NCBI GenBank assembly: GCA_024637275.1
Contig: JAGXFS010000010.1
Location: forward strand, 1 to 45,759
Direction: 5' to 3'
Source of the DNA: Acidimicrobiia bacterium
Lineage (GTDB): Bacteria; Actinomycetota; Acidimicrobiia; Spongiisociales; JAENVV01
DNA: 45,759 bases
Part shown: positions 1 through 45,759 of the stretch, in pieces
How positions within the stretch are numbered: the stretch's first letter is position 1
How the letters are laid out: every line of letters begins with the position of its first letter
Made by a program: the position numbers and the translations under genes
Notes under the pieces: generated by a model
The model's database searches: none
The model's input: only the letters and a program-made list of their open reading frames with translations
Told to the model about the DNA's origin: nothing

Positions 1-582
1 CTCGGGAATAGCATCCTTGAGAATCCGCTCGATCCCCTGTTTCAAGGTCACGGACGCCATCCCACAGCCCTGACAACCACCCATGAGCTGCAGGTACGCC
101 GTTCGGTCATCGACCGAAACGAGCTTGGCCGCTCCGCCGTGTCCGGCGATGGCCGGATTCACCTGACGCTCTATTACTTGCTGCACCTTGTCGGCGAGGG
201 GGCCAACTAGATCTCCGGGAATGCTATCGGTGTTCATCAGCGGGGTTGCCGGTTGGTTCGGGTTGTCGATGGCCAGTGCAGGATTCGCCGGATCGGATCC
301 AAGCGAGAGTGTGGCACCATCGAGGTTTTCCGTGTCCTTTTTCGGGATCAGCACCGAGAGCTCGCCGTAGCTATACCGCTCGTCCGTGTCCTTCTGGTCA
401 GAGACCGGCATGAAGCTGAGTTCATACACGAATTGTGGGCCTTTGATCCCGGTGATCTCGATAAAGAGGGCGAGTTCGTGCTCGGACTCTTCGCCGTCGC
501 GTATTTCAATGATTTTGGCTACCGCGTCGTCACTGATTGAAAGCGGTTGGGTGCTCACGTGAATCTCCACTGTCCGTGTCAT
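1..582 (-). CDS. nfuA: NfuA/NifU-like Fe-S cluster carrier, 3' end outside window
   Basis: The open frame runs from an ATG at 582 to base 1 without a stop, giving 194 codons, so the C-terminus lies beyond the window. Residues 1-105 look like a degenerate A-type (HesB/IscA-like) domain without the usual cysteines. Residues 120-194 match the NifU C-terminal domain, with the motif GGCQGCGMAS carrying C170 and C173, which in this family bind a 4Fe-4S cluster between two subunits. The two-domain layout is that of NfuA, a cytoplasmic carrier that delivers clusters to apo-enzymes. It is transcribed divergently from the ATP-grasp gene with about 50 bp between the starts. The domain call is secure; the symbol is by family resemblance. 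SufE and a rhodanese lie 18-20 kb away and may serve the same process. Confidence 0.9.
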   Translation of the reverse strand, partial: MTRTVEIHVSTQPLSISDDAVAKIIEIRDGEESEHELALFIEITGIKGPQFVYELSFMPVSDQKDTDERYSYGELSVLIPKKDTENLDGATLSLGSDPANPALAIDNPNQPATPLMNTDSIPGDLVGPLADKVQQVIERQVNPAIAGHGGAAKLVSVDDRTAYLQLMGGCQGCGMASVTLKQGIERILKDAIPE

Positions 583-634
583 CGCATGTTAGTTGAGATT
601 TCGCCGTCGTCATCCCACGTACCATGATGGCCAC

Positions 635-1867
635 ATGGAGCGAGTCGCCATCATCCTTCCTTCGGAGACCTACCGTGCGAAAGCGTTCGTCGAGGCAGCG
701 CGAGATCTCGGTGTTCAGCTCACGGTGGTATCGGAAAAGCGACAACTACTCCTGAGCGAAGCGGACTTCTTGCTGGTCGATCTGACTAGCCCCATGCAGG
801 CGGCTGCTGAGATCGTCGAACGCCATTCGGCAACGCCATTCGCCGCCATCATTCCCGTTGACGACCAGGGAGTTCTGATTGCTGCCTACGCTGCGCACGA
901 TCTCGGTTTAGCCCATAATCATCCCGCTGCAGTAGCCACCACCCGGGAAAAGGCCATGCTGAGACGAGCCCTTCGGGACAAAGTTCCCCAGCCGCCTTTC
1001 GTCGTGGTCGAACGATCGGCCGACGCCGCCGAGGTCGCGGCAGGACTCAAAATGCCACTCGTTATCAAACCGCTCAGCCTGGCGGCGTCCCAGGGCGTCA
1101 TCCGGGTTGACACGCCCCAAGAGGCACCGGCGGCCGTCGCGCGCATTCGACGGATTCTGGCGTGCACCGACAGAAATCCCAACGAACCACTCCTCTTCGA
1201 GCGGTTCGTCCCGGGAGACGAAGTTGCGGTCGAAGGAGTTCTGGTCGGCGGGGCGCTGAAGATCCTGGCGGTGCTGGACAAACCTGATCCACTCGACGGT
1301 CCCTATTTCGAAGAGTCGATCTACGTGACGCCTTCGCGTCACCATCCCGAGGTACTCGCCGAGGTTGCCCGGGTAACGCAATTGGCCATCGATGCGATCG
1401 GGCTGACAGAAGGACCGGTGCACGCAGAGCTACGGATCGATGGCTCGTTCGTCCGACTCATCGAGTTGGCGGCACGGCCGATCGGGGGCATGTGCGGCGA
1501 AGCGCTGCAGTTCGGACTCCTCGGGACAAGTCTGGAGACCATGCTGCTGCGCGCCGCTCTCGGCATGCGGATCCCGGAGATCCGGCCGTATCACCCTGCG
1601 TCTGGCGTCATGATGCTCCCAACGCCGACCAGCGGAACTTTCCGGGGAGTGTCGGGCGGTCGCGACGCTCTCGCTGTTGACGGCATCACAAAACTGACGG
1701 TCAGCGTCCCGGTCGGCGATCAGGTCGAAGCGTGGCCGGAAGGCAACCGCTACCTCGGCTTCTTGTTCGCGACGGGCCAGACCCCCGCCGAAGTTGAAAA
1801 CGCTCTGCGAACTGCCTTTGTGCTCCTCACTATCGAGATAGACGAGCGCCCCACCGAATCCGCTTAG
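635..1867 (+). CDS. ATP-grasp domain enzyme of unknown substrate
   Basis: The protein has 410 aa. An in-frame TTG at 593 would add 14 arginine/histidine-rich residues; I chose the ATG at 635 because the protein then begins MERVAIILPSETYR, a typical start for a pre-ATP-grasp fold. The middle has the ATP-grasp features: a lysine in PLVIKPLSLAASQGV, the LLFERFVPGDEVAVEG strand pair, and the metal-binding end HAELRIDG...LIELAARPIGG. Such enzymes ligate a carboxylate to an amine or thiol through an acyl-phosphate. The architecture resembles the carnosine-synthase/BL00235-like and biotin-carboxylase-like branches, but nothing identifies the substrate. Its end overlaps the convergent channel-like gene by 38 bp. 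No pathway partner is adjacent, so the role stays open. Confidence 0.85.
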   Translation: MERVAIILPSETYRAKAFVEAARDLGVQLTVVSEKRQLLLSEADFLLVDLTSPMQAAAEIVERHSATPFAAIIPVDDQGVLIAAYAAHDLGLAHNHPAAVATTREKAMLRRALRDKVPQPPFVVVERSADAAEVAAGLKMPLVIKPLSLAASQGVIRVDTPQEAPAAVARIRRILACTDRNPNEPLLFERFVPGDEVAVEGVLVGGALKILAVLDKPDPLDGPYFEESIYVTPSRHHPEVLAEVARVTQLAIDAIGLTEGPVHAELRIDGSFVRLIELAARPIGGMCGEALQFGLLGTSLETMLLRAALGMRIPEIRPYHPASGVMMLPTPTSGTFRGVSGGRDALAVDGITKLTVSVPVGDQVEAWPEGNRYLGFLFATGQTPAEVENALRTAFVLLTIEIDERPTESA

Positions 1868-2927
1868 GAGGGGCGAGCTGAATACTCGACCGGTCCGAGA
1901 CCCAGGGAGCATATGGCGCCATGACCATCTCAGCAATCTCCAGCATCACCGCCTCGTAGTTGACCCGCCAGCCGGAGAAATCCATCCACGCCTGATCGCG
2001 ATCGTCGACAACCGGAAGTCCGTCCTCGGCAAGTTGATCCAGGGCGGCTTCGAACTCGGCACGGGTCAAGGCGATCGGATCGCCGTACTGAGGGTCGGGA
2101 TCATATGCAATCCCAAACACATCGGCGATACGCCTGAGCGTTATAAAGCCGGCCCGGATCACGATCCGTCCACCCGGGCTCGGTTCGCTAACCAGCGCAG
2201 TCTGTGCAAGCGCAGCTGCATCGAGCGCGGTGCCTGCGGCAGTTATCCACGACAAACCCACTTGCGGAGAACGCAGGAAGTTCAAGGCCGGGAATGTCGT
2301 GTGCGACTCCTGCACCTCAGCAAACCACTGCTCCCAGGCGGCCCACTCCTGATCCAGATGTTGAATCCAACCGATACGATGGAATCTCAGCAAGAACTCT
2401 GTTGCACTCGGTGGGGTTCCCGCCCGGACTTCCAGCAGGGTCACCATCGACTCGCGCCTGGCGAAGGACGAATAGAGAGACGGCAAGAACGTGATGAGCA
2501 GGGCGACAAGTCCCAGGCCGAGGGTGGCCTCCGAGAACGCCAAAACGTGTTCAACCGTTGAAGCAACCGGGGTGAATCCGAGCGTCAGAAGGCTTGAGCC
2601 TGAGACTTCGAACGCCCCGATCCATGAGTAATCACCAATAGCCATGAACATCGCCGTGTATCCGGCTCCCACGACAACGACCCACACCAGCGGCATGAGC
2701 ACCAACGTGATCGGGGCGAACAGAGCCATCACACCATCACGAGCTTCGAACGACCTTCGCTCATTGGCCAGAAGCCGGAAGAGCTTGCCGGACGCTCCGA
2801 AGATCATGCCAGTCAACCACGATTGCGCCGCCCGAGGCAGTACCACCGTTCGAATCGCTGATATCAACGTGGCAGCCACAACGACCAATCCAACGAAGAA
2901 GAGCAAAACCGATCCGAGCGTGGCCAC
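1830..2927 (-). CDS. Membrane protein with ion-channel-like pore region
   Basis: The 365-aa protein has a membrane segment at about residues 5-27, another at about 70-95, a short re-entrant-looking stretch containing SGSSLLTLGFTPV at about 107-122, and a further hydrophobic segment at about 130-150. A cytoplasmic-looking C-terminal half of about 210 residues follows. The order (outer helix, pore loop with TLGF, inner helix) recalls the two-helix potassium-channel fold, whose filter is TxGYG. Here TLGF is followed by TP, so the second glycine and the acid are missing and selectivity cannot be inferred. Related actinobacterial proteins are usually annotated only as membrane proteins. It is divergent from malQ (33 bp gap) and convergent with the ATP-grasp gene. 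Confidence 0.75.
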   Translation of the reverse strand: MATLGSVLLFFVGLVVVAATLISAIRTVVLPRAAQSWLTGMIFGASGKLFRLLANERRSFEARDGVMALFAPITLVLMPLVWVVVVGAGYTAMFMAIGDYSWIGAFEVSGSSLLTLGFTPVASTVEHVLAFSEATLGLGLVALLITFLPSLYSSFARRESMVTLLEVRAGTPPSATEFLLRFHRIGWIQHLDQEWAAWEQWFAEVQESHTTFPALNFLRSPQVGLSWITAAGTALDAAALAQTALVSEPSPGGRIVIRAGFITLRRIADVFGIAYDPDPQYGDPIALTRAEFEAALDQLAEDGLPVVDDRDQAWMDFSGWRVNYEAVMLEIAEMVMAPYAPWVSDRSSIQLAPPKRIRWGARLSR

Positions 2928-2960
2928 CCGGGGATCTTAGGCGGCTAACGTTGCACCCCG

Positions 2961-4442
2961 ATGCTGCACGAACGGTCAAGCGGAGTCCTCCTCCATCCGA
3001 CGTCTCTCCCGGGTCCCTACGGAGTAGGCGATCTCGGTCCAGCTGCCTACCGGTGGGTTGACACCCTCGTCGCGATGGGCTGCACCTATTGGCAGGTGCT
3101 TCCACTCGGCCCGACGGGCTATGGCGATTCGCCTTATCAATGTTTTTCGTCGTTCGCTGGGAACCCTCTCCTGATTAGCCCTGATCTCCTGATCCAAGCC
3201 GGGCTGCTGACCGCCCCCTTGGAAGCTCCAGACTTCCCAGCCGGATCCGTGGATTACGGCCCGACCATCGACTGGAAGATGGAACTGCTAGCCGGTGCCT
3301 TCGAGACGTTCGTCGATAACCCCGACCCGGAGTTGGCGGCGGAGTTCGAGTCTTTTCTTTCCGCGGAGAGTTCCTGGCTCGACGACTTCTCGATGTTCAT
3401 GGTGATCAAAGCCAGCCAGGGCGGCGGGGCCTTCACCGATTGGGCGGCACCTGTCCGAGATCGCCACCCAACGGCCATCGCCGAGGTGCGGCAGAATTCA
3501 GCCATCGACCTCAGGCGAGTCGCGTTCTGGCAGTTTCTGTTCTTCAAACAATGGACCGAATTGCACGCCTACGCCACTTCGCGGGGAATCGGTATCATCG
3601 GCGATTTACCGATCTTCGTCTCGGCCGATTCAGCCGACGTGTGGGCGAACCGCGAACTCTTCGAACTCGATGCGACCGGCCAAGCAACGTTGATAGCGGG
3701 AGTCCCCCCGGACTACTTTTCAGTGACCGGTCAACTGTGGGGCAACCCCCAATACCGGTGGGACGTGCACCACGAGCAGAATTTCAGTTGGTGGATGCAA
3801 CGTCTCACGGCCACGCTCCGCTTCGTCGATCTCGTCCGCATCGATCACTTTCGCGCGTTTGCCGACTACTGGGAGATCCCGGCTGGCAGTCCGACGGCTG
3901 AAACCGGACGCTGGGTCGATGGCCCCGGCGAAGCGTTCTTCAACACGGTCGCAGAACATCTACCCGAAATGCCGATCATTGCTGAGGATCTCGGTGAGAT
4001 CTCCCAGGCGGTTTTCGACTTGCGCGACCACTTCCAGCTGCCGGGGATGAAGATCCTCCAATTCGCCTTTGACGGCGATGTGGATAACCCGTTCCTACCT
4101 CACCACTTCCCGGAGAACTGTGTGGTCTACACCGGCACCCACGACAACGATACGACTGTCGGGTGGTGGATGGCATCCGACGAGGACACTCGACATCAGG
4201 CCCGGTTGTACTTGACCATCGACGGGTCCGACATCGCCTGGGATCTTATCCGGGCTGGCTGGTATTCCCGAGCGGCGCTCGCCATTGCCCCACTCCAAGA
4301 TTTGCTGCGGTTGGACACGACCGCCCGGATGAATGTACCGGGAGAACCGGCAGGGAACTGGAGTTGGAGGATGGCCGATGACGAGGTCCCGGACCACGTC
4401 AAAGAGTCCATGCGAGAGTTGAACTCTCAAGCCGGTCGCTGA
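2961..4442 (+). CDS. malQ: 4-alpha-glucanotransferase (amylomaltase)
   Basis: The 493-aa protein opens with the family signature ERSSGVLLHPTSLPGPYGVG and has the GH77 catalytic motifs in order: nucleophile Asp295 in VRIDHFRAF, acid/base Glu342 in IIAEDLGE and the stabilising Asp395 in GTHDND. The length is that of the plain amylomaltase without extra N-terminal domains. The enzyme transfers alpha-1,4-glucan segments between maltodextrins or glycogen chains in the cytoplasm and releases glucose. It is followed, on the opposite strand, by phosphofructokinase with a 10-bp gap, so glycogen/maltodextrin turnover and glycolysis are neighbours but not one transcript. The ATG at 2961 is the only sensible start. 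Confidence 0.96.
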   Translation: MLHERSSGVLLHPTSLPGPYGVGDLGPAAYRWVDTLVAMGCTYWQVLPLGPTGYGDSPYQCFSSFAGNPLLISPDLLIQAGLLTAPLEAPDFPAGSVDYGPTIDWKMELLAGAFETFVDNPDPELAAEFESFLSAESSWLDDFSMFMVIKASQGGGAFTDWAAPVRDRHPTAIAEVRQNSAIDLRRVAFWQFLFFKQWTELHAYATSRGIGIIGDLPIFVSADSADVWANRELFELDATGQATLIAGVPPDYFSVTGQLWGNPQYRWDVHHEQNFSWWMQRLTATLRFVDLVRIDHFRAFADYWEIPAGSPTAETGRWVDGPGEAFFNTVAEHLPEMPIIAEDLGEISQAVFDLRDHFQLPGMKILQFAFDGDVDNPFLPHHFPENCVVYTGTHDNDTTVGWWMASDEDTRHQARLYLTIDGSDIAWDLIRAGWYSRAALAIAPLQDLLRLDTTARMNVPGEPAGNWSWRMADDEVPDHVKESMRELNSQAGR

Positions 4443-4452
4443 CGACACAGAC

Positions 4453-5547
4453 TCAGAGCGACAGGACTCCCTGGATATCCTCCATGCGGCGCATGCGCCG
4501 TTTGGTTATCTCGGACGAGCCATCGAGCAGCGCAGTGGTTTCGGTCAGCACGGTCGGAATATCGAACAGTTCGACCATCGGATCCGACGTTGGCCGCCCA
4601 CCTCCAACTGTGGTCCGCCAGGCGGTCATGTGACCGGTAACGCCATTCATGAGCGCCTCGACCGCTACCAACCCGAGCCGACCCGCCAGCATCCGATCAT
4701 GGAACGATGGGGCCCCTCCTCGCACAATATGACCCAGAACAGCACCGCGGATGTCAATGTTGGCGTCACGCAGTCGCAGGTCGACCTCCGATACGAGACG
4801 GTCGGTCGGGATACTCACTCCCTCAGCCTTGATAATCAGCACGAGTCGTTTGGCTCGTTCGGTCGCAAGGTTGCGGTGAATGAGAGCTGCGATTGACTCG
4901 ATGATCTCTTCTTCGGGAGTCTGATGCTCCGGCAGAAGAACTGCGTCGGCAGCCGAGGCGACCGCCGCCGACATGGCAAGGTACCCGGACTGACGACCCA
5001 TCACTTCGACGATGAACGCCCTCTTGAGCGACTGGGCTGTGTCCGATATTCGATCGCAGGCCTCGACGATGGTGTTGAGGGCTGTGTCCACGCCAATGGC
5101 GTCCGAAGTGCAGCCGATATCGTTGTCGATCGATGCAGGGATCGCTACCACCGGGATCGGCGACTCAATCGCGAGTTGATGGGCTCCGGCTACCGATCCG
5201 TTGCCACCGATGACCACGAGACCCCGGACCCCAAGACTCTGGAGACGGTGCGAGGCTTGTTCCCGTCCCTCAGGCGACATGAACCGGGTGCTCCTGGCTG
5301 ACCCGAGCATCGTGCCACCCTTGTTGCCCTCTGACTGGAGGGCTCCGATCGGTGCCAATCCCCAACTCACGGCCCGGGTGAGCTGGCGAAAACGACCCTC
5401 TATAAGACCGTCGTAGCCGCGTTCAACCCCGAGGACTCGCACGTTGCGAGCCGACGCCACTTTCACGACCGCTCGAATGGCGGCATTCATTCCTGGTGCG
5501 TCCCCACCGGAAGTGAGGACCCCGATCGTATCCATGGGCAAAAGCAT
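4453..5547 (-). CDS. pfkA: 6-phosphofructokinase
   Basis: Catalyses phosphorylation of fructose 6-phosphate at C1, the committing step of glycolysis. The family start IGVLTSGGDAPGMNAAIRAV is clear, followed by GNKGG, IGGNGS, PASIDNDI, the substrate-binding EVMGRQSG and a C-terminal VLGHIVRGG. The length (364 aa) is slightly more than the 320 aa of E. coli PfkA. ATP-dependent enzymes usually show GGDGS where this has GGNGS (Asn116, counted from the 5547 start); the glycine at the position that favours ATP over pyrophosphate is kept, so I favour ATP as donor. Two ATGs are possible, 5547 and 5535; the second gives MDTIGVLTSGG and is just as likely. Its start lies 12 bp from the divergent lipoprotein gene. 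Confidence 0.93.
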   Translation of the reverse strand: MLLPMDTIGVLTSGGDAPGMNAAIRAVVKVASARNVRVLGVERGYDGLIEGRFRQLTRAVSWGLAPIGALQSEGNKGGTMLGSARSTRFMSPEGREQASHRLQSLGVRGLVVIGGNGSVAGAHQLAIESPIPVVAIPASIDNDIGCTSDAIGVDTALNTIVEACDRISDTAQSLKRAFIVEVMGRQSGYLAMSAAVASAADAVLLPEHQTPEEEIIESIAALIHRNLATERAKRLVLIIKAEGVSIPTDRLVSEVDLRLRDANIDIRGAVLGHIVRGGAPSFHDRMLAGRLGLVAVEALMNGVTGHMTAWRTTVGGGRPTSDPMVELFDIPTVLTETTALLDGSSEITKRRMRRMEDIQGVLSL

Positions 5548-5559
5548 AGACCGGTCGGT

Positions 5560-6795
5560 TTGAATGCTCAGTACAGTGTCACCGTGCGGTCGGTCTCTTT
5601 TCTCGTAGCTACAGCTGCATTGGCAGCGTGTAGCGCGGTGTCTGGTCCCGACACCACTGCGACTCCGCTGACCTCCACGACCACCGGTTCAGCGGCTGCC
5701 ATCGCCGACGCCGATCGGGCGTTTCTTGAATCATTGCCGGGCTATATCGTGACCTATGACACATCGCCAACGGTCTACTCGCCGGCCGGGGTGCCATTGT
5801 TGGAACTCGCCGGGGCGATTCCGGGAGCGCAGCCCACCTTTTCAGGTGAGGGTTCCCTCGTATGGACGGCCAGTGACGGAGTTAGTCAATTCATGCGAAT
5901 CCGGCGCGCCGATGGGACGATGCTGGACCTGCCACCCCCGATGATTCCGTTCTACTACTACTGGAGCCCGGACGGCGCATACCTGGCCCTCCTCGGGAAC
6001 GGGCCCGGTGGAGAGATTGAGATCGCCATCGTCGACCGACTCGGTGCGACCATTCTCAACGATGGTGGCACGACCTATTTTTTCGATTGGGCGCCGGACG
6101 GGACGGCCATTGCAGCTCATGTCTCGGGCGATACGTTGCGTATCCACCCGTTCGATTCAGATCAGATCGATGTTGCCGTGAGTCCGAATTTTGGTTCACC
6201 GCAGTGGTCGCCGGATGGGATTACCTGGTTGGCCAATGGGGCAGCCCTGTCGGCGTCCGTCGGGGCGAGCGCCCTCCAAACGACCCAAACGCTCTTCGTC
6301 GGAGACCCGACTGGCGATCCGACTGAGATCACCCAGGTCAATGGATACGCCAGTTTCGCGTCGGCCTCTGGTCGGGTGGCGGTACTCGATGGCCTGCCGG
6401 TTGGCTCCCTCCGGGTGATCGACGGGGATACGGTTACCGAAGTCAGCCAGAACATCGGTGCCTACCAATGGAGTCCAGATGGGTCGGCACTCGCCCTACT
6501 GCAGTTCTTTCCCCAAGAGGAGCTAGCCCGCTGGCTGGTTTGGACGGGCGATGACACGCTCGCCTTCGACCGTTTCGTCCCGACCCCCCAGTTCACGAGC
6601 ACCTACCTGCCCTTTTGGGACCAGTACATCCGGAGCCAAACAATCTGGTCGCCCGACAGTACCGCTTTCGTGTATTCGGCCGCCACCACGCGCGGATTTG
6701 AAATTCTCGTGCAGCCGATCGGAGCTGGTCGCCCGGCGATCGCTGTCGCGGCGGCTGGGTTCGCTTCCTGGGGGCCTGTTAGTTTCGAACCATGA
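5560..6795 (+). CDS. Secreted lipoprotein with beta-propeller-like (WD40/TolB-type) repeats
   Basis: The 411-aa ORF starts at TTG 5560; a GTG at 5584 would give a shorter signal peptide and is equally possible. The N-terminus has a signal sequence ending in the lipobox LAAC, then a Thr/Ser-rich linker, so the product should be anchored outside the membrane. The rest carries repeated blades with W(S/A)PDG cores (for example YYWSPDGAYLALL, FDWAPDGTAIAA, PQWSPDGITWL, YQWSPDGSALALL, IWSPDSTAFVY), typical of TolB/DPP-IV-like propellers. It overlaps the S9 peptidase start by 4 bp (ATGA), so the two are translated together. The propeller may present or recognise peptides, but that is inference. No enzyme motif is visible. 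Confidence 0.85.
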   Translation: MNAQYSVTVRSVSFLVATAALAACSAVSGPDTTATPLTSTTTGSAAAIADADRAFLESLPGYIVTYDTSPTVYSPAGVPLLELAGAIPGAQPTFSGEGSLVWTASDGVSQFMRIRRADGTMLDLPPPMIPFYYYWSPDGAYLALLGNGPGGEIEIAIVDRLGATILNDGGTTYFFDWAPDGTAIAAHVSGDTLRIHPFDSDQIDVAVSPNFGSPQWSPDGITWLANGAALSASVGASALQTTQTLFVGDPTGDPTEITQVNGYASFASASGRVAVLDGLPVGSLRVIDGDTVTEVSQNIGAYQWSPDGSALALLQFFPQEELARWLVWTGDDTLAFDRFVPTPQFTSTYLPFWDQYIRSQTIWSPDSTAFVYSAATTRGFEILVQPIGAGRPAIAVAAAGFASWGPVSFEP

Positions 6796-8738
6796 GCAAC
6801 CCGATCACACCAGAGGACCTGTGGGCCATCGCACGGGTCGGTTCTCCCTCGACCGCCGACAATGGACGCGGCATCTTTCCGGTCACGACCTTTGACATCG
6901 CCACTGACGAGAGCCTTACCCGGCTCTACTCAATCCCGGAGGCTCGCCCCCTCACAAGCGGAGTATCCGCCACGAACGCCGTGATAAGTCACTCCGGAGA
7001 CACTGTCGCCTTTCTGAGGAAGGTCAACGACGTCAGCCAGGTCCACGTCATGTCGATGGACGGCGGCGAGTCCGAATCGCTCACCGCCTTTCCGCTCGGA
7101 GCCCAAGGCATGAAATGGCTGCCGGACGGATCCGGAATGATCGTCGCCGCTGCCGTGTTCGGGGAGGATCCGGACCGCACCGAGGCGGTTATCGAGGAAC
7201 GATCCGAAACGAAAGTGACCGCCAGAGCTACCGAGTATCCCTTTTACCGCTTCTGGGATACCTGGCTTACGGATGGCTACGTAACCCACCTGTTCCGGGT
7301 CGATCTGGACGGCTCGACAATCGACCTGACCCCGGACCTCAAAGCCTTCGTAAGTCTTGCCTCGGCGGTCCCGGTGACGGCCGACTTTGATGTGTCGCCT
7401 GACGGCGAACGAATCGTCCTAAGCGCGGCGTCGATCGACTACGGCTCAATGATTCGACCGCGTTATGAACTCTGGTCAATGCCTACGGATGCCGGCACCG
7501 AACCCGTACGACTCACTCCCGACAACCCCGGGGACGACATCCAGCCGGTGTTTCTGGCGGACGGTCGGATCGTATTCGGCGCATCAACCGAAATGGACTA
7601 CTACGGAACGCCGGTCCATCTAACCGTGCTCGACGCCGGGGACCAGACGCCCTTGGCCGGCGATTGGGACCTCTCACCGTCGTCGTGGATCCCGACACCC
7701 GACGGAGAGTCAGTGCTGGCGATCGCCGAGGCGTCGGCGAGGACCCGTGCCTACGTTGTTCCATTGGACGGATCCGAGCCTCAGTTGGTCGAGAGCGATG
7801 GGTCTGTCTCGAGTCCTTCGGGCACGAGCGACTATGTCTACCTGCTCCAACAGTCGCTATCCCGGCCCCCGGAGATTGTCAGAACCGGCTGGAGCGGAGG
7901 CAACTTTGAGCACGTCACTGACTTCAATGGCACTTTGCTCGATCGCTTGAATCTGGGCCAGGTTGAGAATTCGACGGTGATGGGAGCGGACGACGACGAA
8001 GTCCAGATGTTCATCATCTACCCCCCTAACTTCGATGAAGACCTGACCTACCCGCTCGTCCATATGATTCACGGCGGCCCCCACGGAACCTTCGGCGACG
8101 TGTGGTCTCCGCGGTGGAACGCTCATGCGTTCGCAGCTCCGGGTTATGTCGTAGCGATGGTGAACTTTCACGGTTCGTCGTCTTTTGGTCACGCCTTCAC
8201 CGGCTCAATCAGTGGCGCCTGGGGGGATCGCCCGGCCACGGATATTCTGGCTGCCACCGACGCCCTCCTCGACCGGGGGTTCATCGACCCCGACCGGATG
8301 GCTATCACCGGCGGTTCCTACGGCGGCTATCTCACCACCTGGCTGGCCACCCAGACCAATCGATTCACCTGCGCCATCGCTCATGCCGCCGTCACCAACC
8401 TGGCGGCGATGTACGCAACCGACTGGAGCACCGGCTTGGGAAGGGCAGCTGGTGCCGAACCGTGGGAAGACCCGATCCGCAACGCCCGCTGGAGCCCGTC
8501 GGCGCACTATGCCGGCTACGAGACTCCAACCCTCGTGATCCACGGGGAGCAGGACTACCGGGTCCCCATCGGCCAGGGACTTGAGCTGTACGGCATATTA
8601 ACAGCCAAAGGTGTCGACGCCCGCCTGATCTACTTCCCGGACGAGAACCACTGGATCCTCAAGCCAAACAACTCGATCTACTGGTACTCAGAAGTGCATG
8701 CGTGGTTAGATCGATACCTGAGACCAGACAATGCTTGA
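6792..8738 (+). CDS. S9-family prolyl oligopeptidase / acylaminoacyl-peptidase
   Basis: The 648-aa protein combines an N-terminal beta-propeller (roughly residues 1-370) with a C-terminal alpha/beta-hydrolase domain. The catalytic triad can be placed: Ser509 in GGSYGGY, Asp588 in HGEQDYRVP and His620 in DENHWIL. The oxyanion region reads HGGPHGTFGD. This is the S9C type (acylaminoacyl-peptidase or dipeptidyl-peptidase-like), which trims short peptides. No signal peptide is seen, so it is probably cytoplasmic. It overlaps the upstream lipoprotein gene by 4 bp and the downstream thiamine pyrophosphokinase gene by 8 bp, indicating one transcript. The substrate cannot be read from the sequence. 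Confidence 0.93.
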   Translation: MSNPITPEDLWAIARVGSPSTADNGRGIFPVTTFDIATDESLTRLYSIPEARPLTSGVSATNAVISHSGDTVAFLRKVNDVSQVHVMSMDGGESESLTAFPLGAQGMKWLPDGSGMIVAAAVFGEDPDRTEAVIEERSETKVTARATEYPFYRFWDTWLTDGYVTHLFRVDLDGSTIDLTPDLKAFVSLASAVPVTADFDVSPDGERIVLSAASIDYGSMIRPRYELWSMPTDAGTEPVRLTPDNPGDDIQPVFLADGRIVFGASTEMDYYGTPVHLTVLDAGDQTPLAGDWDLSPSSWIPTPDGESVLAIAEASARTRAYVVPLDGSEPQLVESDGSVSSPSGTSDYVYLLQQSLSRPPEIVRTGWSGGNFEHVTDFNGTLLDRLNLGQVENSTVMGADDDEVQMFIIYPPNFDEDLTYPLVHMIHGGPHGTFGDVWSPRWNAHAFAAPGYVVAMVNFHGSSSFGHAFTGSISGAWGDRPATDILAATDALLDRGFIDPDRMAITGGSYGGYLTTWLATQTNRFTCAIAHAAVTNLAAMYATDWSTGLGRAAGAEPWEDPIRNARWSPSAHYAGYETPTLVIHGEQDYRVPIGQGLELYGILTAKGVDARLIYFPDENHWILKPNNSIYWYSEVHAWLDRYLRPDNA

Positions 8739-9375
8739 TGATCCAACCACTGCCGTCGTTCTGGCCGGCGGCGATGCCGTCCACCTCGACCATATCGAGG
8801 ACATACCAGAGGACGCGTACGTGATTGCTGCCGACTCGGGCCTCGATCAAGCTCGTCGTCTCGATCTCATCGTCGACCTCATTGTCGGCGACCTCGACTC
8901 AGTATCGGCCAGGGCACTGGCAGAGGCGGAGGGCATCCCCATCGAGCAATATCCGACTGATAAGGACTTCACCGACCTGGAGTTGGCTCTCGATGCCGCA
9001 GTCCGACTGGACGCCGATCGCATCATCGTCCTGGGCGGGCATGGTGGTCGACTCGATCACTTCATGGGAAATGCCGCCGTGCTCACCGCACCAGCACTGA
9101 GAAACCGACGCGTCGAATGGCTGGCCGGCTACGCCCATGTGTACGTCGTCAATCGGTGGACTCAGCTACATGGATCCGTCGGAGCAACGGTGAGCCTTCT
9201 AGCCGTCGGCGGCCCAGCCACAGGTGTCGTGACCCAAGGTTTGCGTTGGCCGTTGGAATCCGAAGCGTTGGAGACGTGGCAGGCCCGTGGACTCTCGAAC
9301 CAGTTCAGCTCGCCCGTGGCCACCATCAACCTGACGTCAGGCACCCTCCTGGCGGTCATCCCCGGGGCAATTTAG
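8731..9375 (+). CDS. thiN: Thiamine pyrophosphokinase
   Basis: Transfers pyrophosphate from ATP to thiamine to make the cofactor thiamine diphosphate. The 214-aa protein shows the TPK core: AADSGLDQA, VGDLDSVS, QYPTDKDFTDLELAL and GGHGGRLDHFMGN, which supply the metal- and ATP-binding aspartates and the dimer contact. The C-terminal third (LHGSVGATVSLLAVGG...GLRWPLE) is the beta-sandwich thiamine-binding part. The ATG at 8731 lies inside the end of the S9 peptidase gene (8-bp overlap), so it is the last gene of the lipoprotein-peptidase-TPK unit. It has no thiamine-biosynthesis neighbours, consistent with use on salvaged thiamine. Confidence 0.93.
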   Translation: MLDDPTTAVVLAGGDAVHLDHIEDIPEDAYVIAADSGLDQARRLDLIVDLIVGDLDSVSARALAEAEGIPIEQYPTDKDFTDLELALDAAVRLDADRIIVLGGHGGRLDHFMGNAAVLTAPALRNRRVEWLAGYAHVYVVNRWTQLHGSVGATVSLLAVGGPATGVVTQGLRWPLESEALETWQARGLSNQFSSPVATINLTSGTLLAVIPGAI

Positions 9376-9385
9376 TGGCGTATCG

Positions 9386-10258
9386 CTAGCGAACTACGCA
9401 AGCCTCTTCGTTGGCGAGCAAAGGACGGACGAGCGCCCGCCACGTATCGCCAGCAGATTTGTAAAACGTGGCGGAGTTCGCCCCATCAAACAGGTCCACT
9501 GCCTCGGCCAGGTCGTCGCCGCCGATCTCGAAGCAACGCACATCGTTGAATACGTCCGGGGCTTCTGCGATGTCGCTGAAGGGCCAGTCCACGACCGTGT
9601 TGAGTTCCTCGGCAGGGCCACTCGGCGAGAAGACCACCTGAAGTCGCTCGATTGCGGCCTCCGATGACTCGCCTCCCCGACCGGCTTCGATCGCGTCAGC
9701 TAGTGCCTGGAAATTCGCAACATCGTCGTCGCCTGAATCGATGCCAAAAGCGTAAATCGAATATTGGCTCGTGGTTCCATCAGCATGATGGAGCACAAAC
9801 ACGCTGGTGTCAGCATCGGCCACGGTCTGGTTGGCGGACTCGTTCGATCCTTCGGTCACCCGCACCAGTTCGGTGTTGCTGATGGCTTCGAGCACTGCAG
9901 ACATCTGCGTCTGATTCAGCTGAACCTTCTGGAAGCGGACGAGTTGCCGGCCGGGATACTCAAGGGTCATCGACCCCTCCGAATACAGCTCACCTCCGGC
10001 GGTCAGGACGTAGCGGGGTGCGCGCCCGACGTTGTACTCGACCGGGACAAAACCTCCAACGGACAGCCACTCGAGGAGGACCGCATCAGGGTTGGTTGGG
10101 ACTTCGAAACCCCAGATATCTCCGTCCGGGTCCGAGGGTTGCGTCGTGAGCGTGTCGTCTCCAACCGGCGAGGGATCTGGTTGCCCAACCTCGCCACCTC
10201 CACAAGCCGTCAGGGCGACCAGAACTATCAACACGAGTGCACCATAAGAACGAGTCAT
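9386..10258 (-). CDS. Lipoprotein of unknown function
   Basis: I place the start at the ATG at 10258, giving 290 aa that begin MTRSYGALVLIVLVALTACG, a clean lipoprotein signal with lipobox LTAC. The longer frame to 10345 would run into the acyl-CoA dehydrogenase gene. A Pro/Ser/Asp/Thr-rich linker follows the cysteine. The mature part is acidic and contains a likely disulfide pair near the end (VRCFEIGGDDL and EEACVVR). I do not recognise a domain. It lies downstream of the acyl-CoA dehydrogenase gene on the same strand, 34 bp away, and could share its transcript, but no functional link is apparent. It is convergent with thiN. Confidence 0.8.
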   Translation of the reverse strand: MTRSYGALVLIVLVALTACGGGEVGQPDPSPVGDDTLTTQPSDPDGDIWGFEVPTNPDAVLLEWLSVGGFVPVEYNVGRAPRYVLTAGGELYSEGSMTLEYPGRQLVRFQKVQLNQTQMSAVLEAISNTELVRVTEGSNESANQTVADADTSVFVLHHADGTTSQYSIYAFGIDSGDDDVANFQALADAIEAGRGGESSEAAIERLQVVFSPSGPAEELNTVVDWPFSDIAEAPDVFNDVRCFEIGGDDLAEAVDLFDGANSATFYKSAGDTWRALVRPLLANEEACVVR

Positions 10259-10292
10259 GGTTGTGTGACGCCGGACGCTCCGATTTGGTTCC

Positions 10293-11486
10293 TTAGGAAC
10301 GCGGAACATCTTTCCACGGTGGGTCCTTGTCGACGCGCGGTTCACCCGGCAGCCCGAGTACCCGCTCCCCGAGAATGTTCTTCATAACTTCTGAAGTTCC
10401 GCCTTCAATGCTGTTCGCCCTGGCCCGCAAGAAGGCCCGCTGCACGGTCTGGCCGCTCGCCCCGGCTAGAGACGGCCGGTTGTGCGTATACCCGCCTGGC
10501 AGTACCAGGCCATCGGGTCCCAGCAGCTCAAGCGTGAACTCGGTGATCCGTTTGTTCAAATCTGCCCAGTGCAGTTTCCCGGTTGATCCTTCGGGGCCAG
10601 GAACACCTTTCTTGCGGTGATCGGAAGCCCGCATGTTCGTCAACCGCATCGCCTCGGCTTCCACCCACAGACTGATCAATTTATCCCGTTTGACCCGGTC
10701 GGTGACGCCCAATTCATTGAACACCCGGACGGCGTCGCCGATCGCTCCCGATCCGCGCGGGGTCACGTTCGAACCAATGGCGACCCGTTCGTTCATGAGC
10801 GTGGTGAGCGTAAGCCGCCAACCGTCGCCGACCTCGCCCACCCGGTTGCTGTCGGGAATCCGTGCGTCCGTGAAGTAGACCTCATTGAACTCGGCTTCGC
10901 CGGTGATTTGATAGAGCGGGCGTACCTCTACTCCCGGCGAGTCCATCTCCGCAATGAAGTAGGTCAGCCCTTGGTGTTTAGGGACGTCGGGATCGGTTCG
11001 TGTGACGAGCATCCCCCACTTGGAGACATGGGCGAGCGTCGTCCAAACCTTTTGACCGTTGACGACCCATTCGTCGCCATCGCGCACTGCCCGCATCGAC
11101 AATGAAGCAACATCCGATCCGGATCCAGGCTCCGAGAACATCTGACACCAGATCTCCTCTGCCGTGTACATGGGTCGGAGCCATCGTTCCTTCTGCTCAT
11201 CCGAACCATGCGCTGAGAGAACCGGCCCACCCATGCCAATCCCAAGCAGGTTGATCTGGTAGTTCGAAAACGAGGCGCCGTCGCCGCGGAGCCTGGCGAT
11301 AATGTCCTTCTGGTATTTGGGGCTCAGTCCGAGGCCGCCAAACCCCTCCGAGAAGTGGACCCAGGCGAGTCCCAAGTCATACATCGCACCCCAGAATTCT
11401 GGGCCTTCGCGTTCGGGAGTCCCGGCGAGCAGTTGATCGATGCGTTCGTCGACGAGAGATTGGGCAGCAGCTGTTCCGGTCGACAT
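10293..11486 (-). CDS. Acyl-CoA dehydrogenase
   Basis: A 397-aa FAD-dependent acyl-CoA dehydrogenase, which introduces the alpha-beta double bond in an acyl-CoA and passes electrons to ETF. Visible family segments include FSEPGSGSDVASL and VVNGQKVWTT in the middle beta domain and a C-terminal helical domain ending with SIEGGTSEVMKNILGERVLG, which contacts FAD. Its architecture, with FSEGFGGLGLSPKYQ near the N-terminus, resembles the actinobacterial FadE subgroup acting on bulky or sterol-like acyl chains, but substrate choice is inference. It is 2 bp downstream of the SDR gene at 11489-12394, so they form an operon fitting successive beta-oxidation steps. Confidence 0.93.
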   Translation of the reverse strand: MSTGTAAAQSLVDERIDQLLAGTPEREGPEFWGAMYDLGLAWVHFSEGFGGLGLSPKYQKDIIARLRGDGASFSNYQINLLGIGMGGPVLSAHGSDEQKERWLRPMYTAEEIWCQMFSEPGSGSDVASLSMRAVRDGDEWVVNGQKVWTTLAHVSKWGMLVTRTDPDVPKHQGLTYFIAEMDSPGVEVRPLYQITGEAEFNEVYFTDARIPDSNRVGEVGDGWRLTLTTLMNERVAIGSNVTPRGSGAIGDAVRVFNELGVTDRVKRDKLISLWVEAEAMRLTNMRASDHRKKGVPGPEGSTGKLHWADLNKRITEFTLELLGPDGLVLPGGYTHNRPSLAGASGQTVQRAFLRARANSIEGGTSEVMKNILGERVLGLPGEPRVDKDPPWKDVPRS

Positions 11487-11488
11487 CT

Positions 11489-12394
11489 TTATCCCTTGAG
11501 AGCCTTGAACAACAAGGCCATCTCTTCGTTGTTACTCAAAGGCACGATGTAGTCATCGATATCTTGAATCGTATCCAGATTGGCGTGGATGTCTTCGACG
11601 CTCGGAACTGCGTCCTTGCCTGCGAACCAGCCATCGTTGACCCCGAGGAAGATGCGGGCGTAGCGGCCACCGCCGACCGAGAACACCTGATGCGTGAGCG
11701 TGCAGGTCTCCGAGGCAAGGTATACGACCAAAGGAGTGACCTGCTCAGGATGGACCAGATCGGCCAGCGGCCCCAATAGGTCTTCAGTCATGCGGGTCTT
11801 GGCGACCGGCGCAATCGTATTGACTTTGATGTTGTATTTGACGCCTTCGATGGCCATGACCGAAGCCATCCCCATGAGTCCGGCCTTGGCGGCCCCGTAG
11901 TTCACCTGCCCAAAGTTGCCGAACAGTCCGGACGGCGATGACGTGTTGACTATCCGTCCGTAGCCGCGCTCCTTCATGAGCGCGAAGGCCGGTTGGGCGA
12001 CGTAAAAGGCGCCCTTGAGATGAACATCGAGCACGGCATCAATCTGTTCTGTGGTCATCTTGGCGAACGACGTGTCGCGCAAGATCCCGGCATTATTCAC
12101 CAGGATGTCCACCTGCCCGAAAACGTCGACGGCGGTTTGGACGATGTTGGCTCCACCCTCGGGCGATGAGACCGAATCGTAATTGGCGACGCCCTCGCCA
12201 CCGGCGGCTTCGATCTCCGCAACGACGGCGTCCGCTGCCATCGCCGAACCTCCAGAACCATCGACGGAACCGCCCAGATCATTGACAACCACCCGGGCGC
12301 CGCGACGGGCGAACTCCAGGGCATAGGTTCGACCGAGACCGCCACCGGCTCCAGTGACTATGGCGACCCGATTATCAAAAGTGATGTCGGACAT
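11489..12394 (-). CDS. SDR-family oxidoreductase, probable 3-hydroxyacyl-CoA dehydrogenase
   Basis: The 301-aa protein has the Rossmann motif TGAGGGLGR, the NNAG strand and the catalytic YGAAKAG (Tyr and Lys) preceded by serines at NTSSPSG. The VVNDLGGSVDGSGGS stretch after the second strand is characteristic of the dehydrogenase part of multifunctional enzyme type 2 (HSD17B4-like), which oxidises 3-hydroxyacyl-CoA to 3-ketoacyl-CoA with NAD. The additional 50 residues compared with a 250-aa SDR lie at the C-terminus. Two bases separate its stop from the start of the acyl-CoA dehydrogenase, so the pair is co-transcribed. Confidence 0.9.
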   Translation of the reverse strand: MSDITFDNRVAIVTGAGGGLGRTYALEFARRGARVVVNDLGGSVDGSGGSAMAADAVVAEIEAAGGEGVANYDSVSSPEGGANIVQTAVDVFGQVDILVNNAGILRDTSFAKMTTEQIDAVLDVHLKGAFYVAQPAFALMKERGYGRIVNTSSPSGLFGNFGQVNYGAAKAGLMGMASVMAIEGVKYNIKVNTIAPVAKTRMTEDLLGPLADLVHPEQVTPLVVYLASETCTLTHQVFSVGGGRYARIFLGVNDGWFAGKDAVPSVEDIHANLDTIQDIDDYIVPLSNNEEMALLFKALKG

Positions 12395-12487
12395 ACGACT
12401 GTGGCTCCGATTTCGACGACTCCCCCAGCTTAGCCACGACCAGTTAACCGCCGTTCACAAACGGACGGCTATCGACGAGAGACGTTC

Positions 12488-12865
12488 CTAGAGGAAGCGG
12501 ATCGTCATCGGGTAGCGGTACGCCACGCCTTCGCCGGCCCGCACCCCCGCGATGATTGCCAGGACGATGTCGGCAATGATGACGAGCGGGAACAAGAAGA
12601 AGCCAATGATGACGAACATGAGAATCGCCGAGATCACCATGTAGATGAACATGCTGATCTGAAAGTTGAGCGACTCTTTGGCCTGCTCGGCGATCACGGC
12701 CGACTCATCCTTCTTCATGAACCAGATCACTGCGGGTCCGATAAAGCCAGGGATTCCTGCCAGTACGGAAAGGGTCGAGAAGTGGGACCACATCGACCAA
12801 TCGCGTTCTTCCTTGGTCATGGTGTTGGCAGGCGAGACGACAGATTCGTTGATGTCCATGCCCAT
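12488..12865 (-). CDS. DUF4870 (Tic20-like) small membrane protein
   Basis: Residues W-S-M-W-S-H-F-S near the start, then IPGFIGPAVIWFMKKDES, the conserved EQAKESLNFQISM and two further hydrophobic segments identify the DUF4870 family of small three- or four-helix membrane proteins of unknown function. I chose the ATG at 12865, giving 125 aa; a longer frame to 12943 would leave only 21 bp to the divergent gene. A second ATG at 12859 is possible. It lies 93 bp downstream of the SDR gene start on the same strand, and its promoter must be in the approximately 100 bp shared with the cyclic-nucleotide-binding gene. Confidence 0.85.
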   Translation of the reverse strand: MGMDINESVVSPANTMTKEERDWSMWSHFSTLSVLAGIPGFIGPAVIWFMKKDESAVIAEQAKESLNFQISMFIYMVISAILMFVIIGFFLFPLVIIADIVLAIIAGVRAGEGVAYRYPMTIRFL

Positions 12866-12964
12866 AGAACCTACACCGCCCAAAACGGTTCCGAAGATAT
12901 CCGACGGATTGCCAGGGAAGTAAATAGGCTGGGCGACATTCAAGACCGAGGAGCAGGAAAATCA

Positions 12965-13399
12965 ATGGCCCATTTCAAACGCAAAAGCGACAAGATCGCC
13001 CATATCCAGTCCATCCCGCTCTTCAGCAAACTGTCGCAAAAGGAACTCGCTGAAGTCGCCCGCCATTGCGAAGAAATCCAGGTGAAGGCGAAACAGGTTC
13101 TGGCGAACGAGGGCAAACCAGGGTCAGAGTGTTTCATTGTGGTCTCAGGCGAGATCACCATCCGACGCAACAACCGAAAGCTGGCAACCATCGGCGCGGG
13201 AGGGATTGCCGGCGAAATGGCTCTACTTGACGAGAGCCCGCGATCGGCGACCTTGATTACCAGCGCCGATTCGGACTTGCTCGTCTTCAGTCGGCGCGAC
13301 TTCCGGTTGCTACTCGACGAACTGCCAAGTGTCTCGCGCAAACTGCTGGCGACGTTGTCTGAGCGCCTCCGCGACACCGACAAAGCCTGGGTGGGCTAG
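12965..13399 (+). CDS. Stand-alone cyclic-nucleotide-binding (CRP-like) domain protein
   Basis: The 144-aa protein is essentially one cNMP-binding domain. It shows IQSIPLFSKLSQKELAEVA, the strand LANEGKPGSECFIVVSGEI, and the phosphate-binding cassette region IAGEMALLDESPRSATL, in which Glu and Arg would contact the cyclic nucleotide. There is no helix-turn-helix after the domain: the chain ends about 30 residues beyond the cassette, so it cannot act as an ordinary CRP activator. A plausible role is as a sensor subunit that binds a partner. An AGGA motif 6 bases before the ATG at 12965 supports the start. It ends at a strong bidirectional terminator. Confidence 0.88.
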   Translation: MAHFKRKSDKIAHIQSIPLFSKLSQKELAEVARHCEEIQVKAKQVLANEGKPGSECFIVVSGEITIRRNNRKLATIGAGGIAGEMALLDESPRSATLITSADSDLLVFSRRDFRLLLDELPSVSRKLLATLSERLRDTDKAWVG

Positions 13400-13410
13400 A
13401 CGCATCAATA

Positions 13411-13437
13411 AGTGGGGGCCTAGAGGCCCCCACTTTC
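13411..13437. terminator. Bidirectional intrinsic terminator
   Basis: A perfect 10-bp stem (AGTGGGGGCC / GGCCCCCACT) with a TAGA loop lies between the convergent cNMP-binding and acyl-CoA ligase genes, 12 bases after one stop and about 25 before the other. Short T runs flank it on both strands (TTT on the plus side, TTATT on the minus side), so it can end both transcripts. Confidence 0.85.
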
Positions 13438-13461
13438 AACTACCGACGTTTGGTCGACTAG

Positions 13462-15252
13462 TTACTTCTTCTTGTAGATATCCGCCAGCACATAGCTGTA
13501 TTTGTCGTGCACGACGTTGCGCTTCACTTTCAGCGTTGGGGTGATCTCGCCACCCTCAATGGTGAAGTCGGCAGGCAGAATGCGGAACTCCTTGATCGCT
13601 TCGGCTTTCGATACCGCTCCGTTGGCTTGGATGATCGCTTCCTGAATGGCCTCTCGTAGCTGCGGGTCATCGACGAAGTCTTGAAGTTCACCCTCCTTTT
13701 CGTGCTGTCCCTTCCAGCGTACGAACTCAGCAGGGTCGATGGTGACCATCACCGCGATGAACGGTTGTGCGTCGCCAACAACGACGCACTGGCTGACAAG
13801 CGGGTGGGCCCGCAACCGGTCCTCGAGGACGGCGGGAGCAACGTTCTTGCCGCCGGCCGTCACGATGATTTCCTTCTTGCGACCGGTGATCCGCAGGAAC
13901 CCCTCGTCGTCAAGCGCACCGATATCGCCGGTGTGGAACCAACCGTCGACAATCGACTCGGATGTGGCTGCCTCATTGTTCCAGTAGCCAGAGAAGACGT
14001 GATCGCCGGCAATGAGCACCTCTCCGTCCTCGCCGATTCGGATCGAAACACCCGAAATCGGCTTGCCGACCGTTCCGATCTTCATCGCTCCGTCGCGGTT
14101 GAGGGTGGACCCGGCCGACGTTTCGGTCAGGCCGTAGCCCTCGTACACCTTGATGCCAATGCCCGAGTAGAAGTGTCCGAGACGGTCACCGAGAGGCGCA
14201 CCGCCCGAAATGGCGTGCGTGGCACGCCCGCCCAATGCGGTACGAATCTTGGAGTAGACGAGCTTGTCGAAGATGGCGTGTTTGATCTTGGTGACAATGC
14301 CGACCGAGCCCGTTTCGGTCTGCCGGGCGAAGTCAATCGCCGTTTGAGCCGCCGTGTCGAAGATCTTGCCCTTGCCATCGTCAGCAGCCCGAGCCGCCGA
14401 GCTGTTGTAGACCTTTTCGAACACACGCGGTACAGAAAAGATCCAGGTCGGCTTGACCATTTGGAGCTCTTCCATGAGGTTGGGAATGCCAGTCGAATAG
14501 GCAATCTTTGATCCGGTGTTGACCGACCCAACTTGCACGAGCCGGGCGAAGATATGGGCCAAGGGCAAGAACATCAGTGTTGATGCGCCTGGATACAAAA
14601 CATCGTTGGCGTCTTCAGCGACATTACGGGTGACGAACACGAAGTTGCGGTGCGTCAGGTGACAACCCTTCGGCAGGCCCGTTGTTCCCGAGGTGTACAC
14701 CAGGGTCGCGAGATCTGACTGATCGACCGAGGCACCTCGAGCCATGACATCGTCGTCCGATATGGCAGCGCCTCCTTCGACGAGGGCATCGAGTCCACCG
14801 GAGTCGATCGAGTACACGTTCTCGACGGTTCCCAGAGTTCCCGCTCGCTCATTGAACACAGCAACGAGGTGATCGTTCTCACAAACGATGGCCGTGGCTC
14901 CCGAGTCCTTGACGATCCACTCGACCTGCTCAGCAGAAGATGTCTCGTAGATCGTTACCGTTGCGGCACCGGCCGCCCAGATGGCATAGTCGACCTCGGT
15001 GAATTCGCGGCGGGTAGAAGCGAACAGGCACACCCGATCGCCTTTTTGAATCCCGGCAGCCATGAAACCAGCAGCGATTCGCCTAACGCGGTCCGCCAGT
15101 TCCTTCGTCGAGACGTCGACAAACCCTGAACCATCCCGATATGCCAGAGCGGCACGGTTCGGGTGGGCTTTCTCCGCTGCCCACAGGCCGTCCGGAACTG
15201 TCTCACCTGGATCAATCTGAACCGCGGCTGGACTCGAGTATTCCTGCATCAT
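13462..15252 (-). CDS. Long-chain fatty-acid--CoA ligase (AMP-forming)
   Basis: The 596-aa enzyme activates a fatty acid to acyl-AMP and then acyl-CoA. All ANL-superfamily signatures are present: LVYTSGTTGLPKGC (AMP/ATP loop), YEGYGLTETSA, GWFHTGDIGALDDEGFL with the hinge region, and ITGRKKEIIVTAGGKNVAP. The C-terminal SKAEAIKEFRIL followed by TPTLKVKR carries the usual catalytic lysine region. It resembles FadD15-type ligases of mycobacteria. Two adjacent ATGs (15252, 15249) follow a GGAGG motif at 15254-15258; either may be used. It is the first of the acyl-CoA genes in this part, and supplies the substrate for the dehydrogenases and racemase nearby. Confidence 0.94.
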   Translation of the reverse strand: MMQEYSSPAAVQIDPGETVPDGLWAAEKAHPNRAALAYRDGSGFVDVSTKELADRVRRIAAGFMAAGIQKGDRVCLFASTRREFTEVDYAIWAAGAATVTIYETSSAEQVEWIVKDSGATAIVCENDHLVAVFNERAGTLGTVENVYSIDSGGLDALVEGGAAISDDDVMARGASVDQSDLATLVYTSGTTGLPKGCHLTHRNFVFVTRNVAEDANDVLYPGASTLMFLPLAHIFARLVQVGSVNTGSKIAYSTGIPNLMEELQMVKPTWIFSVPRVFEKVYNSSAARAADDGKGKIFDTAAQTAIDFARQTETGSVGIVTKIKHAIFDKLVYSKIRTALGGRATHAISGGAPLGDRLGHFYSGIGIKVYEGYGLTETSAGSTLNRDGAMKIGTVGKPISGVSIRIGEDGEVLIAGDHVFSGYWNNEAATSESIVDGWFHTGDIGALDDEGFLRITGRKKEIIVTAGGKNVAPAVLEDRLRAHPLVSQCVVVGDAQPFIAVMVTIDPAEFVRWKGQHEKEGELQDFVDDPQLREAIQEAIIQANGAVSKAEAIKEFRILPADFTIEGGEITPTLKVKRNVVHDKYSYVLADIYKKK

Positions 15253-15253
15253 T

Positions 15254-15290
15254 CCTCCGGAAACATGGTGAGCTCTAGGTGCTTATTGTA
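15254..15290 (-). promoter_or_regulatory. Possible -10 element and ribosome binding site of the acyl-CoA ligase gene
   Basis: On the minus strand TACAAT (15285-15290) is a good actinobacterial -10 element, followed after about 26 bases by GGAGG (15254-15258) directly before the start codons. No convincing -35 hexamer is seen at the right distance, so the promoter call is weak; the ribosome site is clear. Confidence 0.35.
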
Positions 15291-15321
15291 GTCGACCCTG
15301 ATTGAGGCCGTCCACGCTGCG

Positions 15322-16464
15322 TCAGGCGATCACTCCGGTGGCCCGGAGGCTCGCAATCGTTGGCGCGTCAAGCCCCAACTCGCTGAGCAGCTCATCGGAA
15401 TCAGCACCAAAATCGGGGGGCGGCGCAGGCGAATCTGCAACCGTTCTACCGAATCGAGGAGCTGGAGCGGGCTGTACGACACCGCCCACCTCGATGAACG
15501 TTCCTCGCTCGACGTTATGAGGATGCGTGGCAGCTTCACCGAGGCGAAGCACCGGCGCTACACAAGCATCGGTACCCTCGAACGCCGTCGTCCACTCAGC
15601 ACGTGAGCGCTCCCGAAACCGGGCAGCGAAGATGCCTGCCAACGCCGGCCAGGCCGCCCGATCGTGTTGACCGGGCAGCTCGGAACCGGTCAAGCCGAGT
15701 CCCTCAATTAATGCCTCATAGAACGCTGGCTCGATCGCGCCGACCGCCATATAACCCCCATCAGACGTCTCATACGTGTCGTACCATGGGGCACCCGAAT
15801 CTAGGATATTGACGCCTTTCGTGTCCAGATCCCAGAGCCCCACCGCGGCCAAGCCATGCATCATCGTCGACAGCACGGCCGACCCGTCAGTCATGGCGGC
15901 ATCGATGACCTGACCGAGGCCCGACTCCCGGGATTCGAGCAATCCACAAACCACCCCGAACGCCAGCAGTAAACCACCACCGCCGAAGTCACCGATGAGA
16001 TTGAGAGGCGGCACTGGCCGATCGTCGACCCTTCCGATCGCTCCGAGCACGCCCGACAAGGCGATGTAGTCGATGTCGTGCCCGGCGGTGGCGCTCAGCG
16101 GTCCCACCTGACCCCAGCCGGTCATCCGGCCGTAGACCAACCCCGGGTTCCGCTCCCAACAAGCATCGGGACCGATCCCCAACCGTTCGGCTACCCCTGG
16201 CCGGAAACCTTCAATGAGGCCATCGGCCGTCTCCACCAGCTTCATGATGATCTCGGTGCCCTCGGGGTCCTTCAGGTCGACAGCGATAGTCCGTCTACCC
16301 CGGTTGAGTACTTGCTGGGACAGTCGGGCGATATCCGTTTGCCCATCGACCCGATCAACGACTATCACCTCGGCGCCCATATCGGCCAGCATCATTCCGC
16401 AAAAGGGCGTCGGCCCGATCCCGGCCAATTCCATAATCCGGTAGCCGACCAGTGGGCCGCTCAC
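15322..16464 (-). CDS. CaiB/BaiF-family CoA transferase, probable alpha-methylacyl-CoA racemase
   Basis: The 380-aa protein follows the class III CoA-transferase fold with the start VGYRIMELAGIGPTPFCGMM typical of alpha-methylacyl-CoA racemase. The residues equivalent to the racemase acid/base pair are visible: His129 in AGHDIDY and Asp159 in LIGDFGGGG, plus a glutamate in VGAIEPAFYEAL. The enzyme inverts the 2-methyl centre of branched acyl-CoAs so that they can enter beta-oxidation. Its start overlaps the stop of the following upstream SDR gene by 4 bp, so the two are coupled. Together with the ligase this suggests use of methyl-branched or sterol-side-chain acids; the true substrate is unproven. 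Confidence 0.9.
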   Translation of the reverse strand: MSGPLVGYRIMELAGIGPTPFCGMMLADMGAEVIVVDRVDGQTDIARLSQQVLNRGRRTIAVDLKDPEGTEIIMKLVETADGLIEGFRPGVAERLGIGPDACWERNPGLVYGRMTGWGQVGPLSATAGHDIDYIALSGVLGAIGRVDDRPVPPLNLIGDFGGGGLLLAFGVVCGLLESRESGLGQVIDAAMTDGSAVLSTMMHGLAAVGLWDLDTKGVNILDSGAPWYDTYETSDGGYMAVGAIEPAFYEALIEGLGLTGSELPGQHDRAAWPALAGIFAARFRERSRAEWTTAFEGTDACVAPVLRLGEAATHPHNVERGTFIEVGGVVQPAPAPRFGRTVADSPAPPPDFGADSDELLSELGLDAPTIASLRATGVIA

Positions 16465-17264
16465 CGGCCAGATACCCGATCAGCTGCCTCGGCTAGCCGG
16501 GCCGCCCGCCGATGCAGGATGGGAGCTTGTTCGGCATGGGTGAGCACATAGGGCTCATTGTTCTCGATGGCCCCAACGACCAGATCAGCCACCTCTTCGA
16601 CGGTGACTACTCCCCCGACCAGATTGTCCGTGACATCGGGCGCCGGCACATCATTGCGGAGATCGACCGGTCGCATGCGTGACGAGTTCTCACTGATGGG
16701 CGTGTCTACGACCATCGGGCACAGCACGGTCACCCCGATCCCGTGCGGGGCCAGTTCCCGACGGAGAGACTCCGAGAGACCGACCACGGCGAATTTTGAC
16801 GCGCAATAGACGCTGAGGTTCTCCATACCGATCAGACCGCTCATCGACGCGGTGTTGACGATGTGACCCGAGCCCCGACCGGTCATGGCCGGCACGAACG
16901 CCCTGAGACCATTCACCACTCCCTGAAAGTTGACCCCCATAGTGAAGTCCCAATCGGCGACCGTTGCACTTACAAACGGCCCAAACACGGCCACTCCGGC
17001 ATTGTTGAACAACAGGTCACACCCGCCGAGTTCCCCTTCCACAAAGTCAGCGAGCGCCGCCAAAGACTCAACGTCCGTGACGTCGGTAACCCGTCCGTGT
17101 GCGCTGATACCTTCAGCTGCCAAGTCGGAAACTCGCCCATCGAGTGCGCCGGCGTCAAGATCCGCAAGCACGACTGTCGCGCCAAGGCGCCCAAGTGTGC
17201 GACCAATGCCGAGACCAATTCCGCTCGCCCCGCCGGTGATGACCGCAGTCTGACCTTCGAACAT
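16461..17264 (-). CDS. SDR-family oxidoreductase
   Basis: The 267-aa protein has TGGASGIGLGIGR for NAD(P) binding, NNAGVAVFG, the catalytic serine in NTASMSG and YCASKFA with Tyr and Lys. Asp in VVLADLDAG after the second strand favours NAD(H). The C-terminal part (ENNEPYVLTHAEQAPILHRRA) is a lid of the type found in actinobacterial SDRs of lipid metabolism. It is the first gene of the pair with the CoA transferase (4-bp overlap). Substrate not identifiable. Confidence 0.9.
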   Translation of the reverse strand: MFEGQTAVITGGASGIGLGIGRTLGRLGATVVLADLDAGALDGRVSDLAAEGISAHGRVTDVTDVESLAALADFVEGELGGCDLLFNNAGVAVFGPFVSATVADWDFTMGVNFQGVVNGLRAFVPAMTGRGSGHIVNTASMSGLIGMENLSVYCASKFAVVGLSESLRRELAPHGIGVTVLCPMVVDTPISENSSRMRPVDLRNDVPAPDVTDNLVGGVVTVEEVADLVVGAIENNEPYVLTHAEQAPILHRRAARLAEAADRVSGR

Positions 17265-17337
17265 CTCTACCTTCCATCGACCAACCGACGCTAGCCGACG
17301 CGCGGGCCATCAACTAGCGTCCGGGAGGGAGGCAGCC

Positions 17338-18063
17338 ATGGACGACTTTTCAGGTAAGACGGTCATAGTGACCGGATCCGCCAGCGGCATTGGGGAGGCG
17401 GTCGCCCGCGGCTTCGCCGGGGCAGGAGCGTCGGTCGTGATCAACTCGATAACGTCGCGTGACCGCGGCACGAAGGTTGCCGAGTCATTGCCTTCGGCGA
17501 TCTACATCCAGGCCGACATAACCGACGAGGACGACTGCATCAGATTGGTCTCTGGCGCTACCGACGCGTTCGGGCGTGTCGACGTTCTCGTGAACAACGC
17601 CGGATTCACCGAGGTCATCCCATACCGCGACCTGGACGCCGCAACCGACGAGATCTGGGATCGAATCTGGCGAACCAACGTAATGGGTACCTGGTACATG
17701 TCGCGGGCAGCCTCCAAAGCCATGGCGTCGGGCAGTTCGATCATCAACATCACGTCCGTTGCCGGACTGCGTGCGATGGGTTCGTCCATCCCGTACGGGA
17801 CATCCAAAGCTGCGTTGAACCAGATGACGGTTTTCCTCGCCAAGGCCCTCGGGCCTGACATTCGAGTCAACGCGGTCGCTCCCGGCCTGATCGACACAGA
17901 CTGGACGGCCGACTGGGATGAGATCCGCAACACCGTTGAGAAGACCGCTCCCCTGCGGCGCTCCGGCCAACCAGAGGACGTTGCGGAGGCCTGCCTCGGC
18001 ATCGCTAGGTCCTCATACATGACCGGCGTCGTCGTCAAACTCGACGGCGGCCTAACCCTCTGA
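17338..18063 (+). CDS. SDR-family oxidoreductase (FabG-like)
   Basis: A 241-aa classical SDR: TGSASGIGEAVARGFAGAGA, NNAGFTEV, NITSVAGL and YGTSKAALN supply cofactor binding and the Ser-Tyr-Lys triad. Asn rather than Asp in VVINSITSRDRG after strand two suggests NADP(H). The ATG at 17338 has a strong ribosome site, GGAGG repeated at 17324-17332. It is divergent from the SDR at 16461-17264, with 73 bp between the starts, and ends 4 bp before the convergent AI-2E transporter gene. The product is probably another 3-ketoacyl or alcohol dehydrogenase of this neighbourhood. Confidence 0.9.
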   Translation: MDDFSGKTVIVTGSASGIGEAVARGFAGAGASVVINSITSRDRGTKVAESLPSAIYIQADITDEDDCIRLVSGATDAFGRVDVLVNNAGFTEVIPYRDLDAATDEIWDRIWRTNVMGTWYMSRAASKAMASGSSIINITSVAGLRAMGSSIPYGTSKAALNQMTVFLAKALGPDIRVNAVAPGLIDTDWTADWDEIRNTVEKTAPLRRSGQPEDVAEACLGIARSSYMTGVVVKLDGGLTL

Positions 18064-18067
18064 CCAG

Positions 18068-19234
18068 CTAGGCAGGAGCCGGCTCACCTTCGTCGTCGGC
18101 CGGAGGAGCAGGAGGTTTGCGGCGCGGAACCAACCCGTCGTCGGTGAGTCGAGACGCAACCACCTCATGTTCCTGGAAGTAGGCGGAAACAAAAGCCTGC
18201 ATAATGGCGACAAGCGGTAAGGCCACGATCGCTCCAAGCGCGCCCATCAGCGAGATCCCCGCCAGCACGGCGGCGAACCCGATCGCCGGATGAAGCGACA
18301 TCGTCGAAGCAGTGATCCGGGGGGCGAGGAACAAGTTCTCGAACTGCTGATACAGGACAAGGACCACCAGCACCGCAACGGCTTGGCGCCAGTCGGTCAA
18401 CAAGCCGATCGCAACGGGCAATGACGCGGCGATAAAGGCACCAACCGCAGGAATGAATTGTGAGATCACCCCGACCCAGATACCGAGCGACAGCGGATTC
18501 GGCAGTCCTATGATCGTCAGCGCCACCCAGGTGAAGATCGAACTCACCAACGCCAACATGAGACGGCTGTATACATAGCCGCCGGTCTTGTCGATCGCCA
18601 ACTCCCATATCCGCATGACCTCGGACTGTCGATCACCCTCGAAGCGGGCGAACAACTTACGACGAATGTTCGGGCCGTCAGCCAACAAGTAGTACGTGAA
18701 CAGCAGCACGGATAAGACCTGCACGACGAAGTTGCCGATGAACGAACCGGCACCCACAACCCGAAACAACACGTCGTCGACGTAGCCGGACGCATTGTCG
18801 GCCAGACCGGTTGCCCAACCGAGAATCGTGTCTCCGGTGAGCTGAATGTTGAACTGTTCGTCAGCAAAATCAATCGCCGACTCAACAAAGACCGGAAGCG
18901 TTTCCGAGAGGACGCCGATCTGCGTTGCAACCGGCGGGATCATGATGGCCACAAAACCAAAGATGAAGCTGACCAGAATCATGAAGACCGCGAAGGTGGC
19001 CAGAGGGCGCTTCCATCCCCGGCGTACCAGTCGCACGACGGCCGGCTCAAGCGCAAAGCTCAAGAACAGGGCGACAAATACGGCAAGGAGGATTGATCGG
19101 ATTTGGACAAGCATCCACAGTCCGGCTGCGATGGCCAGGATCGTAAAGACCGCGACGGCCGCGGCCCGGGGCACCCAGTTCGGCATGTCCTCAAGACGGC
19201 TGACCTGGTCTGTGGGTTCCGTTGGATTCTGCAC
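18068..19234 (-). CDS. AI-2E family (PerM-type) membrane transporter
   Basis: The 388-aa protein has seven to eight hydrophobic segments arranged as in the AI-2E/PerM family: a pair near residues 25-75, one at 85-110, a soluble section, and a C-terminal cluster ending IGFAAVLAGISLMGALGAIVALPLVAIMQ, a family hallmark. Members export autoinducer-2 or act as Na+/H+ antiporters; which applies here cannot be told. Translation starts at a GTG at 19234. A set of 17-bp direct repeats lies 37-100 bp upstream, in the position expected for its promoter. Confidence 0.92.
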   Translation of the reverse strand: MQNPTEPTDQVSRLEDMPNWVPRAAAVAVFTILAIAAGLWMLVQIRSILLAVFVALFLSFALEPAVVRLVRRGWKRPLATFAVFMILVSFIFGFVAIMIPPVATQIGVLSETLPVFVESAIDFADEQFNIQLTGDTILGWATGLADNASGYVDDVLFRVVGAGSFIGNFVVQVLSVLLFTYYLLADGPNIRRKLFARFEGDRQSEVMRIWELAIDKTGGYVYSRLMLALVSSIFTWVALTIIGLPNPLSLGIWVGVISQFIPAVGAFIAASLPVAIGLLTDWRQAVAVLVVLVLYQQFENLFLAPRITASTMSLHPAIGFAAVLAGISLMGALGAIVALPLVAIMQAFVSAYFQEHEVVASRLTDDGLVPRRKPPAPPADDEGEPAPA

Positions 19235-19270
19235 GACTGCAACCCTAGTTCGCCATCGCCGGGCGCCATG

Positions 19271-19336
19271 TCACTTCTTGATCGAGGTCACTTCTTGATC
19301 GAGGTCACTTCTTGATCGAGGTCACTTCTCGATCGG
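19271..19336. repeat. 17-bp tandem direct repeats across the rhodanese stop codon
   Basis: Three identical copies of TCACTTCTTGATCGAGG (19271-19287, 19288-19304, 19305-19321) abut a fourth, diverged copy (19322-19336) that is the coding end of the rhodanese gene, stop codon included. Read on the minus strand, each copy restates the last codons and stop. The array also occupies the 5' region of the AI-2E transporter gene. Confidence 0.95.
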
Positions 19337-20197
19337 CGCTCCGACGAGGTTCCCCCACTCGGTCCATGAGCCGTCGTAGTTCCGCACATTGGTATGACCA
19401 AGCAGTTGAGTGAGGACAAACCAGGTGTGCGACGATCGTTCACCGATTCGGCAATAGGCGATGATGTCGTCATCGAGACCGAGCCCCAGTTCATCGTGAT
19501 AGATGGCCTTCAGATCATCGGCCGACTTGAAGGTCCCGTCATCGTTCGCGGCGGCCTTCCAGGGTTTCGATGCAGCCCCCGGGATGTGCCCTCCCCGCAT
19601 CGCCCCTTCCTGGGGATAGTCGGGCATGTGAAGCTTTTCACCGGAGAATTCCTCTGGAGATCGAACGTCGACGAGCGGGCCGGATTTTTCAAGATGCTCC
19701 ATGACATCATCGCGAAAGGCACGAATCGGAGCGTCGTTACGTTCCGGGACCGGATATGAGGTTGGGGTGATGTCGGTTTCGTCAGTAGTCATTGGTCGGC
19801 CCTCTGCGACCCACTTCATCCGACCGCCGTTCATCAGCCGGGTATCGCTATGTCCGAAGAGGCTGAAGACCCACAGAGCGTATGCCGCCCACCAGTTGTA
19901 GTTGTCTCCGTAGAAGACCACCGTGGTCTCTGGACCGATTCCCTTGCGTCCGACCATCTCGGCAAATCGCTCGGCGTCGAGGTAGTCGCGTACCAATGGG
20001 TCATTCAAATCATCGTGCCAGTCGATCTTGACCGAACCGGGTATGTGACCGGTCAAATAGAGCAGAACGTCTTCGTCTGTCTCAACAACCACCACATCCG
20101 GGTCGTCGAGATGATCAGCCACCCACTGGGTCGAAACAAGCTTGTTTGGATTGAAGTATTGCTGGTGATCAGAACTCGGGTCGGCAGATACGGTCAT
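19322..20197 (-). CDS. Thiosulfate / 3-mercaptopyruvate sulfurtransferase (two-domain rhodanese)
   Basis: The 291-aa protein has two rhodanese domains. The N-terminal, inactive one (about residues 18-140) carries [19 protein letters not shown] and the C-terminal one (about 165-290) holds the catalytic Cys249 in [13 protein letters not shown], with [13 protein letters not shown] and GHIPGA before it. The CRIGERS loop is the thiosulfate-type form. It moves sulfane sulfur to acceptors such as cyanide, thiols or sulfur-carrier proteins. sufE is 0.8 kb away on the other strand, which fits a sulfur-transfer role. The last codons overlap the array of 17-bp repeats. Confidence 0.93.
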
Positions 20198-20272
20198 CGT
20201 TGTTCCTCATCTCGGTGGTCGCTATTAACACTACCCCCATAGGAGAAATTCATCTACCCGGCTTCGGAGCTC

Positions 20273-20896
20273 CTAGCCGGCCGCCATTAACCGCACCACC
20301 TCGGCGTCGGTGACCTGTACGAAATCTCGGTACCATTCGCCGACCGATCGGAAGCTCGGCGGGATGAGCGGGCAAACCAGTTCGTCGACCAAGGGACCGA
20401 TCATGGCAACCGCTTCGGCTCCGGCGACGGGAACGGCCGCAATAATCCGATCGGGACGTTGCGAGCGGACCGCTTCGATAGCCGCCCGCATCGTCGCCCC
20501 GGTGGCCAGTCCGTCGTCAACGATCACCACGCACCGGCCTACGAAAGCGGGATTGCGCACCCCGTACGTTTGCATTCTTCGCTCGAGCTCTCGCTCCTCC
20601 CTCCGAATCACCTGCTCAACTTCTTCATCTAAGAGGGAGGATGCAACCGAAGCGTTGAGAACCCGAAAACCGCCCGACGCAATGGCTCCGAAAGCCAACT
20701 CCGGGTGGGTGGGGACCCCGAGTTTTCGAACTAGCAACAGGTCGAGCCGGACATTTAGACCCGAGGCAACCTCGGCTGCGCATACGGCTCCGCCACGCGG
20801 CAACCCGAGAACGACAGTGTCGGCCGGAAGATCCAGGCTCGCGAGCTCCTGACTCAGAACCAGGCCGGCCTCCCGACGATTGCGATACCGATCCAT
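20273..20896 (-). CDS. Phosphoribosyltransferase-family protein
   Basis: The 207-aa protein shows the type I PRTase PRPP-binding motif VVIVDDGLATGATM at about residues 122-136, and the N-terminal GLPRGGAVCAAEVA typical of the subgroup annotated as phosphoribosyltransferase in actinobacteria and often located near dienelactone-hydrolase-type genes. The long helical segment EEVEQVIRREERELERRMQTYG is also characteristic. The base it handles is unknown; a purine or pyrimidine salvage role is not supported by neighbours. It is divergent from sufE with about 85 bp between them. Confidence 0.88.
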   Translation of the reverse strand: MDRYRNRREAGLVLSQELASLDLPADTVVLGLPRGGAVCAAEVASGLNVRLDLLLVRKLGVPTHPELAFGAIASGGFRVLNASVASSLLDEEVEQVIRREERELERRMQTYGVRNPAFVGRCVVIVDDGLATGATMRAAIEAVRSQRPDRIIAAVPVAGAEAVAMIGPLVDELVCPLIPPSFRSVGEWYRDFVQVTDAEVVRLMAAG

Positions 20897-20982
20897 GTCA
20901 TAGAGTCAACCACGGCTCGGTACCCGCAGCCCGATTGCGGGAGGTCGAATCTTAACCGGCCACCGAGCCGTAAACTGGCGCC

Positions 20983-21444
20983 ATGAGTTATCCAGCCAAA
21001 CTACAAAGAATCGTTGACCTTTTCGCGAGCGCTCCCAAGGACATCCGGATCCAGGCACTGCTCGACTACTCCAACCGGGTTCCGCCGCTGCCTCCCCGGT
21101 ATGCCGACAACCGCGACAGCCTCGAACAGGTACACGAATGCCAAAGTCCTTTCTTTCTCGCAACCGAGGTTGACGAATCAGGTGCGGTCACCATGTTCTT
21201 TGAATCACCTCCTGAGGCACCGACGGTGCGCGGCTACGCGGGCATCCTGGCCGAGGGCCTCAACGGAGAGCAGGCCACCGCCGTGCTCGAGCTTCCCAAT
21301 GATTTCTATTACGGCATGGGCCTCGAGGACATCGTGACTCCGCAACGGTTGCGGGGCATGGGGGCTATCGTCGCTCGACTCAAGCGGCAAGTAGCCGACC
21401 AGGTCGCTGGAAGCGCCGGCGAATCGGGCGAGGTGTCCACATGA
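20983..21444 (+). CDS. sufE: SufE-family sulfur acceptor protein
   Basis: The 153-aa protein has the SufE fold: IVDLFASAPKDIRIQALLDY at the start, the persulfide-carrying Cys53 in VHECQSPFF, and GYAGILAEGL, LELPNDFYYGMGL and TPQRLRGMGAI further on. SufE takes a persulfide from the cysteine desulfurase SufS and hands it to the SufBCD scaffold in Fe-S cluster assembly. No suf operon is in view, so it may act with distant partners or with the rhodanese nearby. Its last 4 bp overlap the start of the following SDR gene, implying one transcript. Confidence 0.93.
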   Translation: MSYPAKLQRIVDLFASAPKDIRIQALLDYSNRVPPLPPRYADNRDSLEQVHECQSPFFLATEVDESGAVTMFFESPPEAPTVRGYAGILAEGLNGEQATAVLELPNDFYYGMGLEDIVTPQRLRGMGAIVARLKRQVADQVAGSAGESGEVST

Positions 21445-22202
21445 AACTGTCAGAGAAGTCGGTCGTTGTCACCGGCGGTGCCTCGGGTCTGGGCGCCGCC
21501 ACCGCCCGCCGGGCGGCCGCCGGTGGGGCACGGGTCGTAATTGTCGACCTCCAGGACAACCAGGGCGATGCCCTGGCCATCGAACTGAACGGTGCTTACG
21601 TACACGCCGACGTGACCAACGAAGCTGAACTCCAGGTGGCGATGGACACGGCCTCCGAGATGGCCCCGCTGTTCGGGCTCGTCAATTGTGCAGGGATCGC
21701 CCCACCGTCCCGGACCCTCAACCGTGAGGGATTACCCCATGACCTCGGCCTGTTCCAGAAAGTGATCGAGATCAACTTGATCGGCACCTTCAACGCGATC
21801 CGTTTAGCAGCCGCGGCCATGGCAAAGAACGAACCGCAGGAGGCCAATGAGCGCGGCGCCATCGTCAATACGGCTTCCGTGGCCGCCTACGACGGCCAGG
21901 TCGGCCAGGCGGCCTACTCGGCATCAAAAGGCGGCATCGTCGGTATGACGCTACCGATCGCACGCGACCTGTCGGCAGTTGGTATACGAGTCAATACAAT
22001 CGCTCCGGGAATCATCGATACACCGTTGTTGGCCGGGCTACCGGAACCCGCTCGCCAGTCACTGGCGGAGCAGGTTCTCCACCCGAAGCGACTCGGCATG
22101 CCATCGGAGTACGCCGAACTTGCCTGGCTACTCCTAAGCCACTCCTACATGAACGGAGAAAGCATCCGCATGGATGGCGGCATCCGGATGGCTCCGAAGT
22201 AA
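21441..22202 (+). CDS. SDR-family oxidoreductase, HSD17B10-like 3-hydroxyacyl-CoA dehydrogenase
   Basis: The 253-aa protein has TGGASGLGAATARRAAAGGA, Asp in VVIVDLQDNQG (NAD preference), NCAGIAPPSRTLNREG, NTASVAAYDGQVGQAAYSASKGG with the catalytic Ser and Tyr/Lys, and APGIIDTPLLAGLPE. The insertion around the GLPHDLGLFQKVIEINLIGTF segment and the ending GESIRMDGGIRM match type 2 3-hydroxyacyl-CoA dehydrogenases, which serve short and branched-chain acyl-CoA breakdown. It overlaps sufE by 4 bp and precedes murI by 4 bp. Confidence 0.92.
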   Translation: MKLSEKSVVVTGGASGLGAATARRAAAGGARVVIVDLQDNQGDALAIELNGAYVHADVTNEAELQVAMDTASEMAPLFGLVNCAGIAPPSRTLNREGLPHDLGLFQKVIEINLIGTFNAIRLAAAAMAKNEPQEANERGAIVNTASVAAYDGQVGQAAYSASKGGIVGMTLPIARDLSAVGIRVNTIAPGIIDTPLLAGLPEPARQSLAEQVLHPKRLGMPSEYAELAWLLLSHSYMNGESIRMDGGIRMAPK

Positions 22203-22206
22203 ACCT

Positions 22207-22977
22207 ATGGCGCAGCCAATCGGGATCTTTGACTCCGGCCTGGGTGGGCTCTCGGTACTGCGCTACGCCAAGGAGCGTTTTCCGGACGAAGCATTCATTT
22301 ACCTGGCCGATCAGCGTCGGGCTCCCTACGGCGATCGAAGCCGGGAGGAGATCTTCTCCTACACGAACCTCGCCGTGAACCGGCTCATCGAACTCGAGGT
22401 CAAAGGGGTTGTCATTGCCTGCAATACCGCCAGCGACGTCGCTCTCGACCGCATGCGTGAGCTGTACCCAGACATTCCGTTTGTGGGTATCGAGCCAGCC
22501 GTCAAACCGGCTGTGGCATCGAGCCAAAACGGCATCGTGGGCGTCCTCGCCACGACCGGGACCGTCACTGGATCCCGGCTCAGATCACTCATCAGCAAGT
22601 ACGCAGGGGCGAGTACCGTCCTCACGCAAGCTTGTCCCGGTTTGGTAGAACTGATCGAGGACGGTCTCGGGGACAGCAAACAAGCCGAAGCGTTGCTGCG
22701 CGAATACGTCACCCCACTCGTTTCCGCCGGGGTCGACACACTGGTCATCGGCTGTACGCACTACTCGTTCGTCGCCGACCGCATAAGCGACATCGCCGGA
22801 CCGGGGGTCCGGATCATCGATCCTGCTGACGCCGTCGCCAAGCAGATCGGCCGGGCTATCCCCATCGATGGGACAGCCGGCCTAACCCGATATGAGACCT
22901 CCGGGGATGCCGTCCGCATGCGGCGACAGCTCCTAGAGATGTTCGATGAGGAATCGCCGGTCTATCCGTCGCCTTGA
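22207..22977 (+). CDS. murI: Glutamate racemase
   Basis: Makes D-glutamate for peptidoglycan. The protein, counted from the ATG at 22207 (256 aa), begins AQPIGIFDSGLGGLSVLRY. The two catalytic cysteines are Cys72 in VIACNTASD and Cys183 in GCTHYSF, spaced as in the family. RRAPYGDRSREEI and GVLATTGTV are further family marks. An upstream in-frame start at 22174 lies inside the SDR gene and would add 11 unrelated residues, so I rejected it. murI is the third gene of the sufE-SDR-murI run and is convergent, with a 16-bp overlap, to the cytochrome gene. Confidence 0.95.
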   Translation: MAQPIGIFDSGLGGLSVLRYAKERFPDEAFIYLADQRRAPYGDRSREEIFSYTNLAVNRLIELEVKGVVIACNTASDVALDRMRELYPDIPFVGIEPAVKPAVASSQNGIVGVLATTGTVTGSRLRSLISKYAGASTVLTQACPGLVELIEDGLGDSKQAEALLREYVTPLVSAGVDTLVIGCTHYSFVADRISDIAGPGVRIIDPADAVAKQIGRAIPIDGTAGLTRYETSGDAVRMRRQLLEMFDEESPVYPSP

Positions 22978-23345
22978 ACGGTGCGGATATATTGGACCAG
23001 GCCGCGGATCTGCGGTTCGGAAAGCTGATTGCGAAATGATGGCATCCTGGCTCGCCCATTCGTGATGGCGCTGAGTAGCGATTCGTCGGGTTTGGTCTCA
23101 GCGGCCGATCCTGGTCCGAGGGCCGGGCCGGTACCTCCGGCCATACTGATGCCGTGACACCTCGCGCAGGTCTGCTCGAAAACCTCCGGCGCCGTGGCGT
23201 TGGGATCAACCGAGGAGCAAGCCGCGGTCAACAGCAGAATCGTCACGAGTAAAACAGCGAAGCGCAACACCAGGCGGATTGTAGGTTCGGTGTTCTCGCA
23301 TAAAGACGCGGCATGGTTCGAGTGGCGGGTCGCAGTAATAATCAC
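22962..23345 (-). CDS. Membrane-anchored mono-heme cytochrome c
   Basis: The 127-aa protein has an N-terminal hydrophobic segment LVLRFAVLLVTILLLTAACSS ending in a probable lipobox, and then a class I cytochrome c domain with the heme-binding CARCH and a possible axial methionine in ARMPSF. It should hang on the outer face of the membrane and shuttle electrons to an oxidase or dehydrogenase. I keep the GTG at 23345 because GGAGAG stands 5 bases before it; a GTG at 23270 would give a more compact signal peptide but has no such site. It overlaps murI at the 3' end. Confidence 0.87.
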   Translation of the reverse strand: MIITATRHSNHAASLCENTEPTIRLVLRFAVLLVTILLLTAACSSVDPNATAPEVFEQTCARCHGISMAGGTGPALGPGSAAETKPDESLLSAITNGRARMPSFRNQLSEPQIRGLVQYIRTVQGDG

Positions 23346-23468
23346 TGTGTCTCTCCGGCCCTAGTCGCCCCTGGCGGCGTCCTCCGCCTTGACGCATCTG
23401 CCGATGCGCCTTCGTTGTGCGTCCTGGCCAGATGACGCCTATGCCTCGGAGACACGCGAGCACTACTC

Positions 23469-24410
23469 ATGCGACACACCACTAAAGTCTCGGGTCGCAT
23501 GTCTGACTCAGAGAAATCAAGAATCCCGGTCGTCGTCACCGGGTTTGTAATGGGAGCCGCAGATCTGGTTCCTGGCGTCTCAGGAGGCACCATCGCCCTG
23601 GTGTTCGGTATCTACGATCGTTTGTTGGCGGCGATCACGTCATTCAACCTGACCAACGTTCGAGTGCTCCTGAAGGGCGAAGGACGGAACTTCGCCCGTG
23701 CCACCAGCCTTCCGTTCATCCTCACGTTGGGATTGGGAATGGGCACGGCCATCGTCGCTCTCTCCGAACCCCTCGGTCGCCTGCTCGACGACCCCGACGG
23801 ACGAGTAGTCCTCTTCGCATTCTTCTTCGGCCTGGTGATCGCCTCGGTCTATGTGATCGGCCGAAGGGTCGATTGGGCGACACCGACGCGAGTCTCGTTC
23901 GCAATTGGTGTCATCGCCGGTCTGGTGATCGTGCAACTCACCCCGACGTCGGGATCGACGGCCCCGCTGGCCCTCTTCGCATCTGGAGCCATCGCGATTT
24001 GTGCCATGGTCCTCCCTGGCATCTCCGGCTCGTTCATCCTCGTAATCCTCGGCCAGTACGACAACGTCCTCGACGCCGTCCGGGATCGCAACATCGGGAC
24101 CGTGCTGATCTTCGGTGCTGGGACCGTGGTGGGATTAGCCCTCTTCGCTCGGCTTCTCCAACGGCTCCTCGCCAGCCGCCATGACGTGACCATGGCGGTT
24201 CTTGCCGGGTTTATGGGAGGCTCGCTTTGGAAGATCTGGCCGTGGCGAACCTGCGTAACCCTCGGGCCAGACGGACACTGTTTGACGGACGCCCTGAGCT
24301 CCCCAACACTCGATAATTATGCGCTTTTGGGGGCGATTCTGGCCCTCATCGGGGCAGGGGTTGTGGTGTTGGTTGACCACTTAGGGCGCGCACCAAATAG
24401 AACCGCTTGA
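23469..24410 (+). CDS. DUF368 membrane protein, probable undecaprenyl-phosphate translocase
   Basis: The 313-aa protein has about eight membrane helices and two related motifs, LVPGVSGGT at residues 33-41 and VLPGISGSF at residues 181-189, reflecting the internal repeat of the DUF368 family. Members of DUF368 (PopT) were shown in other bacteria to return undecaprenyl phosphate across the membrane for reuse in peptidoglycan and glycan synthesis. murI, another peptidoglycan gene, lies just upstream. An ATG at 23499 is an alternative start that removes ten residues. The stop codon overlaps the -35 hexamer of a promoter for the following RNA unit. Confidence 0.9.
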   Translation: MRHTTKVSGRMSDSEKSRIPVVVTGFVMGAADLVPGVSGGTIALVFGIYDRLLAAITSFNLTNVRVLLKGEGRNFARATSLPFILTLGLGMGTAIVALSEPLGRLLDDPDGRVVLFAFFFGLVIASVYVIGRRVDWATPTRVSFAIGVIAGLVIVQLTPTSGSTAPLALFASGAIAICAMVLPGISGSFILVILGQYDNVLDAVRDRNIGTVLIFGAGTVVGLALFARLLQRLLASRHDVTMAVLAGFMGGSLWKIWPWRTCVTLGPDGHCLTDALSSPTLDNYALLGAILALIGAGVVVLVDHLGRAPNRTA

Positions 24411-24436
24411 CACCGCGCGATGCACCCCGATACGAT
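24407..24436 (+). promoter_or_regulatory. Sigma-70-type promoter
   Basis: TTGACA at 24407-24412 (a consensus -35) and TACGAT at 24431-24436 (fits actinobacterial TANNNT) are 18 bp apart. The predicted transcription start is near 24443. The -35 element contains the TGA stop of the DUF368 gene. No protein gene on this strand follows before 25282. Confidence 0.75.
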
Positions 24437-24442
24437 GACCAG

Positions 24443-24585
24443 GCACCGGAGCAATCCGGATGCGACCCCCAAAAAGGGCGAGCAGTTGAGCACGGTCTTA
24501 CCCTGGCGCCGTACTCGCTACGACTCTCGCTTGGCTCCTTCGGGAGTAGAGGCTCCGGAACCCCCAACCGGAGCCTCATTTTTTT
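24443..24585 (+). ncRNA. Candidate small non-coding RNA, about 140 nt
   Basis: A good promoter at 24407-24436 and an intrinsic terminator at 24549-24585 bracket about 140 bases with no convincing gene. Predicted structures in order: a 5' hairpin (24443-24463) with stem CCGGA/TCCGG, extended by GCA/TGC across a bulged A, and loop GCAA; a small CCC/GGG hairpin around 24466-24478; a CTCC-TTCG-GGAG hairpin at 24535-24546; and the terminator. Two runs of five cytosines occur (24466-24470 and in the terminator loop). A 9-codon frame (ATG 24460 to TGA 24489) is present but has no ribosome site. I cannot name the RNA family. It could instead be an independent 3'-UTR-derived RNA of the DUF368 gene. 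Confidence 0.6.
24549..24585 (+). terminator. Intrinsic terminator of the small RNA unit
   Basis: A perfect 10-bp stem GAGGCTCCGG / CCGGAGCCTC with a nine-base loop (AACCCCCAA) is followed by A and seven T (24579-24585). The T run exists only on the plus strand, so the direction is clear. It runs into the stop codon of the opposing FlgM-like gene. Confidence 0.9.
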
Positions 24586-24793
24586 AACCCGTCATCGATG
24601 ACCGATGACGGATCTCGTTTTCGGGATCGCGAATTGAGCCGACGGGCACCGGATTGTCGCCCCACTTGGGACGGCCAAACAGAATCGCATGAGCGATGTC
24701 TTCAGCGTCTACCCAGTAATCCCCGGCGGCGATCCGATCTGCCAGATCGTCGAGCCGCCGATTCCACCACGTCGTTGAGTCCTTCTTGTGCAC
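24584..24793 (-). CDS. Small FlgM-like anti-sigma factor domain protein (second of pair)
   Basis: From the GTG at 24793 the product is 69 aa. Its core, RLDDLADRIAAGDYWVDAED, then IAHAIL, matches the C-terminal sigma-binding helices of FlgM (I..G.Y.VD...IA.AI). The frame is open to a TTG at 24880, but that would overlap the upstream gene by 44 bp and add a residue stretch with no likeness to the family. The tail after FGRPKWG is polar. FlgM holds sigma-28 inactive until flagellar hook completion, but no flagellar genes are in the window, so the partner sigma factor is unknown. It lies 43 bp after the first FlgM-like gene. Confidence 0.65.
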   Translation of the reverse strand: MHKKDSTTWWNRRLDDLADRIAAGDYWVDAEDIAHAILFGRPKWGDNPVPVGSIRDPENEIRHRSSMTG

Positions 24794-24836
24794 CCTTTGG
24801 TATCGGCAGCGACTTGGCTGTAATTGAGGAAAACCC

Positions 24837-25148
24837 TCAGGTTTCCCTAGGTTCCCAACGACCCTCGCGCATGACGGCAACGGCGACGATTTCCGGATCC
24901 ACCTGGTACTCGCCAGATTGAATCAAACCGCGCAGTTCACCAAGTAGGGCCTTGCGCTCCTGAGGGGTGGCCATGGGAGACAAGCGAGGACCGTCGAAGG
25001 GGTCGCCAGTCGAAAAAGGATCGGCCGCCAGCATGTCGTTGGCTGGCATGTCGTTGGCTGGCATGGTTTTGGCAGGCGTCTGGCTCGCCGACTTGGCGTC
25101 GGCCGCGCGATGATTTGGCAAATTCTCGTCGCTATCTGAAGCCCCCAT
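24837..25148 (-). CDS. FlgM-like anti-sigma factor domain protein (first of pair)
   Basis: The 103-aa product (ATG 25148, with GGTAGGA about eight bases before it; a GTG at 25181 is also open) has a disordered N-terminus rich in Asp/Asn/Ala and the repeat PANDM, then the FlgM-type C-terminal motif LLGELRGLIQSGEYQVDPEI with VAVAVMREG after it. In FlgM this part forms the helices that bind the sigma factor and the N-terminus is disordered, exactly as here. With the neighbouring gene it makes two adjacent single-domain FlgM-like proteins. Neither the target sigma factor nor flagellar genes are visible. Confidence 0.7.
   Translation of the reverse strand: MGASDSDENLPNHRAADAKSASQTPAKTMPANDMPANDMLAADPFSTGDPFDGPRLSPMATPQERKALLGELRGLIQSGEYQVDPEIVAVAVMREGRWEPRET
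25031..25065. repeat. 15-bp in-frame tandem repeat in the FlgM-like gene
   Basis: GCATGTCGTTGGCTG occurs at 25031-25045 and 25046-25060, and a third partial copy begins at 25061. It encodes the repeated PANDM pentapeptide in the disordered N-terminal part of the FlgM-like protein and looks like slippage expansion. Confidence 0.85.
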
Positions 25149-25281
25149 GAGGAATATCCTACCCACCGGTAGACCAATCACCTAGCAAAAACAACCGGCG
25201 CCCGGCTGACGTACCGAGCCTTGACAGGCAGTTCCACACGTTGTGGCTACCCCGAACCCCGGTTGGTTGTACGCTTGGCTC

Positions 25282-26289
25282 ATGACTATTGGTGTACTCG
25301 GGGCAGGTTCATGGGGAACCGCAGTGGCCGCGTTGGCCGCAGCAAAGAACGACACACTCCTGTGGGCGCGCCGACCGGAAGTCTCCGATTCGATCAACCG
25401 CGAACACGTCAACCCTTCCTACATCAGCGACTTCCCTCTCCCCGAATCGCTCGTAGCGAGTTCCGACATTCACAAAGTCGCAGGCAACTGCGAGGTGCTC
25501 ATCATTGGCGTGCCTTCGCACGGATTTCGCAGCATCCTCGAGATTGCTGCCGGTTCGATCCCCGAGTCGGTACCGATTCTTTCTTTGACCAAAGGGATCG
25601 AGGCCGGGACGCTAATGCGCATGACCGAGGTCGTCGCCGACGTGTTGCCCAACCACCCGCGCGATCACATCGGAGTCCTGTCGGGTCCGAATCTTGCCAA
25701 GGAGATCATGGCCGGCCAACCGGCCGCCACGGTGATCGCGTTGCCCGACCTCAACCTCGCCGAAGAAGTTCAGACCCGCTTCATGACTCCGACGTTCCGG
25801 GTTTACACCAACCCTGACGTGGTCGGCTGCGAGATCGCCGGAGCTTGCAAGAACGTCATGGCGATCGCCTCAGGGATGGTCTCGGGTCTCGGCTTCGGCG
25901 ACAACACTCGCGCCGCCCTCATTACGAGAGCTCTCGCCGAACTCGTCCGTCTCGGCATTGCAGTCGGCGGCAATCCTCTCACCTTCGGCGGATTGGCGGG
26001 CGTCGGCGATCTCGTCGCAACCTGTTACTCCTCCCAAAGCCGCAACTACACCGTGGGGCACGGTCTCGGAGAAGGCAAAGCACTCGACGACATCATTGCC
26101 GAAATGAACATGGTGGCTGAAGGCGTGAAGTCCACAGCCGGCGTCCTCGCCCTGGCGGACAAGGCCAAAGTCGAAATGCCTATCGCTGTCGAAGTCGGGC
26201 GGGTGTTGTACGAGGGAGCCGACCCGGAGTCTTCGATGATGGCGCTGATGGGACGGACGGCCAAGTCCGAAGGACATGGGATCTTCTAG
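25282..26289 (+). CDS. gpsA: Glycerol-3-phosphate dehydrogenase, NAD(P)+
   Basis: Reduces dihydroxyacetone phosphate to sn-glycerol 3-phosphate, the backbone of phospholipids. The 335-aa protein begins TIGVLGAGSWGTAVAALAA (NAD binding) and has LSGPNLAKEI, the catalytic-lysine segment GACKNVMAIASGM, GGLAGVGDLVATC and SQSRNYTVGHGLG. I chose the ATG at 25282; the frame is open to 25243 but the extra 13 residues precede the first strand of the Rossmann fold. It is divergent from the FlgM-like genes (about 130 bp apart), and convergent with sbcC, separated by 53 bp. Confidence 0.96.
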   Translation: MTIGVLGAGSWGTAVAALAAAKNDTLLWARRPEVSDSINREHVNPSYISDFPLPESLVASSDIHKVAGNCEVLIIGVPSHGFRSILEIAAGSIPESVPILSLTKGIEAGTLMRMTEVVADVLPNHPRDHIGVLSGPNLAKEIMAGQPAATVIALPDLNLAEEVQTRFMTPTFRVYTNPDVVGCEIAGACKNVMAIASGMVSGLGFGDNTRAALITRALAELVRLGIAVGGNPLTFGGLAGVGDLVATCYSSQSRNYTVGHGLGEGKALDDIIAEMNMVAEGVKSTAGVLALADKAKVEMPIAVEVGRVLYEGADPESSMMALMGRTAKSEGHGIF

Positions 26290-26321
26290 GAGAGTTCTGG
26301 CATCAGCGGCCGCGACACGGC

Positions 26322-26405
26322 CGAGGACCAACAAATCTTCTTCTAGGTACCGACCACGATCGTGGCACCCGTAGCCGGGTCCTTGTCGAGGACCAACAGA
26401 TCTTC
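26322..26405. repeat. Imperfect 19-bp direct repeat at the 3' end of sbcC
   Basis: CGAGGACCAACAAATCTTC (26322-26340), just after the sbcC stop, and CGAGGACCAACAGATCTTC (26387-26405), inside its last codons (encoding EDLLVLD), differ at one base. It looks like a remnant of a duplication or of a longer gene end. Confidence 0.7.
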
Positions 26406-28862
26406 GATCCGGTCTTTCATGTCGGGCACATGGCTGACGATGACGACCAGTCGGTCATCATGTCCCGCCACCAACGACTCGATTCCGGCCATCGCCAGGT
26501 CAAGATGTTCGGCATCGAGTGAACCAAACCCTTCGTCGAGGAAGAAAGAATCAAGTCGGCCGCTCCCGCGCGACACCATCTCAGCGAGCGCCAGAGCGAG
26601 AGCCAGCGACGCAAGAAAGGTCTCACCGCCCGAAAGCGTCGACGATTTCCTGACCTGCTCGGCCGCATTCAGATCGATGATGTTGAAATCACCATCATCG
26701 GAGAAGCGGTAACGACCCCCGGAAAGCTGTTCAAACTGCTCCGACGACACCCGGCCCAGTTCGGCCCGTTCCTCCTCGAGGAGGTAGCCAAGAAAGGCGC
26801 CAGGACGAAGGTCCTTGGCGAGATCGTCGTAGAGTTCGGCGACTGTCTGGCGGGCGACGATCTGTTCTTCGAGGTCGGCCGCCTGAGCCAGCCGCTCATT
26901 GCGGACATCAACCTCGCGCTGAGCGGCCGCCACGGCCGCGACTGAGTCGGAAAGCGCCTTGCCGAAGTCATCTTCAGGCGAGAGACCAACTACCTCCATT
27001 GCCTCAGCTCGAAGTCGGGTGGCTTCGGCAAGGCGAGCGATGGCGGCTTCCCGAGCATCCAATGCCTGCTTCTGTCTTTCCACCCAGACCTCCCGCACCG
27101 AAGCCAGGAGTTGCTCAGTATCAGTCGCCTCAAGCAGGTCCTCGTGCTCAACCGCCAACTGGGCCGCCAGCCTCGACACGGTCAGGGTCAGATTTCTCAG
27201 TCCAGCTTCGGCTTGATCGACCTGTTTTTGGCCGTTCTCGACTTCGACATCTGCTTGCTTCTTGGTGGATTCGAGACCCTGCACACGGACTTCGACGTCG
27301 AGTAGGCGTTCCTCAATTTCGGCGAGTCGCTCGACCGGCTTCTTGCCGAGGATTGCGACCAGCGTCTTGTCGATCTCTTCCACCACGCCAGACGCCTCTT
27401 CGGAGGCTTGCTTGGCGTCAGCGGCCACCGCTTCGATGTCGGCCAGAGACTTCTCGGCACTGTTGACGGCTTCGGTCGCGGTGGCCGACTCGGCAAGCCC
27501 CGCCTTCTCGGCGGCGGTGACTTCCAACAACTCGCTCCGGGCTTTGTCCCTGGCTTTTTCGAGTTTCGCAAGAGCCGTTCCTGCCTTACTCGGGGCAGGC
27601 AGTTCGGCGACTGGTTGAGCGCAGACCGGACACTCGTCATCGGCGACGAGTCCTGCCCGTAGGGTCGCAGCCATTTCGGCGTGGCGCCCCTCATGGAGTG
27701 CTTCTTCGGCGACCTGCAACGCGGCGGTCGCGGAGGTTGCCTTCTCTGTCAATGCGGCAGCTTTGGCAACGAGCTTCTCGGCCTCCTTTGTGGTTTTCTT
27801 GACGAGTGCGCCAGCTGCTTCAACTTTGGCGACGGCGTCGGTATGCCTCAGCGATTCGCGCTCAACCCCGGTACGTGCATCAGCTAGCCGGGTCACCTGC
27901 TGGCGGGCCACGGCTAGCTGCGCTTCGTCGCCGACCGATTCCAGAACGTCGAGTCGCTCACGACGGGCCGCGTCTATCGCCGCTCCGGCTTCTCTGGCGC
28001 GCGCTTTGGCTGCGACCAATTCGGATATCTTCCCACCATGATCCTTGAGGATCTTCTGGCTTGCACCGCTGTCGGGCATTCGTTCGGCCAGCACTTTCAG
28101 CGAGGCGGTCTGTTCGCCTGCCCGGTCGATCTCGATCTGAGCTGCCTGGCGGACGGCCTCGGCGGATTCCACCACCGGTGCACGTTCCACGAGGGCCTTG
28201 TGCCGTTCCGTCGACGTTACGAGGACTTCCCTAGCTCGGACGGCGAGGGCCTTCACGTTGTCCAGGTCAGCCTTGCGACGGCCGAACTCTTCAAGGTCTC
28301 GTTTCGCCTCGTCGCGGATCCGCTTGGCCACGGACTCCATGACATCAACTTTGTCGAGTCCGAATACGCCTTTAAGTACTTTGTCGCGCTCGGTGCTCGT
28401 CGCCTTGAGGAAGTCCGAGAACCGACCCTGCGCCAACATGACTGAGCGATTGAATCCGTCGAAATCGACCCCGAGGATCTCCTCGATCCGCTCATCAACC
28501 GGGCCTTTCTGCAAGATAGTTTCAAGCGGCTCGCCGTCGGGATCATTCGGGTCGACCCGATACAGGGCGTGGGCGCTCTGTCCGGTTCTTCGCAGAGCTC
28601 GAACCGACTTCCAACGTACCCCCTCGACATCGAAGACAAACTCAACCTTGCCGACATCGGCTCGCTGATGAATGAGCGACTTCTGATTGGACTTCTCGGT
28701 CGGAGTCTTCCCATAGAGCGACAGGCATATTGCGTCCAGGATCGAGGATTTTCCGGATCCGATCGGGCCGACGATCCCCACGAGGTGGCGCCCGGTCCAG
28801 TCGATCTCGATCTCGCTGGCGTACGACCGGAACCCGTCCAGGCGAAGTGTGACCGGTCTCAT
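26343..28862 (-). CDS. sbcC: SbcC / Rad50-type ATPase subunit of the DNA-end-processing nuclease
   Basis: The 839-aa protein has an SMC/Rad50 layout: N-terminal FRSYASEIEIDWTGRHLVGI and the Walker A GPIGSGKSSILDAI (about residues 32-45), two coiled-coil arms with a zinc-hook motif CPVC at residues 411-414, and at the end the signature LSGGETFLASLALALALAEM and Walker B FFLDEGFGSLD. It binds SbcD and holds DNA ends apart or together. At 839 residues it is shorter than E. coli SbcC (1048), the difference being in the coiled coils. Its start overlaps the end of sbcD by 4 bp, and it is the last gene of a nurA-herA-sbcD-sbcC run. Confidence 0.96.
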   Translation of the reverse strand: MRPVTLRLDGFRSYASEIEIDWTGRHLVGIVGPIGSGKSSILDAICLSLYGKTPTEKSNQKSLIHQRADVGKVEFVFDVEGVRWKSVRALRRTGQSAHALYRVDPNDPDGEPLETILQKGPVDERIEEILGVDFDGFNRSVMLAQGRFSDFLKATSTERDKVLKGVFGLDKVDVMESVAKRIRDEAKRDLEEFGRRKADLDNVKALAVRAREVLVTSTERHKALVERAPVVESAEAVRQAAQIEIDRAGEQTASLKVLAERMPDSGASQKILKDHGGKISELVAAKARAREAGAAIDAARRERLDVLESVGDEAQLAVARQQVTRLADARTGVERESLRHTDAVAKVEAAGALVKKTTKEAEKLVAKAAALTEKATSATAALQVAEEALHEGRHAEMAATLRAGLVADDECPVCAQPVAELPAPSKAGTALAKLEKARDKARSELLEVTAAEKAGLAESATATEAVNSAEKSLADIEAVAADAKQASEEASGVVEEIDKTLVAILGKKPVERLAEIEERLLDVEVRVQGLESTKKQADVEVENGQKQVDQAEAGLRNLTLTVSRLAAQLAVEHEDLLEATDTEQLLASVREVWVERQKQALDAREAAIARLAEATRLRAEAMEVVGLSPEDDFGKALSDSVAAVAAAQREVDVRNERLAQAADLEEQIVARQTVAELYDDLAKDLRPGAFLGYLLEEERAELGRVSSEQFEQLSGGRYRFSDDGDFNIIDLNAAEQVRKSSTLSGGETFLASLALALALAEMVSRGSGRLDSFFLDEGFGSLDAEHLDLAMAGIESLVAGHDDRLVVIVSHVPDMKDRIEDLLVLDKDPATGATIVVGT

Positions 28863-30025
28863 TCCTGGCGTCCGGCTTCGTCGAGGACCGTGCGAAATGC
28901 GCCCAACAGTTCGTCGCGCGGTTCGGACCCGGTGCGTTCGGTGACGAAATCCCGATACAGCTCATCCCATGCCAGCCCGGCGCGAGAGGGACGATCGACC
29001 TCGGCTCGCGCATAGCTTGCGGACACTTTGACGAGGAACGGGAAGTGTTGGCGAGCCCGATCAGCCAGACCAGGATCAGGTCCGTCTGTCTCGACAGTGA
29101 GATCGACAAAGGCATCGACCAGGTCAGTGCGTTCGGCCAACTCTTCCCACCGGCCCGTTGCTCGCATGAGCCGACGGCCACCGGACAGATCAACCGCTCT
29201 CGTCGAGGCTGGCAGACCGGCTTCAGCTTCCACGATCACGACTCGTTTTTGTTCGCCTGCCTCGCCAAAATCGAGCTCCAGTAGCGACCCGGCGTACTCC
29301 GCCGGCACCTGGGCACCGGGCACCGGCTGCGGTGCATGGATATGTCCCATCGCCACGTAGCTCAGAGAAGTTGGTACGGCTTGGGAAGTCGCCGAATAGG
29401 CCTCGCCCATGTGTAGCGCCCGTTCCCCTCTGGGACGCCCATGCCCGCCGACCTTGGCACCGGTCACTATGAAGTGGGCGACCAACAGGGCTACCCCGTC
29501 GGGTCCGGCCAGCTCTGACGCCCGGGCGGCGTAGGCCGTCGTGATCTGGCGAACCCGGTCAGCATAGGAGCCGTACCAGGTGCCCATCTCTTCCATGAAG
29601 TCGACCACCCGACCCTCGCGCAAGAATGGGAAACAGCCGATCGCCGCATCACCGTTTCGGGTCGTGACCGTCAAGACCCCGCCCCCCTCGGGTCGTTTGA
29701 TGTCACCAACCAGTCGGACTCCAAGGGGCGCCATGAGCGGATCGAGGACCTCAAACAATGCGGCGGAATCGTGGTTTCCGGCGACTGCGACCACGGGCCT
29801 GGTCCCGTCGGCCGAAAGGGCCGTCAGTGTTTCCACGACGAGTGACAAAGCTTCCATGGGTGGAGCGGCCCGATCGAACAGATCACCGGACACGATCACC
29901 AAATCCACGTCTTCGGCTTCTGCAACGTGAACGACTTCGCCGAGGACCTCACGGTATTCGTCCATCCGGTCGTACCGGCCCAGCTTTTTGCCAACATGCC
30001 AGTCGGAGGTGTGGAGGATTTTCAC
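28859..30025 (-). CDS. sbcD: SbcD / Mre11-type nuclease subunit
   Basis: The 388-aa protein is the manganese-dependent nuclease partner of SbcC. The calcineurin-like metal ligands are all visible: Asp8 and His10 in HTSDWHVGKK, Asp48 in VSGDLFDRA, Asn84-His85 in VAGNHDSAAL, later LLVAHFIV, and GHIHAP near residue 230. The C-terminal 140 residues form the capping and SbcC-binding part. It starts 3 bp after the herA-like stop and its end overlaps sbcC by 4 bp. Together with SbcC it opens hairpins and trims ends of DNA breaks; the neighbours suggest the complete resection set. Confidence 0.95.
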   Translation of the reverse strand: MKILHTSDWHVGKKLGRYDRMDEYREVLGEVVHVAEAEDVDLVIVSGDLFDRAAPPMEALSLVVETLTALSADGTRPVVAVAGNHDSAALFEVLDPLMAPLGVRLVGDIKRPEGGGVLTVTTRNGDAAIGCFPFLREGRVVDFMEEMGTWYGSYADRVRQITTAYAARASELAGPDGVALLVAHFIVTGAKVGGHGRPRGERALHMGEAYSATSQAVPTSLSYVAMGHIHAPQPVPGAQVPAEYAGSLLELDFGEAGEQKRVVIVEAEAGLPASTRAVDLSGGRRLMRATGRWEELAERTDLVDAFVDLTVETDGPDPGLADRARQHFPFLVKVSASYARAEVDRPSRAGLAWDELYRDFVTERTGSEPRDELLGAFRTVLDEAGRQE

Positions 30026-30028
30026 TGC

Positions 30029-31744
30029 TTAGAGGCCGACAAAAGGATCGCCGTCCTCGCTCACTTCCTCGCGGCGAGTCGCCCAGGGCGGAAATGGAAA
30101 GTTGACCACCAGCGGCACCGGTATGGCCGGTTGCGAAATCACCATGGTGCCCGGCTTGAGGAGACGCGCCCTGGCCCTGGTCGAAGGAAGCATCCAGCCG
30201 TATTCGGATCGTTCTGCTTCGGCCGCATCCAGCCGGCCCGCCACCCGGATCGCGGCGTTCTCCATCACCTCTTGGGCGATACGTGAGGCAGTCTGTTGGG
30301 CTCCAACGAGCAGCACGCCCAGCGACCGCCCCCGCTGGGCGATATCAATGAGCATGTCCTTGAGCGGAGAGTTGCCTTCCCGGGGCGCATACTTGTTGAG
30401 TTCATCGAGCACGACCACCGACAAGGGAAGGCGCTGACCGGTCTGTTCCTTTTCGGCGAAGGTTTCCTGAAGCAGCGCACCGACGACGAACCTCTGGGCG
30501 AGGTCGTGTAACGACTGGATCGCCACCACGGTTACCTGGGCCGATCCCCGATCGATTCGGTTCGAGTCGCCTGCCCGGATCAGTTCACCGAGGCGGGATT
30601 GGGCGGCGTACAAACGTCGCATGAACGCCGATACCGTGCCGCCCTGTACTCGGCCCGACCAGGTCCGGTCGGGCTCCTCACCATCGGGGGGATCAAGGTA
30701 TTCCTCCAACGCAGCGACCAGGCTGGGCAGATCTTCGATGACCCGCTCCCCTGGCTCGACCTTAACTTCCGCGCCGCGTTTCCATCCTCCGATCGGTGGC
30801 TGACGGATGACGACGGCTCCTGGACGTCCGACGATATCGACCGCCCATCGTTGGAGCTGGGAACGCACTCGCTCTTCAACAAATGAGAGTTGGTTGCGGC
30901 TATCCCCTGCGTCGGTGAACAGAAAGCGGAGAAGCCCCTCATCGATAAACTCACGAGGCGTCCAGGCAAACGGTTGGACACCCTCTTGGCGACCTGCCAC
31001 ATCAGGTAGAAGGACATCACCCGATTTCTTGCGGGGAGGCGCCCAGAACGCAACCGAGGGAAACGGGGTCGGTTCCACGCCGAGTGCTTCCCATTTCTGG
31101 CGAGCTTCGTCATCAAAAAGTGCATTGGGCTTGTCGAGCCAGAGCAGGTCTTCACCTTTTACGTTGAAGACGAGCACCCGCATGTTGACGCCCGACTCAC
31201 CGACGATGTCGCGGCGACCGGTCAGCATGCGGAGAAAGAACAGAGCAAACGAGGTTTTGGTGGCCACGCCCGAGATCCCGGAAATCGACATGTGCCCGCC
31301 CTTGCGACCGTCAAAGAAGTCGAGATCTACATAGAGCGGTTGATTGTCACGGCCGATGCCAACCGGTAGCGGGCGACCCATCTCATCGGCATAAAGAGCT
31401 TTGTCCCTCGCCTCGCCGCTCGCTCGCTCGACAAGTTCACCGGGGTCGGGCGAGACCCACACCTCCGGATCGACCCGGGTCACCTGGATCTGAGCAGACC
31501 GCACCTTCTGGGCTGGGAGAATGCCGTGTTCGGCGATACGGAACGTGTCTGATTCGTATGAGGCACCTTCGTACACCGCCTCTGATTCGGTGACGATGCC
31601 ATACGTGGCGATCTCACCGGCTTGCGGGACCTGGGTGCGAACGACCACCAGGTCGTCGAGTTGCAGGTACTCCGTGTCATCGAGAACGACGCGAAACACC
31701 TGGGTTGATGTTTTTTCAGTTCCAACAACCCGCCCGACGCTCAT
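30029..31744 (-). CDS. herA: HerA-like hexameric DNA translocase (HAS-barrel ATPase)
   Basis: The 571-aa protein has an N-terminal beta-rich stretch (residues 1-95: VGRVVGTE...QLDDLVVV...YGIV) resembling the HAS barrel of HerA. Its ATPase core has a P-loop at residues 156-165 reading GISGVATKTS, Walker B at VVVLDE (Asp447, Glu448), and sensor segment VGAQQTAS. The P-loop differs from the usual GxTGSGKS: Lys163 and Thr164 are kept but the glycine before the lysine is replaced by Thr and one residue is inserted. HerA pumps DNA into NurA and Mre11/Rad50 during end resection. Its start overlaps nurA by 4 bp; sbcD follows by 3 bp. Confidence 0.85.
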   Translation of the reverse strand: MSVGRVVGTEKTSTQVFRVVLDDTEYLQLDDLVVVRTQVPQAGEIATYGIVTESEAVYEGASYESDTFRIAEHGILPAQKVRSAQIQVTRVDPEVWVSPDPGELVERASGEARDKALYADEMGRPLPVGIGRDNQPLYVDLDFFDGRKGGHMSISGISGVATKTSFALFFLRMLTGRRDIVGESGVNMRVLVFNVKGEDLLWLDKPNALFDDEARQKWEALGVEPTPFPSVAFWAPPRKKSGDVLLPDVAGRQEGVQPFAWTPREFIDEGLLRFLFTDAGDSRNQLSFVEERVRSQLQRWAVDIVGRPGAVVIRQPPIGGWKRGAEVKVEPGERVIEDLPSLVAALEEYLDPPDGEEPDRTWSGRVQGGTVSAFMRRLYAAQSRLGELIRAGDSNRIDRGSAQVTVVAIQSLHDLAQRFVVGALLQETFAEKEQTGQRLPLSVVVLDELNKYAPREGNSPLKDMLIDIAQRGRSLGVLLVGAQQTASRIAQEVMENAAIRVAGRLDAAEAERSEYGWMLPSTRARARLLKPGTMVISQPAIPVPLVVNFPFPPWATRREEVSEDGDPFVGL

Positions 31745-32742
31745 GCAGCTCCGTTAGTCGACTGACCAATACTCTCCCGAAGGGCACGATAGACCAATCC
31801 GGGGTCTCCCAAGTTGCGGCGCAGCTCCCGCTCCAAAGCCCCGATCGGTACAAGGTTCTGGGGAGCCCGCGGGTCGATGTGCAACGGTGGAGCGGTCTGG
31901 GGCAACAATAGGGCAGCGATATCGGCGTAGAAGGTTGCCTGCTCAATCCCAAGCGAGGCGGCAACCTCGCACCGAACGACACCGGACCAGGTGTGGCCTC
32001 CCGGAATGTCGGCCAGTTTCAGGTACCAGGAGTACTTCTGAAACATGACGCCGTCCATGAGAAAAATGGGCGTTCTGGTTCTAGCCGAGAGCTGCCGGAC
32101 AGTGTCGGTTTCTTCCAGTGGGAGGTAGTTGACGCGATGCGTCTTGATGAACCCGATGACCGACTGGGGCTTGGTTTCGTAGACCGGTCCGTCGGCGATG
32201 ACAAGGTGGCCTTCAGCCGCCAGCTGCGAGGACAGGTCTGCTTCTGCCTTGCGCATCCGGCCATGGAAGTATCGAATCAACTCGGCGGGGTCCTCGCCGG
32301 CGACCGATACCGGCTCGTACCGCAGGTTGCCGGCCGCGGGTACCTCGACGACACGGCCTGACCCGACCACGGCGAGCCTTTCAATCAGCACGTTGCCAAA
32401 CGTGGCACGCGGGATCGTGCGGTCCCAATGGGTTGCACCAACGCCAAGCGATCCGCAGAGTCCCGGTATGGGGCCCTCTGGCTCATCGAGCGTAAGGCGG
32501 GCGTCGACTCTCCGGACTCCGTCGACAAAACACATCGCTTCTACCGAATCAGCTGCCGACGCGTCTGGCTGGCGCGGGGCCCAGGAGGTCGTCTCGACGC
32601 TGACATCGATTACCGACTCACTTGGAGCCAGCGACGGGTCGTGTTCGATCGGTGCTCCATATTCGGGTGCCCAGTTTTCTACATACAGCATGGCGCCGAT
32701 CGTAACGGGCCGGTGTGACAGATTCGGGTTTCCTGGTGACAC
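31741..32742 (-). CDS. nurA: NurA-type nuclease
   Basis: The 333-aa ORF (GTG at 32742; an internal ATG at 32691 gives 316 aa and is equally plausible) shows the NurA pattern: an early VDG in CFVDGVRRVDARL (Asp74), a middle helical section, and the later VIADGPV (Asp184) followed by GFIKTHRVNYL. In characterised NurA proteins such aspartates bind the manganese that cuts DNA 5'-3'. The fold match is by motif and by position next to HerA, since NurA sequences diverge quickly. It overlaps the HerA-like gene by 4 bp and follows the sugar-dehydrogenase gene by 42 bp. I see no transmembrane or signal segment. Confidence 0.75.
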   Translation of the reverse strand: MSPGNPNLSHRPVTIGAMLYVENWAPEYGAPIEHDPSLAPSESVIDVSVETTSWAPRQPDASAADSVEAMCFVDGVRRVDARLTLDEPEGPIPGLCGSLGVGATHWDRTIPRATFGNVLIERLAVVGSGRVVEVPAAGNLRYEPVSVAGEDPAELIRYFHGRMRKAEADLSSQLAAEGHLVIADGPVYETKPQSVIGFIKTHRVNYLPLEETDTVRQLSARTRTPIFLMDGVMFQKYSWYLKLADIPGGHTWSGVVRCEVAASLGIEQATFYADIAALLLPQTAPPLHIDPRAPQNLVPIGALERELRRNLGDPGLVYRALRESIGQSTNGAA

Positions 32743-32784
32743 AGAGTGCCATCTGCGGCCCTCCCGGACTGTTGGCCGAGATGC

Positions 32785-34029
32785 CTAGCGCTGCGGGACG
32801 AGGCGGTAGACACCCTGGGAGGTTGCCAGGTAGAGCTCCCCGTCGGCGCCTTCCCCAAACGACGACACCTGACCAACCGGCCCGCCAAGCTGGTCGGTGT
32901 AGTCGGTGACCTGACCCGGGTCGGACAACGGAAAGCCCCGTACATAGCCTCCGCAATAGTCTGAGAAGAAATAGGTACCAACCGACTCGGGGATGGCGGT
33001 GCCCCGGTAGACGATTCCGCCGGTGATGGAACACGAGCCGGCATCAGCATGTGACACCTCGACGGCCGGCAGGGTCAGACCGGAGCGATCACAACCTGCC
33101 GACGGACTGAAGCAGTGCAAGCCTTCGGTGATCGGCCAACCCAAGTTCGCTCCGGCATCGTCCATCGACACGATGTCGACTTCTTCATACTGATTCTGAC
33201 CTACATCTCCGATGATCATCGAACCGCTAGCTTCATCGATCCAGAAACGCCAGGGATTCCGGAGTCCCCACAACCAGATTTCGGGCGTCGCGTCGGCGCG
33301 GTCCACAAACGGGTTGTCGGGAGGTATTGCGTAGCCCGCCTGGTCCGAGACCTCCAGGCGCACGATCGTACCCAACATAGAGGTCAGGTTCTGACCGTTT
33401 CCGTACCGGTCGCCACTCCCGCCGCCGTCCCCAAGACCCACATAGAGGTAACCGGCTGAGTCGAACTGAATCATGCCTCCGTTGTGGTTTCCGGCCGGTT
33501 GCGCGACCGCCAGAATGCTCCGCTCGGTTTCTGGATCGGCTACGTTATCGGCGACCACGAAGCTGGAGACCTGCGTGTTGCCTACCCGGTCGGAGTAGTG
33601 GACGATGAGCAAACTCCCGCCGGGATAGGCTGGATGAAACGCCGCCCCGAGCAAGCCGCGCTCGCCGCCATCGAGCACCTTGTCGGTGATATCCAGAACC
33701 GTCTCGCCGCTGTCCATCAGCACAATCAATCCGGACTTATCGGCCACGTAGGTCTGAGATCCAGACGAGAAGACCAGGATCGGGAAGCCAAGGTCGAGGT
33801 CAATACGTTCGAGTGACAAGCCCGTCAGCGGCGCCAACGGTGTCGTCGTAGTAGCCCCCGGAACGACGGCACTCGTGGTGGTTGACCGCTCAGCGGGCGC
33901 GACGGTCGAGGACGCCGGGAGCGAGGTAGTGCTCGAAACCGGGGCGAGTTGACTCGTCGAACAGGCACCAAGCAGCAACATCGAAACTGCGACCGTTACC
34001 CAACGAGAGCGCGTCAAGGCGGGCGCCAC
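32785..34029 (-). CDS. Secreted PQQ-dependent sugar dehydrogenase (glucose/sorbosone dehydrogenase family), lipoprotein
   Basis: I start at GTG 34029 (414 aa), a few bases after the TPM gene stop; a TTG at 34017 is an alternative. The longer open frame to 34353 translates the glycine-rich tail of the TPM gene in the wrong frame. The N-terminus has a lipoprotein signal (VSMLLLGAC) and a Ser/Thr linker. The rest is a six-bladed propeller of the soluble PQQ aldose dehydrogenase type, with GERGLLGAAFHPAYP, NHNGGMIQFDSAGYLYVGLG (catalytic His in NHNGG), GLRNPWRFWID and a calcium/PQQ-binding region. It oxidises aldose sugars outside the cell. It is adjacent to nurA by 42 bp. Confidence 0.88.
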   Translation of the reverse strand: MAPALTRSRWVTVAVSMLLLGACSTSQLAPVSSTTSLPASSTVAPAERSTTTSAVVPGATTTTPLAPLTGLSLERIDLDLGFPILVFSSGSQTYVADKSGLIVLMDSGETVLDITDKVLDGGERGLLGAAFHPAYPGGSLLIVHYSDRVGNTQVSSFVVADNVADPETERSILAVAQPAGNHNGGMIQFDSAGYLYVGLGDGGGSGDRYGNGQNLTSMLGTIVRLEVSDQAGYAIPPDNPFVDRADATPEIWLWGLRNPWRFWIDEASGSMIIGDVGQNQYEEVDIVSMDDAGANLGWPITEGLHCFSPSAGCDRSGLTLPAVEVSHADAGSCSITGGIVYRGTAIPESVGTYFFSDYCGGYVRGFPLSDPGQVTDYTDQLGGPVGQVSSFGEGADGELYLATSQGVYRLVPQR

Positions 34030-34031
34030 GG

Positions 34032-36377
34032 CTACCAACCGCTTGAACCGCCACCGCCACCGCCACCGCCACCGAAACCCCCGCCACCACCAAAGCCACC
34101 GAACCCGCCAGACGAACCGCCCCACGAAGAACCCCACGAGGACGACCCCGACGAGCTTCCGCCACCACCGAAGCCCCCGCCACCACCGAAGCCACCGAAC
34201 CACGAATTGGTGTCCTGCGACCAGGAACGGTCCTGATAGATCGGTTCCCAGCCGCGTCCATGGCCGGTGCCACCAGTGATGATCCACCGGTAATACAGGA
34301 GCGTGAATGGGTCGAAGCTTCGCAGCGATCCTGGGATGATTTCGCCGGTCCAACTGTCGCGACCTCGACGGGTGCCACCGTGAGCAAGTTCTGGTGCATA
34401 CCGATCGGCGTCCTCGATCCCACCCCGGGCCAGGGCTTGACGCTGGGCCGCGTAGGCGACCGCGAAGGCTCGTGGACCACGTGGGTCCGAGGCACCAAAG
34501 GCCGCTGCCACGTCGGCGTACGCTCCGCTCAGACCGAGCTTGGCAAGCGCCTCGCGGGCTTCAGTCCACTTCCTTAACGCCACACTCGACTCAAGCGAGA
34601 TTGCGAGCAGGGCGGAAACGGTCTTGCGAGTATCCGTATCGAGTCCCTGGGTGGCGAGGCCGCCAGAGAGTTCGTGGAATGCTTCAATGGCTCGATCTCC
34701 CCTGTCCAGCAGGGCCGCCGCGATGGCTACCGGGAGGTTGAGCGAGTCGGCTTGGGCTCGAACCTCGGCAATTTCGGATTCCGTTCGGAGTCCAGCCATC
34801 GCGAACTCGACGCTCATCTCGGCATCATTACCGAGGCGTTTGGCTTCGCCGTAGGCAGCCAGGAACTCGTCGACCGAGTCGTTGTTCATCAAGATGAAAG
34901 CGGCCACCGCCGGTACCGATAGACCATCCTGCTTCAGTTGGGACTTCTCCAACTTATCCAGAACGACCTCATAGCGGGCAAGTGCCGCTTCGGCGTCGTC
35001 CTCAAGGTCGACCAGAGCTGCAGACACCGCCGGACGCGCTTCATTCTCATCGAGACGATCACGGATCAGTTTCAGTCGGGTGGCTTTGTCGGCTGCCGTC
35101 ACATAGGCGGAGTCCACCTCGTTCACTGAGTCAAGAATCGGTGCTCCCGGAACAAGCACCGGACCCGCCTGCACCAGTCGCTCGCCCAGGTCGTTGACGA
35201 TCACGGGCCCGATCGGGGTGCTGACCGCGCGATGAATCAACCGGCGAGCCGTCCTGGTTCGCTCGTGCGCCACGCGATAAGGACGCAGCGAGGAAACCAG
35301 CTGCTTGAGTTCTTCGGACTTCAAATTGAACTGATCGTCGTGGGTGGTGGCGATCGTTTCGGTGACGGATGCCTGGAGGGCATCCTCCAAAAGCTGTTGC
35401 TCACCGGTGATGGCGAGTTCCAGCGGCATCTCCCGCTCAGCTGCCACCCGGTCTTCATGCAGGACTTCGAGCAGGCCGGCCGACCAGGCGGCAGCCAACG
35501 CGTCGCGATCGCCTGCCTGCCCGTCCATGACCGCCTCGAGCGCCGAAACCACCGGAAGCGTCTCAGCGTTGGGAGCTTCGACCGGGCGCAGCTCGAACAG
35601 TTCATCGCGCAGTGCCAGCTCATGTCCGTATGGGGTTAGACCTTCGAGAATCGTGTCGACTTCAGCTTCCTGGCGCCGTTTGCGAGCAGATGAGACGAGG
35701 AGGTTCTTCTTCCGAAACTCGCTCGACACGAAAAAACCACCCACGATCAACATGAGGCCCAAAACTGGACTGAGCGAACCAAGCCCCGAACCGGGATTGG
35801 GAAGGCTGGGCGGTGGGTTGAATTCGGGAATATCAATCGGCGTGTCCGTGCCCTGCCCGGTATCGGGTCCCCCGGTTGACGGGAACCCGCCGGTGTCGCT
35901 GAACGTCGCGACCAGCCCCGCCACAATCGCCGAAATCCCCCCGTCAAAGTCGCCAGCCGCAAAGGAGCTGTTGCCAAGGCCAGCAATGAAATCCGGATCG
36001 GACAGGCTGATTCCGGGGCCTGTCTCCACCGCGGTGATGCGTTGATCGAGGGCCACCAGCACCACGATCCCGTCATCGACGCCGGAGCTTCCCACTCCCC
36101 AGATGTTGCCGATCTCCTGGGCCAAAGCGTTGGGGTCATCTGCCGACTGCACGATGACGATGGCAATTTCGTGACCGTAGTTGTTGATTACGCCATCAAC
36201 AAGACGTTCCAGATTGGCATCGTCGCGGATAATTCCGGCGGTGTCAGTTACCCAACCGTCACAAGTGATGCCGTCAACGGCCGGACATTCGGCAGTTTGC
36301 GCGCCAGCCGCGCCACCGATTGGCAGCGAGGCGATGAGAAGAAACAGTACGGGTATGAGACGTCGAGCCCTGGTCAT
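34032..36377 (-). CDS. Large TPM-domain membrane protein with glycine-rich C-terminus
   Basis: The 781-aa protein has a signal peptide (LIPVLFLLIASLPIGGAAGAQ), then a TPM (YgcG) domain with VTDTAGII, HEIAIVIVQSADDPNALAQEI and GVDDGIVVLVAL, a Pro/Gly linker, one hydrophobic segment (GLGSLSPVLGLMLIVGGFFVSSEF) and a long mostly helical cytoplasmic part of about 450 residues with repeated helix pairs. The end is a Gly/Ser/Phe low-complexity tail of about 60 residues. Plain YgcG proteins are about 280 aa, so this is an enlarged form. The TPM domain is linked to membrane-protein or photosystem repair, but its job here is open. It heads the minus-strand run that leads to nurA-herA-sbcDC. Confidence 0.85.
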   Translation of the reverse strand: MTRARRLIPVLFLLIASLPIGGAAGAQTAECPAVDGITCDGWVTDTAGIIRDDANLERLVDGVINNYGHEIAIVIVQSADDPNALAQEIGNIWGVGSSGVDDGIVVLVALDQRITAVETGPGISLSDPDFIAGLGNSSFAAGDFDGGISAIVAGLVATFSDTGGFPSTGGPDTGQGTDTPIDIPEFNPPPSLPNPGSGLGSLSPVLGLMLIVGGFFVSSEFRKKNLLVSSARKRRQEAEVDTILEGLTPYGHELALRDELFELRPVEAPNAETLPVVSALEAVMDGQAGDRDALAAAWSAGLLEVLHEDRVAAEREMPLELAITGEQQLLEDALQASVTETIATTHDDQFNLKSEELKQLVSSLRPYRVAHERTRTARRLIHRAVSTPIGPVIVNDLGERLVQAGPVLVPGAPILDSVNEVDSAYVTAADKATRLKLIRDRLDENEARPAVSAALVDLEDDAEAALARYEVVLDKLEKSQLKQDGLSVPAVAAFILMNNDSVDEFLAAYGEAKRLGNDAEMSVEFAMAGLRTESEIAEVRAQADSLNLPVAIAAALLDRGDRAIEAFHELSGGLATQGLDTDTRKTVSALLAISLESSVALRKWTEAREALAKLGLSGAYADVAAAFGASDPRGPRAFAVAYAAQRQALARGGIEDADRYAPELAHGGTRRGRDSWTGEIIPGSLRSFDPFTLLYYRWIITGGTGHGRGWEPIYQDRSWSQDTNSWFGGFGGGGGFGGGGSSSGSSSWGSSWGGSSGGFGGFGGGGGFGGGGGGGGGSSGW

Positions 36378-36477
36378 GGCTCAGAGACTACCGGCGAAGG
36401 CCAACTATCTGGGCCGTAGGAAAACAACCGATCATCCGTTGTTCGACGAAGTGGTCCTCTACGCTTGGCCGCCGAAC

Positions 36478-36483
36478 AAGGAG
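36478..36483 (+). promoter_or_regulatory. Ribosome binding site deciding the UMF1 transporter start
   Basis: AAGGAG lies five bases before the TTG at 36489, while the longer candidate TTG at 36465 has no such site. This places the start inside the first open frame. Confidence 0.8.
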
Positions 36484-36488
36484 CTGCG

Positions 36489-37835
36489 TTGAGCACCATC
36501 GTGAAGAACGACAAGAAGACCATCTTCGGATGGGCCATGTACGACTGGGCGAACTCCGCTTATGCGACGACATCTGGAGCCATCGTCGCTCCGTTCTTCA
36601 CTGGTTCCATCGTCCCGGAGGAAGGCTACTGGGGTATGACCGGTGGCGCGATCTGGTCGTTCCTCGTCGCTGGCGGGGCCTTCGTTCTATTTCTGATTAT
36701 GCCGATCCTGGGAGCGATGGCTGACTTTTCATCGGCTAAGCGTGCCTATCTCCGGGTGTTTGCATTCCTGGGAGCCGGATTCACGTTCGCCATTTTCTTT
36801 GTCCCATCAGGCTCGGTGCCGCTGTTCCTGATGGTATTCATCGTCTCCCAGGTCGGCTTCGTCGCCGCCAACGTTTTCTACGACGGGTACCTCCCGATCA
36901 TCGCCACCGACGAAACCATTGACCGGGTGTCATCGAAAGGGTTCGCTCTGGGATACATCGGCGGCGGCATCTATGTGCTGTTCGCGTTCATCCTCATCGT
37001 CCTCGCCGACCAAGAAGTGATCGGCCTAAGTCTCGACATGGCCACCCGCATCTCCATCGCCGGAGCCGGTGTGTGGTGGGTCCTGTTTACGATCTATGCC
37101 CTGAAACGATTCCCCACCGACGGCATATCCCAACCAATACCAGCCAAGTATGCCGGGCAACCCGACGTCGTGGCTTACGCCAGAATCGGCCTAGCTCGCA
37201 CGATCAAAACCGGGCTCCGTTTGCGCCAGTTCCCGCAACTCCTGCTCTTCATCTTCGCTTTCATGTTTTATAACGACGGCACCCAAACCGTGATCAACAT
37301 CTCCGGGGCCTATGCCGAAGACACCCTCAACCTGTCGCTTCAGGAAGTCATCATCGCCTTCCTGATCGTTCAGTTCATCGCCTTTGGGGGCGCGTACGCT
37401 TTCGGTTGGATCTCCGGGAAGATCAAACCGAAACGGGCGATCCTTTTCAATCTGGTCGTCTGGGTAGGGCTGGCGGTTAGCGCCTACTTCCTGCCAGAAG
37501 GTGAAGCTGTCCCCTTCTTCATGCTCGCCGCAGTCGTAGGATTTGTTCTCGGCGGGGTCCAAGCGTTGTCTCGCAGTTTGTACGGCACGATGATTCCCGA
37601 AGAAGCCGCTGCCGAGTTCTACGGGTTCTTCTCGGTCTTCTCGAAGTTCTCAGCCATCTGGGGACCGTTGCTGTTCGGCATCGTTACCGCCCAAACCGGA
37701 AGTGGCCGCAACGGCATCATCTCAGTTGCTGCTTTCTTCATTATCGGCGGTTTCTTGCTCACCCGGGTCGACGTTGACGAGGCCAGAGCCAGCAAGGAAC
37801 GCTGGCACTTCGAAGGCGCCGACGTCGACGCCTGA
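36489..37835 (+). CDS. UMF1-family (Atg22-like) MFS transporter
   Basis: The protein, 448 aa from the TTG at 36489, begins with the family signature IFGWAMYDWANSAYATT and continues with twelve predicted membrane segments. The motifs PILGAMADFSSAKRAYL, ANVFYDGYLPII, SKGFALGYIGGGIYVL and GGVQALSRSLYGTMIP are typical of UMF1 permeases, which are related to the yeast vacuolar amino-acid effluxer Atg22. The natural substrate in bacteria is not known. It is divergent from the TPM gene (110 bp) and convergent with the ABC permease gene (14 bp). Confidence 0.93.
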   Translation: MSTIVKNDKKTIFGWAMYDWANSAYATTSGAIVAPFFTGSIVPEEGYWGMTGGAIWSFLVAGGAFVLFLIMPILGAMADFSSAKRAYLRVFAFLGAGFTFAIFFVPSGSVPLFLMVFIVSQVGFVAANVFYDGYLPIIATDETIDRVSSKGFALGYIGGGIYVLFAFILIVLADQEVIGLSLDMATRISIAGAGVWWVLFTIYALKRFPTDGISQPIPAKYAGQPDVVAYARIGLARTIKTGLRLRQFPQLLLFIFAFMFYNDGTQTVINISGAYAEDTLNLSLQEVIIAFLIVQFIAFGGAYAFGWISGKIKPKRAILFNLVVWVGLAVSAYFLPEGEAVPFFMLAAVVGFVLGGVQALSRSLYGTMIPEEAAAEFYGFFSVFSKFSAIWGPLLFGIVTAQTGSGRNGIISVAAFFIIGGFLLTRVDVDEARASKERWHFEGADVDA

Positions 37836-37849
37836 TCGCCGTGGCGCGG

Positions 37850-39673
37850 CTAAACCCGCGCCACCCGTCGCCTCGTTTGAGTGCTTGAAGTCAGACCCAC
37901 GAGAACCGGGACTACGAGGGTCACCGCACCGAGTCCGGCAATTGCCACCAGCGATCTAGCCGCCGGATTCCCGCTGAACAGGACCAGCAAGCCGAAGGCG
38001 GGTATGCCGGGGATGGCAGCGGTCACGATCAGTACGAGCGCAGTGGCTCCCGAATAGAGTTTTCTGCTCCGAGGAACCGCCCCGACCGCACCGACGAGGG
38101 TGACCGTTCGTTCCACTTCTGACATGGCAAGGTATACGAACAACCCAACGGTCCCGATAAGCGCCACCAGGCCCATCAGCCAAAGAGGCAGCCCCGGGCC
38201 GTACAGCAACACCGGCAGCCACTCGACGTACTGAATGGAGGACAGGCCCGCCGCCACCAGGACCACCGAAATCGTCACGGCCGCAAGGCCGGACCGGGCG
38301 CGATGGCGGTTGGCGTCTCTGACTGCCATCCGGATCCAAAGGGGAAGGTTGGGGATCGTACGTTCAAGAGCCGAGATCCCGGCCACCCCCAGGCTACCGA
38401 TGCCGAGCAGGATCCCGATCGCCGCCACTGCGCCAAGGGCAAGGCCAAGGCGGCCGGTCGCGTTCCAAGCCGTCGAGGCGAAAATGAACCCGACCAGAAG
38501 GAACGATATTCCTGCTGCACCACTGAACCTCCACGGCTTGCGCGATGGAATGAAGCTGTTGAGAGCGTCGAGCACCGAGAGCCTCGATGCCTGCCAGGCG
38601 GCGATGGCCGACGCGGCTATCGCCGCCACGATTCCGGTCAACATAGGTGCGAGGTATTCGAGGCGGAACCACGCATGATCAGGATTCGAAACGCCGAAGT
38701 AGTTCCAGGGATAAATTCCCAAGCCCATGGAAACCTGGAACAATCCAATACCGAGGATCCCCCCACAAACTGCCCCCACCCCACCAACCAACCCGCCCAT
38801 AACCAGGTACAACAGGAGCATATGCCGCGGCTCCCCACCGCCGGCCGCCGCCATTAGACCGAGCTCGCGCAGTTGGGATCGCAGCCTCACCACAAATACG
38901 GCACTCACCATCAGTGCCACGAACGCAGCTGCAAGGCCGGTGACTCCCGCTCCCCGGATCCCTGCGTATGGAGAAAACGCAACCGGGCTATCTCGGTCGA
39001 GGGGAGCAAGCTCTACCGACCAGCCCAAAGGAATCGAATTGGGACCCGTCGGAGCTGACTGACCATCAAGCTCCCGTGCATACATCAGGCGCACCTCGGC
39101 CAACAGAACATCTTTGCGAAGATCAGGTGCCGGTTCCGGACTAATAACACCGCGCCACAAACCGTCCCGGTAAACCCCGACCACTTCACGGTCCCCCAAC
39201 CCGGGTACATCGACGGTATCACCGATAGAATACGGTCCCCAGCCCGGCACCATCACTTCACCAAATCCGGGCAGTCGCCCCCGGCTCAACGGCGAATGCC
39301 CCTCCGCCAACGGGTGCGCAAAATCAACAAAGGTAACGAAGTCCTCTGATCCATACCTTTCGACAACTCGCATCGAAGGCACTCCATAGCGATCGACAAT
39401 CTGGCTGATGTCACCTTCGAAATCGTCTACGGACACCACCCCATCATTGGTCGATTCGCCATACAGCGACACTGACAGAACAGTCCGAGCATTAAGGTAC
39501 CAATAGTCCAAATAGGCGCTTTCATCGTCGGCCAGAATCGTCGAAGACGTGGCGTAGACACCTGCGGCCACCGCCACGGCAATCAGACCTGCAGACGCAA
39601 ACCACCGGCGCCGATTCCGCGTGATATCTCGCCTCGCCATCTTCCAGATCGGGCCTGGAATCCACCCGGTCAT
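37850..39673 (-). CDS. FtsX-like ABC transporter permease
   Basis: The 607-aa protein has an N-terminal membrane helix (WFASAGLIAVAVAAGVYA), a 200-residue extracytoplasmic domain and two FtsX-type helix groups (about residues 250-400 and 430-605). The coupling-helix-like SRLSVLDALNSF follows the first group. The layout resembles MacB/LolE-type mechanotransmission exporters, although the second half shows helices without a second large external domain. It overlaps its ATPase gene by 4 bp. Substrates of such actinobacterial exporters include antimicrobial peptides and lipoproteins; none can be assigned here. Confidence 0.9.
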   Translation of the reverse strand: MTGWIPGPIWKMARRDITRNRRRWFASAGLIAVAVAAGVYATSSTILADDESAYLDYWYLNARTVLSVSLYGESTNDGVVSVDDFEGDISQIVDRYGVPSMRVVERYGSEDFVTFVDFAHPLAEGHSPLSRGRLPGFGEVMVPGWGPYSIGDTVDVPGLGDREVVGVYRDGLWRGVISPEPAPDLRKDVLLAEVRLMYARELDGQSAPTGPNSIPLGWSVELAPLDRDSPVAFSPYAGIRGAGVTGLAAAFVALMVSAVFVVRLRSQLRELGLMAAAGGGEPRHMLLLYLVMGGLVGGVGAVCGGILGIGLFQVSMGLGIYPWNYFGVSNPDHAWFRLEYLAPMLTGIVAAIAASAIAAWQASRLSVLDALNSFIPSRKPWRFSGAAGISFLLVGFIFASTAWNATGRLGLALGAVAAIGILLGIGSLGVAGISALERTIPNLPLWIRMAVRDANRHRARSGLAAVTISVVLVAAGLSSIQYVEWLPVLLYGPGLPLWLMGLVALIGTVGLFVYLAMSEVERTVTLVGAVGAVPRSRKLYSGATALVLIVTAAIPGIPAFGLLVLFSGNPAARSLVAIAGLGAVTLVVPVLVGLTSSTQTRRRVARV

Positions 39674-40374
39674 ACCGGCAACTCTGTCGGAGTTGCGGAG
39701 CGTTCCGTGGTCTCGACAATGACCCCATCCGACATACGAACCACCCGGTCAGCCCAGGCCGCCTGGCCCGGATCATGGGTGACCACGACGACAGCCGCAC
39801 CACGTTGAGCGCGCTCGAAAAGCATTCGCATGATCACCTCGGCGGTCAACTCGTCCAGCGCCCCGGTGGGCTCGTCCGCCAGCAGAACCGAGCGCTCGCC
39901 GACCAAAGCCCTCGCAATCGCCACCCGTTGCTGCTGGCCGCCCGACAACTCATCAGGAAACGCGTCAGCGACATCACGCTCGATCACCCCGGCGAGGGCT
40001 TCGCGCGCCTGCTCGGCGGCCGGTCTGGGCTTCATCCCACCGAGCTCAAGTGGCATCGCCACGTTCTCGGCCGCCGTCAGCGTGGGGATCAGGTTGAAGT
40101 CCTGAAAGACATACCCGATCGAATTGCGCCGTACCCTGGCCAGGTCCCGAACCGATAGCTCCCCCAGGGTCCAACCACCCACCAGAATCGAACCCGAACT
40201 TGGGCGATCGATACCTCCCATGAGATTAAGCAGCGTGGTTTTACCGCACCCTGATCGGCCGGTGATGGCAACCATTTCGCCAGGCTCGACATTCAACGAA
40301 ACATCATGGACGGCATCGACCGAACCAGCTTTCGTCCTAAAGACTCGGTTGACGTTGCGCAACTGCAACCGCAT
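39670..40374 (-). CDS. ABC transporter ATP-binding protein (LolD/MacB type)
   Basis: The 234-aa protein has every ATPase motif: Walker A GRSGCGKTT (residues 39-47), the Q-loop VFQDFNL, the signature LSGGQQQ (143-149), Walker B VLLADEPTG (163-171) and the H-loop VVVTHDP. The A-loop and the phrase LMGGIDRPSSGSI are of the MacB/LolD branch. It overlaps the PadR gene by 38 bp and the permease gene by 4 bp, so all three form one transcription unit. The ATPase powers the FtsX-like permease. Confidence 0.95.
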   Translation of the reverse strand: MRLQLRNVNRVFRTKAGSVDAVHDVSLNVEPGEMVAITGRSGCGKTTLLNLMGGIDRPSSGSILVGGWTLGELSVRDLARVRRNSIGYVFQDFNLIPTLTAAENVAMPLELGGMKPRPAAEQAREALAGVIERDVADAFPDELSGGQQQRVAIARALVGERSVLLADEPTGALDELTAEVIMRMLFERAQRGAAVVVVTHDPGQAAWADRVVRMSDGVIVETTERSATPTELPV

Positions 40375-40903
40375 CTGACACTCCCTTCTGGTCAGGTGGT
40401 ACTCGGAGACGCTCTTCGGTCCGTTCGATCCAGCGCAGCTCGGCTTCGGCCAGGAAGACCAGTCGATCGAGATGCATGGTCCAACGCAGATCTTCCTCTT
40501 GCCGGTTGGCCCGCAGCGCTGTGAAGTCTTGGAGCGCTTTCATCGTATTGACCCGCTGCACCCGCAGCACCTCGGCGATTTCCAACCCGGGGTCTTTGAG
40601 CGCAATGAGTATTTTCAGCGAAACCTCATCGCGGTTGTCCACCGTCCGTTCGACCGGAGTGGTGAACCAGCGATCGGCCACCACCGATCCTTGATCGGTC
40701 AGCCGATAGGTCGTTCTTCCTTCGACATCAGTGTCAACCTCATCGACCAGTCCATCGCGCCGTAGGCGCTGGAGCGTGGTGTACACCTGACCGAAATTCA
40801 GATGCCAGGTATCGCCGGCAGCCTCGTCGAAGTCGATCTTCAACTGGTAGCCATGCTTGGGCCCGGTTCGAAGGAGAGCCAACAATCCGTCTTTCACACT
40901 CAC
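40337..40903 (-). CDS. PadR-family transcriptional regulator
   Basis: The 188-aa protein has the PadR winged-helix at residues 1-75 (LLALLRTGPKHGYQLKIDFDEA, FGQVYTTLQRLRRDGLVDEV, GRTTYRLTDQG) and a C-terminal long-helix dimerisation part (Vir_C-like, about residues 85-170). PadR proteins repress neighbouring exporter genes and let go when a toxic compound binds. The start is a GTG at 40903, with an alternative GTG at 40897. A 23-bp AT-rich palindrome stands 10 bp upstream, its probable operator, which implies autoregulation of the regulator-ABC operon. Confidence 0.93.
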   Translation of the reverse strand: MSVKDGLLALLRTGPKHGYQLKIDFDEAAGDTWHLNFGQVYTTLQRLRRDGLVDEVDTDVEGRTTYRLTDQGSVVADRWFTTPVERTVDNRDEVSLKILIALKDPGLEIAEVLRVQRVNTMKALQDFTALRANRQEEDLRWTMHLDRLVFLAEAELRWIERTEERLRVPPDQKGVSDAVAVAQRQPSL

Positions 40904-40912
40904 AATTGCAGT

Positions 40913-40945
40913 TTATATATACTTAGTATATATAACAAGTATATA
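40913..40945. promoter_or_regulatory. AT-rich palindromic operator of the PadR-ABC operon
   Basis: Two arms, TTATATATACT (40913-40923) and AGTATATATAA (40925-40935), form a perfect 23-bp palindrome around a single T, in an otherwise GC-rich context. A further half-site AGTATATA follows at 40938-40945, 13 bp after the matching start of the right arm. The array lies directly before the PadR start, where the repressor and a -10 element should overlap. Confidence 0.75.
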
Positions 40946-40963
40946 GTTGATTCCCAGACCGGA

Positions 40964-41386
40964 TCAGAGCAGTGTCCTACGATGAGTTTTCCAAGGATCA
41001 TCAGGGACCCGTTCGTAGCCGAGCGTTTCGTAGAACCTGGCACTACTGGGATCGTGAGTACGCAAGTACAGCCTCGAGAATCCTCCAGCTATTGCTGCAG
41101 ATTCAATCGCCGAGACCAGGCGGCTGCCAACACGTCTTCTCCGAGCTTCCTGGATCACGTAAAGGCGGCGAATCCGGCCGATATCTGGACGATGGGCGTA
41201 TGGGTCGATATTGAGCCCGGGTTTGGCGAAACGATTCGCTCCAGATCGCCAGTCGTCGACGAGGCGCGTAATTGCGCCGAACCCGGTTCGAAGAGCTTCG
41301 GCGTAGAGGGCCTCAAAGTTCGGTGTATCGAGCGCCGTGACGGAATCGACCCTTAGGCTCCCCTGAGGCCCGTCAGCGGCTGGCAT
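40964..41386 (-). CDS. GNAT-family acetyltransferase
   Basis: The 140-aa protein has the acetyl-CoA-binding core IRRLYVIQEARRRRVGSRLV (motif A, with the R-RRRVGS pyrophosphate loop) followed by AIAGGFSRLYLRTHD and the motif B end SSARFYETLGYERVP. The N-terminal approximately 60 residues are short, so an incomplete acceptor-binding part is possible. The substrate could be a small amine or a protein amino group. Its ATG shares one base with the stop of the lipoprotein gene (TGATG), so the two are translationally coupled. Confidence 0.85.
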   Translation of the reverse strand: MPAADGPQGSLRVDSVTALDTPNFEALYAEALRTGFGAITRLVDDWRSGANRFAKPGLNIDPYAHRPDIGRIRRLYVIQEARRRRVGSRLVSAIESAAIAGGFSRLYLRTHDPSSARFYETLGYERVPDDPWKTHRRTLL

Positions 41387-42510
41387 CAGCCAGAGGGATC
41401 AAGAATCGGAAAGTCAGTCGGGACGGAGCAACCGTCTGGTGCTATCAGATCGGCAATTGTATAGCTGGCGCCATAACCGATCGCGTCGCCGGCCATGGCG
41501 ACGCAGTAGTGACGCCCGTCGGCCATGGCCGCCACCAACAGAGCGGAATCCTGTTCGACGCGCACGCCGACTACCCCAGGCGGAAGGCCGTTGAGGGCTG
41601 GTTGCCAGCCGTCGATCAACCCGAGGCGAACCATCCCGTCGAGCTCTTCGGTTCCGAAGGCACCGTCAGTCGTCCGGGAGCGTGCCAGAGCGGCCTGGAC
41701 GCTACGGAGATCCTCCTGGAGTCGGGTGGGATCAGTCGGGTCCTGACCTTCCAGGAAAGCGAAGTACTCCGCCTGAGATATGGTGTTCGTCGGGCGCTCG
41801 ATCGGATCCGATGCCTCCGACCACCGATACCTGAAGGAGAGCTCGGCAGAATCCGGGTCGCTACCAACCACACCGGTTCCGCCCAGGATCAGTCCGTCGC
41901 CGTTGACCCACCACGAAAACCGTCGAGGCTCGGGGGCGGCATATTCAAAAGCCGCCTCACCTTCGAAGTCTCCGGGGCCAGCGAGTACGAAGTCGCCGAT
42001 ACGAAAATCGAAGGGCTCCAGGTTCTGCGCGGCGATCGCACCTGGTTCGAAGAAACCGGCGGCCAACGCCGCAAAGGTGGTGCTGGCCTCTACCAGTGCT
42101 CCGTCAGGGGTGCGACCAAATCTCGCCCAGACGTCGCCGCCGACTAGGACCACCTCGATGTCGTCTCCGTCGGCAATCCCGAGGATGTGCCCGGCCAGAG
42201 GATCGCGCTGGTACGTGTACACAGCCTCCTGATCGACCCCGGCGCCGCCCATCCGATAGGTCACCTCGTACTGTTCGACTCCCAGGCGGCCAAAAATGTC
42301 AAACGCAGCAAGGTCGAGCGTTTCCGGAAGGTCCACCGGCGACACCGCAACCGCGGTCGTGTTTGGAGAGCCATTCGACGGAACCGTCACCGCGATCGGG
42401 ATTTCAAGTGGCGGAAGCGTAACTGCCGTGCTCTCAACTGCGACCTCAGCGCCGCAGGCCGACGCAAGAATGGTCAGCACCAGACCTACCACCATCCCCA
42501 ATCGCAACAT
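41386..42510 (-). CDS. Lipoprotein of unknown function
   Basis: I chose ATG 42510 (374 aa): MLRLGMVVGLVLTILASACG is a lipoprotein signal with lipobox ASAC. A TTG at 42531 would only add seven residues. The mature part begins with a Thr/Pro/Val linker and then a beta-rich domain with repeated short strands and Gly/Asp turns (VTYRMGGAGV, DDIEVVLVGGDVWARFG, FRIGDFVLAGPGDFEGEAAF), reminiscent of LppX/LprAFG-like lipid-binding lipoproteins in layout, but I would not name it. A Cys pair near the end (HYCVAMAG, DGCSVP) may form a disulfide. Coupled to the GNAT gene. Confidence 0.8.
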   Translation of the reverse strand: MLRLGMVVGLVLTILASACGAEVAVESTAVTLPPLEIPIAVTVPSNGSPNTTAVAVSPVDLPETLDLAAFDIFGRLGVEQYEVTYRMGGAGVDQEAVYTYQRDPLAGHILGIADGDDIEVVLVGGDVWARFGRTPDGALVEASTTFAALAAGFFEPGAIAAQNLEPFDFRIGDFVLAGPGDFEGEAAFEYAAPEPRRFSWWVNGDGLILGGTGVVGSDPDSAELSFRYRWSEASDPIERPTNTISQAEYFAFLEGQDPTDPTRLQEDLRSVQAALARSRTTDGAFGTEELDGMVRLGLIDGWQPALNGLPPGVVGVRVEQDSALLVAAMADGRHYCVAMAGDAIGYGASYTIADLIAPDGCSVPTDFPILDPSG

Positions 42511-42567
42511 CCCGGCAGTGTAAATGATCAAGTGCTACCTCGAGCCGTGGTGGCTACGATGCTGGGC

Positions 42568-43038
42568 ATGAACGATGAAGAACCGACACCCACCGACGAC
42601 GAACTCGGACTCGACCCCTCCGACGGCATTGACCTCACGGACACCGAGGTAATGCCATTCGAATCCGAGGAGCTGACCGAGGTAGACACCCCCGTTGAGG
42701 AAACCGCCCCAACGCCCGTCGCCCCAACGACGGTCTACAAGGGCTCCGGCTTCCGCTGGTCGATGCTATTCGGTGCACTACTCCTGGCAGTCGTGATCAT
42801 CCTGGTCTTCCAAAACACCCAGACCACGAGGTTCGATTTCCTGCAGTGGAGCATCGAAGCCCCATTGGCTGCACTGCTGCTAGGCACCACCCTCATCGCA
42901 GTCATCATCGATGAAATCGTCGGGTACGTGATCCGGATTCGGCGGCGACGCGTCAAACGCCAACTAGCCGAACTCAAGGAACTCAAGGCGCAGCTCGAAC
43001 CACCGAAGGAACGCCGCTTCGGCAAGAAATCGTCATGA
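42568..43038 (+). CDS. LapA/DUF1049-type membrane protein
   Basis: The protein has 156 aa from the ATG at 42568 (ATG 42559 is open too). The first 60 residues are acidic and disordered (rich in Asp, Glu, Thr, Pro). Two membrane helices follow at about 65-82 and 98-122, separated by the DUF1049 signature FQNTQTTRFDFLQW, and the C-terminus is a basic amphipathic helix. In proteobacteria LapA helps regulate lipopolysaccharide assembly; actinobacterial members with acidic tails have unknown roles. The stop overlaps the disulfide-reductase gene by 4 bp. It is divergent from the lipoprotein gene. Confidence 0.87.
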   Translation: MNDEEPTPTDDELGLDPSDGIDLTDTEVMPFESEELTEVDTPVEETAPTPVAPTTVYKGSGFRWSMLFGALLLAVVIILVFQNTQTTRFDFLQWSIEAPLAALLLGTTLIAVIIDEIVGYVIRIRRRRVKRQLAELKELKAQLEPPKERRFGKKSS

Positions 43039-44384
43039 GCGAACGCCTCGTAGTGATCGGCGGCGATGCCGCCGGAATGTCGGCCGCGTCCCAGGCGCGA
43101 CGCCGACGCGATGCTGATGATCTGGTGATCGACGTGTTTGAGATGACCCAACGCGTTAGTTACTCGGCTTGCGGTGAACCCTATTACGTGTCGGGCGACG
43201 TGCCCCGAATCGAGCAGCTGATCGCCCGAACGCCGGCTCAGTTCGCCCAACAGGACATTTCCGTCCATCTCGGCCATGAAGTCACCGAAATCGACATCGA
43301 CGACCGGACCGTCACCGTCCGAAGTGACGGCGAGTCCCGGTCCGTCCCGTTCGACCAACTGGTCTACGCGACCGGCGCTCGACCGATCCGGCCACCGATG
43401 GAAGGCATCGACCTCGACGGCGTGTTCCATGTCAAAACCCTCGACGATGCCGAGGCAATCAGATCGGCGGCGGAAAGCGCCAAGACCGCGGTGATTGTCG
43501 GAGGCGGATACATCGGATTGGAGATGGCCGAAGCCTTCCATGTACGGGGCATTACGACACATCTCGTCACGTCGGGAGCGGTCGTGATGAACCGATCGCT
43601 TGACGAGGATCTCGGTGCCAAGATCACCGCGGGAATGCGCGAGCGCGGTATCGAGGTATATCCGGGGCATCGAGTGAAATGCCTGGCGGACAAGGAAGGA
43701 CACGTTCGGGGCGTCGAAGTTGGTGAAGCAGTCTTAGAAGCAGACCTCGTCGTGCTGGCGCTTGGCACCCGCCCGGTGTCCGAACTAGCCGCCGAAGCGG
43801 GGATCCGAATCGGCCCGACCGGAGCCGTCCACGTCAACAACCGACAACAGACCTCCGTCGAGGGAATCTGGGCCGCGGGAGACTGTGCAGAGGCCCTCCA
43901 CCGGCTAACCGGCCGACCAGCCAACGTTCATCTCGGCACGGTTGCGAACAAGCAGGGGCGGGTAGCCGGCATCAACATCGGCGGCGAATACGCGACGTTT
44001 CCTGGGATCCTTGGCACGGCCATTACGAAAGTTCTGGACATAGAAATCGCCCGCACCGGCCTGACCCAACAAGAGGCCGAAGAAGCCGACATCGACGCCG
44101 TCACCGCTACCACCGAGTCGACGACGATGGCCGGGTACTGGCCAGCGTCCGCCGACATGACACTCAAGGTGACTGCCGAGCGAGGGACCGGTCGCCTGCT
44201 CGGAGCCCAGATCGTCGGAGGCGGGACCGCCGGCAAACGTATCGATACGTTGGCCACCGGCATCTGGAACAACATGGACGGGCTCACGTTTTCCATGATG
44301 GACCTGTCGTATGCGCCACCGTTCTCGGGTACCTGGGATCCCGTTCTTGTGGCTGCCAGGCGCGCCTACGAAAAAGCCGTATGA
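43035..44384 (+). CDS. CoA-disulfide-reductase-like FAD/NAD(P)-dependent oxidoreductase
   Basis: The 449-aa flavoprotein has the FAD-binding VIGGDAAGMSAASQARRR, the redox cysteine Cys46 in SYSACGEPYYVSG, the NAD(P)-binding IVGGGYIGLEMAEAF, the FAD site GIWAAGDCAEA and the C-terminal LSYAPPFSGTWDP of the CoA-disulfide reductase / NADH oxidase / persulfide reductase group. Single-cysteine enzymes of this type reduce CoA-disulfide, persulfides or oxygen. It is coupled to the LapA-like gene upstream and the nuclease gene downstream by 4-bp overlaps. The exact substrate cannot be fixed. Confidence 0.92.
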   Translation: MSERLVVIGGDAAGMSAASQARRRRDADDLVIDVFEMTQRVSYSACGEPYYVSGDVPRIEQLIARTPAQFAQQDISVHLGHEVTEIDIDDRTVTVRSDGESRSVPFDQLVYATGARPIRPPMEGIDLDGVFHVKTLDDAEAIRSAAESAKTAVIVGGGYIGLEMAEAFHVRGITTHLVTSGAVVMNRSLDEDLGAKITAGMRERGIEVYPGHRVKCLADKEGHVRGVEVGEAVLEADLVVLALGTRPVSELAAEAGIRIGPTGAVHVNNRQQTSVEGIWAAGDCAEALHRLTGRPANVHLGTVANKQGRVAGINIGGEYATFPGILGTAITKVLDIEIARTGLTQQEAEEADIDAVTATTESTTMAGYWPASADMTLKVTAERGTGRLLGAQIVGGGTAGKRIDTLATGIWNNMDGLTFSMMDLSYAPPFSGTWDPVLVAARRAYEKAV

Positions 44385-45268
44385 GATCAGCCCGCCTGGC
44401 GCTGGCAGGGCTGGTGGTAATCGGAGGCTGTGCCGGATCAATCAACCGACCCAACGTCGAGACCAGCCTGCCAACCGACGCCGTCTCCTCATCATCAGGC
44501 GCGCTCGTTACTCCGCCGCCACCCACGGATGCCCGATCGGCTCAAGTGATAGCCGTGCATGACGGCGATTCGATCAGCGTGGAGATCGACGGACAAGAAG
44601 AACGGGTTCGGTTGATCGGAATCAACACGCCTGAGCAAGGCGAGTGTTTCGGCGACGAAGCACGCGCACTGCTTACAGACCTGGTTGCTGACCGCCAGGT
44701 GCTGGTCAGCACCGACGTCGACGCCTATGACCAGTACGGCCGAATCCTTGGATATGTGTGGATCGAGGACCTCTTCGTCAACGCCGAGTTGGTGCTCGAG
44801 GGCGCCGCCCTCGCCAGGGCATACGAACCCAACACGTCCCTCCAGTCGTTCCTCGATGATGCCGAGCGGATCGCTCAGGATGCCGGAAGTGGCATGTGGT
44901 CGGCAACGGCCTGCGGATCAACCGAGCAATTCGACATCACGATCACGGCCATAAACGCTGACGCAACCGGGCGCGACAACGAGAACCGCAACGGCGAATG
45001 GATCACGATCACTTCGGCCAGTTCGACCGACATCGACCTGGCCGGATGGACGATCAAAGACGAGTCGTCGGTCCATCGGTACACCTTCGGCGATGGCGTC
45101 CAACTAGCACCAGGTGCATCACTCGTGCTGTTCACGGGATGCGGTGAGGACCAACCAGGCGAGTACTATTGGTGCGACGACACCCCGGTCTGGGACAACT
45201 CGGGCGACACCGGCTTCCTGCTCGATCCCAACGGGACCATCGTTAGCCAGTACGGTTACTCAGGTTGA
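44381..45268 (+). CDS. Secreted lipoprotein nuclease: SNase domain fused to a lamin-tail domain
   Basis: The 295-aa protein starts with a lipoprotein signal (LVVIGGC, Cys17), then a Ser/Thr/Pro linker and a thermonuclease (SNase) domain at about residues 53-175 with HDGDSISVEIDG, ERVRLIGINTPEQGE, YDQYGRILGYVW and the acidic/Arg active site pattern. Residues 185-292 form a lamin-tail-like beta-sandwich (NGEWITITSASSTDIDLAGW, followed by VHRYTFGDG and the end DPNGTIVSQYGYSG). Such LTD fusions occur on surface nucleases. The nuclease should sit outside the membrane and degrade extracellular DNA or RNA. Operon partner of the disulfide-reductase-like gene. Confidence 0.9.
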   Translation: MRSARLALAGLVVIGGCAGSINRPNVETSLPTDAVSSSSGALVTPPPPTDARSAQVIAVHDGDSISVEIDGQEERVRLIGINTPEQGECFGDEARALLTDLVADRQVLVSTDVDAYDQYGRILGYVWIEDLFVNAELVLEGAALARAYEPNTSLQSFLDDAERIAQDAGSGMWSATACGSTEQFDITITAINADATGRDNENRNGEWITITSASSTDIDLAGWTIKDESSVHRYTFGDGVQLAPGASLVLFTGCGEDQPGEYYWCDDTPVWDNSGDTGFLLDPNGTIVSQYGYSG

Positions 45269-45312
45269 TCTGCTCCCCCGGACTCAATACCGGACATCGG
45301 GTACGAATGAGC

Positions 45313-45326
45313 TGGTATATATACCA
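45313..45326. promoter_or_regulatory. 14-bp palindrome upstream of the LEA-like gene
   Basis: TGGTATATATACCA is a perfect inverted repeat about 30 bp before the ATG at 45356, AT-rich in a GC-rich region, and could be an operator or contain the -10 element. Its GTATATATAC core resembles the PadR-type operator at 40913-40945. Confidence 0.55.
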
Positions 45327-45355
45327 ACCACCAACAACGAAGGGACGATCGACGA

Positions 45356-45759
45356 ATGGCGATCATGGACACGATCAAGAATATGTTCGGCAAAGCGAAG
45401 AATGTCGCGGCCGAAGCAGCCGAGAGCGCTGGCGATGCTGTCGAGAAGGCAAAAGATATGGCAGAAAACCTTGGCGATGGTGTCGGTGACATGGTCGAAG
45501 GTGCCATGGACAAGGCAGAAGGCGCTCTAGGCAAAGCCAAAGAGGCCGCCGGTGACATGGTCGACAAGGCCAAAGACGGCGCTGGCGACATGGTCGACAA
45601 GGTCAAGGGCGGAGCGGGCGAAGCTGCCGATGCGGCCAAGGATGCCGCCGGCGAGGCGTCCGAAGCTGCCGATGCGGCCAAGGATGCCGCCGGCGAGGCG
45701 TCCGAAGCTGCCGATGCGGCCAAGGATGCCGCCGGCGAGGCGTCCGAAGCGGTCAGCGA
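45356..45759 (+). CDS. LEA-like Ala/Lys/Glu-rich repeat protein, 3' end outside window
   Basis: An open frame of 134 codons runs off the window. After a short hydrophobic-ended start (MAIMDTIKNMFGKAKNVAAE) the sequence is almost entirely Ala, Lys, Glu, Asp and Gly in an 11-14 residue rhythm with repeated GDMVDKAKDGAG and EAADAAKDAAGEAS units, and no cysteine or tryptophan so far. This is typical of group-3 LEA-like or YtxH/CsbD-like amphipathic helical stress proteins, which are disordered in water and fold on drying or on membranes. An AGGGA lies 12 bases before the ATG. The reverse-strand open frame here is the antisense of the repeats. Confidence 0.75.
   Translation, partial: MAIMDTIKNMFGKAKNVAAEAAESAGDAVEKAKDMAENLGDGVGDMVEGAMDKAEGALGKAKEAAGDMVDKAKDGAGDMVDKVKGGAGEAADAAKDAAGEASEAADAAKDAAGEASEAADAAKDAAGEASEAVS
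45620..45745 (+). repeat. Three identical 42-bp coding repeats
   Basis: A 42-bp (14-codon) unit occurs three times without mismatch at 45620-45661, 45662-45703 and 45704-45745, each encoding EAADAAKDAAGEAS. The array probably continues past the window or degenerates (the next bases are GAAGCGGTCAGC). Perfect identity points to recent expansion. Confidence 0.95.

Follow-up and report, generated by a model that had tools for sequence, protein, structure and literature searches.

A predicted small-RNA gene with C-rich loops in an order of Acidimicrobiia, a candidate trans-acting regulator

The stretch of DNA analyzed here (the window) comprises 45,759 nucleotides of contig JAGXFS010000010.1 from an Acidimicrobiia bacterium. 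Between a DUF368 gene and a convergent FlgM-like gene it holds a compact unit with the layout of a small-RNA gene, for which the following features were located:

23469–24410, + strand: upstream neighbor, DUF368 / undecaprenyl-phosphate translocase-like gene (PF04018)
24407–24436, + strand: sigma-70-type promoter, TTGACA at 24407–24412, 18-bp spacer, TACGAT at 24431–24436
about 24443–24463, + strand: 5′ hairpin from the fold, at the predicted transcription start
24464–24475, + strand: single-stranded linker containing CCCCC (24466–24470)
24476–24532, + strand: central long hairpin of 57 nt, with an asymmetric internal loop and apical CCCUGGC (24501–24507)
24534–24547, + strand: third, short hairpin with a UUCG loop
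24549–24577, + strand: terminator hairpin, 10-bp stem 24549–24558 / 24568–24577
24579–24585, + strand: tract of seven T
24584–24880, − strand: convergent neighbor, small FlgM-like gene (FlgM, PF04316, below cut-off at 19.3 bits)

Much of this anatomy had been read in a preliminary description as an orphan small-RNA unit, and those parts were recovered. The promoter lies where it had been placed, and its hexamers are invariant in all four copies of the genus. The hairpin proposed at the start is present in the fold, as it is in most copies of other families at the same kind of locus, and the perfect terminator stem is followed by its seven T as claimed. Both five-C runs are there, the second (24561–24565) within the 9-nt terminator loop AACCCCCAA, and the TGA stop codon of the DUF368 gene (24408–24410) does sit within the −35 element. 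With a promoter and terminator of its own, no gene inside and no same-strand gene directly 3′, the unit appears to be free-standing. The central hairpin, the UUCG hairpin and a second related RNA in the window's own genome (G000:C139) had been missed. The predicted folding energy of the 145-nt RNA is −64.8 kcal/mol (z = −4.35), and 0 of 200 shuffles went as low; no tRNA or tmRNA was found in the window. A pattern scan of 5 kb gave one promoter match, compared with a shuffle mean of 1.1, and left the terminator unlisted because its 9-nt loop exceeds the limit of 8. Since promoter matches are as frequent as expected by chance, the anatomy alone is weak evidence, and we take the unit as real because it is conserved across species and families.

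Five genomes of the same genus were compared, the window's included, and four carry the RNA unit; the fifth (68% complete) had a match neither to the unit nor to DUF368. Over the 113 nt from linker to terminator, G001 and G002 are identical to the window and G004 has one difference. Identities to the window for G004, G001 and G002, respectively, are 85, 70, and 71% in the DUF368 gene, 89, 74, and 74% in the FlgM-like gene, and 73, 60, and 60% in the cytochrome c gene, with DUF368 proteins 72–89% identical within the genus. The promoter spacer of G001 and G002 matches at 72% of positions, the hexamers of the genus copies being unchanged. Two stretches bordering the unit were also noted. The final DUF368 codons just 5′ of the −35 element (GCGCGCACCAAATAGAA, about 24378–24406) are nearly invariant across four species, the gene further upstream being conserved far less, and judged from sequence this stretch may act as an upstream promoter or as a site for a regulator. 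Right after the T tract lies a second terminator-like inverted repeat (CCGTCATCGATGACCGATGACGG, 24589–24611), which differs in sequence in G001 and G002 and is not conserved.

BLASTN against 59 relatives gave just short, weak matches beyond the genus and no convincing copy; L005–L007 were inspected and dismissed, and L009, L010, and L013 touch loci that covariance models later recovered. Model R1, built from the four genus copies and searched against 138 genomes of the order, recovered copies in family f4. With an E-value limit of 0.1, model R2 (eight copies) gave matches in families f1, f3, f4, f5, and f6, involving 23 of the same 138 genomes; some of its matches were dropped after reading the sequences. 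Of 395 class genomes searched with model R3 (22 copies), 25 had a match at an E-value of 0.01 or less, and every one of them belongs to the window's own order; among 396 phylum genomes the model recognized a single one, the window's own. The class and phylum searches used stricter filters, so these absences are soft. The accepted set comprises 29 copies in 23 genomes from five families of the order, 19 of them in the window's kind of neighborhood and ten at two other loci. The 23 genomes are the 25 class genomes of R3 minus G135 and the doubtful G126.

Candidates dropped from the count were L042 and L060, consisting of a terminator only; L120, coding-like and without a CCCTGGC loop; L061, L063, and L070, in which a C-rich hairpin lies just past a coding region in a different layout; and, as doubtful, L040, L064, and L118 of G126, which have a C-loop terminator and a UUCG hairpin but a rearranged middle. 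Also left out were a weak R2 match (G119:C51) and reverse-strand matches of the same hairpins. Among these, L118 (G126:C363, 4656–4770) has a C-loop 5′ hairpin, a UUCG hairpin and a C-loop terminator, scores 44.2 bits with R3, and is possibly a diverged copy with a rearranged central part. The C-rich hairpin plus terminator after an apparent coding region recurs in L061 (1501–1587), L063 (1501–1570), and L070 (1501–1594), two of which contain CTCTCCCCCTCCCCC; perhaps it is a second C-rich RNA of the order, of 3′UTR type.

The accepted copies occupy three kinds of locus. Type A, the window's kind, occurs in 19 genomes, and all 19 copies lie near at least one of murI, cytochrome c, PF06695/DUF368, FlgM-like and gpsA genes, a count for which longer records of the same contigs were also used. 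The FlgM-like gene adjoins the RNA in 11 of the 19. In those f4 and f5 copies for which an upstream neighbor was detected, an opposite-strand PF06695 gene replaces DUF368 and the promoter is clear, and in f6 DUF368 lies on the strand opposite to the RNA, which is retained. The RNA is therefore not tied to the DUF368 transcript, in line with the preliminary view that it is more than the tail of that transcript. The best upstream promoter match reaches at least 9 of 12 positions in 16 of the 19 type-A copies, the low scores being 8 in G061 and G113 and 6 in G120.

Type B occurs in three f4 genomes, between leuD and a glycerophosphodiester phosphodiesterase gene; leuD lies 5′ of the RNA on the same strand, and a clear promoter was not found upstream. 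Type C is present in 7 of 7 f1 genomes (in the window's genome it is the copy at G000:C139), has no 5′ hairpin, and in G005 and G006 starts near a −10-like box of its own. Its neighbors are GTPase-like and diacylglycerol-kinase-like genes, joined in the window's genus by mscS-like and eIF2B-like genes; for types B and C these names were assigned by reading open reading frames, not by family search. As an observation apart, the type-C RNA of the window's genus (L123, 6517–6620; L122, 5326–5432) is followed, some 60 nt downstream, by an eIF2B-like gene on the same strand, and a cis role is possible there; no same-strand gene lies downstream beside the type-C RNA of G005.

In most individual folds the elements follow one order: a start hairpin (type A), a C-containing linker, a central hairpin with a 3′-side asymmetric loop and apical CCCUGGC, and a terminal hairpin with a C loop. 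Folded as single sequences, G037 and one of the type-C copies depart from this. Several type-A copies of other families carry a C-rich loop in the 5′ hairpin, and several other copies, though not all, have at least four unpaired C in a row ahead of the central hairpin. A hairpin comparable to the third one was seen in type-A copies of f5, f6, and f3 and is absent from f4 and from types B and C; core length ranges from 92 to 119 nt across families. Two hallmarks are nearly constant. Of the 29 copies, 28 have the apical CCCUGGC (G009 has CCCCGGC), and all have a terminator C run of 5–7. When genome contigs were scanned for CCCTGGC plus a terminator stem with the loop letters left free, 42 loci were found, of which 15 had at least five C in the loop, all from one lineage (ten recorded as Acidimicrobiia bacterium, two as Actinomycetes bacterium, and three as bacterium), which is thus placed in Acidimicrobiia. 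The other 27 had at most four C, were scattered over many taxa, one Acidimicrobiia record included, and look like chance terminators.

The preliminary description had also proposed comparing relatives, and this showed promoter and hairpins conserved within the genus and many compensatory changes in other families. In alignment A10 (22 copies), which was fitted to the model and so leans towards its own structure, compensatory change was seen at 20 of 27 pairs, and 96% of cells are paired, compared with 38–45% for slid pairings; 0 of 500 shuffles reached any of five measures. Compensatory change affects 17 of 17 modeled pairs of the central hairpin, and all ten terminator pairs are kept in 22 of 22 copies. 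In a sequence-only MAFFT alignment of eight copies, both partners have changed in 10 of the 27 pairs predicted. Reduced to the seven rows that are distinct, it has 95% of cells paired (34–43% when slid), and 59 of 500 shuffles reached the compensatory-pair count. In a poorer MAFFT alignment of 14 copies, 3 of 19 pairs were compensatory. A10 was used in place of the MAFFT alignments A8 and A9, in which CCCUGGC of some f3 copies was misplaced or the RNAalifold fold was poor. As read from the genomes, the existence of the gene and the conservation, structure, distribution and paralogues of the RNA are well supported.

The RNA fits no Rfam 15 family. At gathering thresholds no family was found in the window, and at E up to 10 the RNA unit gave a single 13-bit chance match and none to RF01066 (6C). 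That match, to the raiA-hairpin (RF03059; 13.3 bits, E 5.4, cut-off 43.7), was limited to the terminator stem and rejected. The suggestion of the preliminary description that actinobacterial C-rich-loop RNAs be considered, 6C being one of them, proved apt as an analogy, but membership in RF01066 did not hold. Its gathering score of 47 bits was reached by neither the window nor 12 member loci; at E up to 5 one of the 12 matched (L065, 34.6 bits), its 3′ part, formed by the third hairpin and terminator, aligning to 6C with the C-loop terminator matched. At E 0.001 none of the 59 relatives matched, in a search that did find the control Corynebacterium, itself below the cut-off.

6C (B11 of Mycobacterium tuberculosis) is likewise a free-standing actinobacterial small RNA, about 100 nt long with C-rich loops, and the last hairpin of its Rfam model is C-looped, as in the RNA described here. 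Whereas 6C has two C6-looped stem-loops, a single C-loop terminator hairpin was found here, and the hairpin before it, unlike that of 6C, carries a different kind of loop (UUCG-type in the window's copy) or is absent. Beyond 6C, the present RNA has a 5′ hairpin, a C-rich linker and the long central hairpin with CCCUGGC. The alignment of the C-loop terminator half to 6C makes a remote common origin possible. The gene neighborhoods of the two differ. For 6C, a conserved place near Ms1 RNA has been reported in mycobacteria and Streptomyces (PMC6582537).

C-rich unpaired motifs are directed against Shine-Dalgarno regions in the C-rich small RNAs of Staphylococcus and Bacillus (RNAIII, RsaE/RoxS, IsrR), which have other structures and hosts and are set beside the present RNA by description only. 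Pairing of 6C is placed at its C-rich loops in a further report (PMC7308464), with another (PMC4046766) as precedent; a review reports that 6C contacts panD and dnaB mRNAs and that a screen found no chaperone (PMC8628891). Repression by sX13 of Xanthomonas depends on the C-rich loops as well as on motifs rich in G close to translation starts, without Hfq, and its stable stems with C-rich loops (4C, 4C, 5C) resemble those found here; it belongs to an unrelated phylum, is likened by description and not by sequence, and the available part of its description does not include a fixed CCCUGGC (PMC3771888).

With these analogues as precedents, we propose, with a probability of about 0.6, that the unit is a gene for a trans-acting antisense small RNA that works in the manner of 6C, C-rich loops pairing with G-rich mRNA sites. 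A free-standing gene would be transcribed from its own housekeeping-type promoter to its own terminator, yielding a structured RNA of about 145 nt that presents three C-rich single-stranded elements on rigid hairpins: the linker CCCCC, the apical CCCUGGC and the terminator-loop CCCCC. These would base-pair with G-rich parts of mRNAs, mainly the Shine-Dalgarno regions; the pairing may block or alter translation in trans without Hfq. Conserved C runs do lie in loops, their exposure being that of the predicted folds. Hfq was found in 0 of 21 genomes, in a search that detected it in 5 of 14 controls. In a target test on 190 crudely called genes and starts from 263 kb of the window's own genome, under a tenth of it, seeds of the RNA paired with start regions no better than shuffled seeds of the same composition (19–47 of 100 shuffles did as well), and start regions were richer in G. 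As this lends no support, confidence in the mechanism stays at 0.6.

An alternative is a structured RNA that acts through a protein or ribonucleoprotein, with CCCUGGC and the C loops as protein sites and RNA polymerase (as for 6S/Ms1), the ribosome, Rho or a C-binding RNA-binding protein as partner. The extreme conservation within the genus and the target test without signal fit such an RNA, and the apical loop, with its fixed sequence CCCUGGC in place of a simple run of C, could equally be a site for a protein. We nonetheless consider such an RNA rather unlikely because length and layout vary by family (the cores differ in length and f4 lacks the third hairpin) and because what recurs is a run of C in loops, as in known antisense small RNAs. 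CsrA as the partner, in a sponge of the CsrB/CsrC type, was rejected: CsrA occurs in none of the 7 f1 genomes, and the 3 genomes that have it among all 21 carry no accepted copy of the RNA. Dimerization by kissing loops, for which the window's apical loop offers the palindrome GGCGCC, was also rejected, because other copies carry CAUC or CAGCC there. That the RNA is a diverged member of 6C itself is improbable, the alignment of L065 and its matched C-loop terminator notwithstanding, as that score lies below 47 bits, just one of 12 loci matched, no relative among the 59 matched, the third hairpin has no C6 loop, no shared neighborhood was seen, and R3 matches nothing else in the 396 phylum genomes.

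An element acting in cis, either the 3′ UTR or terminator of DUF368 or a leader or attenuator of a downstream gene, would account for the position behind same-strand DUF368 in the window's genus, for type B behind same-strand leuD with no clear promoter found, and for type C of the window's genus preceding the eIF2B-like gene. It is very improbable for the family as a whole, since type A keeps its own promoter while the upstream gene is swapped or on the other strand in other families, and no same-strand gene lies downstream of the window unit or of the G005 type-C copy. The unit is open throughout in two forward reading frames, and an ORF of 9 codons starts near 24457; we give a short coding gene practically no credence, as the 113 nt show zero substitutions of any kind against G001 and G002, a 1-nt indel and family-specific loop lengths occur, and changes track base pairing.

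An extension of the antisense reading, to be held only tentatively, is that the RNA is a core riboregulator across the order, with no more than two copies in any genome, placed at loci of three fixed kinds. The near-invariant CCCUGGC and C-looped terminator would then mean that differently promoted paralogues share one partner, be it an essential set of mRNAs, rRNA or a protein; if so, the RNA would be the Acidimicrobiia counterpart of 6C, separately evolved. The literature searched, which covered few subscription papers, held no description of this RNA or of any Acidimicrobiia small RNA. The RNA adds a new family beyond Rfam 15 to a class for which that literature describes none. Its presence suggests that Hfq-free C-rich-loop regulation arose or persisted in a deep actinobacterial branch beyond the range of 6C, and the alignment and covariance model can be used directly to mine transcriptomes and map targets.

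Two observations concern the surroundings of the RNA. Glycine riboswitches (RF00504) lie near it in two f3 genomes (L062, 1751–1931; L065, 2221–2308). The FlgM-like gene of the window is one of two adjacent genes on the − strand (24584–24880 and 24837–25181), which score 19.3 and 19.6 bits against the PF04316 cut-off of 25; both are kept beside the RNA across families, and the pair are possibly degenerate anti-sigma factors.

Follow-up and report, generated by a model that had tools for sequence, protein, structure and literature searches.

Introduction

In vitro, the NurA-HerA complex of Deinococcus radiodurans cuts the 5' tail of DNA during translocation and leaves a 3' tail (PMC9960219). 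What NurA-HerA does in bacteria is disputed because in Deinococcus and Thermus the two genes are unlinked to sbcCD and the reported phenotypes conflict. A bacterial cluster of all four genes was noted in 2017 in Oceanithermus profundus, where sbcD-sbcC lie downstream of nurA-hepA (hepA being herA), and its authors likened it to the archaeal system (PMC5448004). In archaea such as Sulfolobus and Thermococcus the same four functions are encoded in one operon (PMC4351679, PMC2288612, PMC12977600), with the order herA, mre11, rad50, nurA (PMC4351679), and the system is essential in Sulfolobus.

Here, we analyze a nurA-herA-sbcD-sbcC operon in a 45,759-nucleotide stretch of an Acidimicrobiia genome (contig JAGXFS010000010.1, hereafter the window). 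The module is not unique, since a bacterial four-gene cluster was already known, and the locus is a widespread member of that kind. It comes from a different phylum than the Oceanithermus cluster, and whereas the latter was a single observation, we find a family-wide pattern with two gene orders.

Results

The locus and its gene products

The four genes occupy the minus strand from 32742 to 26343, abutting or overlapping with spacings of -4, +3 and -4 bp along nurA-herA-sbcD-sbcC, and thus form one tight operon; all four reading frames lie where the preliminary description of this DNA had placed them. The features of the locus are as follows.

nurA, 31741..32691, minus strand: bacterial-type NurA nuclease, 316 aa from ATG 32691 (probable start), homologous to DrNurA (7f6d) and TM1739 (1zup)
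herA, 30029..31744, minus strand: bacterial-type HerA DNA-translocating ATPase, 571 aa, homologous to 7f6d_B (E=4.7e-123)
sbcD, 28859..30025, minus strand: Mre11-family nuclease, 388 aa, matching TIGR00619 and 4lty SbcD
sbcC, 26343..28862, minus strand: Rad50-family ATPase, 839 aa, assigned from SbcC family matches and sequence motifs
Glucose/Sorbosone-dehydrogenase-type gene, 32785..34353, minus strand: outside the module, marking one side of the cassette locus
gpsA, 25243..26289, plus strand: outside the module, convergent with sbcC, marking the opposite side of that locus

The Glucose/Sorbosone-dehydrogenase-type gene is also found near both cassette types in relatives. The window holds no RNA families or tRNAs, and a scan of 26000-36800 for sigma-70-like promoters, a kind of scan that is uninformative for this lineage, returned no site.

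The identities of SbcD and SbcC are unambiguous. SbcD scores 155 bits against TIGR00619 (cut-off 78) and matches 4lty SbcD at E=6e-24, as expected of the SbcD phosphoesterase. SbcC matches TIGR00618 (sbcc, E=3e-66), AAA_23 (E=5e-19) and SbcC_Walker_B (1e-9), and its sequence shows the features of an SMC-type ATPase with a zinc hook: a Walker A motif GPIGSGKS, a CPVC hook, an LSGGE signature and a Walker B motif FFLDEGFGSLD.

The assignments of NurA and HerA are settled by direct homology to the Deinococcus complex 7f6d, together with a confident NurA model that has the same RNase-H-like fold. For HerA, all profile matches were below threshold and no convincing Pfam or NCBIfam HerA match was obtained; in a single-sequence PDB search, the protein matched 7f6d_B at E=4.7e-123. 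The Walker A/B, arginine and TR-motif residues of the Deinococcus HerA (K175, T176, D220, D487, E488, R495, R552) are conserved, and in the window's protein K163, T164, D199, D447 and E448 are invariant in 28 homologues, with R455 and R512 almost invariant. Every catalytic and DNA-contact residue compared with D. radiodurans NurA-HerA (PMC9960219), which belongs to the same families, is conserved here. In contrast, the three acidic HerA interface residues D78/E80/D81 are only partly conserved, E80 and D81 being replaced by F68 and R69, and the contact between NurA and HerA therefore probably differs in detail.

NurA had no match in Pfam, NCBIfam or PADLOC profile searches, and the Pfam NurA family (PF09376) had no match anywhere in the genome. 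The single-sequence PDB search recovered 7f6d_H (E=2.1e-20) and TM1739/1zup (E=1e-9). The predicted model (mean pLDDT 90.8) has an RNase-H-like fold, and its best fold matches are 7f6d_G (E=1.6e-19, TM 0.75) and 1zup (E=4e-16). A viral structure library gave no significant match to it. D57, K183, R275 and W7, which correspond to D53, K201, R309 and W8 of DrNurA, are invariant across 44 homologues, so that catalytic-domain homology, fold, catalytic residues and the W8 equivalent all agree with a bacterial NurA. The preliminary description had held that the assignment would fall with a failure in NurA profiles or the lack of this fold; the Pfam and NCBIfam profiles do fail, but fold and direct homology hold, and the profile failure therefore reflects the divergence of bacterial NurA. 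All four of its identities are borne out by homology, fold, profiles and intact catalytic residues.

The start of nurA is probably ATG 32691, residue 18 of the listed reading frame, rather than GTG 32742, because the alignment with most NurA homologues begins only near residue 14-20, because the match of a sister species to the GTG-started query is interrupted by an in-frame stop, and because the DNA-contacting W8 of DrNurA corresponds to W7 of the ATG-started protein, invariant in 44 sequences.

Distribution and block inheritance

Across 198 Acidimicrobiia genomes, both nurA and herA were found in 66 and neither in 127, with only 3+2 discordant cases (counts uncorrected for phylogeny). Presence is thus patchy, at about a third of the genomes in the class. 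Within the window's taxonomic order, SbcD, NurA and HerA are all present in 41 genomes and all absent in 9, absence of SbcD in these 9 meaning no match over the cut-off. The cassette occurs throughout Acidimicrobiia, elsewhere in Actinomycetota and on a plasmid of a cyanobacterium, and the module is rare in viral collections.

All four genes were clustered in 49 loci fetched in the first survey, some of which represent the same genome twice, and in 26/29 loci outside Acidimicrobiia; the expectation that they would stay grouped in relatives was therefore correct. This linkage is far from chance. Linkage, co-occurrence and the matching trees described below show that the four genes constitute one evolutionary unit, and across many actinobacteria all four are passed on or lost together.

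These observations bear on a quite unlikely reading, namely that NurA-HerA and SbcCD work separately and travel together through co-regulation or co-transfer, NurA-HerA acting as a quality-control nuclease that degrades ends and limits recombination. It draws on the 17 class genomes that carry SbcD without nurA-herA, on two loci (L174 and L180) where herA stands without the other genes within the fetched stretch, on the separation of herA from sbcD by up to 7 kb in some relatives, and on Deinococcus and Thermus, where nurA-herA lies apart from sbcCD and where losing it can make cells more tolerant of damage (PMC9960219, PMC5448004). Against it stand the near-absolute linkage, the block loss in the order, the matching trees and the maintenance of the cluster in two arrangements.

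Two cassette types

Two gene orders were found: nurA-herA-sbcD-sbcC, as in the window (type A), and herA-sbcD-sbcC-nurA (type B), which is carried by other Acidimicrobiia, Nonomuraea and a Streptomyces plasmid. Type B comprises four genes homologous to those of the window at about 35-50% identity, sometimes at the same chromosomal locus; unlike in the window, nurA comes last and unrelated genes may part herA from the rest. The same two-clade split appears in the HerA (98/94), NurA (100/100) and SbcD (77) trees, and the distances among the three proteins are correlated (0.89-0.94). The matching splits, together with the occurrence of both orders at one locus, indicate that cassettes swap as units.

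Outside the class, a strict link between gene order and clade was rejected: loci L173, L185 and L186 are nurA-first, yet in a quick tree with long branches their HerA falls near the B branch. Type B therefore seems to be derived, through one or two rearrangements. We also rejected the idea that the type B inserts between herA and sbcD, of up to 7 kb, encode conserved additional subunits: they consist of unrelated genes (decarboxylase, glutamine synthetases, desaturase, reductase and acyl-CoA dehydrogenase), the exception being an AlkZ-like glycosylase in L115.

The resemblance to the archaeal operon proposed in the preliminary description holds for gene content; it does not hold for gene order, nurA being first in the window while type B relatives match the archaeal order, nor for the sequences. 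Profiles built from 41 NurA and 28 HerA sequences reached no archaeal NurA or HerA structure (at E<=10 and E<=0.01, respectively). A recent archaeal origin was rejected on the grounds that these profiles reach only bacterial NurA/HerA structures. Co-translational assembly, which had been deduced from the order with nurA first and sbcC last, is speculation, and the genes are equally coupled in relatives with nurA last.

Coexistence with AdnAB

In the window's own genome, AdnA and AdnB are encoded side by side (AdnB versus 6ppu_B, E=1e-103), in contrast to Deinococcus-Thermus, described as without RecBCD/AddAB (PMC9960219), and RecF, RecO and Ku are encoded as well. PF12705 nuclease matches occur in all 59 genomes of the window's order. 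Since these include members without the module, the module is dispensable across the order, whereas the archaeal system is essential in Sulfolobus. The suggestion that the module stands in place of RecBCD, AddAB or AdnAB is thus contradicted: in this genome it is an addition to AdnAB and not a substitute. That it would be the lineage's main resection machine is very improbable; the archaeal precedent speaks for it, as do two congeners, G109 and G200, in which AdnB was undetectable and of which G109 has the cassette. Synteny between G109 and G101 ends some 9 kb short of the AdnAB locus; the entire block is missing from G109, by deletion or through incomplete assembly.

Genomic neighbourhood

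In the window's order, the cassette occupies one stable housekeeping locus, with GSDH/MFS on one side and gpsA on the other. In relatives, Ku is divergent to nurA at a distance of no more than about 160 bp in 3 loci and is found no further than 4 kb from herA in 4 more, all of them falling in only three families (f79, f82 and f55). LigD domains occur in two cassette flanks, and an AlkZ-like glycosylase gene follows herA in L115.

Some neighbours are defence genes. Three cassettes adjoin defence systems: a SIR2-HerA pair directly after sbcC (L091), ZacA/ZacB (L092) and Wadjet-type genes on the Streptomyces plasmid; furthermore, one copy resides on a cyanobacterial conjugative plasmid. Despite these striking single cases, general residence in defence islands is unsupported, PADLOC matches in the regions flanking 26 cassettes from outside the class being no commoner than in random control regions (about 6/125 versus about 6/115). 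The PADLOC-system models, including SIR2-HerA, MADS and Lamassu, showed only partial, generic ATPase/nuclease similarity to the window's four proteins.

It is possible, although unlikely, that the cassette is an anti-phage or anti-plasmid nuclease in which SbcCD and NurA-HerA jointly detect and destroy foreign linear or recombining DNA, exchanged as accessory immunity. Its patchy, block-wise presence, the defence neighbours and the conjugative plasmid copy agree with this, and other HerA ATPases are defence motors. Archaeal HerA-NurA, which degrades both strands, has likewise been proposed to be antiviral (PMC12977600). The unenriched flanks, the stable housekeeping locus, the Ku/LigD/AlkZ neighbours and the absence of a match to a specific PADLOC system count against it.

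Discussion

We favour, with a probability of roughly 0.55, the interpretation that this complete bacterial NurA-HerA-SbcC-SbcD module processes double-strand ends of the cell's own chromosome beside AdnAB, RecFOR and Ku. We base this on the intact active sites, the overlapping genes, and the co-occurrence, clustering and matching trees of the four genes, as well as on the Ku/LigD/AlkZ neighbours, the lack of PADLOC enrichment, the stable housekeeping locus and the rarity in viral collections. SbcCD would bind a break, hairpin or blocked end and then open it, and the opening of such ends by SbcCD is established elsewhere. A HerA hexamer would then load and pump the duplex into a dimer of NurA, and this dimer would degrade the strands, as homology and the conserved residues suggest. 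The four proteins may act in one pathway, supplementing AdnAB, probably for ends on which AdnAB cannot start or which need SbcCD.

Several observations count against this interpretation. The genome already possesses AdnAB, and members of the order can do without the module. Deletion of nurA or herA in Deinococcus and Thermus affects damage resistance mildly or even improves it (PMC9960219), and the Thermococcus kodakarensis complex degrades both strands, a result that its authors see as an argument against resection (PMC12977600). Moreover, patchiness, cassette swapping, plasmid copies and the Wadjet and SIR2-HerA neighbours are typical of accessory defence.

A stronger version, in which SbcCD hands DNA to HerA-NurA in a four-protein resection machine like the archaeal one, we consider unlikely; such a machine would be independent of AdnAB, would serve as the sole dedicated route in some relatives (G109 and G200 being candidates) and would also be redeployed into defence islands.

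A large bacterial group with an all-or-none, exchangeable four-gene unit next to AdnAB, and sometimes Ku, is a natural system in which to study a joint role of these proteins. As recently as 2023, bacterial NurA-HerA was stated to be confined to a small number of bacteria, Deinococcus-Thermus among them (PMC9960219); the wide distribution of the cassette found here indicates that this range was understated.

Identity of the four proteins

The four genes of the module lie on one strand of a contig from an uncultured Acidimicrobiia lineage and are spaced by -4, +3 and -4 bp from nurA through herA and sbcD to sbcC:

31741-32742 as listed, better 31741-32691, minus strand: nurA
30029-31744, minus strand: herA
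28859-30025, minus strand: sbcD
26343-28862, minus strand: sbcC

SbcD and SbcC are ordinary family members. NurA had no match to Pfam, NCBIfam or PADLOC profiles, HerA gave weak partial matches only, and PF09376 matched nothing anywhere in the genome; standard profiles are blind in this case. At the level of sequence, direct comparison with solved structures was decisive for both identities. HerA matched Deinococcus radiodurans HerA (7f6d_B) over residues 2-565 with E=4.7e-123, and NurA matched the partner nuclease 7f6d_H (E=2.1e-20) and Thermotoga maritima TM1739 (1zup; E=1e-9). The key residues are those given for D. radiodurans (PMC9960219). Mapped via the alignments, D53, K201 and R309 of DrNurA and K175, T176, D220, D487, E488, R495 and R552 of DrHerA are all kept. 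The equivalents of DrNurA D53, K201, R309 and W8 are invariant in 44 NurA homologues, as are the Walker residues in 28 HerA homologues. For an AlphaFold2 model of NurA built on a 41-sequence alignment (pLDDT 90.8, pTM 0.89), the best Foldseek matches by a clear margin were 7f6d_G (E=1.6e-19) and 1zup (E=4e-16).

Co-inheritance of the module

Linkage, co-loss and co-divergence make nurA, herA, sbcD and sbcC a co-inherited unit. Among 198 Acidimicrobiia genomes, nurA occurs in 69, herA in 68 and both in 66 (shared ancestry ignored). SbcD exceeded its curated cut-off in 67 of the 71 genomes with nurA or herA; the other four (G021, G154, G170 and G197) are all fragmented assemblies. In the order to which the window belongs, nurA and SbcD occur together in 41 genomes, and nine genomes lack nurA, herA and SbcD altogether, again ignoring shared ancestry; one of the 41, G192, gave no herA match, and its nurA contig is just 4.9 kb. 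SbcD without nurA-herA was found in 17 genomes of the class, all outside this order. Beyond the class, the four genes cluster at 26 of 29 HerA loci; one of the remaining three is ended by a contig edge, and two, from a single genus, have herA alone in the fetched stretch.

Two divergent loci were also observed. One genome with a nurA-first cassette carries a second, highly divergent nurA-herA-sbcD-sbcC set (L187, G348:C15; 26-30% identity). At L188 (G225:C1, family f57), a distant HerA of about 30% identity lies beside SbcD/SbcC-like genes; no NurA was recognisable beside them, and an ORF of about 265 aa separates herA from sbcD.

Two gene orders and apparent exchange at one locus

Cassettes occur as nurA-herA-sbcD-sbcC (type A, as in the window) or herA-sbcD-sbcC-nurA (type B), in which 0-7 kb of unrelated genes may part herA from sbcD. 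The archaeal operon has the type B order as described in the literature (PMC4351679; locus tags in PMC12977600), a likeness taken from the papers. In HerA, NurA and SbcD trees of 45 cassettes, one branch parts A from B in each (supports 98/94, 100/100 and 77). Since gene order requires two changes on the tree of 72 labelled rows, where nurA-first loci also neighbour the B branch, type B probably represents a rearrangement that is derived or arose twice, with long branches leaving the rooting unsure.

Both types occur within one family and even one genus group (G137 versus G082 in f7/g17; G160 versus others in f3). Because A and B lie near the same flanks in different families of the order, with GSDH/MFS on one side and gpsA on the other, entire cassettes seem to have been swapped at a single locus. 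In the window, a GSDH-type gene lies upstream on the same strand, and gpsA is downstream and convergent.

Farther upstream on the minus strand, 34032-36377 encodes a TPM-domain protein whose tail is long and Gly-rich; the start of the GSDH-type gene is probably misplaced because the two ORFs overlap. At 24584-25181, also minus, two successive short ORFs of 98 and 114 aa share similar stretches (AGDYWVDAEDIAHAIL and SGEYQVDPEIVAVAVM) and look like candidate FlgM-type anti-sigma factors.

Repair or defence

The preliminary description allowed for either end resection or a defence nuclease. For repair count the stability of the locus within the order and several neighbours: Ku is divergent from nurA, within about 160 bp, at L167, L168 and L184; at L174, L176, L179 and L180 it lies at a distance of 2-4 kb from herA. 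These Ku loci, in three families of Actinomycetota, suggest a connection with end joining. Two flanks encode LigD domains, and an AlkZ-like glycosylase follows herA at L115. For defence count a SIR2-HerA pair directly after sbcC (L091:9662-13149) and a ZacA/ZacB pair adjoining the cassette (L092:1202-4245), both known defence systems and both at distant type A cassettes with 41-42% HerA identity, together with plasmid copies. One of these, type A, is on a conjugative cyanobacterial plasmid; the other (L155, NZ_CP134205.1, Streptomyces sp. BB1-1-1, 980-19447), herA-sbcD-sbcC-nurA with nurA annotated only as a hypothetical protein, adjoins a Wadjet-like set (DUF2397, TIGR02678, TIGR02680, TIGR02679). 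Among the family matches listed, flank proteins matched defence models about as often as control proteins; as counts were small and the family lists stopped at 25 entries, only a strong enrichment is excluded.

Viral collections included just a few distant HerA relatives. In Marinitoga camini virus 1, whose host is a thermophilic bacterium, a gene annotated as Rad50/Mre11-associated single-strand exonuclease adjoins one annotated as HerA, and no sbcCD accompanies them (L157:3663-6371).

Other end-processing machinery

AdnA and AdnB, each with a UvrD helicase and a PD-(D/E)XK nuclease, are encoded adjacently on another contig of the window's genome (AdnB versus 6ppu_B, E=1.2e-103). RecF, RecO and Ku are also encoded, so the operon is an addition to this machinery; no RecQ exceeded the curated cut-off in this genome. 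In another family (f5, genus g8), AdnB was not detectable in G109 and G200, and three congeners do have it. G109 retains the cassette, and the block missing there exceeds AdnAB alone; either AdnAB loss or an assembly gap accounts for these two genomes.

Proposed mechanism and relation to known systems

SbcCD opens hairpins and blocked DNA ends. The window's module comprises four genes with intact active sites that are linked, lost together and diverging together. In this lineage, SbcCD may pass ends to HerA-NurA, and the product would feed recombination or end joining. In Deinococcus, the HerA hexamer pushes DNA into the NurA dimer, and the 5' tail is cut during translocation (PMC9960219). Against this proposal run the Deinococcus and Thermus deletions, which mildly affected or improved damage tolerance, and the Thermococcus complex, which degrades two strands (PMC9960219, PMC12977600).

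The structure of bacterial NurA-HerA is already known, and the grouping of all four genes in a bacterium has been noted for Oceanithermus profundus (PMC5448004). Our literature search, which covered few of the subscription journals, found no description of the cassette in Acidimicrobiia and no report of the two-order, cassette-swapping pattern; priority is therefore not claimed. We file the Acidimicrobiia cassette as a widespread addition to the known bacterial NurA-HerA-SbcCD arrangement.
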